Origin: Thysanoteuthis rhombus
Taxonomy: Eukaryota > Mollusca > Cephalopoda > Oegopsida > Thysanoteuthidae
Assembly: GCA_963457665.1 (NCBI GenBank)
Contig: OY735224.1
Span: 49,110,311-49,174,310 of the forward strand
Length of the DNA: 64,000 nucleotides
Reading direction: 5' to 3'
The notes beneath the pieces were generated by a model. That model was given only the letters and a program-made list of their open reading frames with translations. It had not been told where the DNA came from and ran no database searches. A program made the translations under genes and the position numbers. This document shows, in pieces, positions 1-64,000 of the stretch (positions are counted from its first letter, which is position 1; each line of letters begins with the position of its first letter).

Positions 1-101
1 GCCCATCATAGAGAAGTGTGGCAAATCCTGGGGAAGGTCTATGTCAAACGACTGATGCTAAAAGACTGATGATAATGATGATGATGATCATCATCATGAC
101 A

Positions 102-380
102 TAGCTATGAAATTTAATCAACGAAAACGTTTCCAAACATGATCAAGCTTATTTCCTTATGATCGGTAAACGTTCTCACCATGACAACTTAACGTCATCT
201 TAATGTTCTGCCGTATCGGAAGAAAACTAGGCAAAATTCTTGTTTTATCGACAATATCATAAAGATTGCTTTCATTTACTATTAAAATTGAATCGATCCC
301 AGTTTTTCTCCTCTCAAAAACAATTCAATAGCTTAACAAAAATTAATCGTATATATCATATCAAGAAAAAACGGTCCAAC
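102..380 (+). other. Leader of the array unit (copy 1), representative of all units
   Basis: The leader begins at tagctatgaaat, just after the GAT/ATC microsatellite, and runs to the gene ATG. The single minus-strand copy near 51.2 kb is homologous up to the same point (about 51476) and then diverges, so this marks the left edge of the repeated element. The last 40 bases contain TATATAT about 25 bp before the ATG, which is too close for a conventional TATA box. They also hold a pyrimidine-rich stretch ending in AG (around 300-333) that could act as a splice acceptor. Neither role is shown by the sequence. Confidence 0.6.
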
Positions 381-911
381 ATGAGCAACAAAAGAAGCCA
401 GCCAACCGAACCATCCGCAGCATCAGAGACAATCGAAGTGGCCATTACCCCCTTCATCATAGAGGTGGGTGAGGACCCACCCTTCGCTATGAGTCCTCCA
501 ATGTGCACGCTGGATATTGAGAGACCGTTGCCAGGCATAGAGGGAGCCTCAACATCCGTTGGTACTGTTCTACCGATGGTAGAGGCTCTTACTTACCGGG
601 TGAACTTCGGTCAACTATCACCTAGGATTGAGGAAGTTTCAACGCTTACCATAGCAACAGCTAATCGGGTTCATCTTCCTCGACCAATATTGCCTAGCAA
701 TACTTCTGCAGTGAACCAGAGGATGAAGCTAAAGCATCGCCTTCTACTTATTGCCTTGGCATTTTTGATTGTCATTACATTGACATTAGGTATAGTTTTG
801 GCCATTGCAGCTACTATATATGTCGTGATTTCTGAAATTATATGTATGCTGGCTATGTATTCTATATTGGTTTATCTTTGCCACCAAGATTTGAACATTG
901 AGAAGCTCTGA
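381..911 (+). CDS. Array copy 1: 176-aa putative membrane protein, intact
   Basis: I do not recognise this family. Residues 1-110 are rich in Pro, Ser, Thr and acidic residues (MSNKRSQPTEPSAA at the start) with no Cys pairs or repeats. Residues 115-120 (MKLKHR) are basic. Residues 121-150 are strongly hydrophobic, and a second hydrophobic segment covers about 154-167. By the positive-inside rule the N-terminal part would be cytosolic, with one or two membrane spans at the C-terminus. There is no N-terminal signal peptide. An NTS sequon lies at 107-109. The ATG has A at -3 and is the conserved start. The frame is open upstream to 240, but no earlier ATG is used in the family. C-terminal type A (LTLGIVLAIAATIYVV). 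Private changes include F35, L70, V86, L89 and K175. Expression is unknown. Confidence 0.7.
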   Translation: MSNKRSQPTEPSAASETIEVAITPFIIEVGEDPPFAMSPPMCTLDIERPLPGIEGASTSVGTVLPMVEALTYRVNFGQLSPRIEEVSTLTIATANRVHLPRPILPSNTSAVNQRMKLKHRLLLIALAFLIVITLTLGIVLAIAATIYVVISEIICMLAMYSILVYLCHQDLNIEKL

Positions 912-1305
912 ATATTTTCTCAAAAGTGGCCATTACCCCCTTCATCATAGACGTGGGAACCATGCAACGTGCACATGAAAGAATAATGCTGGGTCTCACA
1001 TGGGGAGACCACAAAACAACACAGTACATCCGGGAAAGGACAAGACTTAGAGACATCATAGAATCTATGAAAAATCTCAAATGGTGGTGGGCTGGCCATC
1101 TTACAACAATGTCAGACAATCGATGGACATCACGACTCACAACATGGACCTCCCAAGACCACATATGAAACTGAGACCGGCAAAATGTTAGATGGAAAAA
1201 CGCGCTAGACAAGTTCAGGAACTACTGGCTCTGTGACGCCCATCTTAGAGAAGTGTGGCAAATCCTGGGGAAGGTCTATGTCAAACGACTGATGCTAAAA
1301 GACTG
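912..1305 (+). mobile_element. LINE reverse-transcriptase C-terminal tail remnant, unit 1
   Basis: After the gene stop come about 18 nt, then a second copy of gene codons 20-30 (VAITPFIIDVG), then LINE sequence from 958. The reading frame gives ERIMLGLTWGDHKTTQYI, then IIESMKNLKWWWAGHL, then a region around DNRWTSRLTTW. This is the pattern of the extreme C-terminus of APE-type LINE reverse transcriptases (a MLGxxxRDxxxxxxIRxxT block followed by LKWxWAGHxxRM and RW). The frame closes at 1168 through a TGA in the variant shared with units 4, 7, 9 and 11. No catalytic RT motif is present, so this is a scrap and not an active element. Confidence 0.8.
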
Positions 1306-1616
1306 ATGATAATGATGATGATCATCATCATCATGACATCGCTATGAAATTTAATCAATGAAAACGTTTCCAAATATGGTCAAGCTTATTTCCATACGAT
1401 CAGTAAACGTTCTAGCCATGACAACTTAACGTCATCTTAATGTTTTGCCGTATCAGAAAAAAACTGTGCAAAATTCTTGTTTTATCGACAATAGTAGAAA
1501 GATTGCTTTCATTTACTATTAAAATTGCATCGATCCCAGTTTTTCTCCGCTCAAAAACAATTCAATAGCATAACAAAAATTAATTGTACATATCATATCA
1601 AGAAAAACAGTCCAAC

Positions 1617-2147
1617 ATGAGCAACAAAAGAAGCCAGCCAACCGAACCATCCGCAGCATCAGAGACAATCGAAGTGGCCATTACCCCCTTCAGCATAGAG
1701 ATGGGTGAGGACCCACCCTTCGCTATGAGTCCTCCAATGTGCACGCTGGATATTGAGAGACCGTTGCTAGGCATAGAGGGAGCCTCAACATCCGTTGGTA
1801 CTGTTCTTCCGATGGTAGAGGCTCATACTTACCGGGTGAACTTGGATCAACTATCACTTAGGATTGAGGAAGCTTCAACGCCCACCATAGCAACAGCTAA
1901 TTGGGTTCATCTCCATCGACCAATATTGCCTAGCAATACTTCTGCAGTGAATCAGAGGATGAAGCTAAAGCATCGCCTTCTACTTATTGCCTTGGCATTT
2001 TTGATTGTCATGGCATTGATATTAAGTATAGTTTTGACCATTGCAGCTAATATAAATGTCGTGATTTCAGAGATTATATGTATGCTGGCTGTGAATAGTA
2101 TCTTGGTTTATCTTTGCCACCAAGATTTGAACATTGAGAGGCTTTGA
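1617..2147 (+). CDS. Array copy 2: 176-aa putative membrane protein, intact
   Basis: Same architecture as copy 1 but with C-terminal type B: the hydrophobic block reads IVMALILSIVLTIAANINVV and the second segment ends MLAVNSILVYL. Private substitutions include L51, H70, L76, D77, L81 and W96. The type B block differs from type A at many positions within about 90 bp, so the two types are distinct subfamilies and not random scatter. The LINE tail that follows stays open from the base overlapping the stop (2144) to 2443. Confidence 0.68.
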   Translation: MSNKRSQPTEPSAASETIEVAITPFSIEMGEDPPFAMSPPMCTLDIERPLLGIEGASTSVGTVLPMVEAHTYRVNLDQLSLRIEEASTPTIATANWVHLHRPILPSNTSAVNQRMKLKHRLLLIALAFLIVMALILSIVLTIAANINVVISEIICMLAVNSILVYLCHQDLNIERL

Positions 2148-2850
2148 ATATTTTCTCAAAAGTGGCCATTACCCACTTCATCATAGACGTGGGAACCATG
2201 CCACGTGCACATGAAAGAATAATGCTGGGTCTCACATGGAGGGACCACAAAACAACACAGTACATCGGGGAAAAGACAAGACTTAGAGACATCATAGAAT
2301 CTATGAAAAATCTCAAATGGCGGTGGGCTGGCCATCTTGCAACAATGGAGACAATCGACGGAGATCAAGACTCACAACATGGATCCCCCGACACCACATG
2401 TGCAACCGAGGCCGGAAAAATGTTCGATGGAAAGACGCGCTAGACAAGTTCAGGAACTACTGGCTCCGTGACGCCCATCAGAGAGAGGTGTGGCAAATCC
2501 TGGGGAGGTCTATGTCAAACAACTGATGCTAAAAGACTGATGATAATGATGATGATCATCATCATCATGACATAGCTATGAAATTTAATCAATGAAAACG
2601 TTTCCAAATATGGTCAAGCTTATTTCCTTGTGATCGGTAAACGTTTTCACCATGACAACTTAATGTCATCTTAATGTTTTGCCGTATCAGAAAAAAACTG
2701 TGCAAAATTCTTGTTTTATCGACAATAGTAGAAAGATTGCTTTCATTTACTGTTAAAATTGCATCGATCCCAGTTTTTCTCCTCTCAAAAACAATTCAAT
2801 AGCTTAACAAAAATTAATCGTATATATCATATCAAGAAAAACAGTCCAAC

Positions 2851-3381
2851 ATGAGCAACAAAAGAAGTCAGCCAACCGAACCATCCGCAGCATCAGAGAC
2901 AATCGAAGTGGCCATTACCCCCTTCAGCATAGAGATGGGTGAGGACCCACCCATCGCTATGAGTCCTCCAATGTGCACGCTGGATATTGAAAGACCGTTG
3001 CCAGGCATAGAGGGAGCCCCAACATCCGTTGGTACTGTTCTACCGATGGTAGAGGCTCTTACTTACCAGGTGAACTTCGGTCAACTATAACCTAGGATTG
3101 AGGAAGCTTCAACACCTACCATAGCAACAGCTAATCGGGTTCATCTTCCTCGACCAATAATCCCTAGCAATACTTTTGCAGTTAACCAGAGGATGAAGCT
3201 AAAGCATCGCCTTCTACTTATTGCCTTGGCATTTTTGATTGTCATTACATTGACATTAGGTATAGTTTTGGCCATTGCAGCTACTATATATGTCGTGATT
3301 TCTGGAATTATATGTATGCTGGCTATGTATTCTATATTGGTTTATCTTTGCCACCAAGATTTGAACATTGAAAGGCTTTGA
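2851..3381 (+). pseudogene. Array copy 3: membrane-protein gene with stop at codon 80
   Basis: The ATG is present and the frame is otherwise continuous for 531 bp. Ser80 (TCA) has become TAA at 3088-3090. Translation would give a 79-residue product without the hydrophobic C-terminus. The rest of the frame (type A) is undamaged, so the lesion is recent or was imported whole. The same TAA occurs in copies 7, 8, 9 and 11. Confidence 0.8.
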
Positions 3382-4086
3382 ATATTTTCTGAAAAGTGGC
3401 CATTACCCCCTTCATCATAGACCTGGGAACCATGCAACGTGCACATGAAAGAATAATGCTGGGCTTCACATGAAGAGACCACAAAACAAAACAGTACATC
3501 CGGGAAAAGACAAGACTTAGAGACATCATAGAATCTATGAAGAATCTCAAATGGCGGTGGGCTGGCCATCTTGCAAGAATGGCAGAATATTGATGGAGAT
3601 CAAGACTCACAACATGGATCCCCCGACACCACATGTGCAACCGAGGCCGGAAAAATGTTCGATGGAAAGACGGGCTAGACAAGTTCAGGAACTACTGGCT
3701 CCGTGACGCCCATCATAGAGAAGTGTGGCAAATCCTGGGAGGGGTCTATGTCACACGACTGATACTAAAAGACTGATGATAATGATGATCATCATCATCA
3801 TCATGACATAGCTATGAAATTTAATCAATGAAAACGTTTCCAAATATGGTCAAGCTTATTGCCTTATGATCGGTAAACGTTCTCAGCATGACAACTTAAC
3901 GTCATCTTAATGTTCTGCCGTATCGGAAAAAAACTGTGCAAAATTCTTGTTTTATCGACAATAGTATAAAGATTGCTTTCATTTACTGTTAAAATTGCAT
4001 CGATCCCAGTTTTTCTCCTCTCAAAAACAATTCAATAGCTTAACAAAAATTCATCGTATATATCATATCAAGAAAAACAGTCCAAC

Positions 4087-4617
4087 ATGAGCAACAAAAG
4101 AAGTCAGCCAACCGAACCATCCGCAGCATCAGTGACAATCGAAAAGGCCATTACCCCTTTCATCATAGAAGTGGGTGAGGACCCACCCATCGCTATGAGT
4201 CCTCCAATGTACACGCTGGATATTGAGAGACCGTTGCCAGGCATAGAGGGAGCCTCAACATCCGTTGGTACTGTTCTACCGATGGTAGAGGCTCCTACTT
4301 ACCGGGTGAACTTCGGTCAACTATCACTTAGGATTGAGGAAGCTTCAACGCCCACCATAGCAACAGCTAATCGGGTTCATCTCCATCGACCAATATTGCC
4401 TAGCAATACTTCTGCAGTGAATCAGAGGATGAAGCTAAAGCATCGCCTTCTACTTATTGCCTTGGCATTTTCGATTGTCATTACATTGACATTAGGTATA
4501 GTTTTGGCCATTGCAGCTACTATATATGTCGTGATTTCTGAAATTATATGTATGCTGGCTATGTATTCTATATTGGTTTATCTTTGCAACCAAGATTTGA
4601 ACATTGAGAGGCTCTGA
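4087..4617 (+). CDS. Array copy 4: 176-aa putative membrane protein, intact
   Basis: Intact frame with type A C-terminus. Its N-terminal part carries a distinctive set of changes (V16, K20, Y42) shared only with copy 5. Ser129 interrupts the first hydrophobic segment and Asn168 replaces His168. The LINE tail downstream is almost the same as that of unit 1, 3,706 bp upstream. Confidence 0.68.
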   Translation: MSNKRSQPTEPSAASVTIEKAITPFIIEVGEDPPIAMSPPMYTLDIERPLPGIEGASTSVGTVLPMVEAPTYRVNFGQLSLRIEEASTPTIATANRVHLHRPILPSNTSAVNQRMKLKHRLLLIALAFSIVITLTLGIVLAIAATIYVVISEIICMLAMYSILVYLCNQDLNIERL

Positions 4618-5322
4618 ATATTTTCTCAAAAGTGGCCATTACCCCCTTCATCATAGACGTGGGAACCATGCAACGTGCACATGAAAGAATAATGCTGGGT
4701 CTCACATGGGGAGACCACAAAACAACACAGTACATCCGGGAAAGGACAAGACTTAGAGACATCATAGAATCTATGAAAAATCTCAAATGGTGGTGGGCTG
4801 GCCATCTTACAACAATGTCAGACAATCGATGGACATCACGACTCACAACATGGACCTCCCAAGACCACATATGAAACTGAGACCGGCAAAATGTTAGATG
4901 GAAAAACGCGCTAGACAAGTTCAGGAACTACTGGCTCTGTGACGCCCATCTTAGAGAAGTGTGGCAAATCCTGGGGAAGGTCTATGTCAAACGACTGATG
5001 CTAAAAGACTGATGATAATGATGATGATCATCATCATCATGACATCGCTATGAAATTTAATCAATGAAAACGTTTCCAAATATGGTCAAGCTTATTTCCT
5101 TGTGATCGGTAAACGTTTTCACCATGACAACTTAATGTCATCTTAATGTTTTGCCGTATCAGAAGAAAACTGTGCAAAATTCTTGTTTTATCGACAATAG
5201 TATAAAGATTGCTTTCATTTACTGTTAAAATTGCATCGATCCCAGTTTTTCTCCTCTCAAAAACAATTCAATAGCTTAACAAAAATTCATCGTATATATC
5301 ATATCAAGAAAAACAGTCCAAC

Positions 5323-5853
5323 ATGAGCAACAAAAGAAGTCAGCCAACCGAACCATCCGCAGCATCAGTGACAATCGAAAAGGCCATTACCCCCTTCATC
5401 ATAGAAGTGGGTGAGGACCCACCCATCGCTATGAGTCCTCCAATGTACACGCTGGATATTGAGAGACCGTTGCCAGGCATAGAGGGAGCCTCAACATCCG
5501 TTGGTACTGTTCTACCGATGGTAGAGGCTCCTACTTACCGGGTGAACTTCGGTCAACTATCACTTAGGATTGAGGAAGCTTCAACGCCCACCATAGCAAC
5601 AGCTAATCGGGTTCATCTCCATCGACCAATATTGCCTAGCAATACTTCTGCAGTGAATCAGAGGATGAAGCTAAAGCATCGCCTTCTACTTATTGCCTTG
5701 GCATTTTTGATTGTCATGGCATTGATATTAAGTATAGTTTTGACCATTGCAGCTAATATAAATGTCGTGATTTCAGAGATTATATGTATGCTGGCTGTGA
5801 ATAGTATCTTGGTTTATCTTTGCCACCAAGATTTGAACATTGATAGGCTTTGA
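5323..5853 (+). CDS. Array copy 5: 176-aa putative membrane protein, intact mosaic
   Basis: Residues 1-128 match copy 4, including V16, K20 and Y42. Residues 129-176 match the type B end of copy 2. The copy is therefore a visible recombinant of two neighbours. It ends NIDRL where copy 2 ends NIERL. The downstream LINE tail is of the unit 2 kind, so the exchange point lies inside the gene. Confidence 0.7.
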   Translation: MSNKRSQPTEPSAASVTIEKAITPFIIEVGEDPPIAMSPPMYTLDIERPLPGIEGASTSVGTVLPMVEAPTYRVNFGQLSLRIEEASTPTIATANRVHLHRPILPSNTSAVNQRMKLKHRLLLIALAFLIVMALILSIVLTIAANINVVISEIICMLAVNSILVYLCHQDLNIDRL

Positions 5854-6555
5854 ATATTTTTCAAAAGTGGCCATTACCCAATTCATCATAGATGTGGGAA
5901 CCATGTAACGTGCACATGAAAGAATAATGCTGGGTCTCACATTGGGAGACCACAAAACAACACAGTACATCGGGGAAAAGACAAGACTTAGAAACATCAT
6001 AGAATCTATGAAAAATCTCAAATGGCGGTGGGCTGGCCATCTTGCAACAATGGAGACAATCGATGGAGATCAAGACTCACAACATGGATCCCCCGACACC
6101 ACATGTGTAACCGAGGCCAGAAAAATGTTCGATGGAAAGACGCGCTAGACAAGTTCAGGAACTACTGGCTCCGTGACGCCCATCAGAGAGAAGTGTGGCA
6201 AATCCTGGGGAGGTCTATGTCACACGACTGATGCTAAAAGACTGATGATAATGATGATGATCATCATCATCATGACATAGCTATGAAATTTAATCGATGA
6301 AAACGTTTCCAAACATGATCAAGCTTATTTCCTTATGATAGGTAAACGTTCTCACCATGACAACTTAACGTCATCTTAATGTTCTGCCGTATCGGAAGAA
6401 CACTGTGCAAAATTCTTGTTTTATCGACAATATTATAAAGATTGCTTTCATTTACTGTTAAAATTGCATCGATCCCAGTTTTTCTCCTCTCAAAAACAAT
6501 TCAATAGCTTAACAAAAATTAATCGTATATATCATATCAAGAAAAACGGTCCAAC

Positions 6556-7086
6556 ATGAGCAACAAAAGAAGCCAGCCAACCGAACCATCCGCAGCATCA
6601 GAGACAATCGAAGTGGCCATTACCCACTTCATCATAGAGATAGGTGAGGACCCACCCATCGCTATGAGTCCTCCAATGTGCACGCTGGATATTGAGAGAC
6701 CGTTGCCAGGCATAGAGGGAGCCTCAACATCCGTTGGTACTGTTCTACCGATGGTAGAGGCTCCTACTTACCGGGTGAACTTCGGTCAACTATCACCTAG
6801 GATTGAGGAAGCTTCAACGCCTACCATAGCAACAGCTAATCGGGTTCATCTCCATCGACCAATATTGCCTAATAATACTTCTGCAGTGAATCAGAGGATG
6901 AAGCTAAAGCATCGCCTTGTACTTATTGCCTTGGCATTTTTGATTGTCATTGCATTGACATTACGTATAGTTTTGGCCATTACAGCTAATATAAATGTCG
7001 TGATTTCAGAGATTATATGTATGCTGGCTGTGAATAGTATCTTGGTTTATCTTTGCCACCAAGATTTAAACATTGATAGGCTTTGA
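6556..7086 (+). CDS. Array copy 6: 176-aa putative membrane protein, intact
   Basis: Intact frame, type B end. Private residues are H24, I29, N106, V122 and R137. Arg137 sits in the middle of the first hydrophobic segment, which would weaken it as a simple membrane span. Codon 24 also varies in copy 12 (Arg), so this N-terminal spot is tolerant. Confidence 0.66.
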   Translation: MSNKRSQPTEPSAASETIEVAITHFIIEIGEDPPIAMSPPMCTLDIERPLPGIEGASTSVGTVLPMVEAPTYRVNFGQLSPRIEEASTPTIATANRVHLHRPILPNNTSAVNQRMKLKHRLVLIALAFLIVIALTLRIVLAITANINVVISEIICMLAVNSILVYLCHQDLNIDRL

Positions 7087-7466
7087 ATATTTTCTCAAAA
7101 GTAGCCATTACCCACTTCATCATAGACGTGGGAACCATGCAACGTGCACATGAAAGAATAATGCTGGGCCTCACATTGGGAGACCACAAAACAACACAGT
7201 ACATCCGGGAAAAGACAAGACTTAGAGACATCATAGAATCTATGAAAAATCTCAAATGGCGGTGGGCTGGCCATTTTGCAAGAATGGCAGACAATCGATG
7301 GAGATCAAGACTCACAACATGGATCCCACAAGACCACATGTGCAACCGAGGCCAGAAAAATGTTCGATGGAAAGACGCGCTTGACAAGTTCAGGATCTAC
7401 TGGCTCCGTGACGCCCATCAGAGAGAAGTGTGGCAAATCCTGGGGAGGTCTATGTCAAACGACTGA
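7083..7466 (+). mobile_element. Best-preserved LINE reverse-transcriptase tail, unit 6, fully open
   Basis: This is the only unit in which the LINE tail stays open from the gene stop to its natural end, 127 codons including the linker. The first ATG is at 7137, giving about 109 residues. Blocks in order are RIMLGLTLGDHKTTQYIREK, MKNLKWRWAGHFARMADNRW, CNRGQKNVRWKDALDKF and YWLRDAHQREVWQILGRS. They match the layout of the LINE RT C-terminal tail, which ends with a W-x6-R-x3-W block. The frame is -1 relative to the upstream gene and overlaps its stop codon. Nothing shows that it is translated. Confidence 0.75.
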
Positions 7467-7790
7467 TGCTAAAAGACTGATGATAATGATGATGATCATC
7501 ATCATCATGACATAGCTATGAAATTTAATCAACGAAAACGTTTCCAAACATGATCAAGCTTATTTCCTTATGATCGGTAAACGTTCTCACCATGACAACA
7601 TAACGTCATCTTAATGTTCTGCCGTATTGGAATAACACTGTGCAAAATTCTTGTTTTATCGACAATAGCATAAAGATTGCTTTCATTTACTGTTAAAATT
7701 GCATCGATCCCAGTTTTCCTCCTCTCAAGAACAATTCAATAGCTTAACAAAAATTAATCGTATATATCATATCAAGAAAAACAGTCCAAC

Positions 7791-8321
7791 ATGAGCAACA
7801 AAAGAAGCCAGCCAACCGAACCATCCGCAGCATCAGAGACAATCGAAGTGGCCATTACCCCCTTCATCATAGAAGTGGGTGAGGACCCACCCATCGCTAT
7901 GAGTACTCCAATGTGCACGCTGGATATTGAGAGACCGTAGCCAGGCATAGAGGGAGCCTCAACATCCGTTGGTTCTGCTCTGCCGATGGTAGAGGTTCCT
8001 ACATACCGGGTGAACTTCGGTCAACTATAACCTAGGATTGAGGAAGCTTCAACACCTACCATAGCAACAGCTAATCGGGTTGATCTTCCTCGACCAATAT
8101 TGCCTAGCAATACTTCTGCAGTGAACCAGAGGATGAAGCTAAAGCATTGCCTTCTACTTATTGCCTTGGCATATTTGATTGTCATTACATTGACATTAGG
8201 TATAGTTTTGGCCATTGCAGCTACTATATATGTCGTGATTTCTGAAATTATATGTATGCTGGCTATGTATTCTATATTGGTTTATCTTTGCAACCAAGAT
8301 TTGAACATTGAGAGGCTTTGA
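7791..8321 (+). pseudogene. Array copy 7: membrane-protein gene with stops at codons 50 and 80
   Basis: ATG present. Leu50 (TTG) is TAG at 7938-7940 and Ser80 is TAA at 8028-8030. No frameshift. Type A end, with Asn168. The two stops occur together again in copies 9 and 11. Confidence 0.85.
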
Positions 8322-9026
8322 ATATTTTCTCAAAAGTGGCCATTACCCTCTTCATCATAGACCTGGGAACCATGCAACGTGCACATGAAAGAATAATGCT
8401 GGGCTTCACGTGGAGAGACCACAAAACAACACAGTACATCCGGGAAAAGACAAGACTTAGAGACATCATAGAATCTATGAAAAATCTCAAATGGCGGTGG
8501 GCTGGCCATCTTACAACAATGTCAGACAATCGATGGACATCACGACTCACAACATGGACCTCCCAAGACCACATATGAAACTGAGACCGGCAAAATGTTA
8601 GATGGAAAAACGCGCTAGACAAGTTCAGGAACTACTGGCTCTGTGACGCCCATCATAGAGAAGTGTGACAAATCCTGGGGAAGGCCTATTTCAAACGACT
8701 GATACTAAAAGACTGATGATAATGATGATGATCATCATCATCATGACATAGCTATGAAATTTAATCGATGAAAACGTTTCCAAATATGGTCAAGCTTATT
8801 TCCTCATGATCGGTAAACGTTCTCACCATGACAACTTGACGTCATCTTAATGTTCTGCCGTATTGGAATAACAATGTGCAAAATTCTTGTTTTATCGACA
8901 ATAGCATAAAGATTGCTTTCATTTACTGTTAAAATTGCATCGATCCCAGTTTTTCTCCTCTCAAAAACAATTCAATAGCTTAACAAAAATTAATTGTATA
9001 TATCATATCAGGAAAAACAGTCCAAC

Positions 9027-9557
9027 ACGAGCAACAAAAAAAGCCAGCCAACCGAACCATCTGCAGCATCAGAGACAATCGAAGTGGCCATTACCCCCGT
9101 CATCATAGAAGTGGGTGAGGACCCACCCATCGCTATGAGTCCTCCAATGCGCACGCTGGATATTGAGAGACCGTTGACAGGCATAAAGGGAGCCTTAACA
9201 TCCGTTGGTACTGCTCTACCGATGGTAGAGGATCCTACTTACCGGGTGATCATCGGTCAACTATAACCTAGGATTGAGGAAGCTTGAACACCTACCATAG
9301 CAACAGCTCATCGGGTTCATCTTCCTCGACCAATATTGCCAAGCAATACTTCTGCACTGAACCAGAGGATGAAGCTAAAGCATCGCCTTTTACTTATTGC
9401 CCTGGCATTTTTGATTGTCATTACATTGACATTAGGTATAGTTTTGGCCATTGCTGCTACTATATATGTCGTGATTTCTGAAATTATATGTATGCTGGCT
9501 ATGTATTCTATATTGGTTTATCTTTGCCACCAAGATTTGAACATTGAGAGGCTTTGA
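9027..9557 (+). pseudogene. Array copy 8: no ATG, stops at codons 80 and 87
   Basis: The start codon is ACG. Ser80 is TAA at 9264-9266 and Ser87 is TGA at 9285-9287. Many private changes (K6, V25, R42 and others) make this one of the more decayed array copies. Type A end. Confidence 0.85.
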
Positions 9558-10262
9558 ATATTTTCTCAAAAGTGGCCATTACCCCCTTCATCATAGACGT
9601 GGGAACCATGCAACGTGCACATGAAAGAATAATGCTGGGCCTCACATGGAGAGACCACAGAACAACACAGTACATCCGGGAAAAGACAAGACTTAGAGAC
9701 ATCATAGAATCTATGAAAAATATCAAATGGCGGTGGGCTGGCCATCTTGCAAGAATGGCAGACGATTGATGGAGATCAAGACTCACAACATGGATCCCAC
9801 AAGACCACATGTGCAACCGAGGCCGGAAAAATGATCGATGGAAAGACGCGCTGGACAAGTTCAGGAACTACTGGCTCCGTGACGCCCATCATAGAGAAGT
9901 GTGGCAAATCCTGGGGAAGGTCTATGTCAAAGGACTGATACTAAAAGACTGATAATAATGATGATGATCATCATCATCATGACATAGCTATGAAATTTAA
10001 TGAATGAAAACGTTTCCAAATATGGTCAAGCTTATTTCCTTATGATCGGTAAACGTTCTCACCATGACAACTTAACGTCATCTTAATGTTCTGCCATATC
10101 GGAAGAACACTGTGCAAAATTCTTGTTTTATCGACAATAGCATAAAGATTGCTTTCATTTACTGTTAAAATTGCATTGATCCCAGTTTTTCTCCTCTCAA
10201 AAACAATTCAATAGCTTAACAAAAATTAATCGTATATATCATATCAAGAAAAACAGTCCAAC

Positions 10263-10793
10263 ACGAGCAACAAAAGAAGTCAGCCAACCGAACCATCCGC
10301 AGCATCAGAGACAATCGAAGTGGCCATTACCCCCTTCATCATAGAAGTGGGTGAGGACCCACCCATCGCTATGAGTCCTCCAATGTGCACGCTGGATATT
10401 GAGAGACCGTAGCCAGGCATAGAGGGAGCCTCAACATCCGTTGGTACTGCTCTACCGATGGTAGAGGCTCCTACTTACCGGGTGAATTTCGGTCAACTAT
10501 AACCTAGGATTGAGGAAGCTTCAACACCTACCATAGCAACAGCTAATCGGGTTCATCTTCCTCGACCAATATTGCCTAGCAATACTTCTATAGTGAATCA
10601 GAGGATGAAGCTAAAGCATCGCCTTGTACTTATTGCCTTGGCATTTTTGATTGTCATTACATTGACATTAGGTATAGTTTTGGCCATTGCAGCTACTATA
10701 TATGTCGTGATTTCTGAAATTATATGTATGCTGGCTATGTATTCTATATTGGTTTATCTTTGCCACCAAGATTTGAACATTGAGACGCTTTGA
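10263..10793 (+). pseudogene. Array copy 9: no ATG, stops at codons 50 and 80
   Basis: ACG replaces ATG. TAG lies at 10410-10412 and TAA at 10500-10502. Type A end finishing NIETL, also seen in copy 11, two units downstream. Confidence 0.85.
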
Positions 10794-11499
10794 ATATTTT
10801 CTCAAAAGTGGCCATTACCCCCTTCATCATAGACGTGGGAACCATGCAACGTGCACATGAAAGAATAATGCTAAGTCTCACTTGGGGAGACCACAAAACA
10901 ACACAGTACATCGGGGAAAAGACAAGACTTAGAGACATCATAGAATCTATGAAAAATCTCAAATGGTGGTGGGCTGGCCATCTTGCAACAATGGCAGACA
11001 ATCGATGGACATCACGACTCACAACATGGACCTCCCAAGACCACATATGAAACCTGAGACCGGCAAAATGTTAGATGGAAAGACGTTCTAGACAAGTTCA
11101 GGAACTTCTGGCTCCGTGACGCCCATCAGAGAGAAGTGTGGCAAATCCTGGGGAAGGTCGATGTCAAACGAAGGATGCTAAAAGACTGAATATAATGATG
11201 ATGATCATCATCATCATGACATAGCTATGAAATTTAATCAATGAAAACGTTTCCAAATATGGTCAAGCTCATTTCCTTGTGATCGGTAAACGTTCTCACC
11301 ATGACAACTTAATGTCATCTTAATGTTTTGCCGTATCAGGAGAACACTGTGCAAAATTCTTGTTTTATCAACAATATTATAAAGATTGCTTTCATTTACT
11401 GTTAAAATTGCATCAATCCCAGTTTTTCTCCTCTCAAAAACAATTCAATAGCTTAACAAAAATTAATCGTATATATCATATCAAGAAAAACAGTCCAAC

Positions 11500-12030
11500 A
11501 CGAGCAACAAAAGAAGTCAGCCAACCGAACCATCCGCAGCATCAGAGACAATCGAAGTTGCCATTACCTCCTTCATCAGAGAGGTGGGTGAGGACCCACC
11601 CATCGCTATGAGTCCTCCAATGTGCACGCTGGATATTGAGAGACCGTTGCCAGGCATAGAGGGAGCCTCAACATCCGTTGGTACTGTTCTACCGATGGTA
11701 GAGGCTCTTTCTTATCGGGTGAACTTCGGTCAACTATCACCTAGGATTGAGGAAGCTTCAACGCCTACCATAGCAACAGCTAATCGGGTTCATCTCCATC
11801 GACCAATATTGCCTAGCAATACTTCTGCAGTGAACCAGAGGATGAAGCTAAAGCATCGCCTTCTACTTATTGCCTTGGCATTTTTGATTGTCATTGCATT
11901 GACATTAAGTATAGTTTTGGCCATTGCAGCTAATATAAATGTCGTGATTTCAGAGATTATATGTATGCTGGCTGTGAAAAGTATCTTGGTTTATCTTTGC
12001 AACCAAGATTTGAACATTGATATGCTTTGA
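11500..12030 (+). pseudogene. Array copy 10: open frame but ACG in place of the ATG
   Basis: The 176-codon frame has no internal stop, and only the initiator is lost (ACG). Use of an in-frame internal ATG, for example Met37, would remove the conserved N-terminus. Type B end with K160 and finish NIDML, identical to copy 13. A near-cognate ACG start is possible in eukaryotes but is not shown here, so I call it a probable pseudogene. Confidence 0.55.
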
Positions 12031-12735
12031 ATATTTTCTCAAAAGTAGCCATTACCCACTTCATCATAGACGTGGGAACCATGCAACGTGCACATGAAAA
12101 AATAATGCTGGGTCTCACATTGGGAGACCACAAAACAACACAGTACATCCGGGAAAAGACAAGACTTAGAGACATCATAGAATCTATGAAAAATCTCAAA
12201 TGGCGGTGGGCTGGCCATTTTGCAAGAATGGCAGACAATCGATGGAGATCAAGACTCACAACATGGATCCCCCGACACCACATGTGCAACCGAGGCCAGA
12301 AAAAAGTTTGATCGAAAGACGCGCTAGACAAGTTCAGGATCTACTGGCTCCGTGACGCCCATCAGAGAGAAGTGTGGCAAATCCTGGGGAAGGTCGATGT
12401 CAAACGAAGGATGCTAAAAGACTGAATATAATGATGATGATCATCATCATCATGACATAGCTATGAAATTTAATCAATGAAAACGTTTCCAAATATGGTC
12501 AAGCTTATTTCCTTGTGATCGGTAAACGCTCTCACCATGACAACTTAATGTCATCTTAATGTTTTGCCGTATCAGGAGAACACTATGCAAAATTCTTGTT
12601 TTATCAACAATAGCATAAAGATTGCTTTCATTTACTGTTAAAATTGCATCGATCCCAGTTTTTCTCCTCTCAAAAACAATTCAATAGCTTAACAAAAATT
12701 AATCGTATATATCATATCAAGAAAAACAGTCCAAC

Positions 12736-13266
12736 ACGAGCAACAAAAGAAGTCAGCCAACCGAACCATCCGCAGCATCAGAGACAATCGAAGTTGCCAT
12801 TACCCCCTTCATCATAGAGATTGGTGAGGACCCACCCATCGCTATGAGTCCTCCAATGTGCACGCTGGATATTGAGAGACCGTAGCCAGGCATAGAGGGA
12901 GCCTCAACATCCGTTGGTACTGCTCTACCGATGGTAGAGGCTCCTACTTACCGGGTGAATTTCGGTCAACTATAACCTAGGATTGAGGAAGCTACAACAT
13001 CTACCATAGCAACAGCTAATCGGGTTCATCTTCCTCGACCAATATTGCCTAGCAATACTTCTGCAGTGAATCAGAGGATGAAGCTAAAGCATTGCCTTCT
13101 ACTTATTGCCTTGGCATTTTTCATTGTCATTACATTGACATTAGGTATAGTTTTGGCCATTGCAGCTACTATATATGTCGTGATTTCTGAAATTATATTC
13201 ATGCTGGCTATGTATTCTATATTGGTTTATCTTTGCAACCAAGATTTGAACATTGAGACGCTTTGA
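12736..13266 (+). pseudogene. Array copy 11: no ATG, stops at codons 50 and 80
   Basis: ACG start, TAG at 12883-12885 and TAA at 12973-12975, the same three lesions as copy 9. Type A end with Phe in the IIFML stretch and a NIETL finish. The shared lesions imply duplication or conversion after the damage. Confidence 0.85.
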
Positions 13267-13970
13267 ATATTTTCTCAAAAGTGGCCATTACCCCCTTCAT
13301 CATAGACGTGGGAACCATGCAACGTGCACATGAAAGAATAATGCTAGGTCTCACATGGGGAGACCACAAAACAACACAGTACATCGGGGAAAAGACAAGA
13401 CTTAGAGACATCATAGAATCTATGAAAAATCTCAAATGGTGGTGGGCTGGCCATCTTGCAACAATGGCAGACAATCGATGGACATCACGACTCACAACAT
13501 GGACCTCCCAAGACCACATATGAAACTGAGACCGGCTAAATGTTAGATGGAAAGACGTTCTAGACAAGTTCAGGAACTTCTGGCTCCGTGACGCCCATCA
13601 GAGAAAAGTGTGGCAAATCCTGGGGAGGTCTATGTCAAACGACTGATGCTAAAAGACTGATGATAATGATGATCATCATCATCATCATGACATAGCTATG
13701 AAATTTAATCAATGAAAACGTTTCCAAATATGGTCAAGCTTATTTCCTTGTGATCGGTAAACGTTTTCACCATGACAACTTAATGTCATCTTAATGTTTT
13801 GCCGTATCAGAAGAACACTGTGCAAAATTCTTGTTTTATCAACAATATTATAAAGATTGCTTTCATTTACTGTTAAAATTGCATCGATCCCAGTTTTTCT
13901 CCTCTCAAAAACAATTCAATAGCTTAACAAAAATTAATCGTATATATCATATCAAGAAAAACAGTCCAAC

Positions 13971-14501
13971 ATGAGCAACAAAAGAAGCCAGCCAACCGAA
14001 CCATCCGCAGCATCAGAGACAATCGAAGTGGCCATTACCCGCTTCAGCATAGAGATTGGTGAGGACCCACCCATCGCTATGAGTCCTCCAATGTGCACGC
14101 TGGATATTGAGAGACCGTTGCCAGGCATAGAGGGAGCCTCAACATCCGTTGGTACTGTTCTATCGATGGTAGAGGCTCCTACTTACCGGGTGAACTTCGG
14201 TCTACTATCACCTAGGATTGAGGAAGCTTCAACGCCTACCATAGCAACAGCTAATCGGGTTCATCTCCATCGACCAATATTGCCTAGCAATACTTCTGCA
14301 GTGAACCAGAGGATGAAGCTAAAGCATCGCCTTCTACTTATTGCCTTGGCATATTTGATTGTCATTACATTGACATTAGGTATAGTTTTGGCCATTGCAG
14401 CTACTATATATGTCGTGATTTCTGAAATTATATGTATGCTGGCTATGTATTCTAAATTGGTTTATCTTTGCAACCAAGATTTGAACATTGATAGGCTTTG
14501 A
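13971..14501 (+). CDS. Array copy 12: 176-aa putative membrane protein, intact
   Basis: Intact, type A end. Private residues are R24, S26, I29, S65, L78 and K162. Lys162 sits in the second hydrophobic segment and could stop it from spanning a membrane. The LINE tail behind it carries a small deletion in an A-run near 14628 that breaks its frame, so gene and LINE tail decay independently. Confidence 0.64.
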   Translation: MSNKRSQPTEPSAASETIEVAITRFSIEIGEDPPIAMSPPMCTLDIERPLPGIEGASTSVGTVLSMVEAPTYRVNFGLLSPRIEEASTPTIATANRVHLHRPILPSNTSAVNQRMKLKHRLLLIALAYLIVITLTLGIVLAIAATIYVVISEIICMLAMYSKLVYLCNQDLNIDRL

Positions 14502-15204
14502 ATATTTTCTCAAAAGTGGCCATTACCCTCTTCATCATAGACGTGGGAACCATGCAACGTGCACATGAAAGAATAATGCTGGGCCTCACGTGGAGAGACC
14601 ACAAAACAACACAGCACATCCGGGAAAAAAAAGACTTAGAGACATCATAGGATCTATAAAAAATCTCAAATGGTGGTGAGCTGGCCATCTTGCAAGAATG
14701 GCAGACAATCGATGAAGATCAAGACTCACAACATGGATCCCCCGACACCACATGTGCAACCGAGGCCAGAAAAATGTTCGATCGAAAGACGCGCTAGACA
14801 AGTTCAGGATCTACTGGCTCCGTGACGCCCATCAGAGAGAAGTGTGGCAAATCCTGGGGAGGTCTATGTCAAACGACTGATGCTAAAAGACTGATGATAA
14901 TGATGATGATCATCATCGTCATGACATAGCTATGAAATTTAATCAACGAAAACGTTTCCAAACATGATCAAGCTTATTTCCTTATGATCGGTAAACGTTC
15001 TCACCATGACAACTTAACGTCATCTTAATGTTCTGCCGTATCGGAAGAACACTGTGCAAAATTCTTGTTTTATCGACAATATTATAAAGATTGCTTTCAT
15101 TTACTGTTTAAATTGCATCGATCCCAGTTTTTCTCCTCTCAAAAACAATTCGATAGCTTAACAAAAATTAATCGTATATATCATATCAAGAAAAACAGTC
15201 CAAC

Positions 15205-15735
15205 ATGAGCAACTAAAGAAGCCAGCCAACCGAACCATCCGCAGCATCAGAGAAAATCGAAGTGGCCATTACCCCCTTCAGCATAGAGATTGGTGAGGAC
15301 CCACCCATCGCTATGAGTCCTCCAATGTGCACGCTGGATATTGAGAGACCGTAGCCAGGCATAGAGGGAGCCTCAACATCCGTTGGTACTGTTCTACCGA
15401 TGGTAGAGGCTCCTACTTACCGGGTGAACTTCGGTCAACTATCACCTAGGATTGAAGAAGCTTCAACGCCTACCATAGCAACAGCTAATCGGGTTGATCT
15501 TCCTCGACCAATATTGCCTAGCAATACTTCTGCACTGAACCAGAGGATGAAGCTAAAGTATCGCCTTCTACTTATTGCCTTGGCATTTTTGATTGTCATT
15601 GCATTGACATTAAGTATAGTTTTGGCCATTGCAGCTAATATAAATGTCGTGATTTCAGAGATTATATGTATGCTGGCTGTGAAAAGTATCTTGGTTTATC
15701 TTTGCAACCAAGATTTGAACATTGATATGCTTTGA
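15205..15735 (+). pseudogene. Array copy 13: stops at codons 4 and 50
   Basis: ATG present, but codon 4 is TAA (15214-15216) and codon 50 is TAG (15352-15354). Codon 80 is normal. Type B end identical to copy 10, 3,705 bp upstream, and the LINE tails of the two units are also the same. The N-terminal part therefore has a different history from the C-terminal part. Confidence 0.85.
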
Positions 15736-16439
15736 ATATTTTCTCAAAAGTAGCCATTACCCACTTCATCATAGACGTGGGAACCATGCAACGTGCACAT
15801 GAAAAAATAATGCTGGGTCTCACATTGGGAGACCACAAAACAACACAGTACATCCGGGAAAAGACAAGACTTAGAGACATCATAGAATCTATGAAAAATC
15901 TCAAATGGCGGTGGGCTGGCCATTTTGCAAGAATGGCAGACAATCGATGGAGATCAAGACTCACAACATGGATCCCCCGACACCACATGTGCAACCGAGG
16001 CCAGAAAAAAGTTTGATCGAAAGACGCGCTAGACAAGTTCAGGATCTACTGGCTCCGTGACGCCCATCAGAGAAAAGTGTGGCAAATCCTGGGGAGGTCT
16101 ATGTCAAACGACTGATGCTAAAAGACTGATGATAATGATGATGATCATCATCGTCATGACATAGCTATGAAATTTAATCAACGAAAACGTTTCCAAACAT
16201 GATCAAGCTTATTTCCTTATGATCGGTAAACGTTCTCACCATGACAACTTAACGTCATCTTAATGTTCTGCCGTATTGGAATAACACTGTGCAAAATTCT
16301 TGTTTTTTCGACAATAGCATAAAGATTGCTCTCATTTACTGTTAAAATTGCATCGATCTCAGTTTTTCTCCTCTCAAAAACAATTCAATAGCTTAACAAA
16401 AATTAATCGTATATATCATATCAAGAAAAACAGTCCAAC

Positions 16440-16697
16440 ATGAGCAACAAAAGAAGCCAGCCAACCGAACCATCCGCAGCATCAGAGACAATCGAAGTGG
16501 CCATTACCCCCTTCATCATAGAGATGGGTGAGGACCCACCCATCGCTATGAGTCCTCCAATGTGCACGCTGGATATTGAGAGACCGTTGCCAGGCATAGA
16601 GGGAGCCTCAACATCCGTTGGTACTGTTCTACCGATGGTAGAGGTTCCATCTCACCGGTGCAACCGAGGCCGGCAAAATGTTAGATGGAAAGACTAG
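16440..16697 (+). pseudogene. Array copy 14: truncated gene fused to the distal LINE tail
   Basis: Codons 1-68 are normal, then VPSHR follows and the frame runs straight into CNRGRQNVRWKD of the LINE tail before a stop. About 600 bp, including the whole hydrophobic segment, are deleted. The join at about 16660 sits where both partners contain CCGG or CCG, so a microhomology-mediated deletion is likely. The following sequence goes directly from gcccat into an expanded (GAT)n tract. Confidence 0.8.
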
Positions 16698-17053
16698 GTA
16701 GACAAGTTCAGGAACTACTGGCTCCGTGACGCCCATGATGATGATGATGATGATGATTATGATGATGATGACATAGCTATGAAATATAATCCATGAAAAC
16801 GTTTCCAAATATGGTCAAGCTTATTTCTATATTATCAGTAAACGTTCTCACCATGACAACTTGACGTCATATTAATGTTCTGCCGTATCCGAAGAAAACT
16901 GTGCAAAATTCTTGTTTTATCAACAATAGTAGAAAGATTGCTTTCATTTACTGTTAAAATTGCATTGAAGCCAGTTTTTGTCTTTTCAAAACAAATTCAA
17001 TAGCAGTTAACAAAAATCAATTAAACATATCATATTAAGAAAAACGGTCCAAC

Positions 17054-17395
17054 ATGGGCAACAGAACAAGCCAGCCAACCGAACCATCTTCAGCATCAGA
17101 AACTGTCGGAGTGGCCATTACATCCTTCATCATAGACGTGGGAACCATGCTACGTGCCAATGAAAAAATAATGCTGGGCCTCACATGGAGAGACCATAAA
17201 ACAGTACAGTACATCCGGGAAAAGACAAGAGTTAGAGACATCATAGAATCCATTAAAAATCTCAAATGGCGGTTGGCTTGCCATTTTGCAAGAATGGCAG
17301 ACAATTGATGGACATCACGAATCACAACATGGATTCCCCGAGACCACAAGTGCAACCGAGGCCGGCAAAATGTTAGATGGAAAGACGACAAATTC
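17054..17395 (+). pseudogene. In-frame fusion of the gene N-terminus with the LINE RT tail
   Basis: The frame starts MGNRTSQPTEPSSAS, continues through VAITSFIIDVGT (gene codons 20-31), and then passes without a break into the LINE block (EKIMLGLTWRDHKTVQYI, IKNLKWRLACHFARMADN). It stops at 17306-17308, where the CGA of the array consensus is TGA, and is open again to about 17395. At about 17388 the LINE sequence is cut and joined to the leader of the next gene copy. The MGNRTS start fits the N-myristoylation pattern G-x3-S/T, unlike the MSNKRS of the array. This copy looks like the parent of the gene-LINE junction found in every array unit. Confidence 0.75.
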
Positions 17396-17450
17396 AATAG
17401 CAGTTAACAAAAACCAATTGAATATATCATATCAAGAAAAACAGTCTTAC

Positions 17451-18005
17451 ACGAGCAACAAAACAAGCCAGCTCACTGAACCATATGCAGCATCAGAAAC
17501 ATTCAAAGTCGCCATTACCCCCTTCATCCTAGAGGTAGGTGAGGACCCACAGATCGCTATGAGTCCTCCAACGTGTACAGTGGATATTGAGAGACCGTTG
17601 CCAGGCGTAGAGGGAGCCTCAACATCACTTGGTACTGTCCTACCGATGATAGAGGCTCCTTCTCCCTGGGTGAACTTCGGTCAACTATCACCCAGGATTG
17701 AGGAAGCTTCAACACCTACCATAGCGGCAGCTAATCAGGTTCATCTTCTTGGACCAAGATTGCCTGGCAATGCTTCTGCAGTGAACAAGAGGATGAAGCT
17801 AAAGATGCGTCTTTTTCTTATTCTCTAGACATTGTTGGTTGCCATTACATTGACATTAACAATATATTTGGCCATTGTAGCTACTCCATATGCCCTGATT
17901 TTTGATATTATAAGTATGATGGCATTGTATGGTGTATTTGCATTTTACACCAATATTGAACCATGGGCGTGCTTGAGTTTTTTTCCTGAAAATTGTGAAT
18001 CTTGA
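17451..18005 (+). pseudogene. Divergent dispersed copy of the membrane-protein gene
   Basis: Starts with ACG at 17451, followed by SNKTSQLTEPYAAS. The match runs to the basic block MKLKMR, then a TAG at 17826-17828 interrupts the hydrophobic segment. The frame then continues through a membrane-like stretch to a stop at 18003-18005. Its C-terminus resembles the 56.8-kb copy and not the array copies. Its 3' flank continues past 17970 without a LINE tail, so it keeps the original gene-3'UTR arrangement, and it leads into satellite A. Confidence 0.75.
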
Positions 18006-18049
18006 CTTGGAAATACGTTTTCGAGTAGCCTGCTGTATTGAGCCTGGCA

Positions 18050-20656
18050 ATATTCTATGGGAGTTTATTTCATTTTCAGGAAGCCTGTCAGATTAAAACT
18101 GACGATGGGAACCTGTGACACTGATATTCACGATGGTCCCTTCAAGACTCTTTTCATTTTGTGGGAGGAAACCAGTGAAATTGATCCTGAAAATAGTCTG
18201 TTAGACTTTATTTCATTTTCCAGGAAGCCTTTATGACTGATATTCACAATGGTCTCTTCAGGACTCTTTTTGTTTTCGGGAGGAAGATAGTGAAATTGAA
18301 CCTGAAAATTATTTTTAGAGACTTTATTTTGTTTCTGGGAGGTCTAAGAGACTGAAATTAACAATGGTATCTTCAAAACTCTTATCGTTTTTGGGAAGAA
18401 GCAAGTGAAATTGAACCTAAAAATAGTCTGTAAGACTTTATTTTGCTCCCAGGAAACTTAAGGTTGATATTCACAATGGTCTATTCGAGACTCTTTTCAT
18501 TTTCAAGAAGAAGCCAGTGAAATTAAACCTGAAAATAGTCTGAGAGACTTCATTTCATTTTGGGAAGTACATCAGACTGATATTCACCATGGTCTCTTGA
18601 AGACTTTTTTCTCTTCAGGAGGAAAACAGTGAAACTGAACCTGAAAATAGTCCGTGAGACTTTATTTTGTTTCCAATGAGCCTTTAAGTTTGATATTCAC
18701 AATGGTGTCTTCAAGAATCTTTTCATTTCCTGGACGAAGCCAGTGAAATTGAACCTGAAAATAGTTTGTCAGACTTTATTTTATTTCCAGGAAGCTTTTA
18801 AGACTGATATTCAGAACGGTATTTTCAAGATTTTTTTCGTTTTTGGGAGGAAACCAGTGATATAGAACCTGAAAATAGTCTGTGAGACTTTATTTTGTTT
18901 CCAGGAAGCCTTTTAGACTCATATTCACAATTGAGTCTACAAAATTCTTTTTCCTTTTTGAGAGGAAGCCAGTGAAATTGAACCAGAAAATAGTCTGTTA
19001 GACTTTATTTTGTTTCCACAAAACCTTTATGACTGATATTAACAATGGGCTCTTCAAGAATGCTTTTTATTCGGGAGGAAGCCAGTGAAATTGAACCGGA
19101 AAATAGTCTGTGAGACTTTAATTTATTTCCAGGAAGACTTTAAGACTGATATTCACAATGTGGTCTCTTCAAGACTCTTTTCGTTTCCGGGAGGACGCAA
19201 GTGGAATTGAACCTGAAAATAGTGTGTGAAACTTTATTTCATTTTCGGGAAGTTTATGATACTGATATTGACAATGGTCTATTCAAGACTCTTTTCAATT
19301 TCGGGGAGTAAGCCAGTGAAATTGAACCTCAAAATAGTCTGTGAGACTTTATTTTAATTACAGGAAGCCTTTAAGACTGATATTCATAATGGTCTCTTCA
19401 AGACTCTTTTCGTTTTCGGGATGATGCCAGTGAAAATGAACCTCAAAATAGTCTTTGAGACTTTATTTTGTTTCCAGGAAGCCTTTAAGACTAGTATTTA
19501 GAATGTTCTCTTCGAGACTCTCTTCGTTTTCAGGAGGAAGTCAGTGAAATTGAAACCGAAAATAGTATGTGAAACTTTATTTCGTTTTTCGGAAGTCTAT
19601 GAGACTGAAATTCACAATGGTGTTTTCTAGACTCTTTTCGTTTTCGGGAGGAAGCCAGTGAAATTGAACCTGAAAATAGTCTGTAAGACTTTATTTTGCT
19701 TCCAAGAAACTTAAGGCAGATATTCACGATGGTCTCTTCAAGACTCTTTTTGTTTTGGGGAGGAAGCCAGTGAAATTGAACCCGAAAATAGTCTGTGAAA
19801 CTTTATTTTGTTTTGAGGAAGCCTTTAAGACTGATATTCACAATGGTCTCTTCAAGACTCTTTTTGTTTTCGGAAGGAAGCCAGTGAAATTGAATCTGAA
19901 AATAGTCTGTGAGACTTTATTTCATTTACAGGAAGTCTATGAGACTGATAGTCACAATGGTTCCTACAAGACTTTTTCGCATCCGGGAGGATGCCAGTGA
20001 AAATGATGCTGAAAATAGTCTATGAGACTTTATTTTGTTTCGAGGATGCCTTCAAGACTGATATTCACAATGGTATCTTCAAGACTCTTTTCTATTTCGG
20101 GAGGAAGCCAGTGAAATTGAACCTGAAAAATAGTCTGTGAGACGTTATTCTGTCTTTGGAAAGTCTATGAGATTGAAATTCACAATGGTGTCTTCAAGAC
20201 TCTTTTTCTTTTCGGGAAGAAGCCAGTGAAATTGAACCTGAAAATAGTCTCTGAGACTTTATATTGTTCAAGGGAGCTTTTAAGACTGATATTCACGATG
20301 GTCTCTTCAAGACTCTTTTTGTTTTCGGTAAGCCAGTGAAATTGAACCTGAAAATAGTCTGTGAAACTTTATTTTGTTTCGAGGAAGCCTTCAAGACTGA
20401 TATTCACAATGGTATCTTCAAGACTCTTTTTGTTTTCGGTAAGCCAGTGAAATTGAACCTGAGAATAGTCTGTGAAACTTTATTTTGTTTCGAGGAAGCC
20501 TTCAAGACTGATATTCACAATGGTATCTTCAAGACTCTCTACGTTTTCGGGAGGAAGCCAGTGAAATTGAACCTGAAAAATAGTCTGTGAGACTTTATTT
20601 TGTTTCCAGGAGGCCTTCAAGACTGATATTTACAATGGTCTCTTCAAGACAGATAA
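18050..20656 (+). repeat. Satellite A array 1 (114-bp unit, ~23 copies)
   Basis: Unit landmarks are gccagtgaaattgaacc, tgaaaatagtctgtgagac, tttattttgtttccagg and aagcctttaagactgatatt. Copies diverge noticeably from each other. The 114-bp period is 38 codons, so some stretches stay open (for example 20264-20590), but these look like by-products. The array follows the 3' tail of the gene copy at 17451. Confidence 0.92.
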
Positions 20657-21352
20657 AGATGACGATGATACCATGACTGATATTTTTTCAATCATTACTT
20701 CAATGAGACTAAAAAAAACTATCGTCAACATATGTTTCATTATTTTCATTATTTTCATATTAATTCGATGCAGTGATTTGGAGAAATGAAAATATCATTT
20801 TATCAGAAATCACTTCCCAATGACTCTTTGGTATTTATTAGATATTGAATTACTAAACTATCTTACAATACTCAAATAAAATTCACAAGCAATTTTCTTT
20901 CTTTTTTTTTAACAATCCTTTATAATCATCTTACAATGATTTAGAAGCGTATACTTCGAGAGAAAAATTCAACTTTGAATCTTCCCCCCTCCTTCCAAAT
21001 GTAAGAATAAGAGGGAATAATGGATGAGATCTGCGTTTAGCCTTTTCCCTGGAGTTTGACCCCGATTCAAAGTTGTTTTGTTTCCTACAAGAGTTCAAAG
21101 ATAAGTCAGTGTTTCATCAGTCAATGATGAACCACGACCCCACCCAACATACACCGTCAGGCTGAGTGTACGCTTCTATGACAGGGAATCCCATTTTGGG
21201 CTTTTTCAAGACTGTTGTGACCTTAAAACAATTTTAAAATGAATGACAAATGTAAGTTCTGAAAGATATAGTGCAAAAATATTGGAAATTACCAAATTTG
21301 TAAAAAAGTTTCCTTCTTCTTCTTCTTCCTCTCCTTCTTCGTCTTCTTCACC

Positions 21353-21385
<33 letters not shown>

Positions 21386-22120
21386 GTAGGTAACTCTGAA
21401 AAGCCTAAAAGGATATTCAACTTTCTTGAATGTAGTAATAATATAAAAGTTTTAAAACAAACTTAACAGCCTAGATATCTTTTGATGAATATCTAAATAT
21501 TCACTGACATATTGATAATAGCTAGAAAGGTTTTTGAATTATCAAAATATCCAAACAGCCCAACAAATATCGAGACGTGGATGAAAGATAGTGAAAGTGA
21601 AAAGAAAAAGTTGTTGTCAAGAACGGTAACTCTGAAATACTCTTGATCGCTTATCTCCCTTGAAAGCTATTTGAACCTTTCAAATCCTAAGCGTTTAACA
21701 TAACGAGAAAAACAAGAGATTCTCTTGAAAAGCAGCCACGTTATAGAGACGAGTTTGGTGTGGAATGAGATTATTAATAATAGAAAAAAACAAGTTTCAT
21801 TCACCGGTTTGGCCTCTATGAATGTTAGCATAATGAATAAAAGAAATGCTAATTTTTGAAAGATTTGGTGTAAAAATAACAGAAAGCTTTTTTTCGGGGC
21901 GGGGGATATAATTACTAGTTTTACTACTGTAGTACTAGTAATATTAGTAATTATTTCCCTACTACAATGATGATGATGATTATTATTATTACATAATTAT
22001 TCAATTCCTTCTATAGATTGTTGAGGAGACAATGGAAATTGCCAAATCAATAAAACTTTTCTTTTTCAAATACCAGCTGAAATAATTTATTTTTTTAATC
22101 ACGAATTACGTTGATAATTT
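20657..22120 (+). repeat. Module M1, long copy, with embedded microsatellite
   Basis: This block recurs at 22770-23220 (partial), 28880-29410, 52800-53380 (inverted) and 54700-55404 (inverted). Landmarks are cacttcccaatgact near 20805, a G+A-rich stretch with tgatgaaccacgacccc near 21125, gtacgcttctatgacagg near 21169, and accggtttggcctctatgaa near 21802. A (TTC)n(CAC)n(ATC)n tract lies at 21311-21388 and a satellite B fragment at about 21390-21475. No coding potential was recognised. Its class is unknown; it could be an old transposon. Confidence 0.75.
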
Positions 22121-22770
22121 CAAAAGTGTTTCAAACTTTTATTTCTCTAGTATTTCTCCTTAATATGATTGAAATTCATTGTGAAAATAACTTTTCACTT
22201 TTGGAACCTACGTTTGAAAGGATGTTTTAAATTTCTTGTGCTACAATATTTCTACATATTTTAATACGGAAAAATGTGAAAATCAACTCAAATAAGTGTA
22301 ATAAGGATATTTCAAGCTCATAAACCAATGTTTTGGAGGTTTTTAATATTTGTTTTCTTAATTTAGTATATAAAGATATAAGCAGGGCTTTTTTAGCTTC
22401 AAAAGCAATGTTTTAAAGTTTTTTTTAACAATTCTAAATAATGTAGTAATAATATAAAATTGGATTTTGAAAATGTTGAAACCAAAGCTAAAATGGTATA
22501 AAGAAAGTTTTCTTAGCTTTGACACCAATGTCTTGAAAGTTTTTTGATAATTTTCATGAATCTATCAATAATAAACGATTGAATTTTAAAGTGTAAAAAG
22601 CGAGGCTGAAAAGGTATAAACAGCTTTGAAAGTAATGTTTTAAAGGTTCTTAACTATTCTCTTTGATGTATTAATTAATCTATTCGTAAGTGAGAAAAGC
22701 AAGCCTAGAAAGATATAAACATAGCTTTTTTTACCTTGAAAAACAATGTTTCAAAGTTTCAAAAACAGTG
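22120..22770 (+). repeat. Satellite B, monomeric and diverged
   Basis: Unit of about 115-120 bp marked by caatgtttt.aaggttttt, ttgaatgtagtaataatat, caaagtgt.aaaacca and aaaaggtataaacagagcctt. Copies here are heavily diverged, which suggests an old array edge. Confidence 0.75.
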
Positions 22771-23220
22771 TTTCATCAGTGAACGATGAGCTCCGAAAAT
22801 CCACACACACACACACTGTCTGGCCGAACGTACGCTTCTATGACAGGGAATCCAATTTCATGCCTTTCAGTCACCGGTTTGGCCTCTATGAATGTTATCA
22901 TAATGAATAAAAAATAAAATGCATCTTTGTGAAAGATCTGGTGTCAAAATAACAGAAAGTTCAGAATGAGTGAAAAGATGTTTTTAGCGGGGATGATTAT
23001 GATGATGATGATGATGCTACGACGACGACGATTACACGTTATTACATAGATGATGATGATGATGATGATGATGATTACACGTTATTCCATAGATGATGGT
23101 GATGATGATGATGATGACACGTCATTCCATAGATGATGGTGATGATGATGATTACACATTATTCCATAGATTGTAAAGGAGACGCTGGAAATAGCCTAAG
23201 TAATCAAACTTTTTTTTTAA
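22770..23220 (+). repeat. Module M1, partial copy with (GAT)n tracts
   Basis: Carries the M1 landmarks cagtgtttcatcagtgaacg, gtacgcttctatgacagg and accggtttggcctctatgaa, then a long GATGAT stretch with variants (about 22990-23155), then the conserved end ccatagattgtaaaggagac. Only the middle and right part of M1 is present. Confidence 0.72.
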
Positions 23221-23648
23221 ATACCAGGCAAAACGGTTTTTTAACGACAATTCAGATTGATATTTTCAAGAGTGTTTTAAACTGTTAGAGCTGTAGTATT
23301 TCTATGTAATTTGATTCAAATTCATTTTTAAAATAACCTAAATTCGAATAATGAAGACAGTTTGAATTTGGAACCAACATTTGAAGACATGTTTTGAATA
23401 TTTAGTTTCGAGAATTTTTCTGCATATTATAATATTGAAAATAAAAAAACAAGAAAGCCCACTCAAATAAGCATAATAAAGACACTTCAAGTTTACGAAC
23501 CAATGTTTTAAAGGATTTTTATCTTTTATCTTTTGAAAAGAATATTTTCAAAGTTTTACAACAATTTTCTTCAATACAGTTATATTGTATGATTGAATAT
23601 TCAAAGTGTTAAAATAAAGCTCAAAATCATATAAATTGTGCAATATAT
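23220..23648 (+). repeat. Satellite B segment left of the Penelope-like element
   Basis: Diverged satellite B units. The last 13 bases (23636-23648, ttgtgcaatatat) are repeated at 26237-26249 on the far side of the retroelement, so this is the left half of an array split by an insertion. Confidence 0.75.
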
Positions 23649-23714
23649 ATATTGGAATTTTTGAGATGAGGTATTATTATTATTTCTATTGATATTTGGA
23701 CCATCCTCATCTTT

Positions 23715-23764
23715 GTTGTTTTTCATACAACGTTTTGGCCGTTGCACTCTACGGCCTTCGTCAG
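23715..23764 (-). other. Hammerhead-ribozyme-like motif in the PLE terminal repeat
   Basis: On the minus strand: CTGACGA core (23758-23764), stem II GGCCG/CGGCC (23752-23756 with 23737-23741), AAAA where the hammerhead has GAAA (23733-23736), then stem III GTTGT/ACAAC (23727-23731 with 23715-23719). PLE terminal repeats are known to carry hammerhead motifs. The G12 position is A, and no UH cleavage site follows stem III, so self-cleavage is unlikely in this copy. Confidence 0.6.
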
Positions 23765-23879
23765 GTATCATCTGGGATGATTTTTAGGAAGTAACGAACC
23801 GAACCCTTTATTTATCCGACGGGGGTATATTGACCGTACTCCCCTCTTTTAGCCTTAGTAGTATTGTTATACTGTCTCA

Positions 23880-23975
23880 CACTATGATCGAACCTAGAAC
23901 CATCAGATTACTTAACAGTAATTTGTCTGATGCTGTAACCACTGCGCTATGTGTCCATTTGGACAACCAGTGCTA
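23880..23975 (-). mobile_element. tRNA-like SINE head in the PLE 3' region
   Basis: Minus strand reads TAGCGCAGTGGTTAC (pol III box A-like, 23935-23949) and, about 40 nt on, AGGTTCGATC (box B, 23886-23895). The spacing is that of a tRNA. No acceptor-stem pairing was found, so it is a SINE and not a tRNA gene. It may be nested in the PLE or a fixed part of this PLE lineage. Confidence 0.6.
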
Positions 23976-24028
23976 ATTTTTAGTAACCTCAAACCTCAGG
24001 TGACGGATTTTTTTTTTTTTTTTTGATG

Positions 24029-26047
24029 TTATTGTTTTCTGTCTTTTATTATTAGAGGTTCCCATATGGTATCTATTTCAATGCTAGGATTACTCAGACA
24101 GTTTTGCTTGCCTAGCATATGGGCCGACTCTTTCGATTTACGAATTTTCCAGTGCTCTTCCTGATCAATTATGTCAACCTTGTTCTTTCCACACATGGTC
24201 AGCTGTACCCGATTTATTGGTTTCATCTTTACTCACCGCTTTTCGGTGTTCTTCCACCCGATCCTTCAAGGGGCGACATGTTTCACCTGTGTATTCGTGC
24301 CCACAGCTGCACGGTATTGAGTATACATAGTTTTTAGTGTTCGATAACTCAGTGGGTGGTTTGGTGCGGGAGAGGTAGCTGCGTAGCGTTGATCTGCTTC
24401 TGAATACGGCCCGGATATTATCTGGGGTGCAGATCCTCTGAGACACATTCTTAAGGTAGGGGAGACAGACTGTTGTTGGTTTATGATTGTCATCCTCCTC
24501 CTCTGTCACTCTCCTTTCACTAGTGGTGACAGTTAAGCCTTTGGGATAATCATTTTTCTGGAGATTCTTGCTTAAATTATGCATCTCGCAGAGGTATGTG
24601 TTAGAGTTGCTACTTATTAACTTTGCTCGGTGCTGTAAGCATCGGACGATCCCTTTTTTAATGCTGTATGGATGGTTAGAGGCGAAGTTGAGATATCGAC
24701 CAGTGAACGTCGACTTACGATACACAGATGTATTGAAACCTTGTTCTGATCTTGTTACTAGTACATCCAGGAAGGCTAATTTATTGTTACTCTCCTTTTC
24801 CATTGTGAACTGTATAGAAGCTCTGATTGAGTTCACATGGTCAAGTAGTAACTGTGGGTCTTCCAGATGTGGCCATAGTACGAAGGTGTCATCTACATAT
24901 CTAAGCCACATGCTTGGCCTTAGTGGTGATATTCCTAAGGCCAATTCTTCAAAGTACTCCATGTATATATTTGCCATCACTGGTGATAGCGGTGATCCCA
25001 TAGCTAAGCCTTCCTCCTGTTGGTACATCTCATTCCCCAGTTGGAAGTATGTTGTTTCTATGCAGAAAGTCAACATTTCCATTAGGTTGTTAAGGGGGAT
25101 GCCGGTACGTTCATCCAATGTGGGATCTGAACCTAATTTATCCCTAACTACTGATAGTACTTCGGATGTAGGAACTCGTGTGAAGAGACTCACCACGTCT
25201 AGGCTCAACATTCGTTGTGTTTGAATTGGTACCCCTCAGAGTTTTTCTACGAAGTCAGTTGAGTTCTTCACATAGGATGAGGTCTTACCCACCAGCGGGT
25301 TGATTATACTCACCAGGTACATGCTCAGTTGATGGCATGCTGAGCCCCGACAGCTTACTATAGGTCGTAATGGAGTACCTACCTTGTGAATCTTTGGGAC
25401 GCCACACATATGTGGTGGCTTACTACATCTTTGAGTTAACTGTCTGTCTGGGGGAAATGATCCTTGTTCTTGCTTAGGATCTGCGACAGCTTCCTCTCAG
25501 TTTTCAGAGTTGGATCTCTTTTTAACTTGCCACCCTCCTCAATTATGTTGGCCAACTTTTCACTGTACGCTAGCTTGTCCATTAGCACAGTTGCGTTTCC
25601 CTTATCTGCTGGCAGTATGACTATGCTTGTGTCACTCCAAAGGGTCTTGATGGCCGCCCATTCCTCCTTTTTTATATTGGGCTCAGAGGCCTGTCTCATC
25701 TTATTCAAGGCTGCTGCCTCGATTGGTGATTCGGGATTGCGAAGTTGAGACCTTTATTTAGTATAGATTCTTCAGAGTTTGATAGTATCCGTTGACTCAA
25801 GTTGATCTTTGGACTTTAAGCATTGTTCTTTCAGCTTTGCTAGCTTCCTTGTTTCGGTCATATAGGATTTTTGGTGACAGTTCTCGATTCTAATACTGTC
25901 TAGGTCTAGGAGCGCTTGCTTTCGAGTAACGATCTCATCCTGTAGCTGCTTTTTTCTCCATCTGTTGTGGCATATTCTCTCTCGTACTAGGGCATGACCT
26001 AGTTGAGCCATTTGAGCTCGCTTCGATCGTGCCGGGGGTTTTGTCAT
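24029..26047 (-). pseudogene. PLE polyprotein: reverse transcriptase + GIY-YIG endonuclease, frame-broken
   Basis: Read right to left. Residues from 26047 form a basic helical N-terminus. At about 25800-25740 a second frame gives LSNSEESILNKGLNFAIPN, and the frame then returns to ADKGNATVLMD (25708-25436). Near 25436 it shifts to CSKPPHMCGVPKIHK and PLRPIVSCRGSACH (RT motifs 1-2). A TGA lies at 25236-25238. Then come MLSLDVVSLFTRVP (motif A), EEGLAMGSPLSPVMANIY (motif B), WLRYVDDTFVLW (catalytic YVDD) and NNKLAFLDVLVTR (motif D). The GIY-YIG domain reads NYVYSIPCSCGHEYTGET then RPLKDRVEEH. A shift near 24175-24190 moves the C-terminal end (VDIIDQEEHWKIRKSKE) to another frame. All key RT motifs survive, but one nonsense codon and about four frameshifts inactivate it. 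Confidence 0.88.
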
Positions 26048-26177
26048 TAGGAATGTCAGGTGTTTTGACGTTCTAGCCAGTTTTTGGTGGAGACGTTCGA
26101 CTCGTACCGATTAGTAAGTATATCTCGGAATTTTTGAGATGAGGTATTATTATTTCTATTGATATTTGGACCATCCG

Positions 26178-26209
26178 TTTTGGCCGTTACACTCTACGGC
26201 CTTCGTCAG
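26178..26209 (-). other. Second hammerhead-like core, stem III lost
   Basis: The same CTGACGA core (26203-26209) and GGCCG/CGGCC stem II are present in the other PLE terminal repeat. The sequence after AAAAC goes straight to GGATGG, so stem III is missing. Confidence 0.5.
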
Positions 26210-26236
26210 GTATAATAGAGTGCAACGGCCAAAACG

Positions 26237-28660
26237 TTGTGCAATATATGTTTTCAAGGATTTTCAACAAATGTCTTGTATTGAAAAATAATGTATGCTA
26301 GACTATTGAAATATCAAAATCAGAGCCTTCTAAGATTTGAAAGCAATATTTTCAAGGTTTTTATCAATAATCTTGAATGTAGTTATAATATATGGGTTGG
26401 AGGGTCAAAACCAAGATGAAGAGCTTGTAAATAGAGCCTTTTTAGCTTTGAAAGCAATGTTTTCAAGGTTTTTCTATAAGTTCCATGAATGTATCAATCT
26501 GATATGATTGAATTCTCAAAGTGTCACAGCTGAGCCCGAAAGGTTGTAAACAGCTTTGAAAACAATGTGCGGTTTTTTTCTAACAATTCTCCCAAACGTA
26601 CTAATGATATATGAGAAGTGGCAAAGCCCAGCCTAAAAAGGTATGAACAGAGCCTTTTTAGCTTTGAAAAGCAATGCTTCCAAGATTTTTCTACAATTTT
26701 CTTTCATGCAGTAATGATATATGATTGTTTTTTCAAAATGTCTAAACCAAGCATAAAAAGGTGTAAACAGGAATTCTTAACTTTGGAAACCAATGTCTCG
26801 GATGCAGTGATAATACATAAGTAAGAGTCAAGACCTAACCTGAAAAGGTTACAAACAAAGCTTTTTTACCTTAAAAACTAATTTTCCCAAGGTTTTGACA
26901 ATTTTCTTGAACATAATAACAATACAAGAGTAAGTGTGAAAACCAAACCAAAAAGAGCCATAAACAGAGTCTTTTCAGCTCTGAAAGCCATGTCTTCATG
27001 GTTTTTCAATAATTTTCATGAATATATCAATAAGATATGATTGAACTTTGGAAGTGTCAAAAGCAATCCTAAAAAGGTATTAGCAGAGCGTTTTTGGCCT
27101 TGAAATCAGTGTTTTCAAGGTTTTGCAACAGTTTTCTTGAATGTAGTCCTAATATATGATTGAAGATTCAAAGTGTTAAAACTGAGCCTTGAAAGATATG
27201 AAATGAGCCTTTTTAACTTTTCAAGCAATGGTCTAAAGGTATTTTGACAATTTCCTTTCAATGTATTATTATCGTATAACTGAATCTTGAAAGTGCCAAA
27301 AGCAGACCTAGAGGGTATAAACAGAGCCTTTTTTAGCTTCCAAAACCAATGTTTTCAAGGTTTGTTTTTTTTAAATTTTCTCTAATGTAGTAAGAATATA
27401 TGATTGCACTGAGTGAAAACCAAGCCCCCAAAAAGCTATATACAGAGTCTTTTCAGCTCTGAAATCCATGTCTTCATTGTTCTTCAATAATTTTCATGAA
27501 TATATCAATGAGATATGATTGAACATTGGAAGTGTCAAAACCGAACCAAAAAGGGTATACACGGGGACTTTTCAGCTTTGAAACCACTATTTTAAGGTTT
27601 TATAACAATTCTATTGAATGTAGTAATAATAGATGAATATGTGTCAAAACCATTACTGAAAGGGTATAAAAAGAGCCTTTCTAGCTTTGAAACCCATATT
27701 TTTGAAGTTTCAAACAATTTACTTGAATGAAGTAATAATAGATGAATATGTGTCAAAACCAAGCCAAGCCTTTTAAGGTTTGAAAACAATGTTTTAGAGG
27801 TTTCTCATCAATTTGTCTGAATGTAGTCAAAATATATTATTGAAATATCAAAGTGACCATAAACAAAGCCTAAAAGGGTATGAATAAAGCATTTTCAGCT
27901 TTGAAACCAATGTTTCCAATGTTTTTCATGAAATTTTTACGATGCTGTTATAACACATACTTGAATTTTCAAAATGTCCAATCCAAGCCTAACAAGATAT
28001 AAACAGAGCCTTTTTAGATTAGGAACCAATGTTTCAAAGGTCTTTAATACTTTTCTTGCATGTAGTGATAGTATATGAGTGAGTATTAAAACCTAGCCTA
28101 ATTTCAATTTTGAAAACGAATGTTTTCAATATTTTCAACACTTTCCAAGGAAGTAGTAATAATATATAATCAAAATGTCAAAACTGAGCCTAAAATGCTG
28201 TAAACAGAGTCTTTTTAGCTTTGATAGCAATGTTTTGAAGGTTTTTAACAATTTACTTCAATGTAGTAATAATATATGATGGAATTTTCAAAGTGTCAAA
28301 ACCAAGTCTGGAAGGGTATAAACAGAGCCTTTTTAGCCTTGAAACTAATGTTTGAAAGGTTTTTTTCAAAATAATATATAGATGTGTATGAAGAGCAAAG
28401 CTAAAAAGATATAAACAGAGCCTTTTTAGCTTTGAATCGAATATTCCAATAAGTTTTCTTGCATTCTTTAATAATATATGAGTAAAAAGAAATTATACAT
28501 GGAGCCTTTTTAGCTTTGACAATGTATGTTTACAAGGTTTTTAACAATTGTCTCGAAAGTAGTTATCATATACAATTGAATTTTGCAGGTGTAAAAAAGC
28601 AAGCCTGAAAAGGTATAGACGGAGCCTTCTTAGCTTCAGAGCGAATGTTATCAACTATTA
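26237..28660 (+). repeat. Satellite B, monomeric array (~115-120-bp unit, ~20 copies)
   Basis: Successive copies of aaagcaatgttttcaaggtt, ttgaatgtagtaataatata, caaagtgtcaaaaccaagcc and aacagagcctttttagcttt. Copies differ by many substitutions and short indels and show no higher-order pattern. The last units (28490-28660) are closely repeated in inverse orientation at 53560-53715. Confidence 0.9.
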
Positions 28661-28674
28661 ATATTCTAATGCAC

Positions 28675-28880
28675 TGTAAAATAGCAATGGGCTGGATATA
28701 TTGCAGGAATGGCACACACCAAACATACATTATGATTCACAACAGGCATCAGCAGAGAAAACATGTGCTACCGAGGTAGTCCGGCAGAATACAAGATGGA
28801 GAGACGAAGCAGACATATTCGGAAAGTACTGGCTCCGTGACGCCAACGATAGAGAGGTGTTGTTGCAAAATCTGATTTGG
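28675..28880 (+). mobile_element. LINE reverse-transcriptase tail scrap
   Basis: Contains aatgggctggatatattgca and actggctccgtgacgcc, matching the LINE tail of the array units (…WAGH-ARM…, …YWLRDAHDRE…), but frame-broken. A diverged subfamily distinct from the array LINE tails. It is followed directly by M1. Confidence 0.72.
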
Positions 28881-29253
28881 ACAAATGAAAGTATTAATTC
28901 ATCAAAAACCACTTCCCAATGACTGCTTGTTATCTTATTAGACATTAAATTACAAAACTATCCTACTATGCTCGAGTGAAATTCATAAGCAATTTTTAGT
29001 ATTATTTTTTTACAATCCTTTATAATCAATGTAAAATGATTTAGTAGCGAATATTTTGACAAATTCCAACTTTGAATGTTCCCCCCTCCAATTGTAATAA
29101 TAAGAGGGAATAGATGAGAGGCACTTTTAGCCTTCTCCCCTGAGATTCGACCCTGATTCAGAGTTGTGTTGTCCTTTCGTCCCCGACCCCTTTCATACAA
29201 GAGATCAGACGTAAGTGGGCGTTTCATCGGACAATGATGAGCCCCAAACCCCA

Positions 29254-29295
<42 letters not shown>

Positions 29296-29410
29296 TATTA
29301 TTATCACATGATTCTTTTATTTCCTCTATAGATTGTTGAGAAGACACTGGAGATGACCAAATCAACTAAACATTTTTTTTAAATACCAGCTGAAATAATT
29401 TATTTTTCAA
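28880..29410 (+). repeat. Module M1, short copy, with (CA)n
   Basis: Begins aaatgaaagtattaattcatc with cacttcccaatgactg, passes a (CA)n tract at 29254-29294 where the long copy has other sequence, and ends at atagattgttgagaagac and aaataccagctgaaataatt, the same end as the long copy near 22060-22090. Confidence 0.75.
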
Positions 29411-32400
29411 TCACGAAAAGCTATAATTAGACCCTTTTCAAGTCTGAAACTAAACTGAACTAAAGTTTTAGAGGTTTTCCCACAATTTTCCTGAATGAAG
29501 TACTGATTTTACAAAGTGTTCATAACCAAGCCTGAGAAGCAATGTTTCAAAGGTTTTTAACAACTTTCTTGAATGTAGTAACAATATACGAGTCAGTGAT
29601 AAAACCAACCTCAATAGCTATAAACATAGCCTTTCTATATTTGAAACTAAAGTTTTAGAGGTTTTCCAACAATTTTCCTGATTTGAGTAAAGAAAAATAA
29701 TACTGGTTCAAAGTGTTCATAACCAAGCCTAAAAGGGTAGCCAGAGAAGCAATGTTTCAAAGGTTTTTAACAACTTTCTTGAATGTAGTAACAATATACA
29801 AGTCAGTGATAGAACCATCCTAAAAAGCTATAAACATAGCCTTTCTATATTTGAAACTGAAGTTTTAAAGGTTTTCCATATATTTTCCTGGACGTAGTAA
29901 AAAAAAAATGGTACTGATTTTTCAGAGTGTTCATAACCAATCCTTCAAGAGTAGCCAAAGAAGCAATGTTTCAAAGGTTTTTAACAACTTTCTCGAATGT
30001 AGTAACAAAATACGAGTCAGTGATAAAACCAACCTAAAAAGCTATGAACATAGCTCTTTTATATTTGAAATTCTAGAGGTTTACTAACAATTTTGCAGAA
30101 TATAATAAAAAAAAATAGTACTGATTTTTCACTGTGTTAATAACCAAGCCTTAAAGGGTAGCCAGAGAAGAAAAGTTTCAAAGGTTTTTAACGACTTTCT
30201 TGAATGTAGTAACAATATACGAGTCAGTGATAAAACCAACCTCAATAGCTATAAACATAGCCTTTATATATTTGAAACTAAAGATTTAGAGGTTTTCCAA
30301 ATATTTTCCTGAACGTAGTGAAAAAAAATAGTATTGATTTTTCAAAGTGTTCATATCCAAGCCTTGAAAGGTAACAACAAAAACAATGTTTAAGGGGATT
30401 TAACAACTTTGTTGAATGTAGTAACAATATACAAGTCAGTGATAAAACCAACCTAAAAAGCTATAAACATAGCCTTTCTATATTTGAAACTAAAGTTTTA
30501 AAGGTTTTCCAACCTTTTTCCTGAATGTAGCAAGGAAAAAAGCACTGATTTTTCAGAGTGTTCATAACCAAGCCTTAAAGGGTAGCCACAGGAGCAATGT
30601 TTCAAAGGTTTTTAACAACTTTCTTGAATGTAGTAACAATATACGAGTCATTGAGAAAACCAACCTCAATAGCTATAAACATAGCCTTTATATATTTGAA
30701 ACTAAAGATTTAGAGATTTTCCAAATATTTTCCTGAACGTAGTGAAGAAAAATAGTATTGATTTTTCAAAGTGTTCATAACCAAGCCTTAAAAGGTAGCC
30801 AGAGAAGCATTGTTTCAAAGGTTTTTAACAACTTTCTCAAATGTAGTAACAATATACGAGTCAGTGATAAAACTAACCTGAAAAGCGATAATCAGAGCCT
30901 TTCTATATTTGAAACTAAAGTTTTATAGGTTTTCCAACAATTTTCCTGAATGTAGTAAAAAAAATAGTACTGATTTTTCAAAGTGTTCATAACCGAGCCT
31001 TAGAAAGTAGCCACAGAAGCAATGTTTCAAAGGTTTTTAACAACTTTCTCGAATGTAGTAACAATGTACAAGTCAGAGATAAAACCAACCTAAAAAACTA
31101 TAATCAGAGATTTTCTATATTTGAAAGTAAATATTTAGAGGTTTTCCAACAATTTTCCTTAATGTAGTGAAAAATAGTACTGATTTTTCACAGTGTTAAT
31201 AACTAAGCCTTAAAGGGTAGCCAGAGAAGCAATGTTTCAAAGGTTTGTAACAACTTTCTTGAATGTAGTAACAATATACGAGTCAGTGATAAAACCAACC
31301 TAAAAAGCTATAATCAGAGCGTTTCTATATTTGAAAGTGAAGATTTAGAGGTTTTCCAACAATTTTCCAGGATATAGTAAAAAAAATAGTACCGATTTTT
31401 CAAAGTGTTCATAACCAAACCTTAAAAGGTAGCCACAGAAAATTGTTTCAAAAGTTTTTTACAACCTTCTTGAATGTAGTAACAATATACAAGTCAGAGA
31501 TAAAAACAACCTAAAAAGATATAATCAGACCCTCTTTAGGTCTTAAACTAAAGTTTTAGAGGTATTCCAACAATTTTCCTGAATGTAGTAGAGAAAAATA
31601 GTACTGATTTTTCACAGTGTTAATAACCAAGCCTTAAAGGATAGCCAGAGAAGCATTGTTTCAAAGTTTTCTAACAACTTTTTTGAATATAGTAACAATA
31701 TACGAGTCAGTGATAAAACCAACCTAAAAAACTATAATCAGAGACTTTCTATATATGAAAGTAAATATTTAGAGGTTTTCCAACAATTTTCCTGAATGTA
31801 GTGGAAAATAGTACTGATTTTTCACAGTGTTAATAATTAAGTCTTAAAGGGTAGCCAGAGAAGCAATGTTTCAAAGGTTTGTAACAACTTTCTTGAATGT
31901 AGTTACAATTTCCGAGTCAGAGATAAAACCAACCTAAAAAGATATAATCAGACCCTCTTTAGGTCTTAAACAAAAGTTTTATAGGTTTTCCCACAATTTT
32001 CCTGAATGTAGTAAGGAAAAAAGTACTGAATCTTCAGAGTCTTCATAACCAAGCCTTAAAGGGTAGCCAGAGAAGCATTGTTTCAAAGGTTTTTAACAAC
32101 TTTTTTGAATATAGTAACAATATACGTGTCATTGATAGAACCAACCTGAAAAGCTATAATCAGAGCGTTTCTATATTTGAAGCTAAAGTTTTAGAGGTTT
32201 TCCAACAATTTTCCTGAATGTAGTGAAAAAAATAGTACTGTTTTTTCAAAATGTTCATAACCAAGCCTTAGGGTTAGCCACAGAAGGAATGTTCCGATGG
32301 TTTTCAATAACTTTTTTAATATAGTAACAATATTCGAGTCAGTGATAAAACAAACCTAAAAAGCTCTAATCAGAGCCTTTTTAGGTTTGAAACTGAAGTT

Positions 32401-33990
32401 TTAGAGGTTTTCCAGCAATTTTACTGAATGTAGTAAAAAAATAATACCGATTTTTTAAAGTGTTCACAATCAAGCCTTAAGGGGTAGCCACAGGAGTATG
32501 TATCAAAGGTTGTTAACAACTTTTTGGATGTTGTAACAATATATGAGTCAGTGATAAAACCAACTTTACAAGCTGTAAACATAGCCTTTGTATATTCAGA
32601 ACTAAAGTTTTATAGGTTTTCCAAACATTTTCCTACAATTTGTAAAAAATAGTTCTCATTTTTTGAAGCGTTCATAACCAAGTTTTAAAGGTTAGCCACA
32701 GAAGCAATATTTCAAAGATTTGTAACAACTTTCTTGAATGTGGTAACATTGTATAAGTGAGTGATATAACTAACCTAAAAAGCTATAAACATAGCCTTTT
32801 TAGGTTCGAAACCACTTTTTTAGGGGTTTTCCAACAATTTTCCAGGATGTAGTGAGAAGAAAGTATAGATTTTTCATAGTGTTACTAACCAAACCTTAAA
32901 GAATAGCCACGGAAGCAATGTTTCGAAGATTTTTAACAACTTTCTTGAATCTAGTAACAATATACGTGTCAGTGATAAAACCGACCAGAAAAGCTATAAT
33001 CAGATTTTTTTTAGGATTGAAACTAAAGTTTTAGTAGTTTTTCAACAATGCTCCTGAATGAATTGAATAAAAAAGTACTGATTTTCCAAAAAAGATATAA
33101 TCAGACCCTCTTTAGGTCTTGAACTAAAGTTTTAGAGGTTTTCCAACAATTTTCCTAAATGAAGTGAAAAATAGTACTGATTTTCCACAGTGTTAATAAC
33201 TAAGCCTTGAAGGGTAGCCAGAGAAGCAATGTTTCAAAGGTTCTTAACAACTTTCTTGAATGTAGTAACAATATACGAGTCAGTGATAAAACCAACCTCA
33301 ATAGCTAGAAACATAGCCTTTATATATTTGAAACTAAAGTTTTAGAGGTTTTCCAACAATTTTCGTGAATGTAGTAAGGAAAAAAGTACTGATTTTTCAG
33401 AGTCTTCATAACCAAGCCTTGAAGGGTAGCCAGAGGTGCAATGTTTCAAAGGTTTTTAACAACTTTCTTGAATGTAGTAACAATGTACAAGTCAGAGTTA
33501 AAACCAACCTAAAAAGCTATAAACATAGCTTTTCTATATTTGAAACTAAAATTTTAGAGGTTTTCCAACAATTTTCCTGAATGTAGTAGAGAAAAATAGT
33601 ACTGATTTTTCAGAGTGTTCATAACCAAGCCTTAAAGGGTAGCCAGAGAAGCAATGTTTCAAAGGTGTTCAACAACTTTCTTGAATGTAGTAACAATATA
33701 TGAGTCAGACATAAAACCAACCAGAAAAGCTATAATCAGAGCCTTTTTAGTTTTGAAACAAAAGTTTTAGAGGTTTTCCAACAATTTTACTGAATGTAGT
33801 AAAAAAATAAGTACTGATTTTTCAAAGTGTTCATAACCAAGCCTTAAAGGGTAGCCACAGAAGCAATGTTTCAAAGGTTTTTAACAACTTTCTTGTACGT
33901 ACTAATAATAAACGAATGAGCCTAAAAAGCTATAAACCTAAAAAGCTATAAACAGAGCTTTTTTAGCTCCTATGACTAATGTTTTTAATA
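29410..33990 (+). repeat. Satellite B, dimeric higher-order array (~225-230-bp unit, ~20 copies)
   Basis: The repeating unit is two alternating satellite B monomers. One has caatgtttcaaaggtttt, ttgaatgtagtaacaatata and gagtcagtgataaaaccaac. The other has taaagttttagaggttttcc, ctgaatgtagta plus an A-run, and tactgatttttcaaagtgtt. Both descend from the same monomer, so this is a dimeric higher-order repeat. It is clearly more homogeneous than the monomeric array. Confidence 0.9.
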
Positions 33991-35150
33991 TTTTTAACAA
34001 TTTTTTGTGAAGTTATGATAATAAAAGAAGTTGTCAATAAAACATGTGGCAAATATCAACTCTGTATGATGCAAAGTTGTCGAGCTATCTCCCTGTATAC
34101 ATGTCCACCCATAGACAGATGAATTATCCTTGGTAATACTCAATATTTCTCTAGTCCACCTGTAAACGATGGCTGAGAATGAATTCCCTATCAGAAATAT
34201 TATCTTCCTTTGGTAAACATTCCTTTATTTCTCTAACTTCTTCCTTTGAGAGTGGGACAACGAGTAAGTAGATGCAACACTGAAGGCAAATTCTATCAGT
34301 AAAGCTAGTTTGACTACTGTCAACCCATAGATAATAAAGGTTTTATCAATTTCCAATAGGGGGCTCCTTATCACCAATCCTATACATATATATATTTATA
34401 TATATATATATGTGTGTGTGTATATATTATAATTGAATCTTGTTCCGTAGACACTAGGGCATGCCCATTCTAATGCTGTACCTGGTTTCATGAAAATCTT
34501 CAGGAGGTTTAAACTTGAGATGATGAGACACTGTTGTTTATTTATTTGTGATGTTGTTGATAGCAACAATCAAAACAGAAACAGTGTCCTTAATTGTGAT
34601 AAGCATCAATCGAAATATAGTCAGAGTTTTGTTCAGTTTTCAATCACACGTACGGGCTGTGCCAATGTTGTTTTTTTGTTTGTTTGTTTTTGTCTTTTTT
34701 CAAGGAATAAACACTTCAGGAAAAAAAATTGTCCGACTTATGACGGTGCCAGTGAGAAAGTCGGGGAGAACCTGTATTACATGAGACTTTCAATTTACAA
34801 CTCTAGTGTATTCGATCCAAACTGGGTTCCCCCTCACTTGTGAGCTTGCGCCCCACTAAGATAAGCTTAGTGAACATTAGTATTATATTGATATATTTTC
34901 CGATTTTTCAACAGGTTCCAAAACACTGATCTAATGTCTGATCTCTATATGTTTTACGAAATCCCAGACAACGATTAGGATTCTCACGATCCAGTTGTCT
35001 ATGGCTGAGATGCTCAGGATTCCAAATTGAAGACAGTTAAGCCGGAAAATTCAAAACTCCCTGACAAGGAGTGCTACGCAAAACTGATTGAACCGTTCCA
35101 CCTAAAGAAAAAATAAGTATTGAATAACACAAAACAGAATTATTCGCATC
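33990..35150. other. Non-satellite spacer, no recognised gene
   Basis: Contains a (TA)n/(TG)n microsatellite at 34384-34430. A plus-strand frame at 34490-34843 (117 codons) has a Phe/Leu/Cys-rich middle from a TTTG-rich tract and no recognisable motif. A minus-strand stretch near 34240-34375 is open for about 50 codons without known similarity. I see no supportable gene. Confidence 0.5.
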
Positions 35151-35424
35151 AACAGATGTTTTCATTGTTTATGAAATTATTTTTTTGATAATAACATGAA
35201 CGACATGGTAAAATAAAAAATATATTTATTTAACTAAAATGCGACATATTTGAAGCAATAACATGTTTCCAGCAACGTTCTCATGATTACCACTGTTGGA
35301 CTTCCCACCAAAATTCTCTGAGCCTCAGAATGTGCTCGAAACCCTCTTTGTGGGTTGTCGGCCACTGAATTCTTAACTATTTACAACCGGTTTTAGCCTC
35401 CCTTGAATTATTTTTTGTATCAAA
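35150..35424 (+). repeat. Boundary repeat next to satellite A (copy 1)
   Basis: Matches 52380-52690 in inverse orientation. Shared landmarks are aatgcgacata, tcatgattaccactgttgga, cattctgag/ctcagaatgtgctcg and ccactgaattctta. An AATAAATA run on the minus strand resembles a polyadenylation end, so it could be the 3' end of a retroposed sequence. Identity unknown. Confidence 0.65.
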
Positions 35425-38400
35425 TTTTGAGTTGAAAATAATCTGTTAGACTTTATTTTGTTCCCACAAAGCCATTAACGCTGATATTCACAATGGTCTC
35501 TTCAAGACTCTTTTCCTTTCCAGGAGGAAGCCAGTGAAATTGAACCTGAAAATAGTCTGTGACACATTATTTTGTATCCAGGAAGCCTTTTAGACTGAAA
35601 TTCAAAATGGTCTATTCGAGACTCTTTCTGTTTCCTGGAGAAAGCAAATGAAATTAAACCTGAAAATAGTCTGTTAGACTTCATTTTGTATCCCGGAAGC
35701 CTTTTAGATTGAAATTCACAATTATCTCTTCGAGATGCTTTTCATTTCTGGGAGGAAACTAGTGAAATTGAACCTGAAAATAGTCTGTGAGACTTTAATT
35801 TGTTTCCAGGGGGCTTTTGAGACTGAAATTTACAATGGTCTCTTCAGCACTCTTTTTGTTTTCAGGAGGAAGCCAGTAAAAATAGTCTATGACACTTTAT
35901 TTCATTTTTAGGAAGTCTATGAGACAGAAATTCACAATTGTCCTTTAGAGTCTCTTTTTGTTTTCAGGAGGAAAACAGTGAAATTAAACCTGGAAATAGT
36001 CTGTGAGACTCTATTTTGTTTTTGGGAAGTCTATGAGACTGAAAATTCACTAAGGTTTTGTCAATACTCTTTTTGTTTTGGAGACGAAGCCAGTGAAATT
36101 AAACCTTGAAATAGTCTGCTGGACTTTATTTTGTTCCTAGGAATCCTTTTAGACTGAAATTCACAATGGTCTACTCAAGATATTTTTTGTTTTTGGGAGG
36201 AAGCAAGTGAAATTGAACCTGAAAATAGTCTTTAAGACTTTATTTTGTTCCCAGGAAGCCTTTAAGACTAAAATTCACAATTGTCTCTTCAAAACAATTT
36301 TTGTTCCTGGGAGGAAAACAGTGAAACTGAACCTGAAAATAGTCTGTGAGACTTTATTTAGTTTCCAGGGAGCCTTTTAGACTAAAATTCACATTGTCCT
36401 TTGGGGACTCTTTTTGTTTTCGGGATGAAAACAGCGAAATTGAACCTGAAAATAGTCCATTAGACTTTATTTAATTTCCATGAAGCCTTTCAGACAGAAA
36501 TTCACAAATGTCCTTTAGAGTCTCTTTTTTTTTTTCGGGAGGAAAACAGTGAAATTGAACCTGTAAAGTGTCTGTTTGACTTTATTTAGTTTCCAGGAAG
36601 CCTTTTAGACAAGAATTCAAAATTGTCCTTCAGAGTGTCTTTTTGTTTTTGGGAGGAATACAGTGAAATTGAACCTGAAAATAGTCTGTGAGACTCTATT
36701 TAGTTCCCATGAGTCCTTTCAGACAAAAATTCACAATTGTCCTTCAGAGTTTCTTTTTGTTTTCGGGAGGAAAACAGTGAAATTGAACCTGTAAATTGTC
36801 TGTGACACTTTATTTTGTATCCAGGAACCTTTAAGATTGATATCAACAATGGTCTCTTCAAGACTCATTTTTTTTTCGGGAGGGAGCCAGTTGAATTGAA
36901 CCAGAAAAAAGTCTGCGAGACTTTATTTTTTTTCCAGGAAGCTTCTAAGACTGAAATATGCAATGGTTTCTCCAGTAATCTTTTTGTTTTCGGATGGAAG
37001 CCAGTTAAATTTAAACTGAAAATAGTCTGTGTCACTTTATTTTGTTTCCAGGAAGCTTTTAAGACTAAATTTCACAATCGTCCTTTAGGGACTCTTTTTG
37101 TTTTCTAGAGGAAAACAGTGAAATTGAACCTGAAATTAGTTGTGAGACTTTATTTAGTATCCAGGAAGTCTTTTAGACTAAAATTCACAATTGTCCATTA
37201 GGGACACTTTTTGTTTTCGTGAGGAAAACAGTGAAATTGAACCTGAAAATAGTCCGTTAGACTTTATTTAGTTTCCAGGAAGCCTTTTAATCTAAAATTC
37301 ACAATTGTCCTTTAGGGATTCTTTTTGTTTTCTGGAGGAAAACAGTGAAATTGAACCTGAAATTAGTCTGTGAGACTTTATTTAGTTTCCATGAAGCCTT
37401 TTGGACTAAAATTCACAATTGTCCTTTAGGGACTCTTTTTGTTTTCTGGAGGAAAACAGTGAAATTGAACCTGAAAATAGTCCGTTAGACTTTATTTAGT
37501 TTCCAGGAAGCCTTTTAATCTAAAATTCACAATCGTCCTTTAGGGACTCTTTTTGTTTTCTGGAGGAAAACAGTGAAATTGAACCTGAAAATAGTCTGTG
37601 AGACTTTATTTAGTTTCCAGGAAGCCTTTTGGACTAAAATTCACAATCGTCCTTTAGGGACTCTTTTTGTTTTCTGGAGAAAAACAGTGAAATTGAACCT
37701 GAAAATAGTCTGTTAGACTTTATTTAGTTTCAAGGAAGCCTTTCAGACTCAAATTCACAATTGTCCTTTAGGGACTCTTTTTGTTTTCTGGAGGAAAACA
37801 GTGAAATTGAACCTGAAAATAGTCTGTTAGACTTTATTTAGTTTCAAGGAAGCCTTTCAGACTCAAATTCACAATTGTCCTTTAGGGACTCTTTTCGTTT
37901 TCTGGAGGAAAACAGTGAAATTGAACCTGAAAATAGTCTGTGAGACTTTATTTAGTTTCCAGGAAGTCTTTTGGACTAAAATTCACAATTGTCCTTCAGG
38001 GACTCTTTTTGTTTTCTGGAGGAAAACAGTGAAATTGAACCTGAAAATAGTCTGTTAGACTTTATTTAGTTTCAAGGAAGCCTTTCAGACTCAAATTCAC
38101 AATTGTCCTTTAGGGACTCTTTTTTGTTTTCTGGAGGAAAACAGTGACATTGAACCTGAAAATAGTCTGTGAGACTTTATTTAGTTTCCAGGAAGCCTTT
38201 TAATCTAAAATTCACGATCGTCCTTTAGGGACTCTTTTTGTTTTCGGGAGGAAAACAGTGAAATTGAACCTGAAAATAGTCTGTTAGACTTTATTTAGTT
38301 TCCAGGAAGCCTTTCAGACTCAAATTCACAATTGTCCTTCAGGGACTCTTTTTGTTTTCTAGAGGAAAACAGTGAAATTGAACCTGAAAATAGTCTGTTA

Positions 38401-41400
38401 GACTTTATTTAGTTTCAAGGAAGCCTTTCAGACTCAAATTCACAATTGTCCTTTAGGGACTCTTTTTGTTTTCTGGAGGAAAACAGTGAAATTGAACCTG
38501 AAAATAGTCTGTGAGACTTTATTTAGTTCCCAGGAAGCCTTTCGGACTAAAATTCACAATCGTCCTTTAGGGACTCTTTTTGTTTTCTGGGGGAAAACAG
38601 TGAAATTGAACCTGAAAATAATCTGTTAGACTTTATTTAGTTTCCAGGAAGCCTTTTGGACTAAAATTCACAATTGTCCTTCAGGGACTCTTTTTGTTTT
38701 CTGGAGGAAAACAGTGACATTGAACCTGAAAATAGTCTGTGAGACTTTATTTAGTTTCCAGGAAGCCTTTTAATCTAAAATTCACAATCGTCCTTTAGGG
38801 ACTCTTTTTGTTTTCTGGAGGAAAACAATGAAATTGAACCTGAAAATAGTCTGTTAGACTTTATTTAGTTCCCAGGAAGCCTTTTGGACTAAAATTCACA
38901 ATTGTCCTTCAGGGACTCTTTTTGTTTTCGGGAGGAAAACAGTGAAATTGATCCTAAAAAATAGTCTGTTAGACTTTATTTAGTTTCAAGGAAGCCTTTC
39001 AGACTCAAATTCACAATTGTCCTTTAGGGACTCTTTTTTGTTTTCTGGAGGAAAACAGTGAAATTGAACCTGAAAATAGTCTGTGAGACTTTATTTAGTT
39101 TCCAGGAAGTCTTTTCGACTAAAATTCACAATTGTCCTTCAGGGACTCTTTTTGTTTTCTGGAGGAAAACAGTGAAATTGAACCTGAAAATAGTCTGTTA
39201 GACTTTATTTAGTTTCAAGGAAGCCTTTCAGACTCAAATTCACAATTGTCCTTTAGGGACTCTTTTTGTTTTCTGGAGGAAAACAGTGAAATTGAACCTG
39301 AAAATAGTCTGTGAGACTTTATTTAGTTTCCAGGAAGTCTTTTGGACTAAAATTCACAATTGTCCTTCAGGGACTCTTTTTGTTTTCTGGAGGAAAACAG
39401 TGAAATTGAACCTGAAAATAGTCTGTTAGACTTTATTTAGTTTCAAGGAAGCCTTTCAGACTCAAATTCACAATTGTCCTTTAGGGACTCTTTTTGTTTT
39501 CTGGAGGAAAACAGTGAAATTGAACCTGAAAATAGTCTGTGAGACTTTATTTAGTTTCAAGGAAGCCTTTCAGACTCAAATTCACAATTGTCCTTTAGGG
39601 ACTCTTTTCGTTTTCTGGAGGAAAACAGTGAAATTGAACCTGAAAATAGTCTGTGAGACTTTATTTAGTTTCCAGGAAGCCTTTTAATATAAAATTCACA
39701 ATAGTCCTTTAGGGACTCTTTCTGTTTTCTGGAGGAAAACAGTGAAATTGAACCTGAAAATAGTCTGTGAGACTTTATTTAGTTTCAAGGAAGCCTTTCA
39801 GACTCAAATTCACAATTGTCCTTTAGGGACTCTTTTTTGTTTTCTGGAGGAAAACAGTGACATTGAACCTGAAAATAGTCTGTGAGACTTTATTTAGTTT
39901 CCAGGAAGCCTTTTAATCTAAAATTCACGATCGTCCTTTAGGGACTCTTTTTGTTTTCGGGAGGAAAACAGTGAAATTGAACCTAAAAAATAGTCTGTTA
40001 GACTTTATTTAGTTTCAAGGAAGCCTTTCAGACTCAAATTCACAATTGTCCTTTGGGGACTCTTTTTGTTTTCTGGAGGAAAACAGTGAAATTGAACCTG
40101 AAAATAGTCTGTGAGACTTTATTTAGTTCCCAGGAAGCCTTTTGGACTAAAATTCACAATCGTCCTTCAGGGACTCTTTTTGTTTTCTGGAGGAAAACAG
40201 TGAAATTGAACCTGAAAATAATCTGTTAGACTTTATTTAGTTTCCAGGAAGCCTTTTGGACTAAAATTCACAATTGTCCTTCAGGGACTCTTTTTGTTTT
40301 CTGGAGGAAAACAGTGAAATTGAACCTGAAAATAGTCTGTGAGACTTTATTTAGTTTCAAGGAAGCCTTTCAGACTCAAATTCACAATTGTCCTTTAGGG
40401 ACTCTTTTTGTTTTCTGGAGGAAAACAGTGAAATTGAACCTGAAAATAGTCCGTGAGACTTTATTTAGTTTCCAGGAAGCCTTTTAATCTAAAATTCACG
40501 ATCGTCCTTTAGGGACTCTTTTTGTTTTCGGGAGGAAAACAGTGAAATTGAACCTGAAAATAGTCTGTTAGACTTTATTTAGTTTCCAGGAAGCCTTTTG
40601 GACTAAAATTCACAATTGTCCTTCAGGGACTCTTTTTGTTTTCTAGAGGAAAACAGTGAAATTGAACCTAAAAATAGTCTGTTAGACTTTATTTAGTTTC
40701 AAGGAAGCCTTTCAGACTCAAATTCACAATTGTCCTTTAGGGACTCTTTTTGTTTTCTGGAGGAAAACAGTGAAATTGAACCTGAAAATAGTCTGTGAGA
40801 CTTTATTTAGTTCCCAGGAAGCCTTTCGGACTAAAATTCACAATCGTCCTTTAGGGACTCTTTTTGTTTTCTGGGGGAAAACAGTGAAATTGAACCTGAA
40901 AATAATCTGTTAGACTTTATTTAGTTTCCAGGAAGCCTTTTGGACTAAAATTCACAATTGTCCTTCAGGGACTCTTTTTGTTTTCTGGAGGAAAACAGTG
41001 ACATTGAACCTGAAAATAGTCTGTGAGACTTTATTTAGTTTCCAGGAAGCCTTTTAATCTAAAATTCACAATCGTCCTTTAGGGACTCTTTTTGTTTTCT
41101 GGAGGAAAACAATGAAATTGAACCTGAAAATAGTCTGTTAGACTTTATTTAGTTCCCAGGAAGCCTTTTGGACTAAAATTCACAATTGTCCTTCAGGGAC
41201 TCTTTTTGTTTTCGGGAGGAAAACAGTGAAATTGATCCTAAAAAATAGTCTGTTAGACTTTATTTAGTTTCAAGGAAGCCTTTCAGACTCAAATTCACAA
41301 TTGTCCTTTAGGGACTCTTTTTTGTTTTCTGGAGGAAAACAGTGAAATTGAACCTGAAAATAGTCTGTGAGACTTTATTTAGTTTCCAGGAAGTCTTTTG

Positions 41401-44400
41401 GACTAAAATTCACAATTGTCCTTCAGGGACTCTTTTTGTTTTCTGGAGGAAAACAGTGAAATTGAACCTGAAAATAGTCTGTTAGACTTTATTTAGTTTC
41501 AAGGAAGCCTTTCAGACTCAAATTCACAATTGTCCTTTAGGGACTCTTTTTGTTTTCTGGAGGAAAACAGTGAAATTGAACCTGAAAATAGTCTGTGAGA
41601 CTTTATTTAGTTTCAAGGAAGCCTTTCAGACTCAAATTCACAATTGTCCTTTAGGGACTCTTTTCGTTTTCTGGAGGAAAACAGTGAAATTGAACCTGAA
41701 AATAGTCTGTGAGACTTTATTTAGTTTCAAGGAAGCCTTTTGGACTAAAATTCACAATTGTCCTTTAGGGACTCTTTTTGTTTTCTGGAGGAAAACAGTG
41801 AAATTGAACCTGAAAAATAGTCTGTGAGACTTCATTTAGTTTCCAGGAAGCCTTTTGGACTAAAATTCACAATTGTCCTTCAGGGACTCTTTTTGTTTTC
41901 TAGAGGAAAACAGTGAAATTGAACCTGAAAATAGTCTGTTAGACTTTATTTAGTTTCAAGGAAGCCTTTCAGACTCAAATTCACAATTGTCCTTTAGGGA
42001 CTCTTTTTGTTTTCTGGAGGAAAACAGTGAAATTGAACCTAAAAAATAGTCTGTTAGACTTTATTTAGTTTCAAGGAAGCCTTTCAGACTCAAATTCACA
42101 ATTGTCCTTTGGGGACTCTTTTTGTTTTCTGGAGGAAAACAGTGAAATTGAACCTGAAAATAGTCTGTGAGACTTTATTTAGTTCCCAGGAAGCCTTTTG
42201 GACTAAAATTCACAATCGTCCTTCAGGGACTCTTTTTGTTTTCTGGAGGAAAACAGTGAAATTGAACCTGAAAATAATCTGTTAGACTTTATTTAGTTTC
42301 CAGGAAGCCTTTTGGACTAAAATTCACAATTGTCCTTCAGGGACTCTTTTTGTTTTCTGGAGGAAAACAGTGAAATTGAACCTGAAAATAGTCTGTGAGA
42401 CTTTATTTAGTTTCAAGGAAGCCTTTCAGACTCAAATTCACAATTGTCCTTTAGGGACTCTTTTTGTTTTCTGGAGGAAAACAGTGAAATTGAACCTGAA
42501 AATAGTCCGTGAGACTTTATTTAGTTCCCAGGAAGCCTTTTTGACTAAAATTCACAATCGTCCTTCAGGGACTCTTTTTGTTTTCTGGAGGAAAACAGTG
42601 AAATTGAACCTGAAAATAATCTGTTAGACTTTATTTAGTTTCCGGGAAGCCTTTTGGACTAAAATTCACAATTGTCCTTTAGGGACTCTTTTTGTTTTCT
42701 GGAGGAAAACAGTGAAATTGAACCTGAAAATAGTCTGTTAGACTTTATTTAGTTTCAAGGAAGCCTTTCAGACTCAAATTCACAATTGTCCTTAAGGGAC
42801 TCTTTTTGTTTTCTGGAGGAAAACAGTGAAATTGAACCTGAAAATAGTCTGTGAGACTTTATTTAGTTTCAATGAAGCCTTTCAGACTCAAATTCACAAT
42901 TGTCCTTTAAGGACTCTTTTTGTTTTCTGGAGGAAAACAGTGACATTGAACCTGAAAATAGTCTGTGAGACTTTATTTAGTTTCCAGGAAGCCTTTTGGA
43001 CTAAAATTCACAATCGTCCTTTAGGGACTCTTTTTGTTTTCTGGAGGAAAACAGTGACATTGAACCTGAAAATAGTCTGTTAGACTTTATTTAGTTTCAA
43101 GGAAGCCTATCAGACTCAAATTCACAATTGTCCTTTAGGGACTCTTTTTGTTTTCTGGAGGAAAACAGTGAAATTGAACCTAAAAAATAGTCTGTTAGAC
43201 TTTATTTAGTTTCAAGGAAGCCTTTCAGACTCAAATTCACAATTGTCCTTTAGGGACTCTTTTTGTTTTCTGGAGGAAAACAGTGAAATTGAACCTGAAA
43301 ATAGTCTGTGAGACTTTATTTAGTTCCCAGGAAGCCTTTTGGACTCAAATTCACAATTGTCCTTCAGGGACTCTTTTTGTTTTCTGGAGGAAAACAGTGA
43401 AATTGAACCTGAAAATAGTCTGTTAGACTTTATTTAGTTTCAAGGAAGCCTTTCAGACTCAAATTCACAATTGTCCTTTAGGGACTCTTTTTGTTTTCTG
43501 GAGGAAAACAGTGAAATTGAACCTGAAAATAGTCTGTGAGACTTTATTTAGTTTCAAGGAAGCCTTTCAGACTCAAATTCACAATTGTCCTTTAGGGACT
43601 CTTTTTGTTTTCTGGAGGAAAACAGTGAAATTGAACCTGAAAATAGTCTGTGAGACTTTATTTAGTTTCCAGGAAGCCTTTTAATCTAAAATTCACAATT
43701 TGTCTTTTAGGGACTCTTTTTGTTTTCTGGAGGAAAACAGTGACATTGAACCTGAAAATAGTCTGTGAGACTTTATTTAGTTTCCAGGAAGCCTTTTGGA
43801 CTAAAATTCACAATCGTCCTTTAGGGACTCTTTTTGTTTTCTGGAGGAAAACAGTGAAATTGAACCTGAAATAGTCTGTGAGACTTCATTTAGTTTCCAG
43901 GAAGCCTTTTGGACTCAAATTCACAATTGTCCTTTAGGGACTCTTTTTGTTTTCTAGAGGAAAACAGTGAAATTGAACCTGAAAATAGTCTGTTAGACTT
44001 TATTTAGTTTCAAGGAAGCCTTTCAGACTCAAATTCACAATTGTCCTTTAGGGACTCTTTTTGTTTTCTGGAGGAAAACAGTGAAATTGAACCTGAAAAT
44101 AGTCTGTGAGACTTTATTTAGTTCCCAGGAAGCCTTTCGGACTAAAATTCACAATCGTCCTTTAGGGACTCTTTTTGTTTTCTGGAGGAAAACAGTGAAA
44201 TTGAACCTGAAAATAGTCTGTGAGACTTTATTTAGTTCCCAGGAAGCCTTTTGGACTAAAATTCACAATCGTCCTTTAGGGACTCTTTTTGTTTTCTGGA
44301 GGAAAACAGTGAAATTGAACCTGAAAATAATCTGTTAGACTTTATTTAGTTTCCAGGAAGCCTTTTGGACTAAAATTCACAATTGTCCTTCAGGGACTCT

Positions 44401-47400
44401 TTTTGTTTTCTGGAGGAAAACAGTGAAATTGAACCTGAAAATAGTCTGTGAGACTTTATTTAGTTTCAAGGAAGCCTTTCAGACTCAAATTCACAATTGT
44501 CCTTTAGGGACTCTTTTTGTTTTCTGGAGGAAAACAGTGAAATTGAACCTGAAAATAGTCCGTGAGACTTTATTTAGTTCCCAGGAAGCCTTTTGGACTA
44601 AAATTCACAATCGTCCTTCAGGGACTCTTTTTGTTTTCTGGAGGAAAACAGTGAAATTGAACCTGAAAATAATCTGTTAGACTTTATTTAGTTTCCAGGA
44701 AGCCTTTTGGACTAAAATTCACAATTGTCCTTCAGGGACTCTTTCTGTTTTCTGGAGGAAAACAGTGAAATTGAACCTGAAAATAGTCTGTTAGACTTTA
44801 TTTAGTTTCAAGGAAGCCTTTTGGACTAAAATTCACAATTGTCCTTCAGGGACTCTTTTTGTTTTCTAGAGGAAAACAGTGAAATTGAACCTGAAAATAG
44901 TCTGTTAGACTTTATTTAGTTTCAAGGAAGCCTTTCAGACTCAAATTCACAATTGTCCTTTAGGGACTCTTTTTGTTTTCTGGAGGAAAACAGTGAAATT
45001 GAACCTGAAAATAGTCTGTGAGACTTTATTTAGTTCCCAGGAAGCCTTTCGGACTAAAATTCACAATCGTCCTTTAGGGACTCTTTTTGTTTTCTGGGGG
45101 AAAACAGTGAAATTGAACCTGAAAATAATCTGTTAGACTTTATTTAGTTTCCAGGAAGCCTTTTGGACTAAAATTCACAATTGTCCTTTCGGGACTCTTT
45201 TTGTTTTCTGGAGGAAGACAGTCAAATACAACCTGAAAATAGTCTGTGAGACTACATTTAGTTTCCAGGAAGCCTTTCAGACTGAAATTCATAATTGTCC
45301 TTTAGGGACTCTTTTTGTTTTCGGGAGGAAAACAGTGAAATTGAACCTGAAAATAGTCTGTGAGACTTTATTTAGTTTCAAGGAAGCCTTTCAGACTCAA
45401 ATTCACAATTGTCCTTTAGGGACTCTTTTTGTTTTCTGGAGGAAAACAGTGACATTGAACCTGAAAATAGTCTGTGAGACTTTATTTAGTTTCCAGGAAG
45501 CCTTTTAATCTAAAATTCACAATTTGTCTTTTAGGGACTCTTTTTGTTTTCTGGAGGAAAACAGTGAAATTGAACCTGAAAATAGTCTGTTAGACTTCAT
45601 TTAGTTTCCAGGAAGCCTTTTGGACTAAAATTCACAATTGTCCTTCAGGGACTCTTTTTGTTTTCTAGAGGAAAACAGTGAAATTGAACCTGAAAATAGT
45701 CTGTTAGACTTTATTTAGTTTCAAGGAAGCCTTTCAGACTCAAATTCACAATTGTCCTTCAGGGACTCTTTTTGTTTTCTGGAGGAAAACAGTGAAATTG
45801 AACCTAAAAAATAGTCTGTTAGACTTTATTTAGTTTCAAAGAAGCCTTTCAGACTCAAATTCACAATTGTCCTTTAGGGACTCTTTTTGTTTTCTGGAGG
45901 AAAAAAGTGAAATTGAACCTGAAAATAGTCTGTGAGACTTTATTTAGTTCCCAGGAAGCCTTTTGGACTAAAATTCACAATCGTCCTTCAGGGACTCTTT
46001 TTGTTTTCTGGAGGAAAACAGTGAAATTGAACCTGAAAATAATCTGTTAGACTTTATTTAGTTTCCAGGAAGCCTTTTGGACTAAAATTCACAATTGTCC
46101 TTAAGGGACTCTTTTTGTTTTCGGGAGGAAGACAGTCAAATACAACCTGAAAATAGTCTGTGAGACTACATTTAGTTTCCAGGAAGCCTTTCAGACTGAA
46201 ATTCATAATTGTCCTTTAGGGACTCTTTTTGTTTTCTGGAGGAAAACAGTGAAATTGAACCTGAAAATAGTCTGTGAGACTTTATTTTGTGTCTAAGAAG
46301 CCTTGAAGACTTAAATTCACAATGGTGTCTTCAAGCCTCTTTTGTTTTCAGGAAGAAGCCAGTGAAATCGAACTTGAAAATCGTCTGTGAGACTTTTTTT
46401 GTTTATGGTAAGTATATGAGACTGAAATTTACAATGGTGTCTTCAAGACTCTTTCTGTTACCGGGAGGAAGCCTGTAAAATTGTACCTGAAAATATTCAG
46501 TTAGATTTCAATTTTTTCCCAGGAAGCTTTCAAGACTGATATTCACATAGGTCACTTCAAGACAGTTTCTGTTTTTTCGGGAGGAAGCCAGTGAAATTGA
46601 AACTGAAAATAGTCTGTGAGACTTTATATCGTTTTTGGGTAGTCTTTGAGACTGAAATTCACAATGGTTTTTTCAAGACTCTTTTCGTTTCTGGGATGAA
46701 ACCAGTGATAAAAATCTGGAAATAGTCTGTGAGATCTTATTTTGTTTCCCGGAAGCCTTTACCACTGATATTCACGATGTTCTCTTCAAGACTCTTTTTG
46801 TTTTCGGAAAGGAGCCTGTGAAATTGAACGTTGAAATAAATTATGAAAATTTATTTTATTTTCAAAAAGCCTATAAATTGAAATTCACAATTGTCCCTTC
46901 AAGACTCTTTTTGTTTTGGGAGGAAGCCAGTGAAATTGAAACTGAAAATAGAGTCTGAGAATTTATTTTGTATCCAGGAAGCCTTTAAGAATGATATTCT
47001 CAATGGTCTTTTCAAAACACTTTTTAGTTTCGGGAATGAAGCCTGTGAAATCAAACCTGAAAATAGTTTGTGAGATTACATTGTTCACTGAGAGCCTTTA
47101 GGTCTGAGGTTCACAATGATCTCTTCGAAACTTTTTTCGTTCCCAGGAGGGAACCCAAGAAATTGAACCAGAAAATAGTCTGTGAGACTTTATTCCGTTT
47201 ATGGGAAGTGTATGAGACTTAAATTCACAAAAGTCTCTTCAAGATTCTTTTTGTTACCGGGAGGAAGCCCGTAAAATTGTACCTAAAAATATTCAGTTAG
47301 ATTTTAATTTTTTTTCCCAGGAAGCTTTCAAGACTGATATTCACATAGGTCACTCAACACTCTTTTTGTTTTCGGGAGGAAGCCAATTAAGTTGAAACTA

Positions 47401-50400
47401 AAAATAGTCTGTGAGACTTTATCTCGTTTTTGTGTAGTTTGAGAGACTGAAATTCACAATCGTGTCTTCAAAACTCTTTTCGTTTCCAGGGGGATGCCCA
47501 TGGAATTGTACCTGAAAATATTCTGTGGAACTTTATTTCGTTTTTGGGAAGTTTATGAGATTGATATCCACAATGGTCTCTCCAAGACTCTTTTCGTTTC
47601 TGGGAGGAAACCAGTGAAATTGAACCTGAAAATAGTCTGTGAGACTTTATTTCGTCCCCAGGAAGCCTTTAAGACTAATACTTTCAATGGTTTATTCAAG
47701 ACTCTTTTTGTTTCCGGGATGAAACCAGTGAAATTGAACCAGGATATAGTCCGTGAGACTTTAATTTGTTTCCATGTAGCTTTTAGCGATGAAATTCTGT
47801 ATGGTCTCTCCGAGACACTATTCGTTTTGGGGAGGAAGCCAGTAAAATCGAATTCAAAAATAGTCTGTGATACTTTATCTTGTTTCCAGGAAGCCTTTGA
47901 CATCGATATTCACGATAGTGTTCTCAAGACTCTTTCTGTTTCCAGGAGGAGACCAGTGGAATTGAGCCTGAAAAAAGTCTTTGAGACTTTATTTTGTTTC
48001 CGGGAAGCCTTTAAGCCTGAAATTCACTATGGTCTCTTCGAGACTCTATTTGTTTTCAGGAGGAAAACAGTGAAATTGAACCTGAAAATAGTCTGTGAGA
48101 CTTTACTTTGTTTCCAGGAAGCCTTTAAACTGAAATTCACAATTGTTCCTTCGAAACTCTTTTTGTTTTTTTGAGGAAGCCAGTGAAATTAAACCTGAAA
48201 ATAGTCTGTGAGACTTTATTTTGTTTCCAGGAAGCCTTGGAGACTGAAATTCACAATTGTTCCTTTGAAACACTTTTTGTTTTTTTGAGGAAACCAGTGA
48301 AATTGAACCTGGGAAAAGTCTGTGAGACTTTATTTTCTATCCAGGAATCCTTTAGGAATGATATTCACAATGGTGTCTTCAAGTCTTTAAGAATGATATT
48401 AACAATAGTGTCTTCCAGACTCTTTTTGTTTCCAGGAGGAAACCAATGAAATTGAGCCTGAAAATAGTCTTTGAGACTTTATTTTGTTTCCACGAAGCCT
48501 TTAGGACCGAAATTCACTATGGTCTCTTCGAGACTCTTTTTGTTTTCGGGAGGTAGCCAGTGGAATTTAACCTGAAATTAGTCTGTGAGTCACTATTTTG
48601 TTTCCAGAGAGCTTTTATGACTGTTACTCACAATAGTCTCTTAAAGACTCTTTTTCGTTTTCGGGAGGAAGCCAGTGAAATTGAACCAGGATATAGTCTG
48701 TGAGACTTTATTTTGTTTCCATGTAGCTTTTAAGACTGAAATTCACTATGGTCTCTTCGAGACTCTTTTCGTTTGGGGGAGGAAGCCAGTGAAATTGTAC
48801 TTGAAAATAGTCTTTGAGACTTTATTTTGTTTCCAGGAAGCCTTTAAGAATGATATTCACAATAGTGTCTTCAAGACTCTTTTTGTTTCCGGAAGGAAAC
48901 CAGTAAAATTGAGCCTGAAAATCGTCTTCGAGACTTTATTTTGTTTCCACGAAGCCTTTAAGACTGAAATTCACAATTGTTCCTTCGAAACTCTATTTGT
49001 TTTTTTGAGGAAGCCAGTGAAGTTGAACCTGGAAATAGTCTGTGAGACTTTATTTTCTTTCCAGGAAGCCTTTAGGAATGATATTCACAATGGTCTCTTC
49101 AATACTGTTTTTTGTTTCCGGGAGGAAGCCAGTGGAATTTAATCTGAAATTAGTCTTTGAGATATTATTTTGTTTCCAGAGGGCTTTTATGACTGATATT
49201 CACAATAGTCTCTTCAAGAATCTTTTCATTTTCGGGAGGAAAACTGTGAAATTGAACCAGGAAATAATCTGTGAGACTTTATTTTGTTTCCATGTAGCTT
49301 TTAAGACTGAAATTCACTATGGTCTCTGCGAGACTCTTTTCGTTTTGGGGAGGAAGCCAGTGGAATTGTACTTGAAAATAGTCTTTGAGACTTTATCTCG
49401 TTTCCAGGAAGCCTTTAAGAATGATATTCACAATAGTGTCTTCAAGACTCTTTTTGTTTCCGGGAGGAAACCAGTGAAATTGAGCCTGAAAATAGTCTTA
49501 GATATTTTTTTCGTTTCCAGGAAGCCTTTGAGACTGAAATTCACAATTGTCCCTCCGAAACTCTTCTTGTTTTTTTGAGGAAGCCAGTGAAATTGAACCT
49601 GGAAATAGTCTGTGAGACTTTATTTCCTTTCAAGGAAGCCTTTAGAAATGATATTCACAATGGTCTCTTCAATAATGTTTTTGTTTCCGGGAGGAAGCCA
49701 GTGGAATTTAACCCGAAATTAGTCTGTGAGACATTATCTTGTTTCCAGGAAGCCTTTAAGAATGATATTCATAATAGTGTCTTCCAGACTCTTTTTGTTT
49801 CCGGGACGAAACCAGTGAAATTGAGCCTGAAAATAGTCTTTGAGACTTTATTTTGTTTCCACAAAGCCTTTAAGACTGATATTCACTATGGTCTCTTCGA
49901 GACTCTCTTTGTTTCCGGGAGGTAGCCAGTGGAATTTTACCTGAAATTAGTCTGTGAGTCACTATTTTGTTTCCAGAGAGCTTTTATGACTGATACTCAC
50001 AATAGTCTCTTTAAGACTCTTTTTCGTTTCCGGGAGGAAGCCAGTGAAATTGAACCAGGATATAGTCTGTGAGACTTTATTTTGTTTCCATGTAGCTTTT
50101 AAGACTGAAATTGACTATGTTCTCTTCGAGACTCTTTTCGTTTTGGGGAGGAAGCCAGTAAAATCGAATTTAAAAATAGTCTTTGATACTTTATCTTGTT
50201 TCCAGGAAGCCTTCAACATTGATATTCACAAAAGTGTTTTCAAGACTCTTTTTATTCCCGGGAGGAAACCAGTGAAATTGAGCCTGAAAATCGTCTTTGA
50301 GACTTTATTTTGTTTCCACGAAGCCTTTAAGACTGAAATTCACTATGATCTCTTTGAGACTCTTTTTGTTTTTTCCGGAGGAAAACAGTGAAATTGAACC

Positions 50401-50498
50401 TGAAAATAGTCCATGAGACTTTTTTTTGTTTCCAGGAATCCTTTAAGAATGATATTCACATTAGTCCGGGAGGATACCAGTGGAATTGAACCTGAAAT
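35425..50498 (+). repeat. Satellite A array 2 (114-bp unit, ~130 copies)
   Basis: Both flanks (35.4-37.1 and 46.2-50.5 kb) are diverged and resemble array 1 (ggaagccagtgaaattg, aagactgatattcac). The core (about 37.2-46.2 kb) is highly homogeneous with its own diagnostic bases (ggaggaaaacagtgaaattg, gactttatttagtt, attgtcctttagggactc). A block is repeated at exactly 2,284 bp: ttcacg 38211/40495, a tagagg variant 38360/40644, ctggggg 38587/40871, atcct 38951/41235. This is the pattern of a satellite with a recently amplified centre and older edges. Confidence 0.95.
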
Positions 50499-50665
50499 CG
50501 TCAGGTCCAATCTGACAGGCTTCACAAATCATTATCCACATTCAAAGACATAAAAACGAGATGTATCTGATTGACGATTCCATTTTCATCACAACATCGA
50601 CACGCTCAAAAGAACAAACATCCGAATTTCCAAAAAAAGTCAACATTCATAATTTTGAGAAAAAT
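50499..50665 (-). other. 3' tail of the 50.7-kb gene copy and inversion junction
   Basis: On the minus strand the gene stop is followed by atttttctcaaaattatgaa and gaagcctgtcagatt, the same tail found behind the copies at 17451 and 57300. At about 50498 it meets satellite A in the opposite orientation to that seen at the other two copies. Confidence 0.65.
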
Positions 50666-51196
50666 CTAAAGCAACTCAATGCCTAAATCCTGGTGGCAAA
50701 GATAAACAATGATACTATTCACCGCCAGCATACATATGATCTCTGAAATCACCACATATATATTAGCGGCAACGGCCAATACTACACTTAATATCAATGC
50801 AATCACAACTAAAAATGCCAAGGCAATGAGTAGAAGGCGATGCTTCTGCTTCATCCTCTGGTTCACTGCAGAAGCATTGCCAGGCAATCTTGTTCGAGGA
50901 AGATGACCCCTATTAGCTGCCCCTATGGTTGGTGTTGAGGCATCCTCAATCCTGGCTGGTAGTTGAGCGAAGTGCACCCGGTGAGACGGAGCCTCTACCA
51001 TCGGTAGGACAGTAGCAACGGATGTTGAGGCTCCCTCTACGCCTGGCAACGGTCTCTCCATATCCAGCGTGCACATTGGAGGACTCATAGCGATCGGTGG
51101 GTCCTCACCCACCTCTATGATAAAGGGGGTAATTGCCACTTCGACGCTTTCTGATGGTGCAGATGGTTCAGTTGGCTGGCTTGTTTTGTTACTCAT
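50666..51196 (-). CDS. Dispersed copy: 176-aa putative membrane protein, intact
   Basis: Starts MSNKTSQPTEPSAPSESVE. All family landmarks are present: ITPFIIEVGEDPPIAMSPP, LERPLPGVEGAST-type block (here DMERPLPGVEGAST), the basic MKQKHR, the hydrophobic segment from about residue 121, and the end VYLCHQDLGIELL. No stop or frameshift. It differs from all array copies at many sites (for example V57 of PGVEG, R104), yet the full 176-codon frame is kept. That an old dispersed copy stays open is the best hint that the protein is or was under selection. The 5' leader is homologous to array leaders to about 51476. It is followed by the native 3' tail and not by a LINE tail. Confidence 0.72.
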   Translation of the reverse strand: MSNKTSQPTEPSAPSESVEVAITPFIIEVGEDPPIAMSPPMCTLDMERPLPGVEGASTSVATVLPMVEAPSHRVHFAQLPARIEDASTPTIGAANRGHLPRTRLPGNASAVNQRMKQKHRLLLIALAFLVVIALILSVVLAVAANIYVVISEIICMLAVNSIIVYLCHQDLGIELL

Positions 51197-51476
51197 TTTG
51201 GGCCGTTTTTCTTGTTATGAAATATGCAATCAATTTATGTCAAGCTATTTGATTGTTTTTAAGTGAGAAAAACTAGGATCAATGAAATTTTAACAGTAAA
51301 TTAAAGAAATGTTTGTAGTTTTGTTCATAAAACAAGACTTGCGTATAGTTTTCTTCCGATATGGCAGAATATTAAGATGGCGTTCGGTTGTCATGGTGAT
51401 AACGTTCACTGATCGTATGGAAATAAGCTTGACCATATTTGGAAACGTTTTCATGGATTATATTTCATAGCTACGT
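51197..51476 (-). other. Leader of the 50.7-kb gene copy
   Basis: Read on the minus strand this matches array leaders (ttcataaaacaaga region, atatggcagaatatta, ggaaacgttttcatgg). Homology ends at tagctatgaaat, the same boundary as in the array. Shared transcription signals could lie here, but none was recognised. Confidence 0.6.
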
Positions 51477-51539
51477 ATATATTCATTATTTTTTATTAAA
51501 TAAAATGTCTGTTAGTGCTTATCAATATCTGAAATATAT

Positions 51540-51567
51540 TATATAAATATTTATATGTATGTATATA

Positions 51568-51633
<66 letters not shown>

Positions 51634-51791
51634 ACACCATCATCATTCCATGTACTCCAAGATGAACCCTTAATGATCTCTCTCTATCTCTCTCTCCTTC
51701 TCTCTCTCTCTTTCTCTCTCCCTCTCTCTCTCTCTCCTTCTCTCTGTCTCTCCGCTGAATCGCTTTATAACTCCCACAGGTATCTACTTTG

Positions 51792-51862
<71 letters not shown>

Positions 51863-51880
51863 TATATATATATATATATC
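51540..51880. repeat. (TA)n - (CT)n - (TA)n microsatellite cluster
   Basis: (TA)n at 51557-51631, (CT)n with interruptions at 51677-51753, and (TA)n at 51792-51879. The unbroken translations through it are tyrosine/isoleucine runs without meaning. Confidence 0.95.
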
Positions 51881-52380
51881 AGTAATTACCAAGACCTGCG
51901 GATTAACATCACGAAGCCATTGGATGATATTATAATCAAGCAGGCTAAGTGAAAACTCAAACAACGACAAGTTTCATCTGACTCTAAAAAAACAAGACCC
52001 AACATTCAAGAGATCTGATTCATTGAAGTGAAAAACTTCAAATATGAATACCTAAAGCGTACTGTACTCTACTGACAGCGCAGACTAACAGTGGAGATTT
52101 TACTATCCCAAATTCCTGAGGATTGTTGTTGTGATTGTTGTGGTACAAAAACAAAGTCAACCCCAAACTTGGACGGGAGTTCGGCTAGATTGATAAAACT
52201 CACAAAAACAAATACAACATCAATTTATTTTATTCATTCGTTTATCATTTGACAGAAAATATTTTTATTGTTTAATCTGCGTTGACTTAGAAATTGCACT
52301 ACTACAATGCGAACTGTTCAGTGTTGATTCAATATGTTTATGTTTGGAAATATGGATATTGATAATAAACAATATTTCTA
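51880..52380. other. Spacer, no recognised feature
   Basis: Low-complexity-free sequence between the microsatellite cluster and the boundary repeat. Neither strand shows a long frame or a known motif. Confidence 0.4.
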
Positions 52381-52690
52381 GGGAGGCTATAACCAGTTGT
52401 AAAAGGTAAAGAATTCAGTGGTCGACCACCCATGAGTAAGGATTTCGAGCACATTCTGAGACTCAGAGAATTCGGCTGGGAAGTCCAACAGTGGTAATCA
52501 TGAGAGGGTCGCTGGAAATATGTTATGGCTTCAAATATGTCTTATTTTCGTTGAATAAATATGTTTTTTATTTCACACAGTCCTTCATGTTATTATCAAA
52601 GAAATAATTTCATAAACAATTAAAAAATCAGTTGATGCAAATAAATCTGTTTTTTGTTGTTTAATGTGTCGCATTTTGGTTAAATAGATA
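52380..52690 (-). repeat. Boundary repeat (copy 2, inverted relative to 35.2 kb)
   Basis: Reverse complement of 35150-35424 with moderate divergence (ccaacagtggtaatcatgag, cattctgagactcagagaat, ttgaataaatatgttttt). It marks the inner end of the right arm of the inverted duplication. Confidence 0.68.
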
Positions 52691-52789
52691 TATACATATA
52701 TATATATCATAAATGAATATATTTTGAAAGAAAAAAACACATTTTTATTCATTCTGAACTTTCCAATATTTTTCACAATTTCTTACACA

Positions 52790-53380
52790 ACGATGCATTT
52801 TTTTTTCTATTCATTCTGATGAAGATCAATGAGGCCTAACTGGTGACTGAAGGCCTGAAATTGGATTCCCTGTGATAGAAGCGTACGTTCGGCCGTATGG
52901 TGTGTCTGTGTGTCGGATGGGGGTCGGGACTCATCGTTAACTGATGAAACACCGACTTATCTTTGATCTCTTGTACGGAAGGGGTTGGGGGTGAAAGGAC
53001 AAGATAACTTTGGATTGGGGTCGAACTCCAGGGAAAAAGCCTAAAAGTGCATCTCATCTATTCTTTATTATTATAAAAATGTGGAGGGGGAGATTCATAG
53101 TTGAAATTTGTCGAAATATTCACTTCTAAATCATTGTACGATGTTTATTAAGCATTGAGTATTGTAGATTAGTTTAGTAGTTCAATATCTAATAATAATA
53201 ATGATAATGAACTGTCATTGGGAAGTGGTTTTTTAATAAAATAATAGTTTCATTTATCCAAATCATACTATTGAAATATTATTGTGATAAAGTAAATATT
53301 AACGATAGTTCTCTTTTAAAAGTCCCAATAAAGTAATGATTAAAAAAAGAAAAGAATCGATAATGGTATCATCATTATCT
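52790..53380 (-). repeat. Module M1 (inverted copy, inner)
   Basis: Minus-strand copy of M1 with the landmarks ggattccctgtgatagaagc, ctgatgaaacaccgacttat and gtcattgggaagtgg. It corresponds to the M1 copy at 28880. Confidence 0.75.
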
Positions 53381-53384
53381 TTCT

Positions 53385-53545
53385 GAATATGTCTGGTTCG
53401 TCTCTCCATGTTGTATTGTGCCGGACTCCCTCGGTAGCGCATGTTTCCTCTGGTGATCCCTAATGTGGATCATAATGTGTGTTTGATGTGTACCATTGCT
53501 GCAACATATCCTGCCCATTGCTATTTTTGTTTGTATTAGAATATC
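53385..53545 (-). mobile_element. LINE reverse-transcriptase tail scrap
   Basis: Minus strand reads aatagcaatgggcaggatat, then gtgctaccgaggtagtccgg-like sequence and a gagacga block, parallel to the scrap at 28675. It has the same position next to M1. No intact frame. Confidence 0.72.
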
Positions 53546-53559
53546 AATAGTTGATGATA

Positions 53560-53715
53560 TTCGCTCTGGAGCTAACAAGGCTCCGTTTATACCTTTTCAG
53601 GCTTGCTTTTTTACACATGGAAAATTCAATTATATATCATTTCTACGTTCGGAACAATTGTTAAAAACCTTGTAAATATTCATCTTCAAAGTTAAATAGG
53701 CTCCTTGTATAATTT
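53560..53715 (-). repeat. Satellite B remnant (inverted)
   Basis: Reverse complement closely matches 28490-28660, including gcaagcctgaaaaggtata and tttacaaggtttttaacaat. It is the only satellite B left at this position in the right arm, where the left arm has about 2.4 kb. Confidence 0.75.
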
Positions 53716-53860
53716 CCATCGAACCTCTTAGCAACAAATGGCTTCTTCTACGTAGCCACACACTTACCATTAGGCTAAACAGCCCGCTCGTTAGGCAAAG
53801 GCTAAATAACTGCTTTCAAACCGAATTCTTATCTGGTTTCTATTTTTTGATTTTTCATTT
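53716..53860 (-). mobile_element. tRNA-derived SINE, partial
   Basis: Minus strand has gggctgtttagcctaatggt (box A-like) and a gaggttcgat box B (53718-53727), plus the segment gaaagcagttatttagcctt shared with the SINEs at 59.7-60.1 kb. Confidence 0.6.
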
Positions 53861-53869
53861 CACTCATTA

Positions 53870-54400
53870 TTCGTTCCTCTTTCGGACGTTCTAACGGGAA
53901 TGAACTGGAAAATCAATTGGAAACAACTTGTTTTTTCCCTTATTAATAATCTCATTCCACACCAAACTCGTCTCTATAACGTGGCTGCTTTTCAAAAGAA
54001 TCTCTTGTTTTTCTCGTTATGTTAAACGCTTAGGATTTGAAAGGTTCAAATAGCTTGTAAGGGAGATAAGTGATCAAGAGTATTTCCGAGGTACCCTTGT
54101 TGACGACAACTTTTTCTCTTCACTTTCACTATCTTTCATCCACGTCTCGATATTTGTTGGGCTGTTTGGATATTTTGATAATTCAAAAACCTTTCTAGCT
54201 ATTATCAATATGTCAGTGAATATTTAGATATTCATCTAAAGATATCTTTGCTGTTGGGTTTTTTAAAAAAAACTTTTATATTATTACTGCATTCAAGAAA
54301 GTTGTTAAAGACCTTTAAAAGAGTGGGTCTGAAGTGACAAAGCTCTATTCATACCCTTTTAAGCTTGCTTAGGGACATTAAAATCGCATTAGTTTAATGA
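53870..54400 (-). repeat. Inverted copy of the right half of M1 (21.4-21.85 kb)
   Basis: Reverse complement follows 21390-21850 for about 400 bp, with tccacgtctcgatatttgtt, cctttctagctattatcaat and cgttatgttaaacgcttagg. It is one of the clearest links between the two arms. Confidence 0.8.
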
Positions 54401-54700
54401 AAGAAATTCTTCTCTTCTCTAAGATAATTTCTCTTGCAGTCTTAGCATAGAGTTACTTTATTTGATAAATGGGCGTTAAAATAGTATATACCTGAAAAGC
54501 TATGAAATACCCAGATAAAATTTTCAGCTATAGATAAGGAATTAGAGTTAGCAACACCGGTCACTGAATTCTGTCTGCACGGCCAGTTTGTGTGCAAATT
54601 TTAGTGTCAACTCCCCCACCCCCAGAGCGCATAAGGGCAACGGCTGCTCGCTAGGACTGCGAATGGGGACACATTTGGCCATTTCCAGTGTCATTTTAAC
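54400..54700. other. Spacer, no recognised feature
   Basis: Includes a C-rich patch (ctcccccacccccagagc) at about 54609. No frame or repeat landmark was recognised. Confidence 0.4.
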
Positions 54701-55404
54701 AATTTAACGTGGATGATTTAACAAATGATGATGATGATGATGATGGTGGTGAAGAAGAAGAAAGAAAAGAAGAAGAAGGAAAAGACGAAGAAGAAGGAGA
54801 GGAAGAAAAAAATGGAGAAGAAGAAGAAGGAGAGGAAGAAAAAAATGGAGAAGAAGAAGAAGGAAACAATTTTACTAATTTGGTAATTTCCAATATTTTT
54901 GCACCATATCTTTCAGAGCTTAGATTTTTCATTCATTTTTATTATTGTTTTAAGGTCACCACGGCCTTGAGAAAGCCCGAAATGGGATTCCCTGTCGTAG
55001 AAGCGTAAACTCAGCCTGACGGTGTATGTTGGGTGGGGTCGTGGTTCATCATTGACTGATGAAACACTGACTTATCTTTGAACTCTTGTAGGAAACAAAA
55101 CAACTTTGAATCGGGGTCAAACTCCAGGGAAAAGGCTAAACGCAGATCTCATCCATTATTCCCTCTTATTCTTACATTTGGAGGTAGGGGGGAAGATTCC
55201 AAGTTGAATTTTGTTTTCGAAGTATACGCTTCTAAATCATTGTACAATGATTATAAAGGATTGTTAAAAAAATAAAGAAAATTGCTTGTGAATTTTATTT
55301 GAGTATTGTAAGATAGTTTAGTAATTCAATATCTAATAAATACCAAAGAGTCATTGGGAAGTGATTTTTGATGAAATGATATTTTCATTTCTCTTATTGT
55401 CCGT
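54700..55404 (-). repeat. Module M1 (inverted copy, outer) with (GAT)n(GAA)n
   Basis: Reverse complement of about 20760-21390: the (GAT)n(GGT)n(GAA)n tract at 54726-54870 is the inverse of 21311-21388, followed by gtacgct/aagcgtaaac, tgatgaaacactgacttatc and gtcattgggaagtgat. The acidic frame through the GAA tract is an artefact. Confidence 0.8.
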
Positions 55405-55632
55405 GGTTGGATGAAAACATTACTCCCTGGATTCGCTACTCCTGTCTATCATTGGTGTGGCGAAGTCAATAGTTTCTGAATTTCTCTAGTTCGTCACTTC
55501 ATCTTTTATTCTGCCAGCCTCCTTCGGTTGTGTATGTGATCTCTGGAGATCCATGGGGCAAATCGTGATGTCCATCGGGAGTGTGCCATTCTTGCAACAT
55601 GACAAGCCCATTGCCATTTAGATTTCCACTGA
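55405..55632 (-). mobile_element. LINE reverse-transcriptase tail scrap
   Basis: Minus strand runs from aaatggcaatgggcttgtca through tggacatcacgatttgcccc to caatgatagacaggagtag, matching array LINE tails block by block with several frame breaks. Confidence 0.72.
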
Positions 55633-55719
55633 AAATTACTGAAGAAACTTTAAAAACATTGGTTTCCAAGCTGAAGAGCTCTGTTTAGACCATTTTAGGC
55701 CTGGCTCAATTCTGCCAAG
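55633..55719 (-). repeat. Single satellite B unit (inverted)
   Basis: Minus strand gives aggcctaaaatggtctaaac, agagctcttcagcttgg and aaaccaatgtttttaaag, the satellite B landmarks. Confidence 0.6.
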
Positions 55720-55921
55720 AGGTGTCAGAAAAGTTACAACGGGGATAATTAGCTTGTGGCGGCCAAGTGTTCGTAACGACGTCGATTTTTGATCCTTCGA
55801 TGTCGGCTCCTCTTATCATTGCAAAGCAGAATTCACCAAGCGTTGGATTGTTCACCCACTGACAGGAACATGAGTTAGCTTTACGCTTTTGTGAGACAGG
55901 TTAGTTTTATCCCTGTGATCA
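55720..55921 (+). rRNA. 28S rRNA fragment (decayed, peptidyl-transferase region)
   Basis: Recognisable eukaryotic large-subunit rRNA, domain V. It runs from ggtgtcagaaaagttac, through gcttgtggcggccaag, tttttgatccttcgatgtcg, gcagaattcaccaagcg and ttggattgttcacccact to gtgagacaggttagtttta. Compared with the near-invariant core, many positions are changed (acaacggggataattag for the usual accacagggataactgg; gttcgtaacgacg). About 200 bp are kept, with abrupt ends. A functional gene would not tolerate these changes, so this is a pseudogene fragment. It lies on the opposite strand from the neighbouring right-arm repeats and has no counterpart in the left arm. Confidence 0.9.
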
Positions 55922-55934
55922 ACACTAGGTTTAA

Positions 55935-56640
55935 TTTCCCTGGCTTTCAATTTCACTCCGAGAAACCATTGTGAATATCAGTCTTAAAGGCTTCCTGGAA
56001 ACAGAATAAAGTCTCACAGATGTTTTTTAGGCTCAATTTCACTGGCTTCCTCCCGAAAACAAAAAGAATCTCGGAGAGACCATTGTGAATATCAGTCTTA
56101 AAGGCTTCCTGGAAACGAAATAAAGTCTCACAGACTATTTTCAGGTTCAATTTCACTGGATTCTTCCCGAAAACGAAAAGAGTCTCGAAGAGACCATTAT
56201 GAATATCAGTCTTAAAGGCTTCCTGGAAACGAAATAATGTCTCATAGACTATTTACAGGTTCAATTTCACTTGCTTCCTCCCGGAAATGAAAAGAGTCTT
56301 GGAGAGACCATTGTGAATATCAGTCTTAAAGTCTTCCTGGAAAGAAAATAAAGTCTCACAGACTATTTTCAGGTTCAATTTCACTGGCTTCCTTCCGAAA
56401 ACGAAAAGAGTCTTGAAGAGACCATCGTGAATATCAGTGTCACAGGTTCCCCAAAACGAAATAAAGTCTCACGGACTATTCGTTCAATTCCATTGGCTTC
56501 CCCCCAAAGACGAAAAAGTTAATGACGAGACCATTGTCATTTTTAATCTGACAGGCTTCCTGTAAACGCAATAAACTCCCACGGAATAATGCCAGGTTCA
56601 ATACGGCAGGCTTCTCGAAAACATGATCCTAATTTCAAAG
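55935..56640 (-). repeat. Satellite A array 3 (inverted, ~6 copies)
   Basis: Minus-strand copies of the 114-bp unit (gaaattgaacctgaaaatag, cctttaagactgatattc). The units nearest the gene (56460-56600) are the most diverged and grade into its 3' tail, as at 17.97-18.1 kb. Confidence 0.9.
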
Positions 56641-56775
56641 GCAAAAAAAGAGACATATATAATAGACATCATTGACAATTCCATTTTTATCACAACATTG
56701 ACACGCTCAGAAAAACCAACATCCGTATTTTCAAGTCAAGATTCACAATTTTCAGAAAAAAACTCAAGCACTCCC

Positions 56776-57300
56776 TCAGTTCAATGATGGAGTGAAAGAT
56801 AAGCCAACACACCAATACATAGCTATCATACTTATAATGCCACTAATCAGGGCATATGGAGTAGCTGCAATGGCCAAAATTATAGTGAATGCAAATGTAA
56901 TGGCAAACACCAACGCCAAGAAAAGTTGAAGATTGAACACCTTTCGTTTCATCCTACAATTTTTGTCCACGGCTGAAACGTTGCCAGGAAATATTGGTCC
57001 AGGAAGATGAACCTGATTAGCTTCCGCTATGGTAGGTGTTGAGGCTTCCTCAATCCTGGGTGATAGTTGACCGATGTTCACCAGATGAGACAGAGCCTCT
57101 ACCATCGGTACGACAGTACCAACGGATGTTGAGGCTCCCTCTACGCCTGGCAACGGTCTCTCAATATCTAGCGTGCACGTTAGAGGATTCATAGCGATCC
57201 GTGGGTCCTTACCCACCTCTATGATGAAGGGGGTAATGGCCACTTCGACTGTTTTTGATGCTGCAGATGGTTCAGTTGGCTGGCTTGTTTTGTTGCCCAT
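56776..57300 (-). CDS. Dispersed copy: 174-aa putative membrane protein, intact
   Basis: The start is the ATG at 57298-57300 (MGNKTSQPTEPSAAS). Upstream the family leader survives for only about 20 bp before a (CA)n tract, so the promoter has been replaced or lost. The N-terminal half follows the family (VAITPFIIEVGKDP, IERPLPGVEGAST, QLSPRIEEASTPTI). The C-terminus differs: NCRMKRKVFNLQ, then a hydrophobic stretch with LALVFAITFAFTIILAIAA, then LISGIISMIAMYW, ending SFTPSLN. MGNKTS fits the N-myristoylation pattern, which would add a lipid anchor to the membrane end. It is the most divergent intact member. Confidence 0.65.
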   Translation of the reverse strand: MGNKTSQPTEPSAASKTVEVAITPFIIEVGKDPRIAMNPLTCTLDIERPLPGVEGASTSVGTVVPMVEALSHLVNIGQLSPRIEEASTPTIAEANQVHLPGPIFPGNVSAVDKNCRMKRKVFNLQLFLALVFAITFAFTIILAIAATPYALISGIISMIAMYWCVGLSFTPSLN

Positions 57301-57316
57301 GTTGGACTGTTTTTCT

Positions 57317-57318
<2 letters not shown>

Positions 57319-57354
<36 letters not shown>

Positions 57355-57375
57355 AATATGTGTGTGCGTGTGTGC
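57319..57375. repeat. (TG)n microsatellite at the 5' edge of the 57.3-kb gene copy
   Basis: (TG)n at 57319-57352 and an interrupted tail to 57375. It cuts the leader that other copies keep. Confidence 0.9.
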
Positions 57376-57680
57376 TTTAGAAACAGTCAACGAAAACTGT
57401 CAACAGTTGTAGTGAGCCATATTCAGACGATTGGTTGAGAGAGTGCCCGACATGGCTTGTTCAATGTTCTGCCAAAGACCCCTCTCAAAAGACGCGAAGA
57501 ATGGACAGGGTTGGCAGTTGTGAATGTGACTCTCAAACAATAGAGAAGCTCACTTCATGGTGTCACACTGCCGACCAGGGCAACCCAGCGGGGAGGGTCT
57601 GTTCATGCTCGCAAAGTTAGGTCCGCTCTCTTCAGGAATATTCGAATACACCAAAAAAAAAAAAACAAAAAAACAGAAAA
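57376..57680 (+). other. Possible retroposon end with poly(A)
   Basis: GC-richer segment (gaccagggcaacccagcggg and neighbours) ending in a run of about 13 A with an A-rich continuation at 57652-57675. An A-tail on a segment of different composition suggests a LINE or SINE 3' end. The family was not recognised. Confidence 0.35.
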
Positions 57681-58315
57681 TCAGGTCTGCTTTTGCTGTC
57701 CCATTCTGTATTTGAAACTGTGATATCTATAATCTCATGTTCGGCAAAGATTCCACTGCAAAGGAAGGAAAGGGTTAACGCTGTGGAGAACAACTTCAAC
57801 TTGGCCAGTGGTTTGCAGTTTCAAATTCGACGGTAGCATTTTAAAGATGTTTAATAGTTCTAAAAGCTTCTTACGAACTCAACCGACCTGTGAAGAGAGA
57901 TACTCTCCTCTTCCCAGCATTACTCCAGCTATTTACAATCAACTGATGGGAGTATTCATTACACAACTATGCACCAGTATTCTTTAAAATCATATATTCA
58001 TACAAGGCTTACTTCTTTCTTTCACACTAAGCCCCGCCTCCTTTTTTTTTTTACAGCCGAGGGAAAATCCAGAATTCGGGTAAACTGAAAATTTGCTTTC
58101 AAAGAATTTTTCTGATAATATTACTTCTTTCAAAATGAACTAAAAAGTAATTCAAATTACAGAATAAAATCTTGAGTAAATATGTTACTCCGTTCAAAGC
58201 AATCCTACTTTCATCAAATAAAATCTTGCCGAAAGAGTTTTATTAGCATAGAGAGATAAGTGTACCAAATTATTTTTAAACCATTTCAAGTTTTGCTTTG
58301 CACAATCATTCAGTG
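57680..58315. other. No recognised feature
   Basis: AT-rich sequence without long frames, satellite landmarks or tandem structure. A run of T lies at 58042-58053. Confidence 0.4.
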
Positions 58316-58475
58316 TGCATATACTTCACAAATTGCACAAATCTGCACACATTTCGTAAATTTTCACAGATTGCACAAATTTTCACAAATTGCAGAAATT
58401 GGCACGAATTGCAGGATATGAGGCTTTAGCACAAATTTGCACAAATTGCACGAATTTGCACAAATTTCATAACGC
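58316..58475. repeat. Minisatellite, ~10-bp unit (gcacaaattt)
   Basis: Imperfect repeats of ttgcacaaat with variants (ttcacaaatt, ttgcacgaat). About a dozen units, interrupted near 58415-58430. Confidence 0.8.
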
Positions 58476-59205
58476 AGGTTTGTCTGACTAATGAATATTT
58501 GAAGAAACCTAAATTTCACTCCTCTCTTCTAATCATTGCCTTCTTATCAGAAACTGTAAACGAAAACTGTCACCAAAACTATCAGCATAAGTTTCTTCAG
58601 TTTTTAATCCGGTCTGGCTGACTAGTTGGCTTTCCATGTAAGAATCATCCGTCTAGGCTCCGACGCTGGAACTAGAGGGCTGAAAATTAAACCATTACTT
58701 TTTAGTATGTCTACAAAAAAAGATTTTTCTCATTTTGGAAAGTTACCCCTCAAAATAGGTTTCAGTGAGGATGGGTCTCAATTTATTATGTAAGTTTATG
58801 CTAAATTGTTGCCTTAGATTGTGCCCGGTTGTGTCCATCCTTGTTTTTAGAAAATCTAGACTTTTACTGATCCAGCAAAATGTGATAGAATTATCTTGTT
58901 TATCTACGTTTTTTCCAAATTTCAATTGATCATCCCCAAACACTGCATGCTGACAAAAGCAGTAGTTGGGTGACAGTTTCTATTGAGAGACTAACCAGCC
59001 CTGTCTTTCATTATTTTTTATATATCTATGAGATAAAGTATTGTAAACGATAATTGACAATTTTGACACAATTTTTTTTTCATCCCAGAATATCTCTTAT
59101 GTGAAGGTGTTTGTAAGATTTATAGTACAACAAGCGTGGGTATATGTAATAATGCATTTAGTAGATTGTCATTCTTAGAAAGTGCTCAATACCATCAGCA
59201 GAGCG
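58475..59205. other. No recognised feature
   Basis: The longest frame (58743-58943, minus, 66 codons) has no recognisable motif and no supporting context. Confidence 0.4.
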
Positions 59206-59206
59206 G

Positions 59207-59336
59207 TTATAAAATAAGTAAAGATTTTCCAATGGTTCATTACTGATTGTACATACTGTTCTACCTGAAAGTCTTTGTCAAGCAAAACAGAGGGTACAAT
59301 CTGTAATAAACTATCGAAAAAATCTTTACTCATTAT
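59207..59336. repeat. Imperfect hairpin, MITE-like
   Basis: Left arm 59207-59252 (agtaaagatttt … attactgattgtac) and right arm 59294-59336 are inverse copies with a loop of about 41 bp. The two arms agree at most positions. It could be a short inverted-repeat transposon or a foldback transcript. Confidence 0.7.
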
Positions 59337-59337
59337 A

Positions 59338-59694
<357 letters not shown>

Positions 59695-59940
59695 GAATTA
59701 TAAATCGCATTATATTATATAGAAACTTATTAAAGATGATATCCCGTCGTTACACGGTTAATGTATCATTCAATTTAGACAAAGTAAATAGAATGAACTA
59801 TTAATGAAAATGGGAAATCGAACCTGTGACCGATAAGTCAGCCGTTTCAATACAGCAATGCACTTACCATTGTGCTAAACAGCCCACCGGTAATGCAAAG
59901 GTCAAATAACTGCTTTCAACTCAAATTCTCATCTCGTTTA
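59695..59940 (-). mobile_element. tRNA-derived SINE (left member of an inverted pair)
   Basis: Minus strand: ggctgtttagcacaatggta (box A at 59865-59877) and caggttcgattt (box B at 59816-59824), followed by a tail ttctatttactttgtctaaa and attaaccgtgtaacga. It resembles a tRNA 5' half and T-arm, without a full acceptor stem. Confidence 0.75.
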
Positions 59941-59969
59941 TTCTCTTCTTAGTTATTTGGCCTTGCAAT

Positions 59970-60165
59970 CCCAATGGCTGTTTAGCACGATCAGTGCATC
60001 AGTATGCTGAAAAAGCCACCATATCGGTCGCAGGTTCGATTCCTGTAGCAGCACCATTCTCTTCAATTGTTTATTCTATTTACCTTGTTTAAATTGAGAC
60101 TTATATTAACCGTGTAACAAGTTTCTATATAATATAACGCGATTTATGACTCCCTCTGTCGGACC
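59970..60165 (+). mobile_element. tRNA-derived SINE (right member of an inverted pair)
   Basis: Plus strand: ggctgtttagcacgatc (box A degenerate) and caggttcgattcc (box B at 60033-60043), tail ttctatttaccttgtttaaa, attaaccgtgtaaca, and tttctatataatataacgcg. The last block is the inverse of 59700-59730, so both members share their full tail. Confidence 0.75.
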
Positions 60166-60740
60166 AAGTATGTCCGTTTCTAGAATACATATATGTATAC
60201 ATATGTCCCCTTCCTTGAACGTAGTTATCTGCTGAATTTTAATCTGAAATGTATTATTATATAAGATATTTTGTTTGTTTGTTGCTTTCCTGTCACGCTC
60301 AAACAGATGCAAAAAAGGACTGGAATACTGCGAATACACCGATACAAAATGGCTGCTGCTCTGTCCCAGCAGCAACCTATTTTGCGTCTGTATGTGCACC
60401 TTCGCCGGTATTAAGTGGGTGACTGCTGTTGGAATCAATTTACTACCATTGTTGTAGAATCAATTTAGCTATTTTCTTGGTTTGCACCCCCCCCCAAAAA
60501 AAACAGAAATATTAATCGTGTAATAAAACAAATTATATGTTCATGATTTATCCACGCGTAATAATATCGTCGTTTATGATGGGTATTATACTTGTTCACC
60601 ATGTGATGTTCGATCTATGTGATTAGTATTCACCACTGAATCAAGAGCATTAACAAAGAAGGAGATCATGTTTAAAAATATACATGGTGAATATATATAT
60701 CATGATCTCCGTGGTCCCCAGAGACAAAATCCGACTTTTC
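60165..60740. other. Spacer with one perfect 10-bp hairpin
   Basis: ggagatcatg at 60661-60670 pairs with catgatctcc at 60701-60710 around an AT-rich loop. No gene was recognised. Confidence 0.45.
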
Positions 60741-60744
60741 TACC

Positions 60745-60895
60745 CATCTGGAGATTAATGTTAAGGTATCGTAGAAACAGTTAGAAAACTAAAATGGCAA
60801 TGGGCTGGATATGTTGCAAAAGCAACATAATGATCTTTACGGAGACGTGACTTGAAACCACACGACGACCCATGTCAGTCTGATCGAACGTCACT
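60745..60895 (+). mobile_element. LINE reverse-transcriptase tail scrap
   Basis: gtagaaacagttagaaaact followed by aaaatggcaatgggctggat and atgttgca matches the LINE tail core (…LKWQWAGYVA…). Deleted beyond that point. Confidence 0.65.
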
Positions 60896-61480
60896 TTATA
60901 CATAAAAGCATTTAAAAAAAAGAAGAAAAAAAATCTCTCACTAAGAAAAATCCATATCAAAATTCATTCACTGCTAAAGCAAACCAAAAAAACAAATAAA
61001 AAGCGATTGTCTGTCACGGAAATTCAAAATAAGTAAATAATGTGAGATAGAACATTTTTGAGACGATAAAAAATGTAGAACGGCGAAAATGGAATGAACG
61101 TGGTAAACTGTAAAGGATTACAAAAACGGAATGGCAGAACAAGAAAACTTAACAATACGATGAGTGTAGAGATCTCTTTTTATGAACGTCAGAGATTTAA
61201 GTGATTGAATTGAATAAAACACGTACATATCTTTACATACAAAGATATTCTTTGAACAACGATTTATTTTTCTGAACCCGGATTTGACCCCCAAGATGAT
61301 TTCAACGGGATGAATGAATGAGTTCTATGTTTGATCTTTGTATTAAGCATGTCACCGATTTTTTTTCGATTTCGTTCCGTCCCATTATGCAAAACATTGA
61401 ATTGCGTTCATGTTTTTTAAAACACTTTCTTTGTTCACCTCTACCTATGAAGTTGAGAGAGCTATATGTATTCAACTTTG
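60895..61480. other. No recognised feature
   Basis: A-rich sequence. Two overlapping frames of 60-70 codons near 61302-61533 on opposite strands lack recognisable motifs. Confidence 0.4.
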
Positions 61481-61484
61481 TTTG

Positions 61485-61740
61485 TTTTCCCATAGAGGGC
61501 CGGATTGAGGCATTCAGGGGCCCTGGACATTAATAAGATCAGGGTCTCATTAATGTTCTGAAATGTATATTGAATCACCGTAGCCCCACGAACTACCTAC
61601 CCGACTACCCAGCCCCGTGGGCTACAGATTCTTCTCTGTGTGTGTGTGTGTGCGTGTGTATCTGGGCGCCCTTGGTCACATTTCCAGGGCGACAACCTTG
61701 GATACTTGTATGAAGGCATCACTAGGCACCATCTAAAAAT
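61485..61740. repeat. Possible decayed DNA-transposon end
   Basis: gggccggattgaggcattca followed by ggggccctggac resembles terminal motifs I associate with hAT-type elements. A (TG)n tract lies at 61637-61660. Only one end is seen and no transposase, so this is tentative. Confidence 0.25.
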
Positions 61741-62690
61741 TCCTATTTTTGTTTTTTCAAAAAAAGCTTCTTTTGAGACATTTTGGGACGAATAATGCCC
61801 GAATCTTGCGTAGGTATTTTCTAGATAATTTTAGATGAAAGATCCTTTTTATTTTTTTTTTAAAAGAAGATAATTCTCGATAAAATATCTTTATTTGTGG
61901 ATAAGATAATATTAGATAATTTTTCAGATAATTAGTTCTAGTACACACGTGGGCTATGTTGATTCATTTTTGCAAGGTACAGAAATATTTCTATTATCTT
62001 ATAATATTCAAATTTCTTAAACGGTTCGAAATATACTTTTAGTAGGCACCAAATTTTCGTAGGCCCAAGGTACTGTGCCGATTGTGCCTAATTGATAATA
62101 CGACTTAGGGTCCATACAATATTTCTTGAAGTTCTCAATGAATTTCAAAGGCATTTCGTGAAAAGGAGGTGCTGATCTAAACTTTCCGATGCTGGAACTG
62201 ACATAACACTCGCTATTTCCTGAATTTTTTCTCAATATCGAACAAATAAAGAAAACAATTTTTTTTTAAGTGACAAATATTAACTGGGGAGGGTAGCAGC
62301 CTTTTGGGAGTTTAGGGAATGTATATTATCTCGTTCATATATCTTGGATTTTTCTTTTGTACAGGGGGTGCCGAAGCAACACTCTGGTGGGCTCTAGTAG
62401 CTATTGCACCAATAGTGCTAGGGGAAAATCGCTAAAAATTCGAGAACGGACCCAGGGAGTCATTTTCGACTTGGAGATATGTTCTTCATTTTGCAGGGGA
62501 AAAGCTGAAAAAAGAAGCTAATCAAGGTGATAGATTCAGATTTTAAGGGAAGTAAGTTAAGATTTGCACATTTCAAACTGTTTCCCTTATTTTTCATTTT
62601 TGAACATTCTCATTTGGGTGTCAAGTTAGTTTACGGCTTTGGCAGAAGTAAGCGCTCTCTGAGTGCTTTCTAGTTTTTCTTTCTATCATT
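61740..62690. other. No recognised feature
   Basis: Contains ttcttttgtacag at about 62350-62364, a good-looking splice acceptor, followed by one frame of about 52 codons that ends near 62520. No homology was recognised and no donor partner can be placed, so no exon is called. Confidence 0.35.
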
Positions 62691-63200
62691 CAAATTATCG
62701 GTTTTTTTTTCATTCAATATTTTCTTCTTCATGACGATCTTGCTTCTTTTTACTTTCTTCCACCCTTTTTTTTACAAACTCATTTTCTTTTTCCTCTCTT
62801 TCTTCCTATTTGGAACTGAATTGTGAGTTCTCTCTCTCCTTCATTTTCTTCATGCCTAAGTGATGATCTGTGTTTTTTCTTTCTTTTTTCCTTTCTTCCA
62901 TTTATTTTTTTGTTTCTTTTGACTTCTCATTTGTCTTTTTCATTCATTTGTTTTCTTCTTTTTCTCTAATGATCTCTCTTTTTTACCTTTCTTTCTCTCT
63001 TTCTTTCTTTCTCTATGTCTTTCTTCATTTATTTTGCCTGTCCATCTTTCTTTCTTTCTTTCTTCCATTTTTTCTTCCTTTTGAAACGTGGCTGTCTTTT
63101 CTCTTTGAGTGCTTCATTTTTTTTTTCTATCTTTTTTTCTTTCTTTCTTCTGAATTATTTTTTCTTTCTTTCCTTCATTTCTCTTGTTTCTCGTCTTCCA
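62690..63200 (+). repeat. Pyrimidine-rich (TTTC)n low-complexity tract
   Basis: Long runs of ttct and ttttc. Plus-strand frames through it are Phe/Ser/Leu strings that look like multi-span membrane proteins but are composition artefacts. Confidence 0.85.
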
Positions 63201-64000
63201 TATTTGTACAGGAATGTTCTTTCAAAATCCCCGATATTCAATAAATATCCTTTCGGCAACCCCAACCCCACAATATACACGACTGCAAACGATTTTTTTC
63301 CTTTAATCTTCAAAACTTTTTCTTTTCTTATTTTCTTTCTTTTGTCATTTGAATTTTCTTCATTCAGAAATCCCTTTGACATGTTTCCCCTCCATTACTC
63401 GTTCAATACTGTCACGTTTTCTTTCGTTTTGTATTTTTTAATTCATCCATTGAATGACCGTAGCCTTCAAATATGGCAAAAGTTCTCCCCTTTTCATTTA
63501 TATATGCTTCTTTTTGTTTGTTTGTGTTTTTTGTATAACTTTCCTGGTCATACCGGTTGTCTACTGAGCACTGTACTATACTCTAAAAATGTTTTATTTT
63601 CATTTTTGGAAAAAGATATTATTTTCTACCTTTGGAGAGGAGGTTACTTAAGCGAGTTTATAAACAACATCTCGATTATCCAGAATAATTGAAAACGGTC
63701 ATGGAGGCTAATCCAGACACGGACGTCTGGAGCAAAGCCAAGGAGTCACCCTCACAACAGTAAAAAGACATCTGACAAAGTGAAAACGCATATGCCATGA
63801 TTTGACAGGTTGCACAGAATGATACTTGCTGCATTTTCCTCGTTCGTTTCGAAGAAAAGACCTCCGTCTGTATTATTTCTTTACTGTTGATAAAAAGTGT
63901 TTTCTGTATGAGATTCGTGAATCTGGTTTTCTTTTGGATCAATAAACTTTCCCCCTTCCCCCTCAATTTTCCTGAACCCCGCCCGAAAAGTCTTCTCCTT
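63200..64000. other. No recognised feature
   Basis: Frames on both strands (for example 63676-63966, minus, 96 codons) show no motif. A pyrimidine tract ending in gtacag near 63212 again resembles a splice acceptor without a supported exon. Confidence 0.35.

Follow-up and report, generated by a model that had tools for sequence, protein, structure and literature searches.

The stretch of DNA analysed here (the window, 64,000 nucleotides, C29:49110311-49174310, within a 2.73-Gb genome that 52 matches to molluscan haemocyanin mark as that of a mollusc) opens with a 176-codon reading frame that is repeated in tandem and recurs further on in dispersed copies. The question raised by this locus is whether the frame is a gene kept by selection or a repeat that happens to carry an open frame.

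The composite array and the 114-bp satellite

According to the original prediction, 13 full-length copies of the frame lie head to tail about 1,235 bp apart, six of them intact, and both the coordinates and the frames bear this out. Successive starts are 1233-1237 bp apart, and the seven copies that are not intact have lost the start codon, gained in-frame stops, or both. On its left side the array reaches the edge of the window, beyond which further copies lie, for example at C29:49108220 and C29:49109458. Its features, all on the + strand, are as follows.

1..17390, +: head-to-tail array of composite units of ~1,235 bp, with rearranged units at the right end
381..911, +: array ORF, intact
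1617..2147, +: array ORF, intact
2851..3381, +: array ORF, one in-frame stop
4087..4617, +: array ORF, intact
5323..5853, +: array ORF, intact
6556..7086, +: array ORF, intact
7791..8321, +: array ORF, two in-frame stops
9027..9557, +: array ORF, start lost and two stops
10263..10793, +: array ORF, start lost and two stops
11500..12030, +: array ORF, start lost, rest of the frame open
12736..13266, +: array ORF, start lost and two stops
13971..14501, +: array ORF, intact
15205..15735, +: array ORF, two in-frame stops
924..957 (unit 1; ends approximate), +: 34-bp repeat of ORF nt ~56-89, 3' of the stop codon, present in every unit
958..1336 (unit 1), +: 3' part of an ORF resembling that of non-LTR retrotransposons (peptide NLKWRWAGHFARMADNRW...), bearing a tail rich in GAT
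1337..1616 (first full unit), +: 280-bp 5' region, common to the D50 copy
16440..16658, +: 14th ORF copy, truncated at ~nt 219, with the LINE-like tail attached
17054..17142, +: ORF nt 1-89 joined to a LINE-like segment, with the 5' region in front

Each unit thus consists of the 280-bp 5' region, the ORF, the 34-bp repeat of the ORF and a tail which, from the peptide motif, we take to be derived from a LINE. The junction at 17054..17142 is of the same kind as the one found in each array unit. As these junctions suggest, illegitimate recombination may have attached to a gene copy both the LINE-like tail and another piece of ORF sequence, and unequal crossing-over may then have multiplied the composite as a satellite, whose ORFs would now be decaying. 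A query with the LINE-like segment gave 49 scored matches, all on C29; the evidence for its dispersal consists of 8,491 first-look candidates, almost all of which are unscored.

The array was considered as a set of functional genes, and this was ruled out by its neutral substitution pattern: 79 nonsynonymous, 31 synonymous and 5 stop changes among the copies against a neutral expectation of 81, 31 and 3. Variants private to the array (21 rows, 18 distinct) comprise 63 nonsynonymous, 14 synonymous and 6 stop changes, with 22.6 synonymous ones expected. What is found is a homogenised head-to-tail array devoid of coding constraint, as in a satellite. With copies that drift neutrally, the array does not represent the selected part of the family; judged by its sequence, it is a decaying by-product and not the gene that matters.

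A second, shorter repeat, with a 114-bp unit, occupies three places in the window.

18120..20650, +: 114-bp satellite behind D17, on the same strand as D17
35433..50460, +: 114-bp satellite, 15-kb array
55956..56602, -: 114-bp satellite behind D57, on the same strand as D57

Those of its 176 matches that were listed (39 of 413 candidates scored) all fall in the C29 region. A protein-coding reading of this satellite was rejected; its periodic open frames, of up to 226 aa from a start codon, presumably arise because the unit length is a multiple of three.

Substitution patterns in the dispersed copies

Two dispersed copies on the minus strand had been described as open, and they are. D17 is a third dispersed copy in the window, additional to these two.

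50666..51196, -: D50, gene of 176 codons, intact; the region yielded 45 such near-identical copies, all intact
51197..51476, -: D50 5' region
56776..57300, -: D57, representing a second subtype, open over 174 codons, with a neutral substitution pattern
17391..18017, +: D17, related to the E subtype but decayed (ACG start, TAG in frame), with the 114-bp satellite behind it

The 45 D50 copies found in the region (25 on the + and 20 on the - strand) encode proteins with 97-100% identity to the query. Every one of them has its ATG and is free of stops and frameshifts, one carrying an in-frame 9-nt deletion; near-identical copies with a preserved ORF, as expected of an ampliconic family, are therefore what all 45 present. 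The 5' region behaves in the same way: of its 268 candidate matches in the genome 40 were scored, and all 40 adjoin an intact D50.

Among the 45 copies we counted 34 synonymous, 31 nonsynonymous and no stop changes, against 17.8, 45.6 and 1.6 expected (one-sided binomial p = 1.8e-5 for the synonymous excess), and the changes are distributed 14/13/38 over the three codon positions. An earlier count on the 30 best-scoring copies alone (12 nonsynonymous, 22 synonymous) came from a biased sample and is superseded by that on all 45 found. When only private variants are considered, i.e. those not shared with any of 56 paralogue rows (53 of them distinct), 18 are synonymous and 22 nonsynonymous against 10.9 and 28.1, a modest excess (p = 0.012). 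Part of the full excess may have been imported from paralogues by conversion. With 22 changes at 91 fourfold sites, the signal of selection takes the form of an excess at synonymous sites. On these sequence comparisons, D50 is likely the functional product, kept by purifying selection, and the same may hold for the E-type copies.

The 17 best-scoring D57 copies, which formed the sample for this subtype, have 35 nonsynonymous, 9 synonymous and 1 stop change against 32, 11.6 and 1.4 expected. Comparison of D50 with the array gave an omega of 0.40 (p = 0.0014, uncorrected, with many pairs and sub-regions compared). Against the consensus of E, D57 and F, D50 gave omega of 0.76-1.27, not different from 1. 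For array versus D57, codons 116-159 gave an omega of 3.2 (p = 0.046, uncorrected), to which we attach no weight. The dN/dS between copies, which had been proposed as a check, is thus not close to 1 for D50 and the array, but it does not differ from 1 in the other nine subtype pairs. The N-terminal half is closer than the C-terminal half in most subtype pairs, D57-F being reversed, and one copy, L077, is chimeric, joining an N half that resembles D50 to the C half of D57, which may point to gene conversion between copies.

The view that open frames in diverged copies speak for selection holds, then, for D50, with its synonymous excess and its omega against the array, but not for the array and the 57-kb type, both of which look neutral. 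Conversely, the alternative of a repeat carrying an open frame fits the array, while D50 fits a gene.

One could extend this alternative to the entire cluster and regard it as functionless satellite-like DNA, i.e. a non-coding macro-repeat with a chance open frame, D50 being intact owing to very recent homogenisation. Such an explanation would account for the neutral array and D57 copies, for the nine of ten subtype pairs with omega not different from 1, and for the fact that change per site in the D50 ORF (65/528) equals that in its upstream flank (about 91/750). Moreover, an arbitrary non-coding piece of the macro-unit (61000-61500) is as alike as D50, the region containing 28 matches to it, 2 of them partial, at 97-100% and on both strands. 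However, a synonymous excess is not a product of recent copying, and the excess persists in the private variants; the low omega between D50 and the array and the intactness of D50 in 45 of 45 copies, versus 6 of the window's 13 array copies, also speak against a functionless cluster. We regard this explanation as unlikely.

The amplified region on C29

A region of ~3.7 Mb on C29 (47.24-50.93 Mb) contains all listed matches of the family, of the 5' region and of the satellite. Three family searches listed 42, 150 and 150 matches, and among these matches all lie on C29 at 47.24-50.90 Mb (candidates scored: 40 of 304, 150 of 882 and 150 of 407). A family motif was counted 290 times in the whole genome and its reversed-pattern control 0 times; the places listed, the first part of the 290, are exclusively on C29.

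Within the region, D50 copies are often arranged in opposite orientations. There are 11 divergent pairs of D50 neighbours less than 33 kb apart, spaced 20-32 kb, whereas shuffling gave a mean of 2.8 such pairs and reached 11 in 0 of 10,000 shuffles; palindromic amplicons show this kind of arrangement. The 3.5-kb D50 loci align from both strands. These copy strands, neighbour pairs and 3.5-kb loci, rather than full arms, are the basis on which we describe the arrangement as inverted repeats.

The explanation that we consider probable is a lineage-specific small membrane-protein gene amplified into a cluster of ~3.7 Mb, in which D50 would be the functional form and the array a by-product. The gene and its surrounding DNA would have been amplified as partly inverted macro-units on one chromosome. 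Inverted units would allow mutual conversion, by which the copies may stay alike and damage may be purged, and the copy number may provide dosage.

It is also conceivable that the ORF belongs to a transposable element or an endogenous virus which amplified itself locally, given its fusion to the LINE-like tail in the array and the transposon debris around the ORF copies, including what we presume to be a Penelope-like reverse transcriptase. Yet scatter across the genome, as typical for such elements, was not seen, the matches listed being confined to C29 47.24-50.93 Mb of a 2.73-Gb genome. In addition, the dispersed copies are devoid of the LINE-like tail and embedded in larger duplicated blocks, the array unit contains no replication gene, and phage families and viral contigs gave no significant match. 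A mobile or viral origin thus seems highly improbable.

A different possibility is that the selected target of amplification is another gene or an element of the sequence, for instance the 114-bp satellite with a role in heterochromatin or at a centromere, and that D50 is an expressed passenger. The macro-unit is large and holds long 114-bp satellite arrays whose listed matches are all in this region, and the piece outside the gene (61000-61500) is amplified equally. On the other hand, the D50 protein sequence itself carries the signal of selection. The Pfam scan covered six ORFs, four of them members of the family, and the unit may contain other genes. We hold a passenger role to be unlikely, and keep to amplification of a selected D50 gene in what follows.

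The predicted protein and comparison with known systems

The layout proposed earlier, i.e. a Pro/Ser/Thr-rich acidic N-terminal half, a basic patch and a hydrophobic C-terminus, was recovered in the D50 protein. As residues 1-112 hold 12 acidic against 7 basic residues, the N half is only mildly acidic; it is followed by QRMKQKHR and then by hydrophobic sequence at ~117-168. The AlphaFold2 model (mean pLDDT 57.3, pTM 0.26) has pLDDT below 50 for almost all of residues 1-103 and a single helix at 108-170. Because this confidence is low, matches from a fold search would mean little. For D57, a hydrophobicity simulation was not significant (P = 0.12). The product would be a small membrane protein with a disordered Pro/Ser/Thr-rich tail of ~110 residues, a basic patch and a hydrophobic helical C-terminus forming one long or two short membrane segments.

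The family had been called unrecognised, and it remains so in Pfam, NCBIfam, PHROGs and PDB, none of which gave a match at E < 0.001. The best E values were 0.19 (D50) and 0.29 (array copy) in Pfam, 0.24 (D50) in NCBIfam, 0.71 in PDB (D50 being the sole query) and 0.0081 (array copy) in PHROGs, where D50 had no match. Prokaryotic or viral relatives of D50 were sought in IMG/VR and GTDB genomes, and none of the 26 and 149 pattern matches was confirmed. No homologue outside the locus appeared among the matches listed or in the collections searched, which hold no animal genomes. IFITM proteins (dispanins) are small membrane proteins whose cytosolic tail is rich in proline, and D50 shares with them a disordered Pro-rich tail, a basic patch and a C-terminal hydrophobic part; the likeness is one of layout alone, D50 having no significant match in Pfam, NCBIfam or PDB.

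About 200 bp 5' of the D50 ATG we noted a candidate regulatory site.

51387..51400, -: ATCACCATGACAAC, matching the RFX X-box consensus in a degenerate form, shared by all 45 D50 copies

The form scanned, RYYNYY-AT-RRNRAC, matches about 1.2% of shuffled 280-bp regions, and the published RYYNYY-N1-3-RRNRAC matches 27% of them; the motif was chosen after inspection of the sequence, and the 45 copies are not mutually independent. The candidate does not fit the stricter consensus forms beginning with GYT that appear in the accessible part of PMC2375033, according to which X-box presence alone does not predict regulation. As a putative RFX-type control site it is a weak lead. Taken further, one may imagine a palindromic multi-megabase ampliconic locus around an orphan membrane-protein gene, akin to the testis-gene amplicons on mammalian sex chromosomes, with the X-box directing expression to ciliated or sperm cells and with dosage or an arms race (meiotic drive) behind the amplification; this we find quite improbable. 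Our best guess on the role is a putative dosage-amplified, lineage-specific membrane protein, one that might be required at high dose in one tissue, perhaps in ciliated or germ cells.

In a single locus, a multi-copy gene that appears to be under selection is found together with sister subtypes that look neutral and with a satellite built from that gene. The effects of selection and of homogenisation can therefore be compared naturally among neighbouring copies of a single gene. A further gain is a protein family for which the libraries searched gave no significant match, and which repeat masking could easily conceal.

Ampliconic palindromic gene families are described, in the accessible text of three papers, for primate Y and X chromosomes (PMC3723533, PMC6772104, PMC6028258). 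In the literature searched, as far as its text was available, a mollusc ampliconic cluster was not found: among the papers listed, those on ampliconic palindromes deal with the sex chromosomes of vertebrates, and the two pairing 'ampliconic' with 'mollusc' have a bird and an ascidian as their subjects, a thin basis. As portrayed in these partial sources, the primate families share with D50 many near-identical intact copies that are often inverted; the chimeric copy found here, a possible trace of gene conversion, would add to the likeness. D50 proteins are 97-100% identical to the query, while the mutual identity of human Y copies is put at > 99% (PMC6772104). The present cluster differs in belonging to a mollusc, in being built around an orphan gene, and in that its unit also contains large satellites and a composite array in decay. 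For the array itself, the closest parallel is PcH-Sat of the limpet Patella, described in the available part of its report as a satellite with a 179-bp monomer derived from Nin-SINE (PMC11121367). Both are tandem arrays in a mollusc built around an apparent piece of a mobile element; unlike PcH-Sat as described there, the array has a unit of ~1,235 bp, its listed copies are all at one locus, and each unit carries a whole copy of a protein-coding gene.

Array copies, dispersed copies and their protein

The head-to-tail array of the original prediction was borne out, with 13 full-length copies of a 531-nt ORF at a spacing of 1,233-1,237 bp; when the 13 ORFs were inspected, six were found to be intact, as had been claimed. 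The two dispersed open copies, D50 and D57, also exist, and a third, D17, is decayed. Each array unit consists, in order, of a 280-bp 5' region, the ORF, a 34-bp repeat and a LINE-like part, which comprises the 3' end of a LINE-like ORF and a GAT-rich tail. The 34-bp repeat duplicates ORF nt ~56-89 and begins ~13 nt past the stop. No LINE-like part is present in the dispersed copies. In D17 and D57 the 3' region is followed by a same-strand 114-bp satellite, and in D50 the common 3' region is followed by a mostly inverted satellite (inversion judged by eye).

Features of the window
17054-17142: junction of ORF nt 89 and LINE-like part at the right end of the array, preceded by the 5' region
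17391-18017 (+): D17
20781-21796 and 53925-55393: inverted duplicate blocks behind D17 and D57, ~93.5% identity
22.4 to 28.6 kb: diverged sequence related to the ~212-bp array
24174-25211 (-), upstream pieces to 26110: reverse transcriptase remains (RVT_1 match, E 1.4e-07)
28679-28860 and 55425-55625: diverged single LINE-like pieces (~70%)
29535-33962: second tandem array, ~212-bp unit, ~20 copies
50666-51196 (-): D50
55744-55902 (+): eukaryotic LSU rRNA fragment (Rfam RF02543, 143 bits), flanked by the satellite that follows D57 and by a LINE-like fragment
56776-57300 (-): D57

The genes D17 and D57 are only ~83% identical, compared with ~93.5% in the blocks behind them. We take the reverse transcriptase remains to be of Penelope type, with a GIY-YIG-like C-terminal end.

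The D50 protein has 176 residues, with 12 acidic and seven basic ones among residues 1-112, the stretch QRMKQKHR after residue 112, and then hydrophobic windows over ~117-168. AlphaFold2 predictions for nine window proteins gave pLDDT <50 for almost all of residues 1-103 and one helix at 108-170, mostly with pLDDT 77-95. The claim that no known family has this arrangement held in profile searches, the best E values being 0.19 (Pfam), 0.71 (PDB) and 0.24 (NCBIfam), none of them significant. A search of PHROGs with an array copy gave a best E of 0.0081, over a 53-residue, mostly hydrophobic stretch, and the same search with D50 gave no match. Relatives of D50 were not found in viral or prokaryotic contigs, the eukaryotic sequence covered being this genome alone.

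Scale of amplification on contig OY735224.1

The setting of these genes is a large ampliconic cluster, invisible from the window alone. The window, shown to be eukaryotic by its LSU rRNA fragment, occupies 49,110,311-49,174,310 of this contig (54,156,971 bp) in a 2.73-Gb genome. All matches listed in searches with the ORF DNA (42 matches; 40 of 304 candidates scored), the D50 protein (150; 150 of 882) and the D57 protein (150; 150 of 407) lie on OY735224.1 at 47.24-50.90 Mb. A 32-base family motif, with up to three mismatches, occurs 290 times in the whole genome (197 forward, 93 reverse), its reversed-pattern control not once in the genome; the places that come first in the list are all on this contig. 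For the 114-bp satellite query, 39 of 413 candidates were scored, giving 176 matches; all of these that are listed fall in the same region. An arbitrary non-coding piece, 61000-61500, has 28 matches there on both strands (97-100%), 26 nearly full length and two partial; of its 11 remaining matches, one, a weak one, is in the region and 10 short ones are on other contigs. As this non-coding piece is equally multiplied, entire macro-units, that is, the gene plus surrounding DNA, have been amplified, and not the gene alone.

PF14830, the molluscan haemocyanin domain, is matched 52 times in the genome and in 0 of 14 control genomes, which marks the genome as that of a mollusc. On another contig (C25:56607734-56625492) nine equal-scoring haemocyanin domains lie ~2.2 kb apart, which we presume to resemble the repeated units of mega-hemocyanin.

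Substitution patterns and proposed origin of the array

Changes in the array are like those of neutral DNA. Distinct changes from the 13-copy consensus were 79 nonsynonymous (N), 31 synonymous (S) and five stop (expected 80.9, 31.1 and 3.1), and variable sites at codon positions 1, 2 and 3 were 36, 37 and 32; with eight added rows, three of which repeat window copies, the counts were N 87, S 32 (expected 34) and stop 6. The 13 ORF copies have no indels, and the rest of the unit has them at five positions. For D57, the 17 best-scoring full-length copies, 16 of them intact, gave N 35, S 9 and stop 1 (expected 32.0, 11.6 and 1.4). Two stops interrupt an 18th place, and 17 further listed places are partial matches only, a one-base deletion at nt 377 being common to all four read.

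All 45 D50 copies found have the ATG and neither stop nor frameshift, one carrying an in-frame 9-nt deletion. Since all 40 scored matches to the D50 5' region (268 candidates) adjoin intact D50, no frameshifted D50 was overlooked among those 40. D50 changes were N 31, S 34 and stop 0 (expected 45.6, 17.8 and 1.6; one-sided binomial p = 1.8e-5), with 14, 13 and 38 at codon positions 1, 2 and 3. Because paralogues may donate variants, the count was repeated on those absent from paralogue rows (56 rows, 53 distinct), giving S 18 and N 22 (expected 10.9 and 28.1; p = 0.012). What carries the signal is an excess of synonymous change (22 changes at 91 fourfold sites). Counted over all its sites, the ORF has changed about as much (65/528) as the upstream flank (~91/750), which counts against strong constraint.

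The original prediction had taken open frames in diverged copies as a sign of selection. Pairwise codon models on consensus sequences bear this out for D50 against the array (omega 0.40, single-test p = 0.0014), but not for the nine remaining pairs among the array and subtypes D50, E, D57 and F (omega 0.76-1.37, not different from 1); E-D17 gave 0.90. The gene is probably real in its D50 form, and the eye-catching array is where that interpretation fails. We consider it likely that a lineage-specific membrane protein has been amplified for dosage: selection and homogenisation would keep the D50 gene in many copies, and the array would arise as a satellite by-product with decaying ORFs.

As to how the array was formed, a genome-wide search with a LINE-bearing query (window 850-1350, including 62 bp of the ORF end) gave 8,491 first-look candidates, compared with 304, 268 and 413 for the ORF, 5' region and satellite queries. 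Of the 8,491, 40 were scored, yielding 49 matches, all 49 on OY735224.1; with so many candidates, though only 40 scored, the tail fits a dispersed mobile element, which we assume from a motif to be a LINE. As the junction at 17054-17142 follows a 5' region, we infer a composite: the evidence suggests that a gene copy became fused to the LINE-like tail, after which unequal crossing-over multiplied the fusion.

The E subtype has eight listed places, all open across the matched part; three of the four read have a 170-aa frame. The fourth shares a 4-nt deletion near the end with D17, a decayed relative of E. In most subtype pairs the divergence is ~10-14% over the N half and 14-37% over the C half, the exception being D57-F (4.7% and 1.0%), and one locus, L077, is a chimera in which a D57 C half follows an N half like that of D50. 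Both observations are probably due to recombination or conversion. D57 (57300, minus) and, of the four E copies that were read, L084 and L085 start with MGNK, which presumably fits an N-myristoylation pattern; D50 and array copies start with MSNK.

An X-box lead and the layout of the copies

In all 45 D50 copies, which are not independent, ATCACCATGACAAC lies 204 bp upstream of the ATG and agrees with the degenerate X-box RYYNYY-N1-3-RRNRAC (PMC2375033). Of 14 array copies, 12 depart from the scanned form, RYYNYY-AT-RRNRAC, at the first position, and in the remaining two even the best site has at least two mismatches to it; one other exact match lies in the window (9099, minus). RFX factors drive ciliary genes, and mouse spermatids need RFX2 (PMC4498915); the X-box might point to where the D50 protein acts. 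This is a lead only: the published degenerate consensus matches 27% of shuffled 280-bp regions, which counts against it, and the Drosophila study describes the X-box by itself as not predictive (PMC2375033). A palindromic ampliconic locus around an orphan membrane-protein gene, perhaps RFX-switched in ciliated or sperm cells, seems to us an unlikely reading beside that of a dosage-amplified gene.

The 45 D50 copies lie on both strands (25 plus, 20 minus), and D57 often shares the strand of D50, ~6 kb ahead of it. Divergent D50 neighbours <33 kb apart number 11, against a shuffle mean of 2.8, and 0 of 10,000 shuffles reach 11. Known from gene positions and strands, this layout is that of palindromic amplicons.
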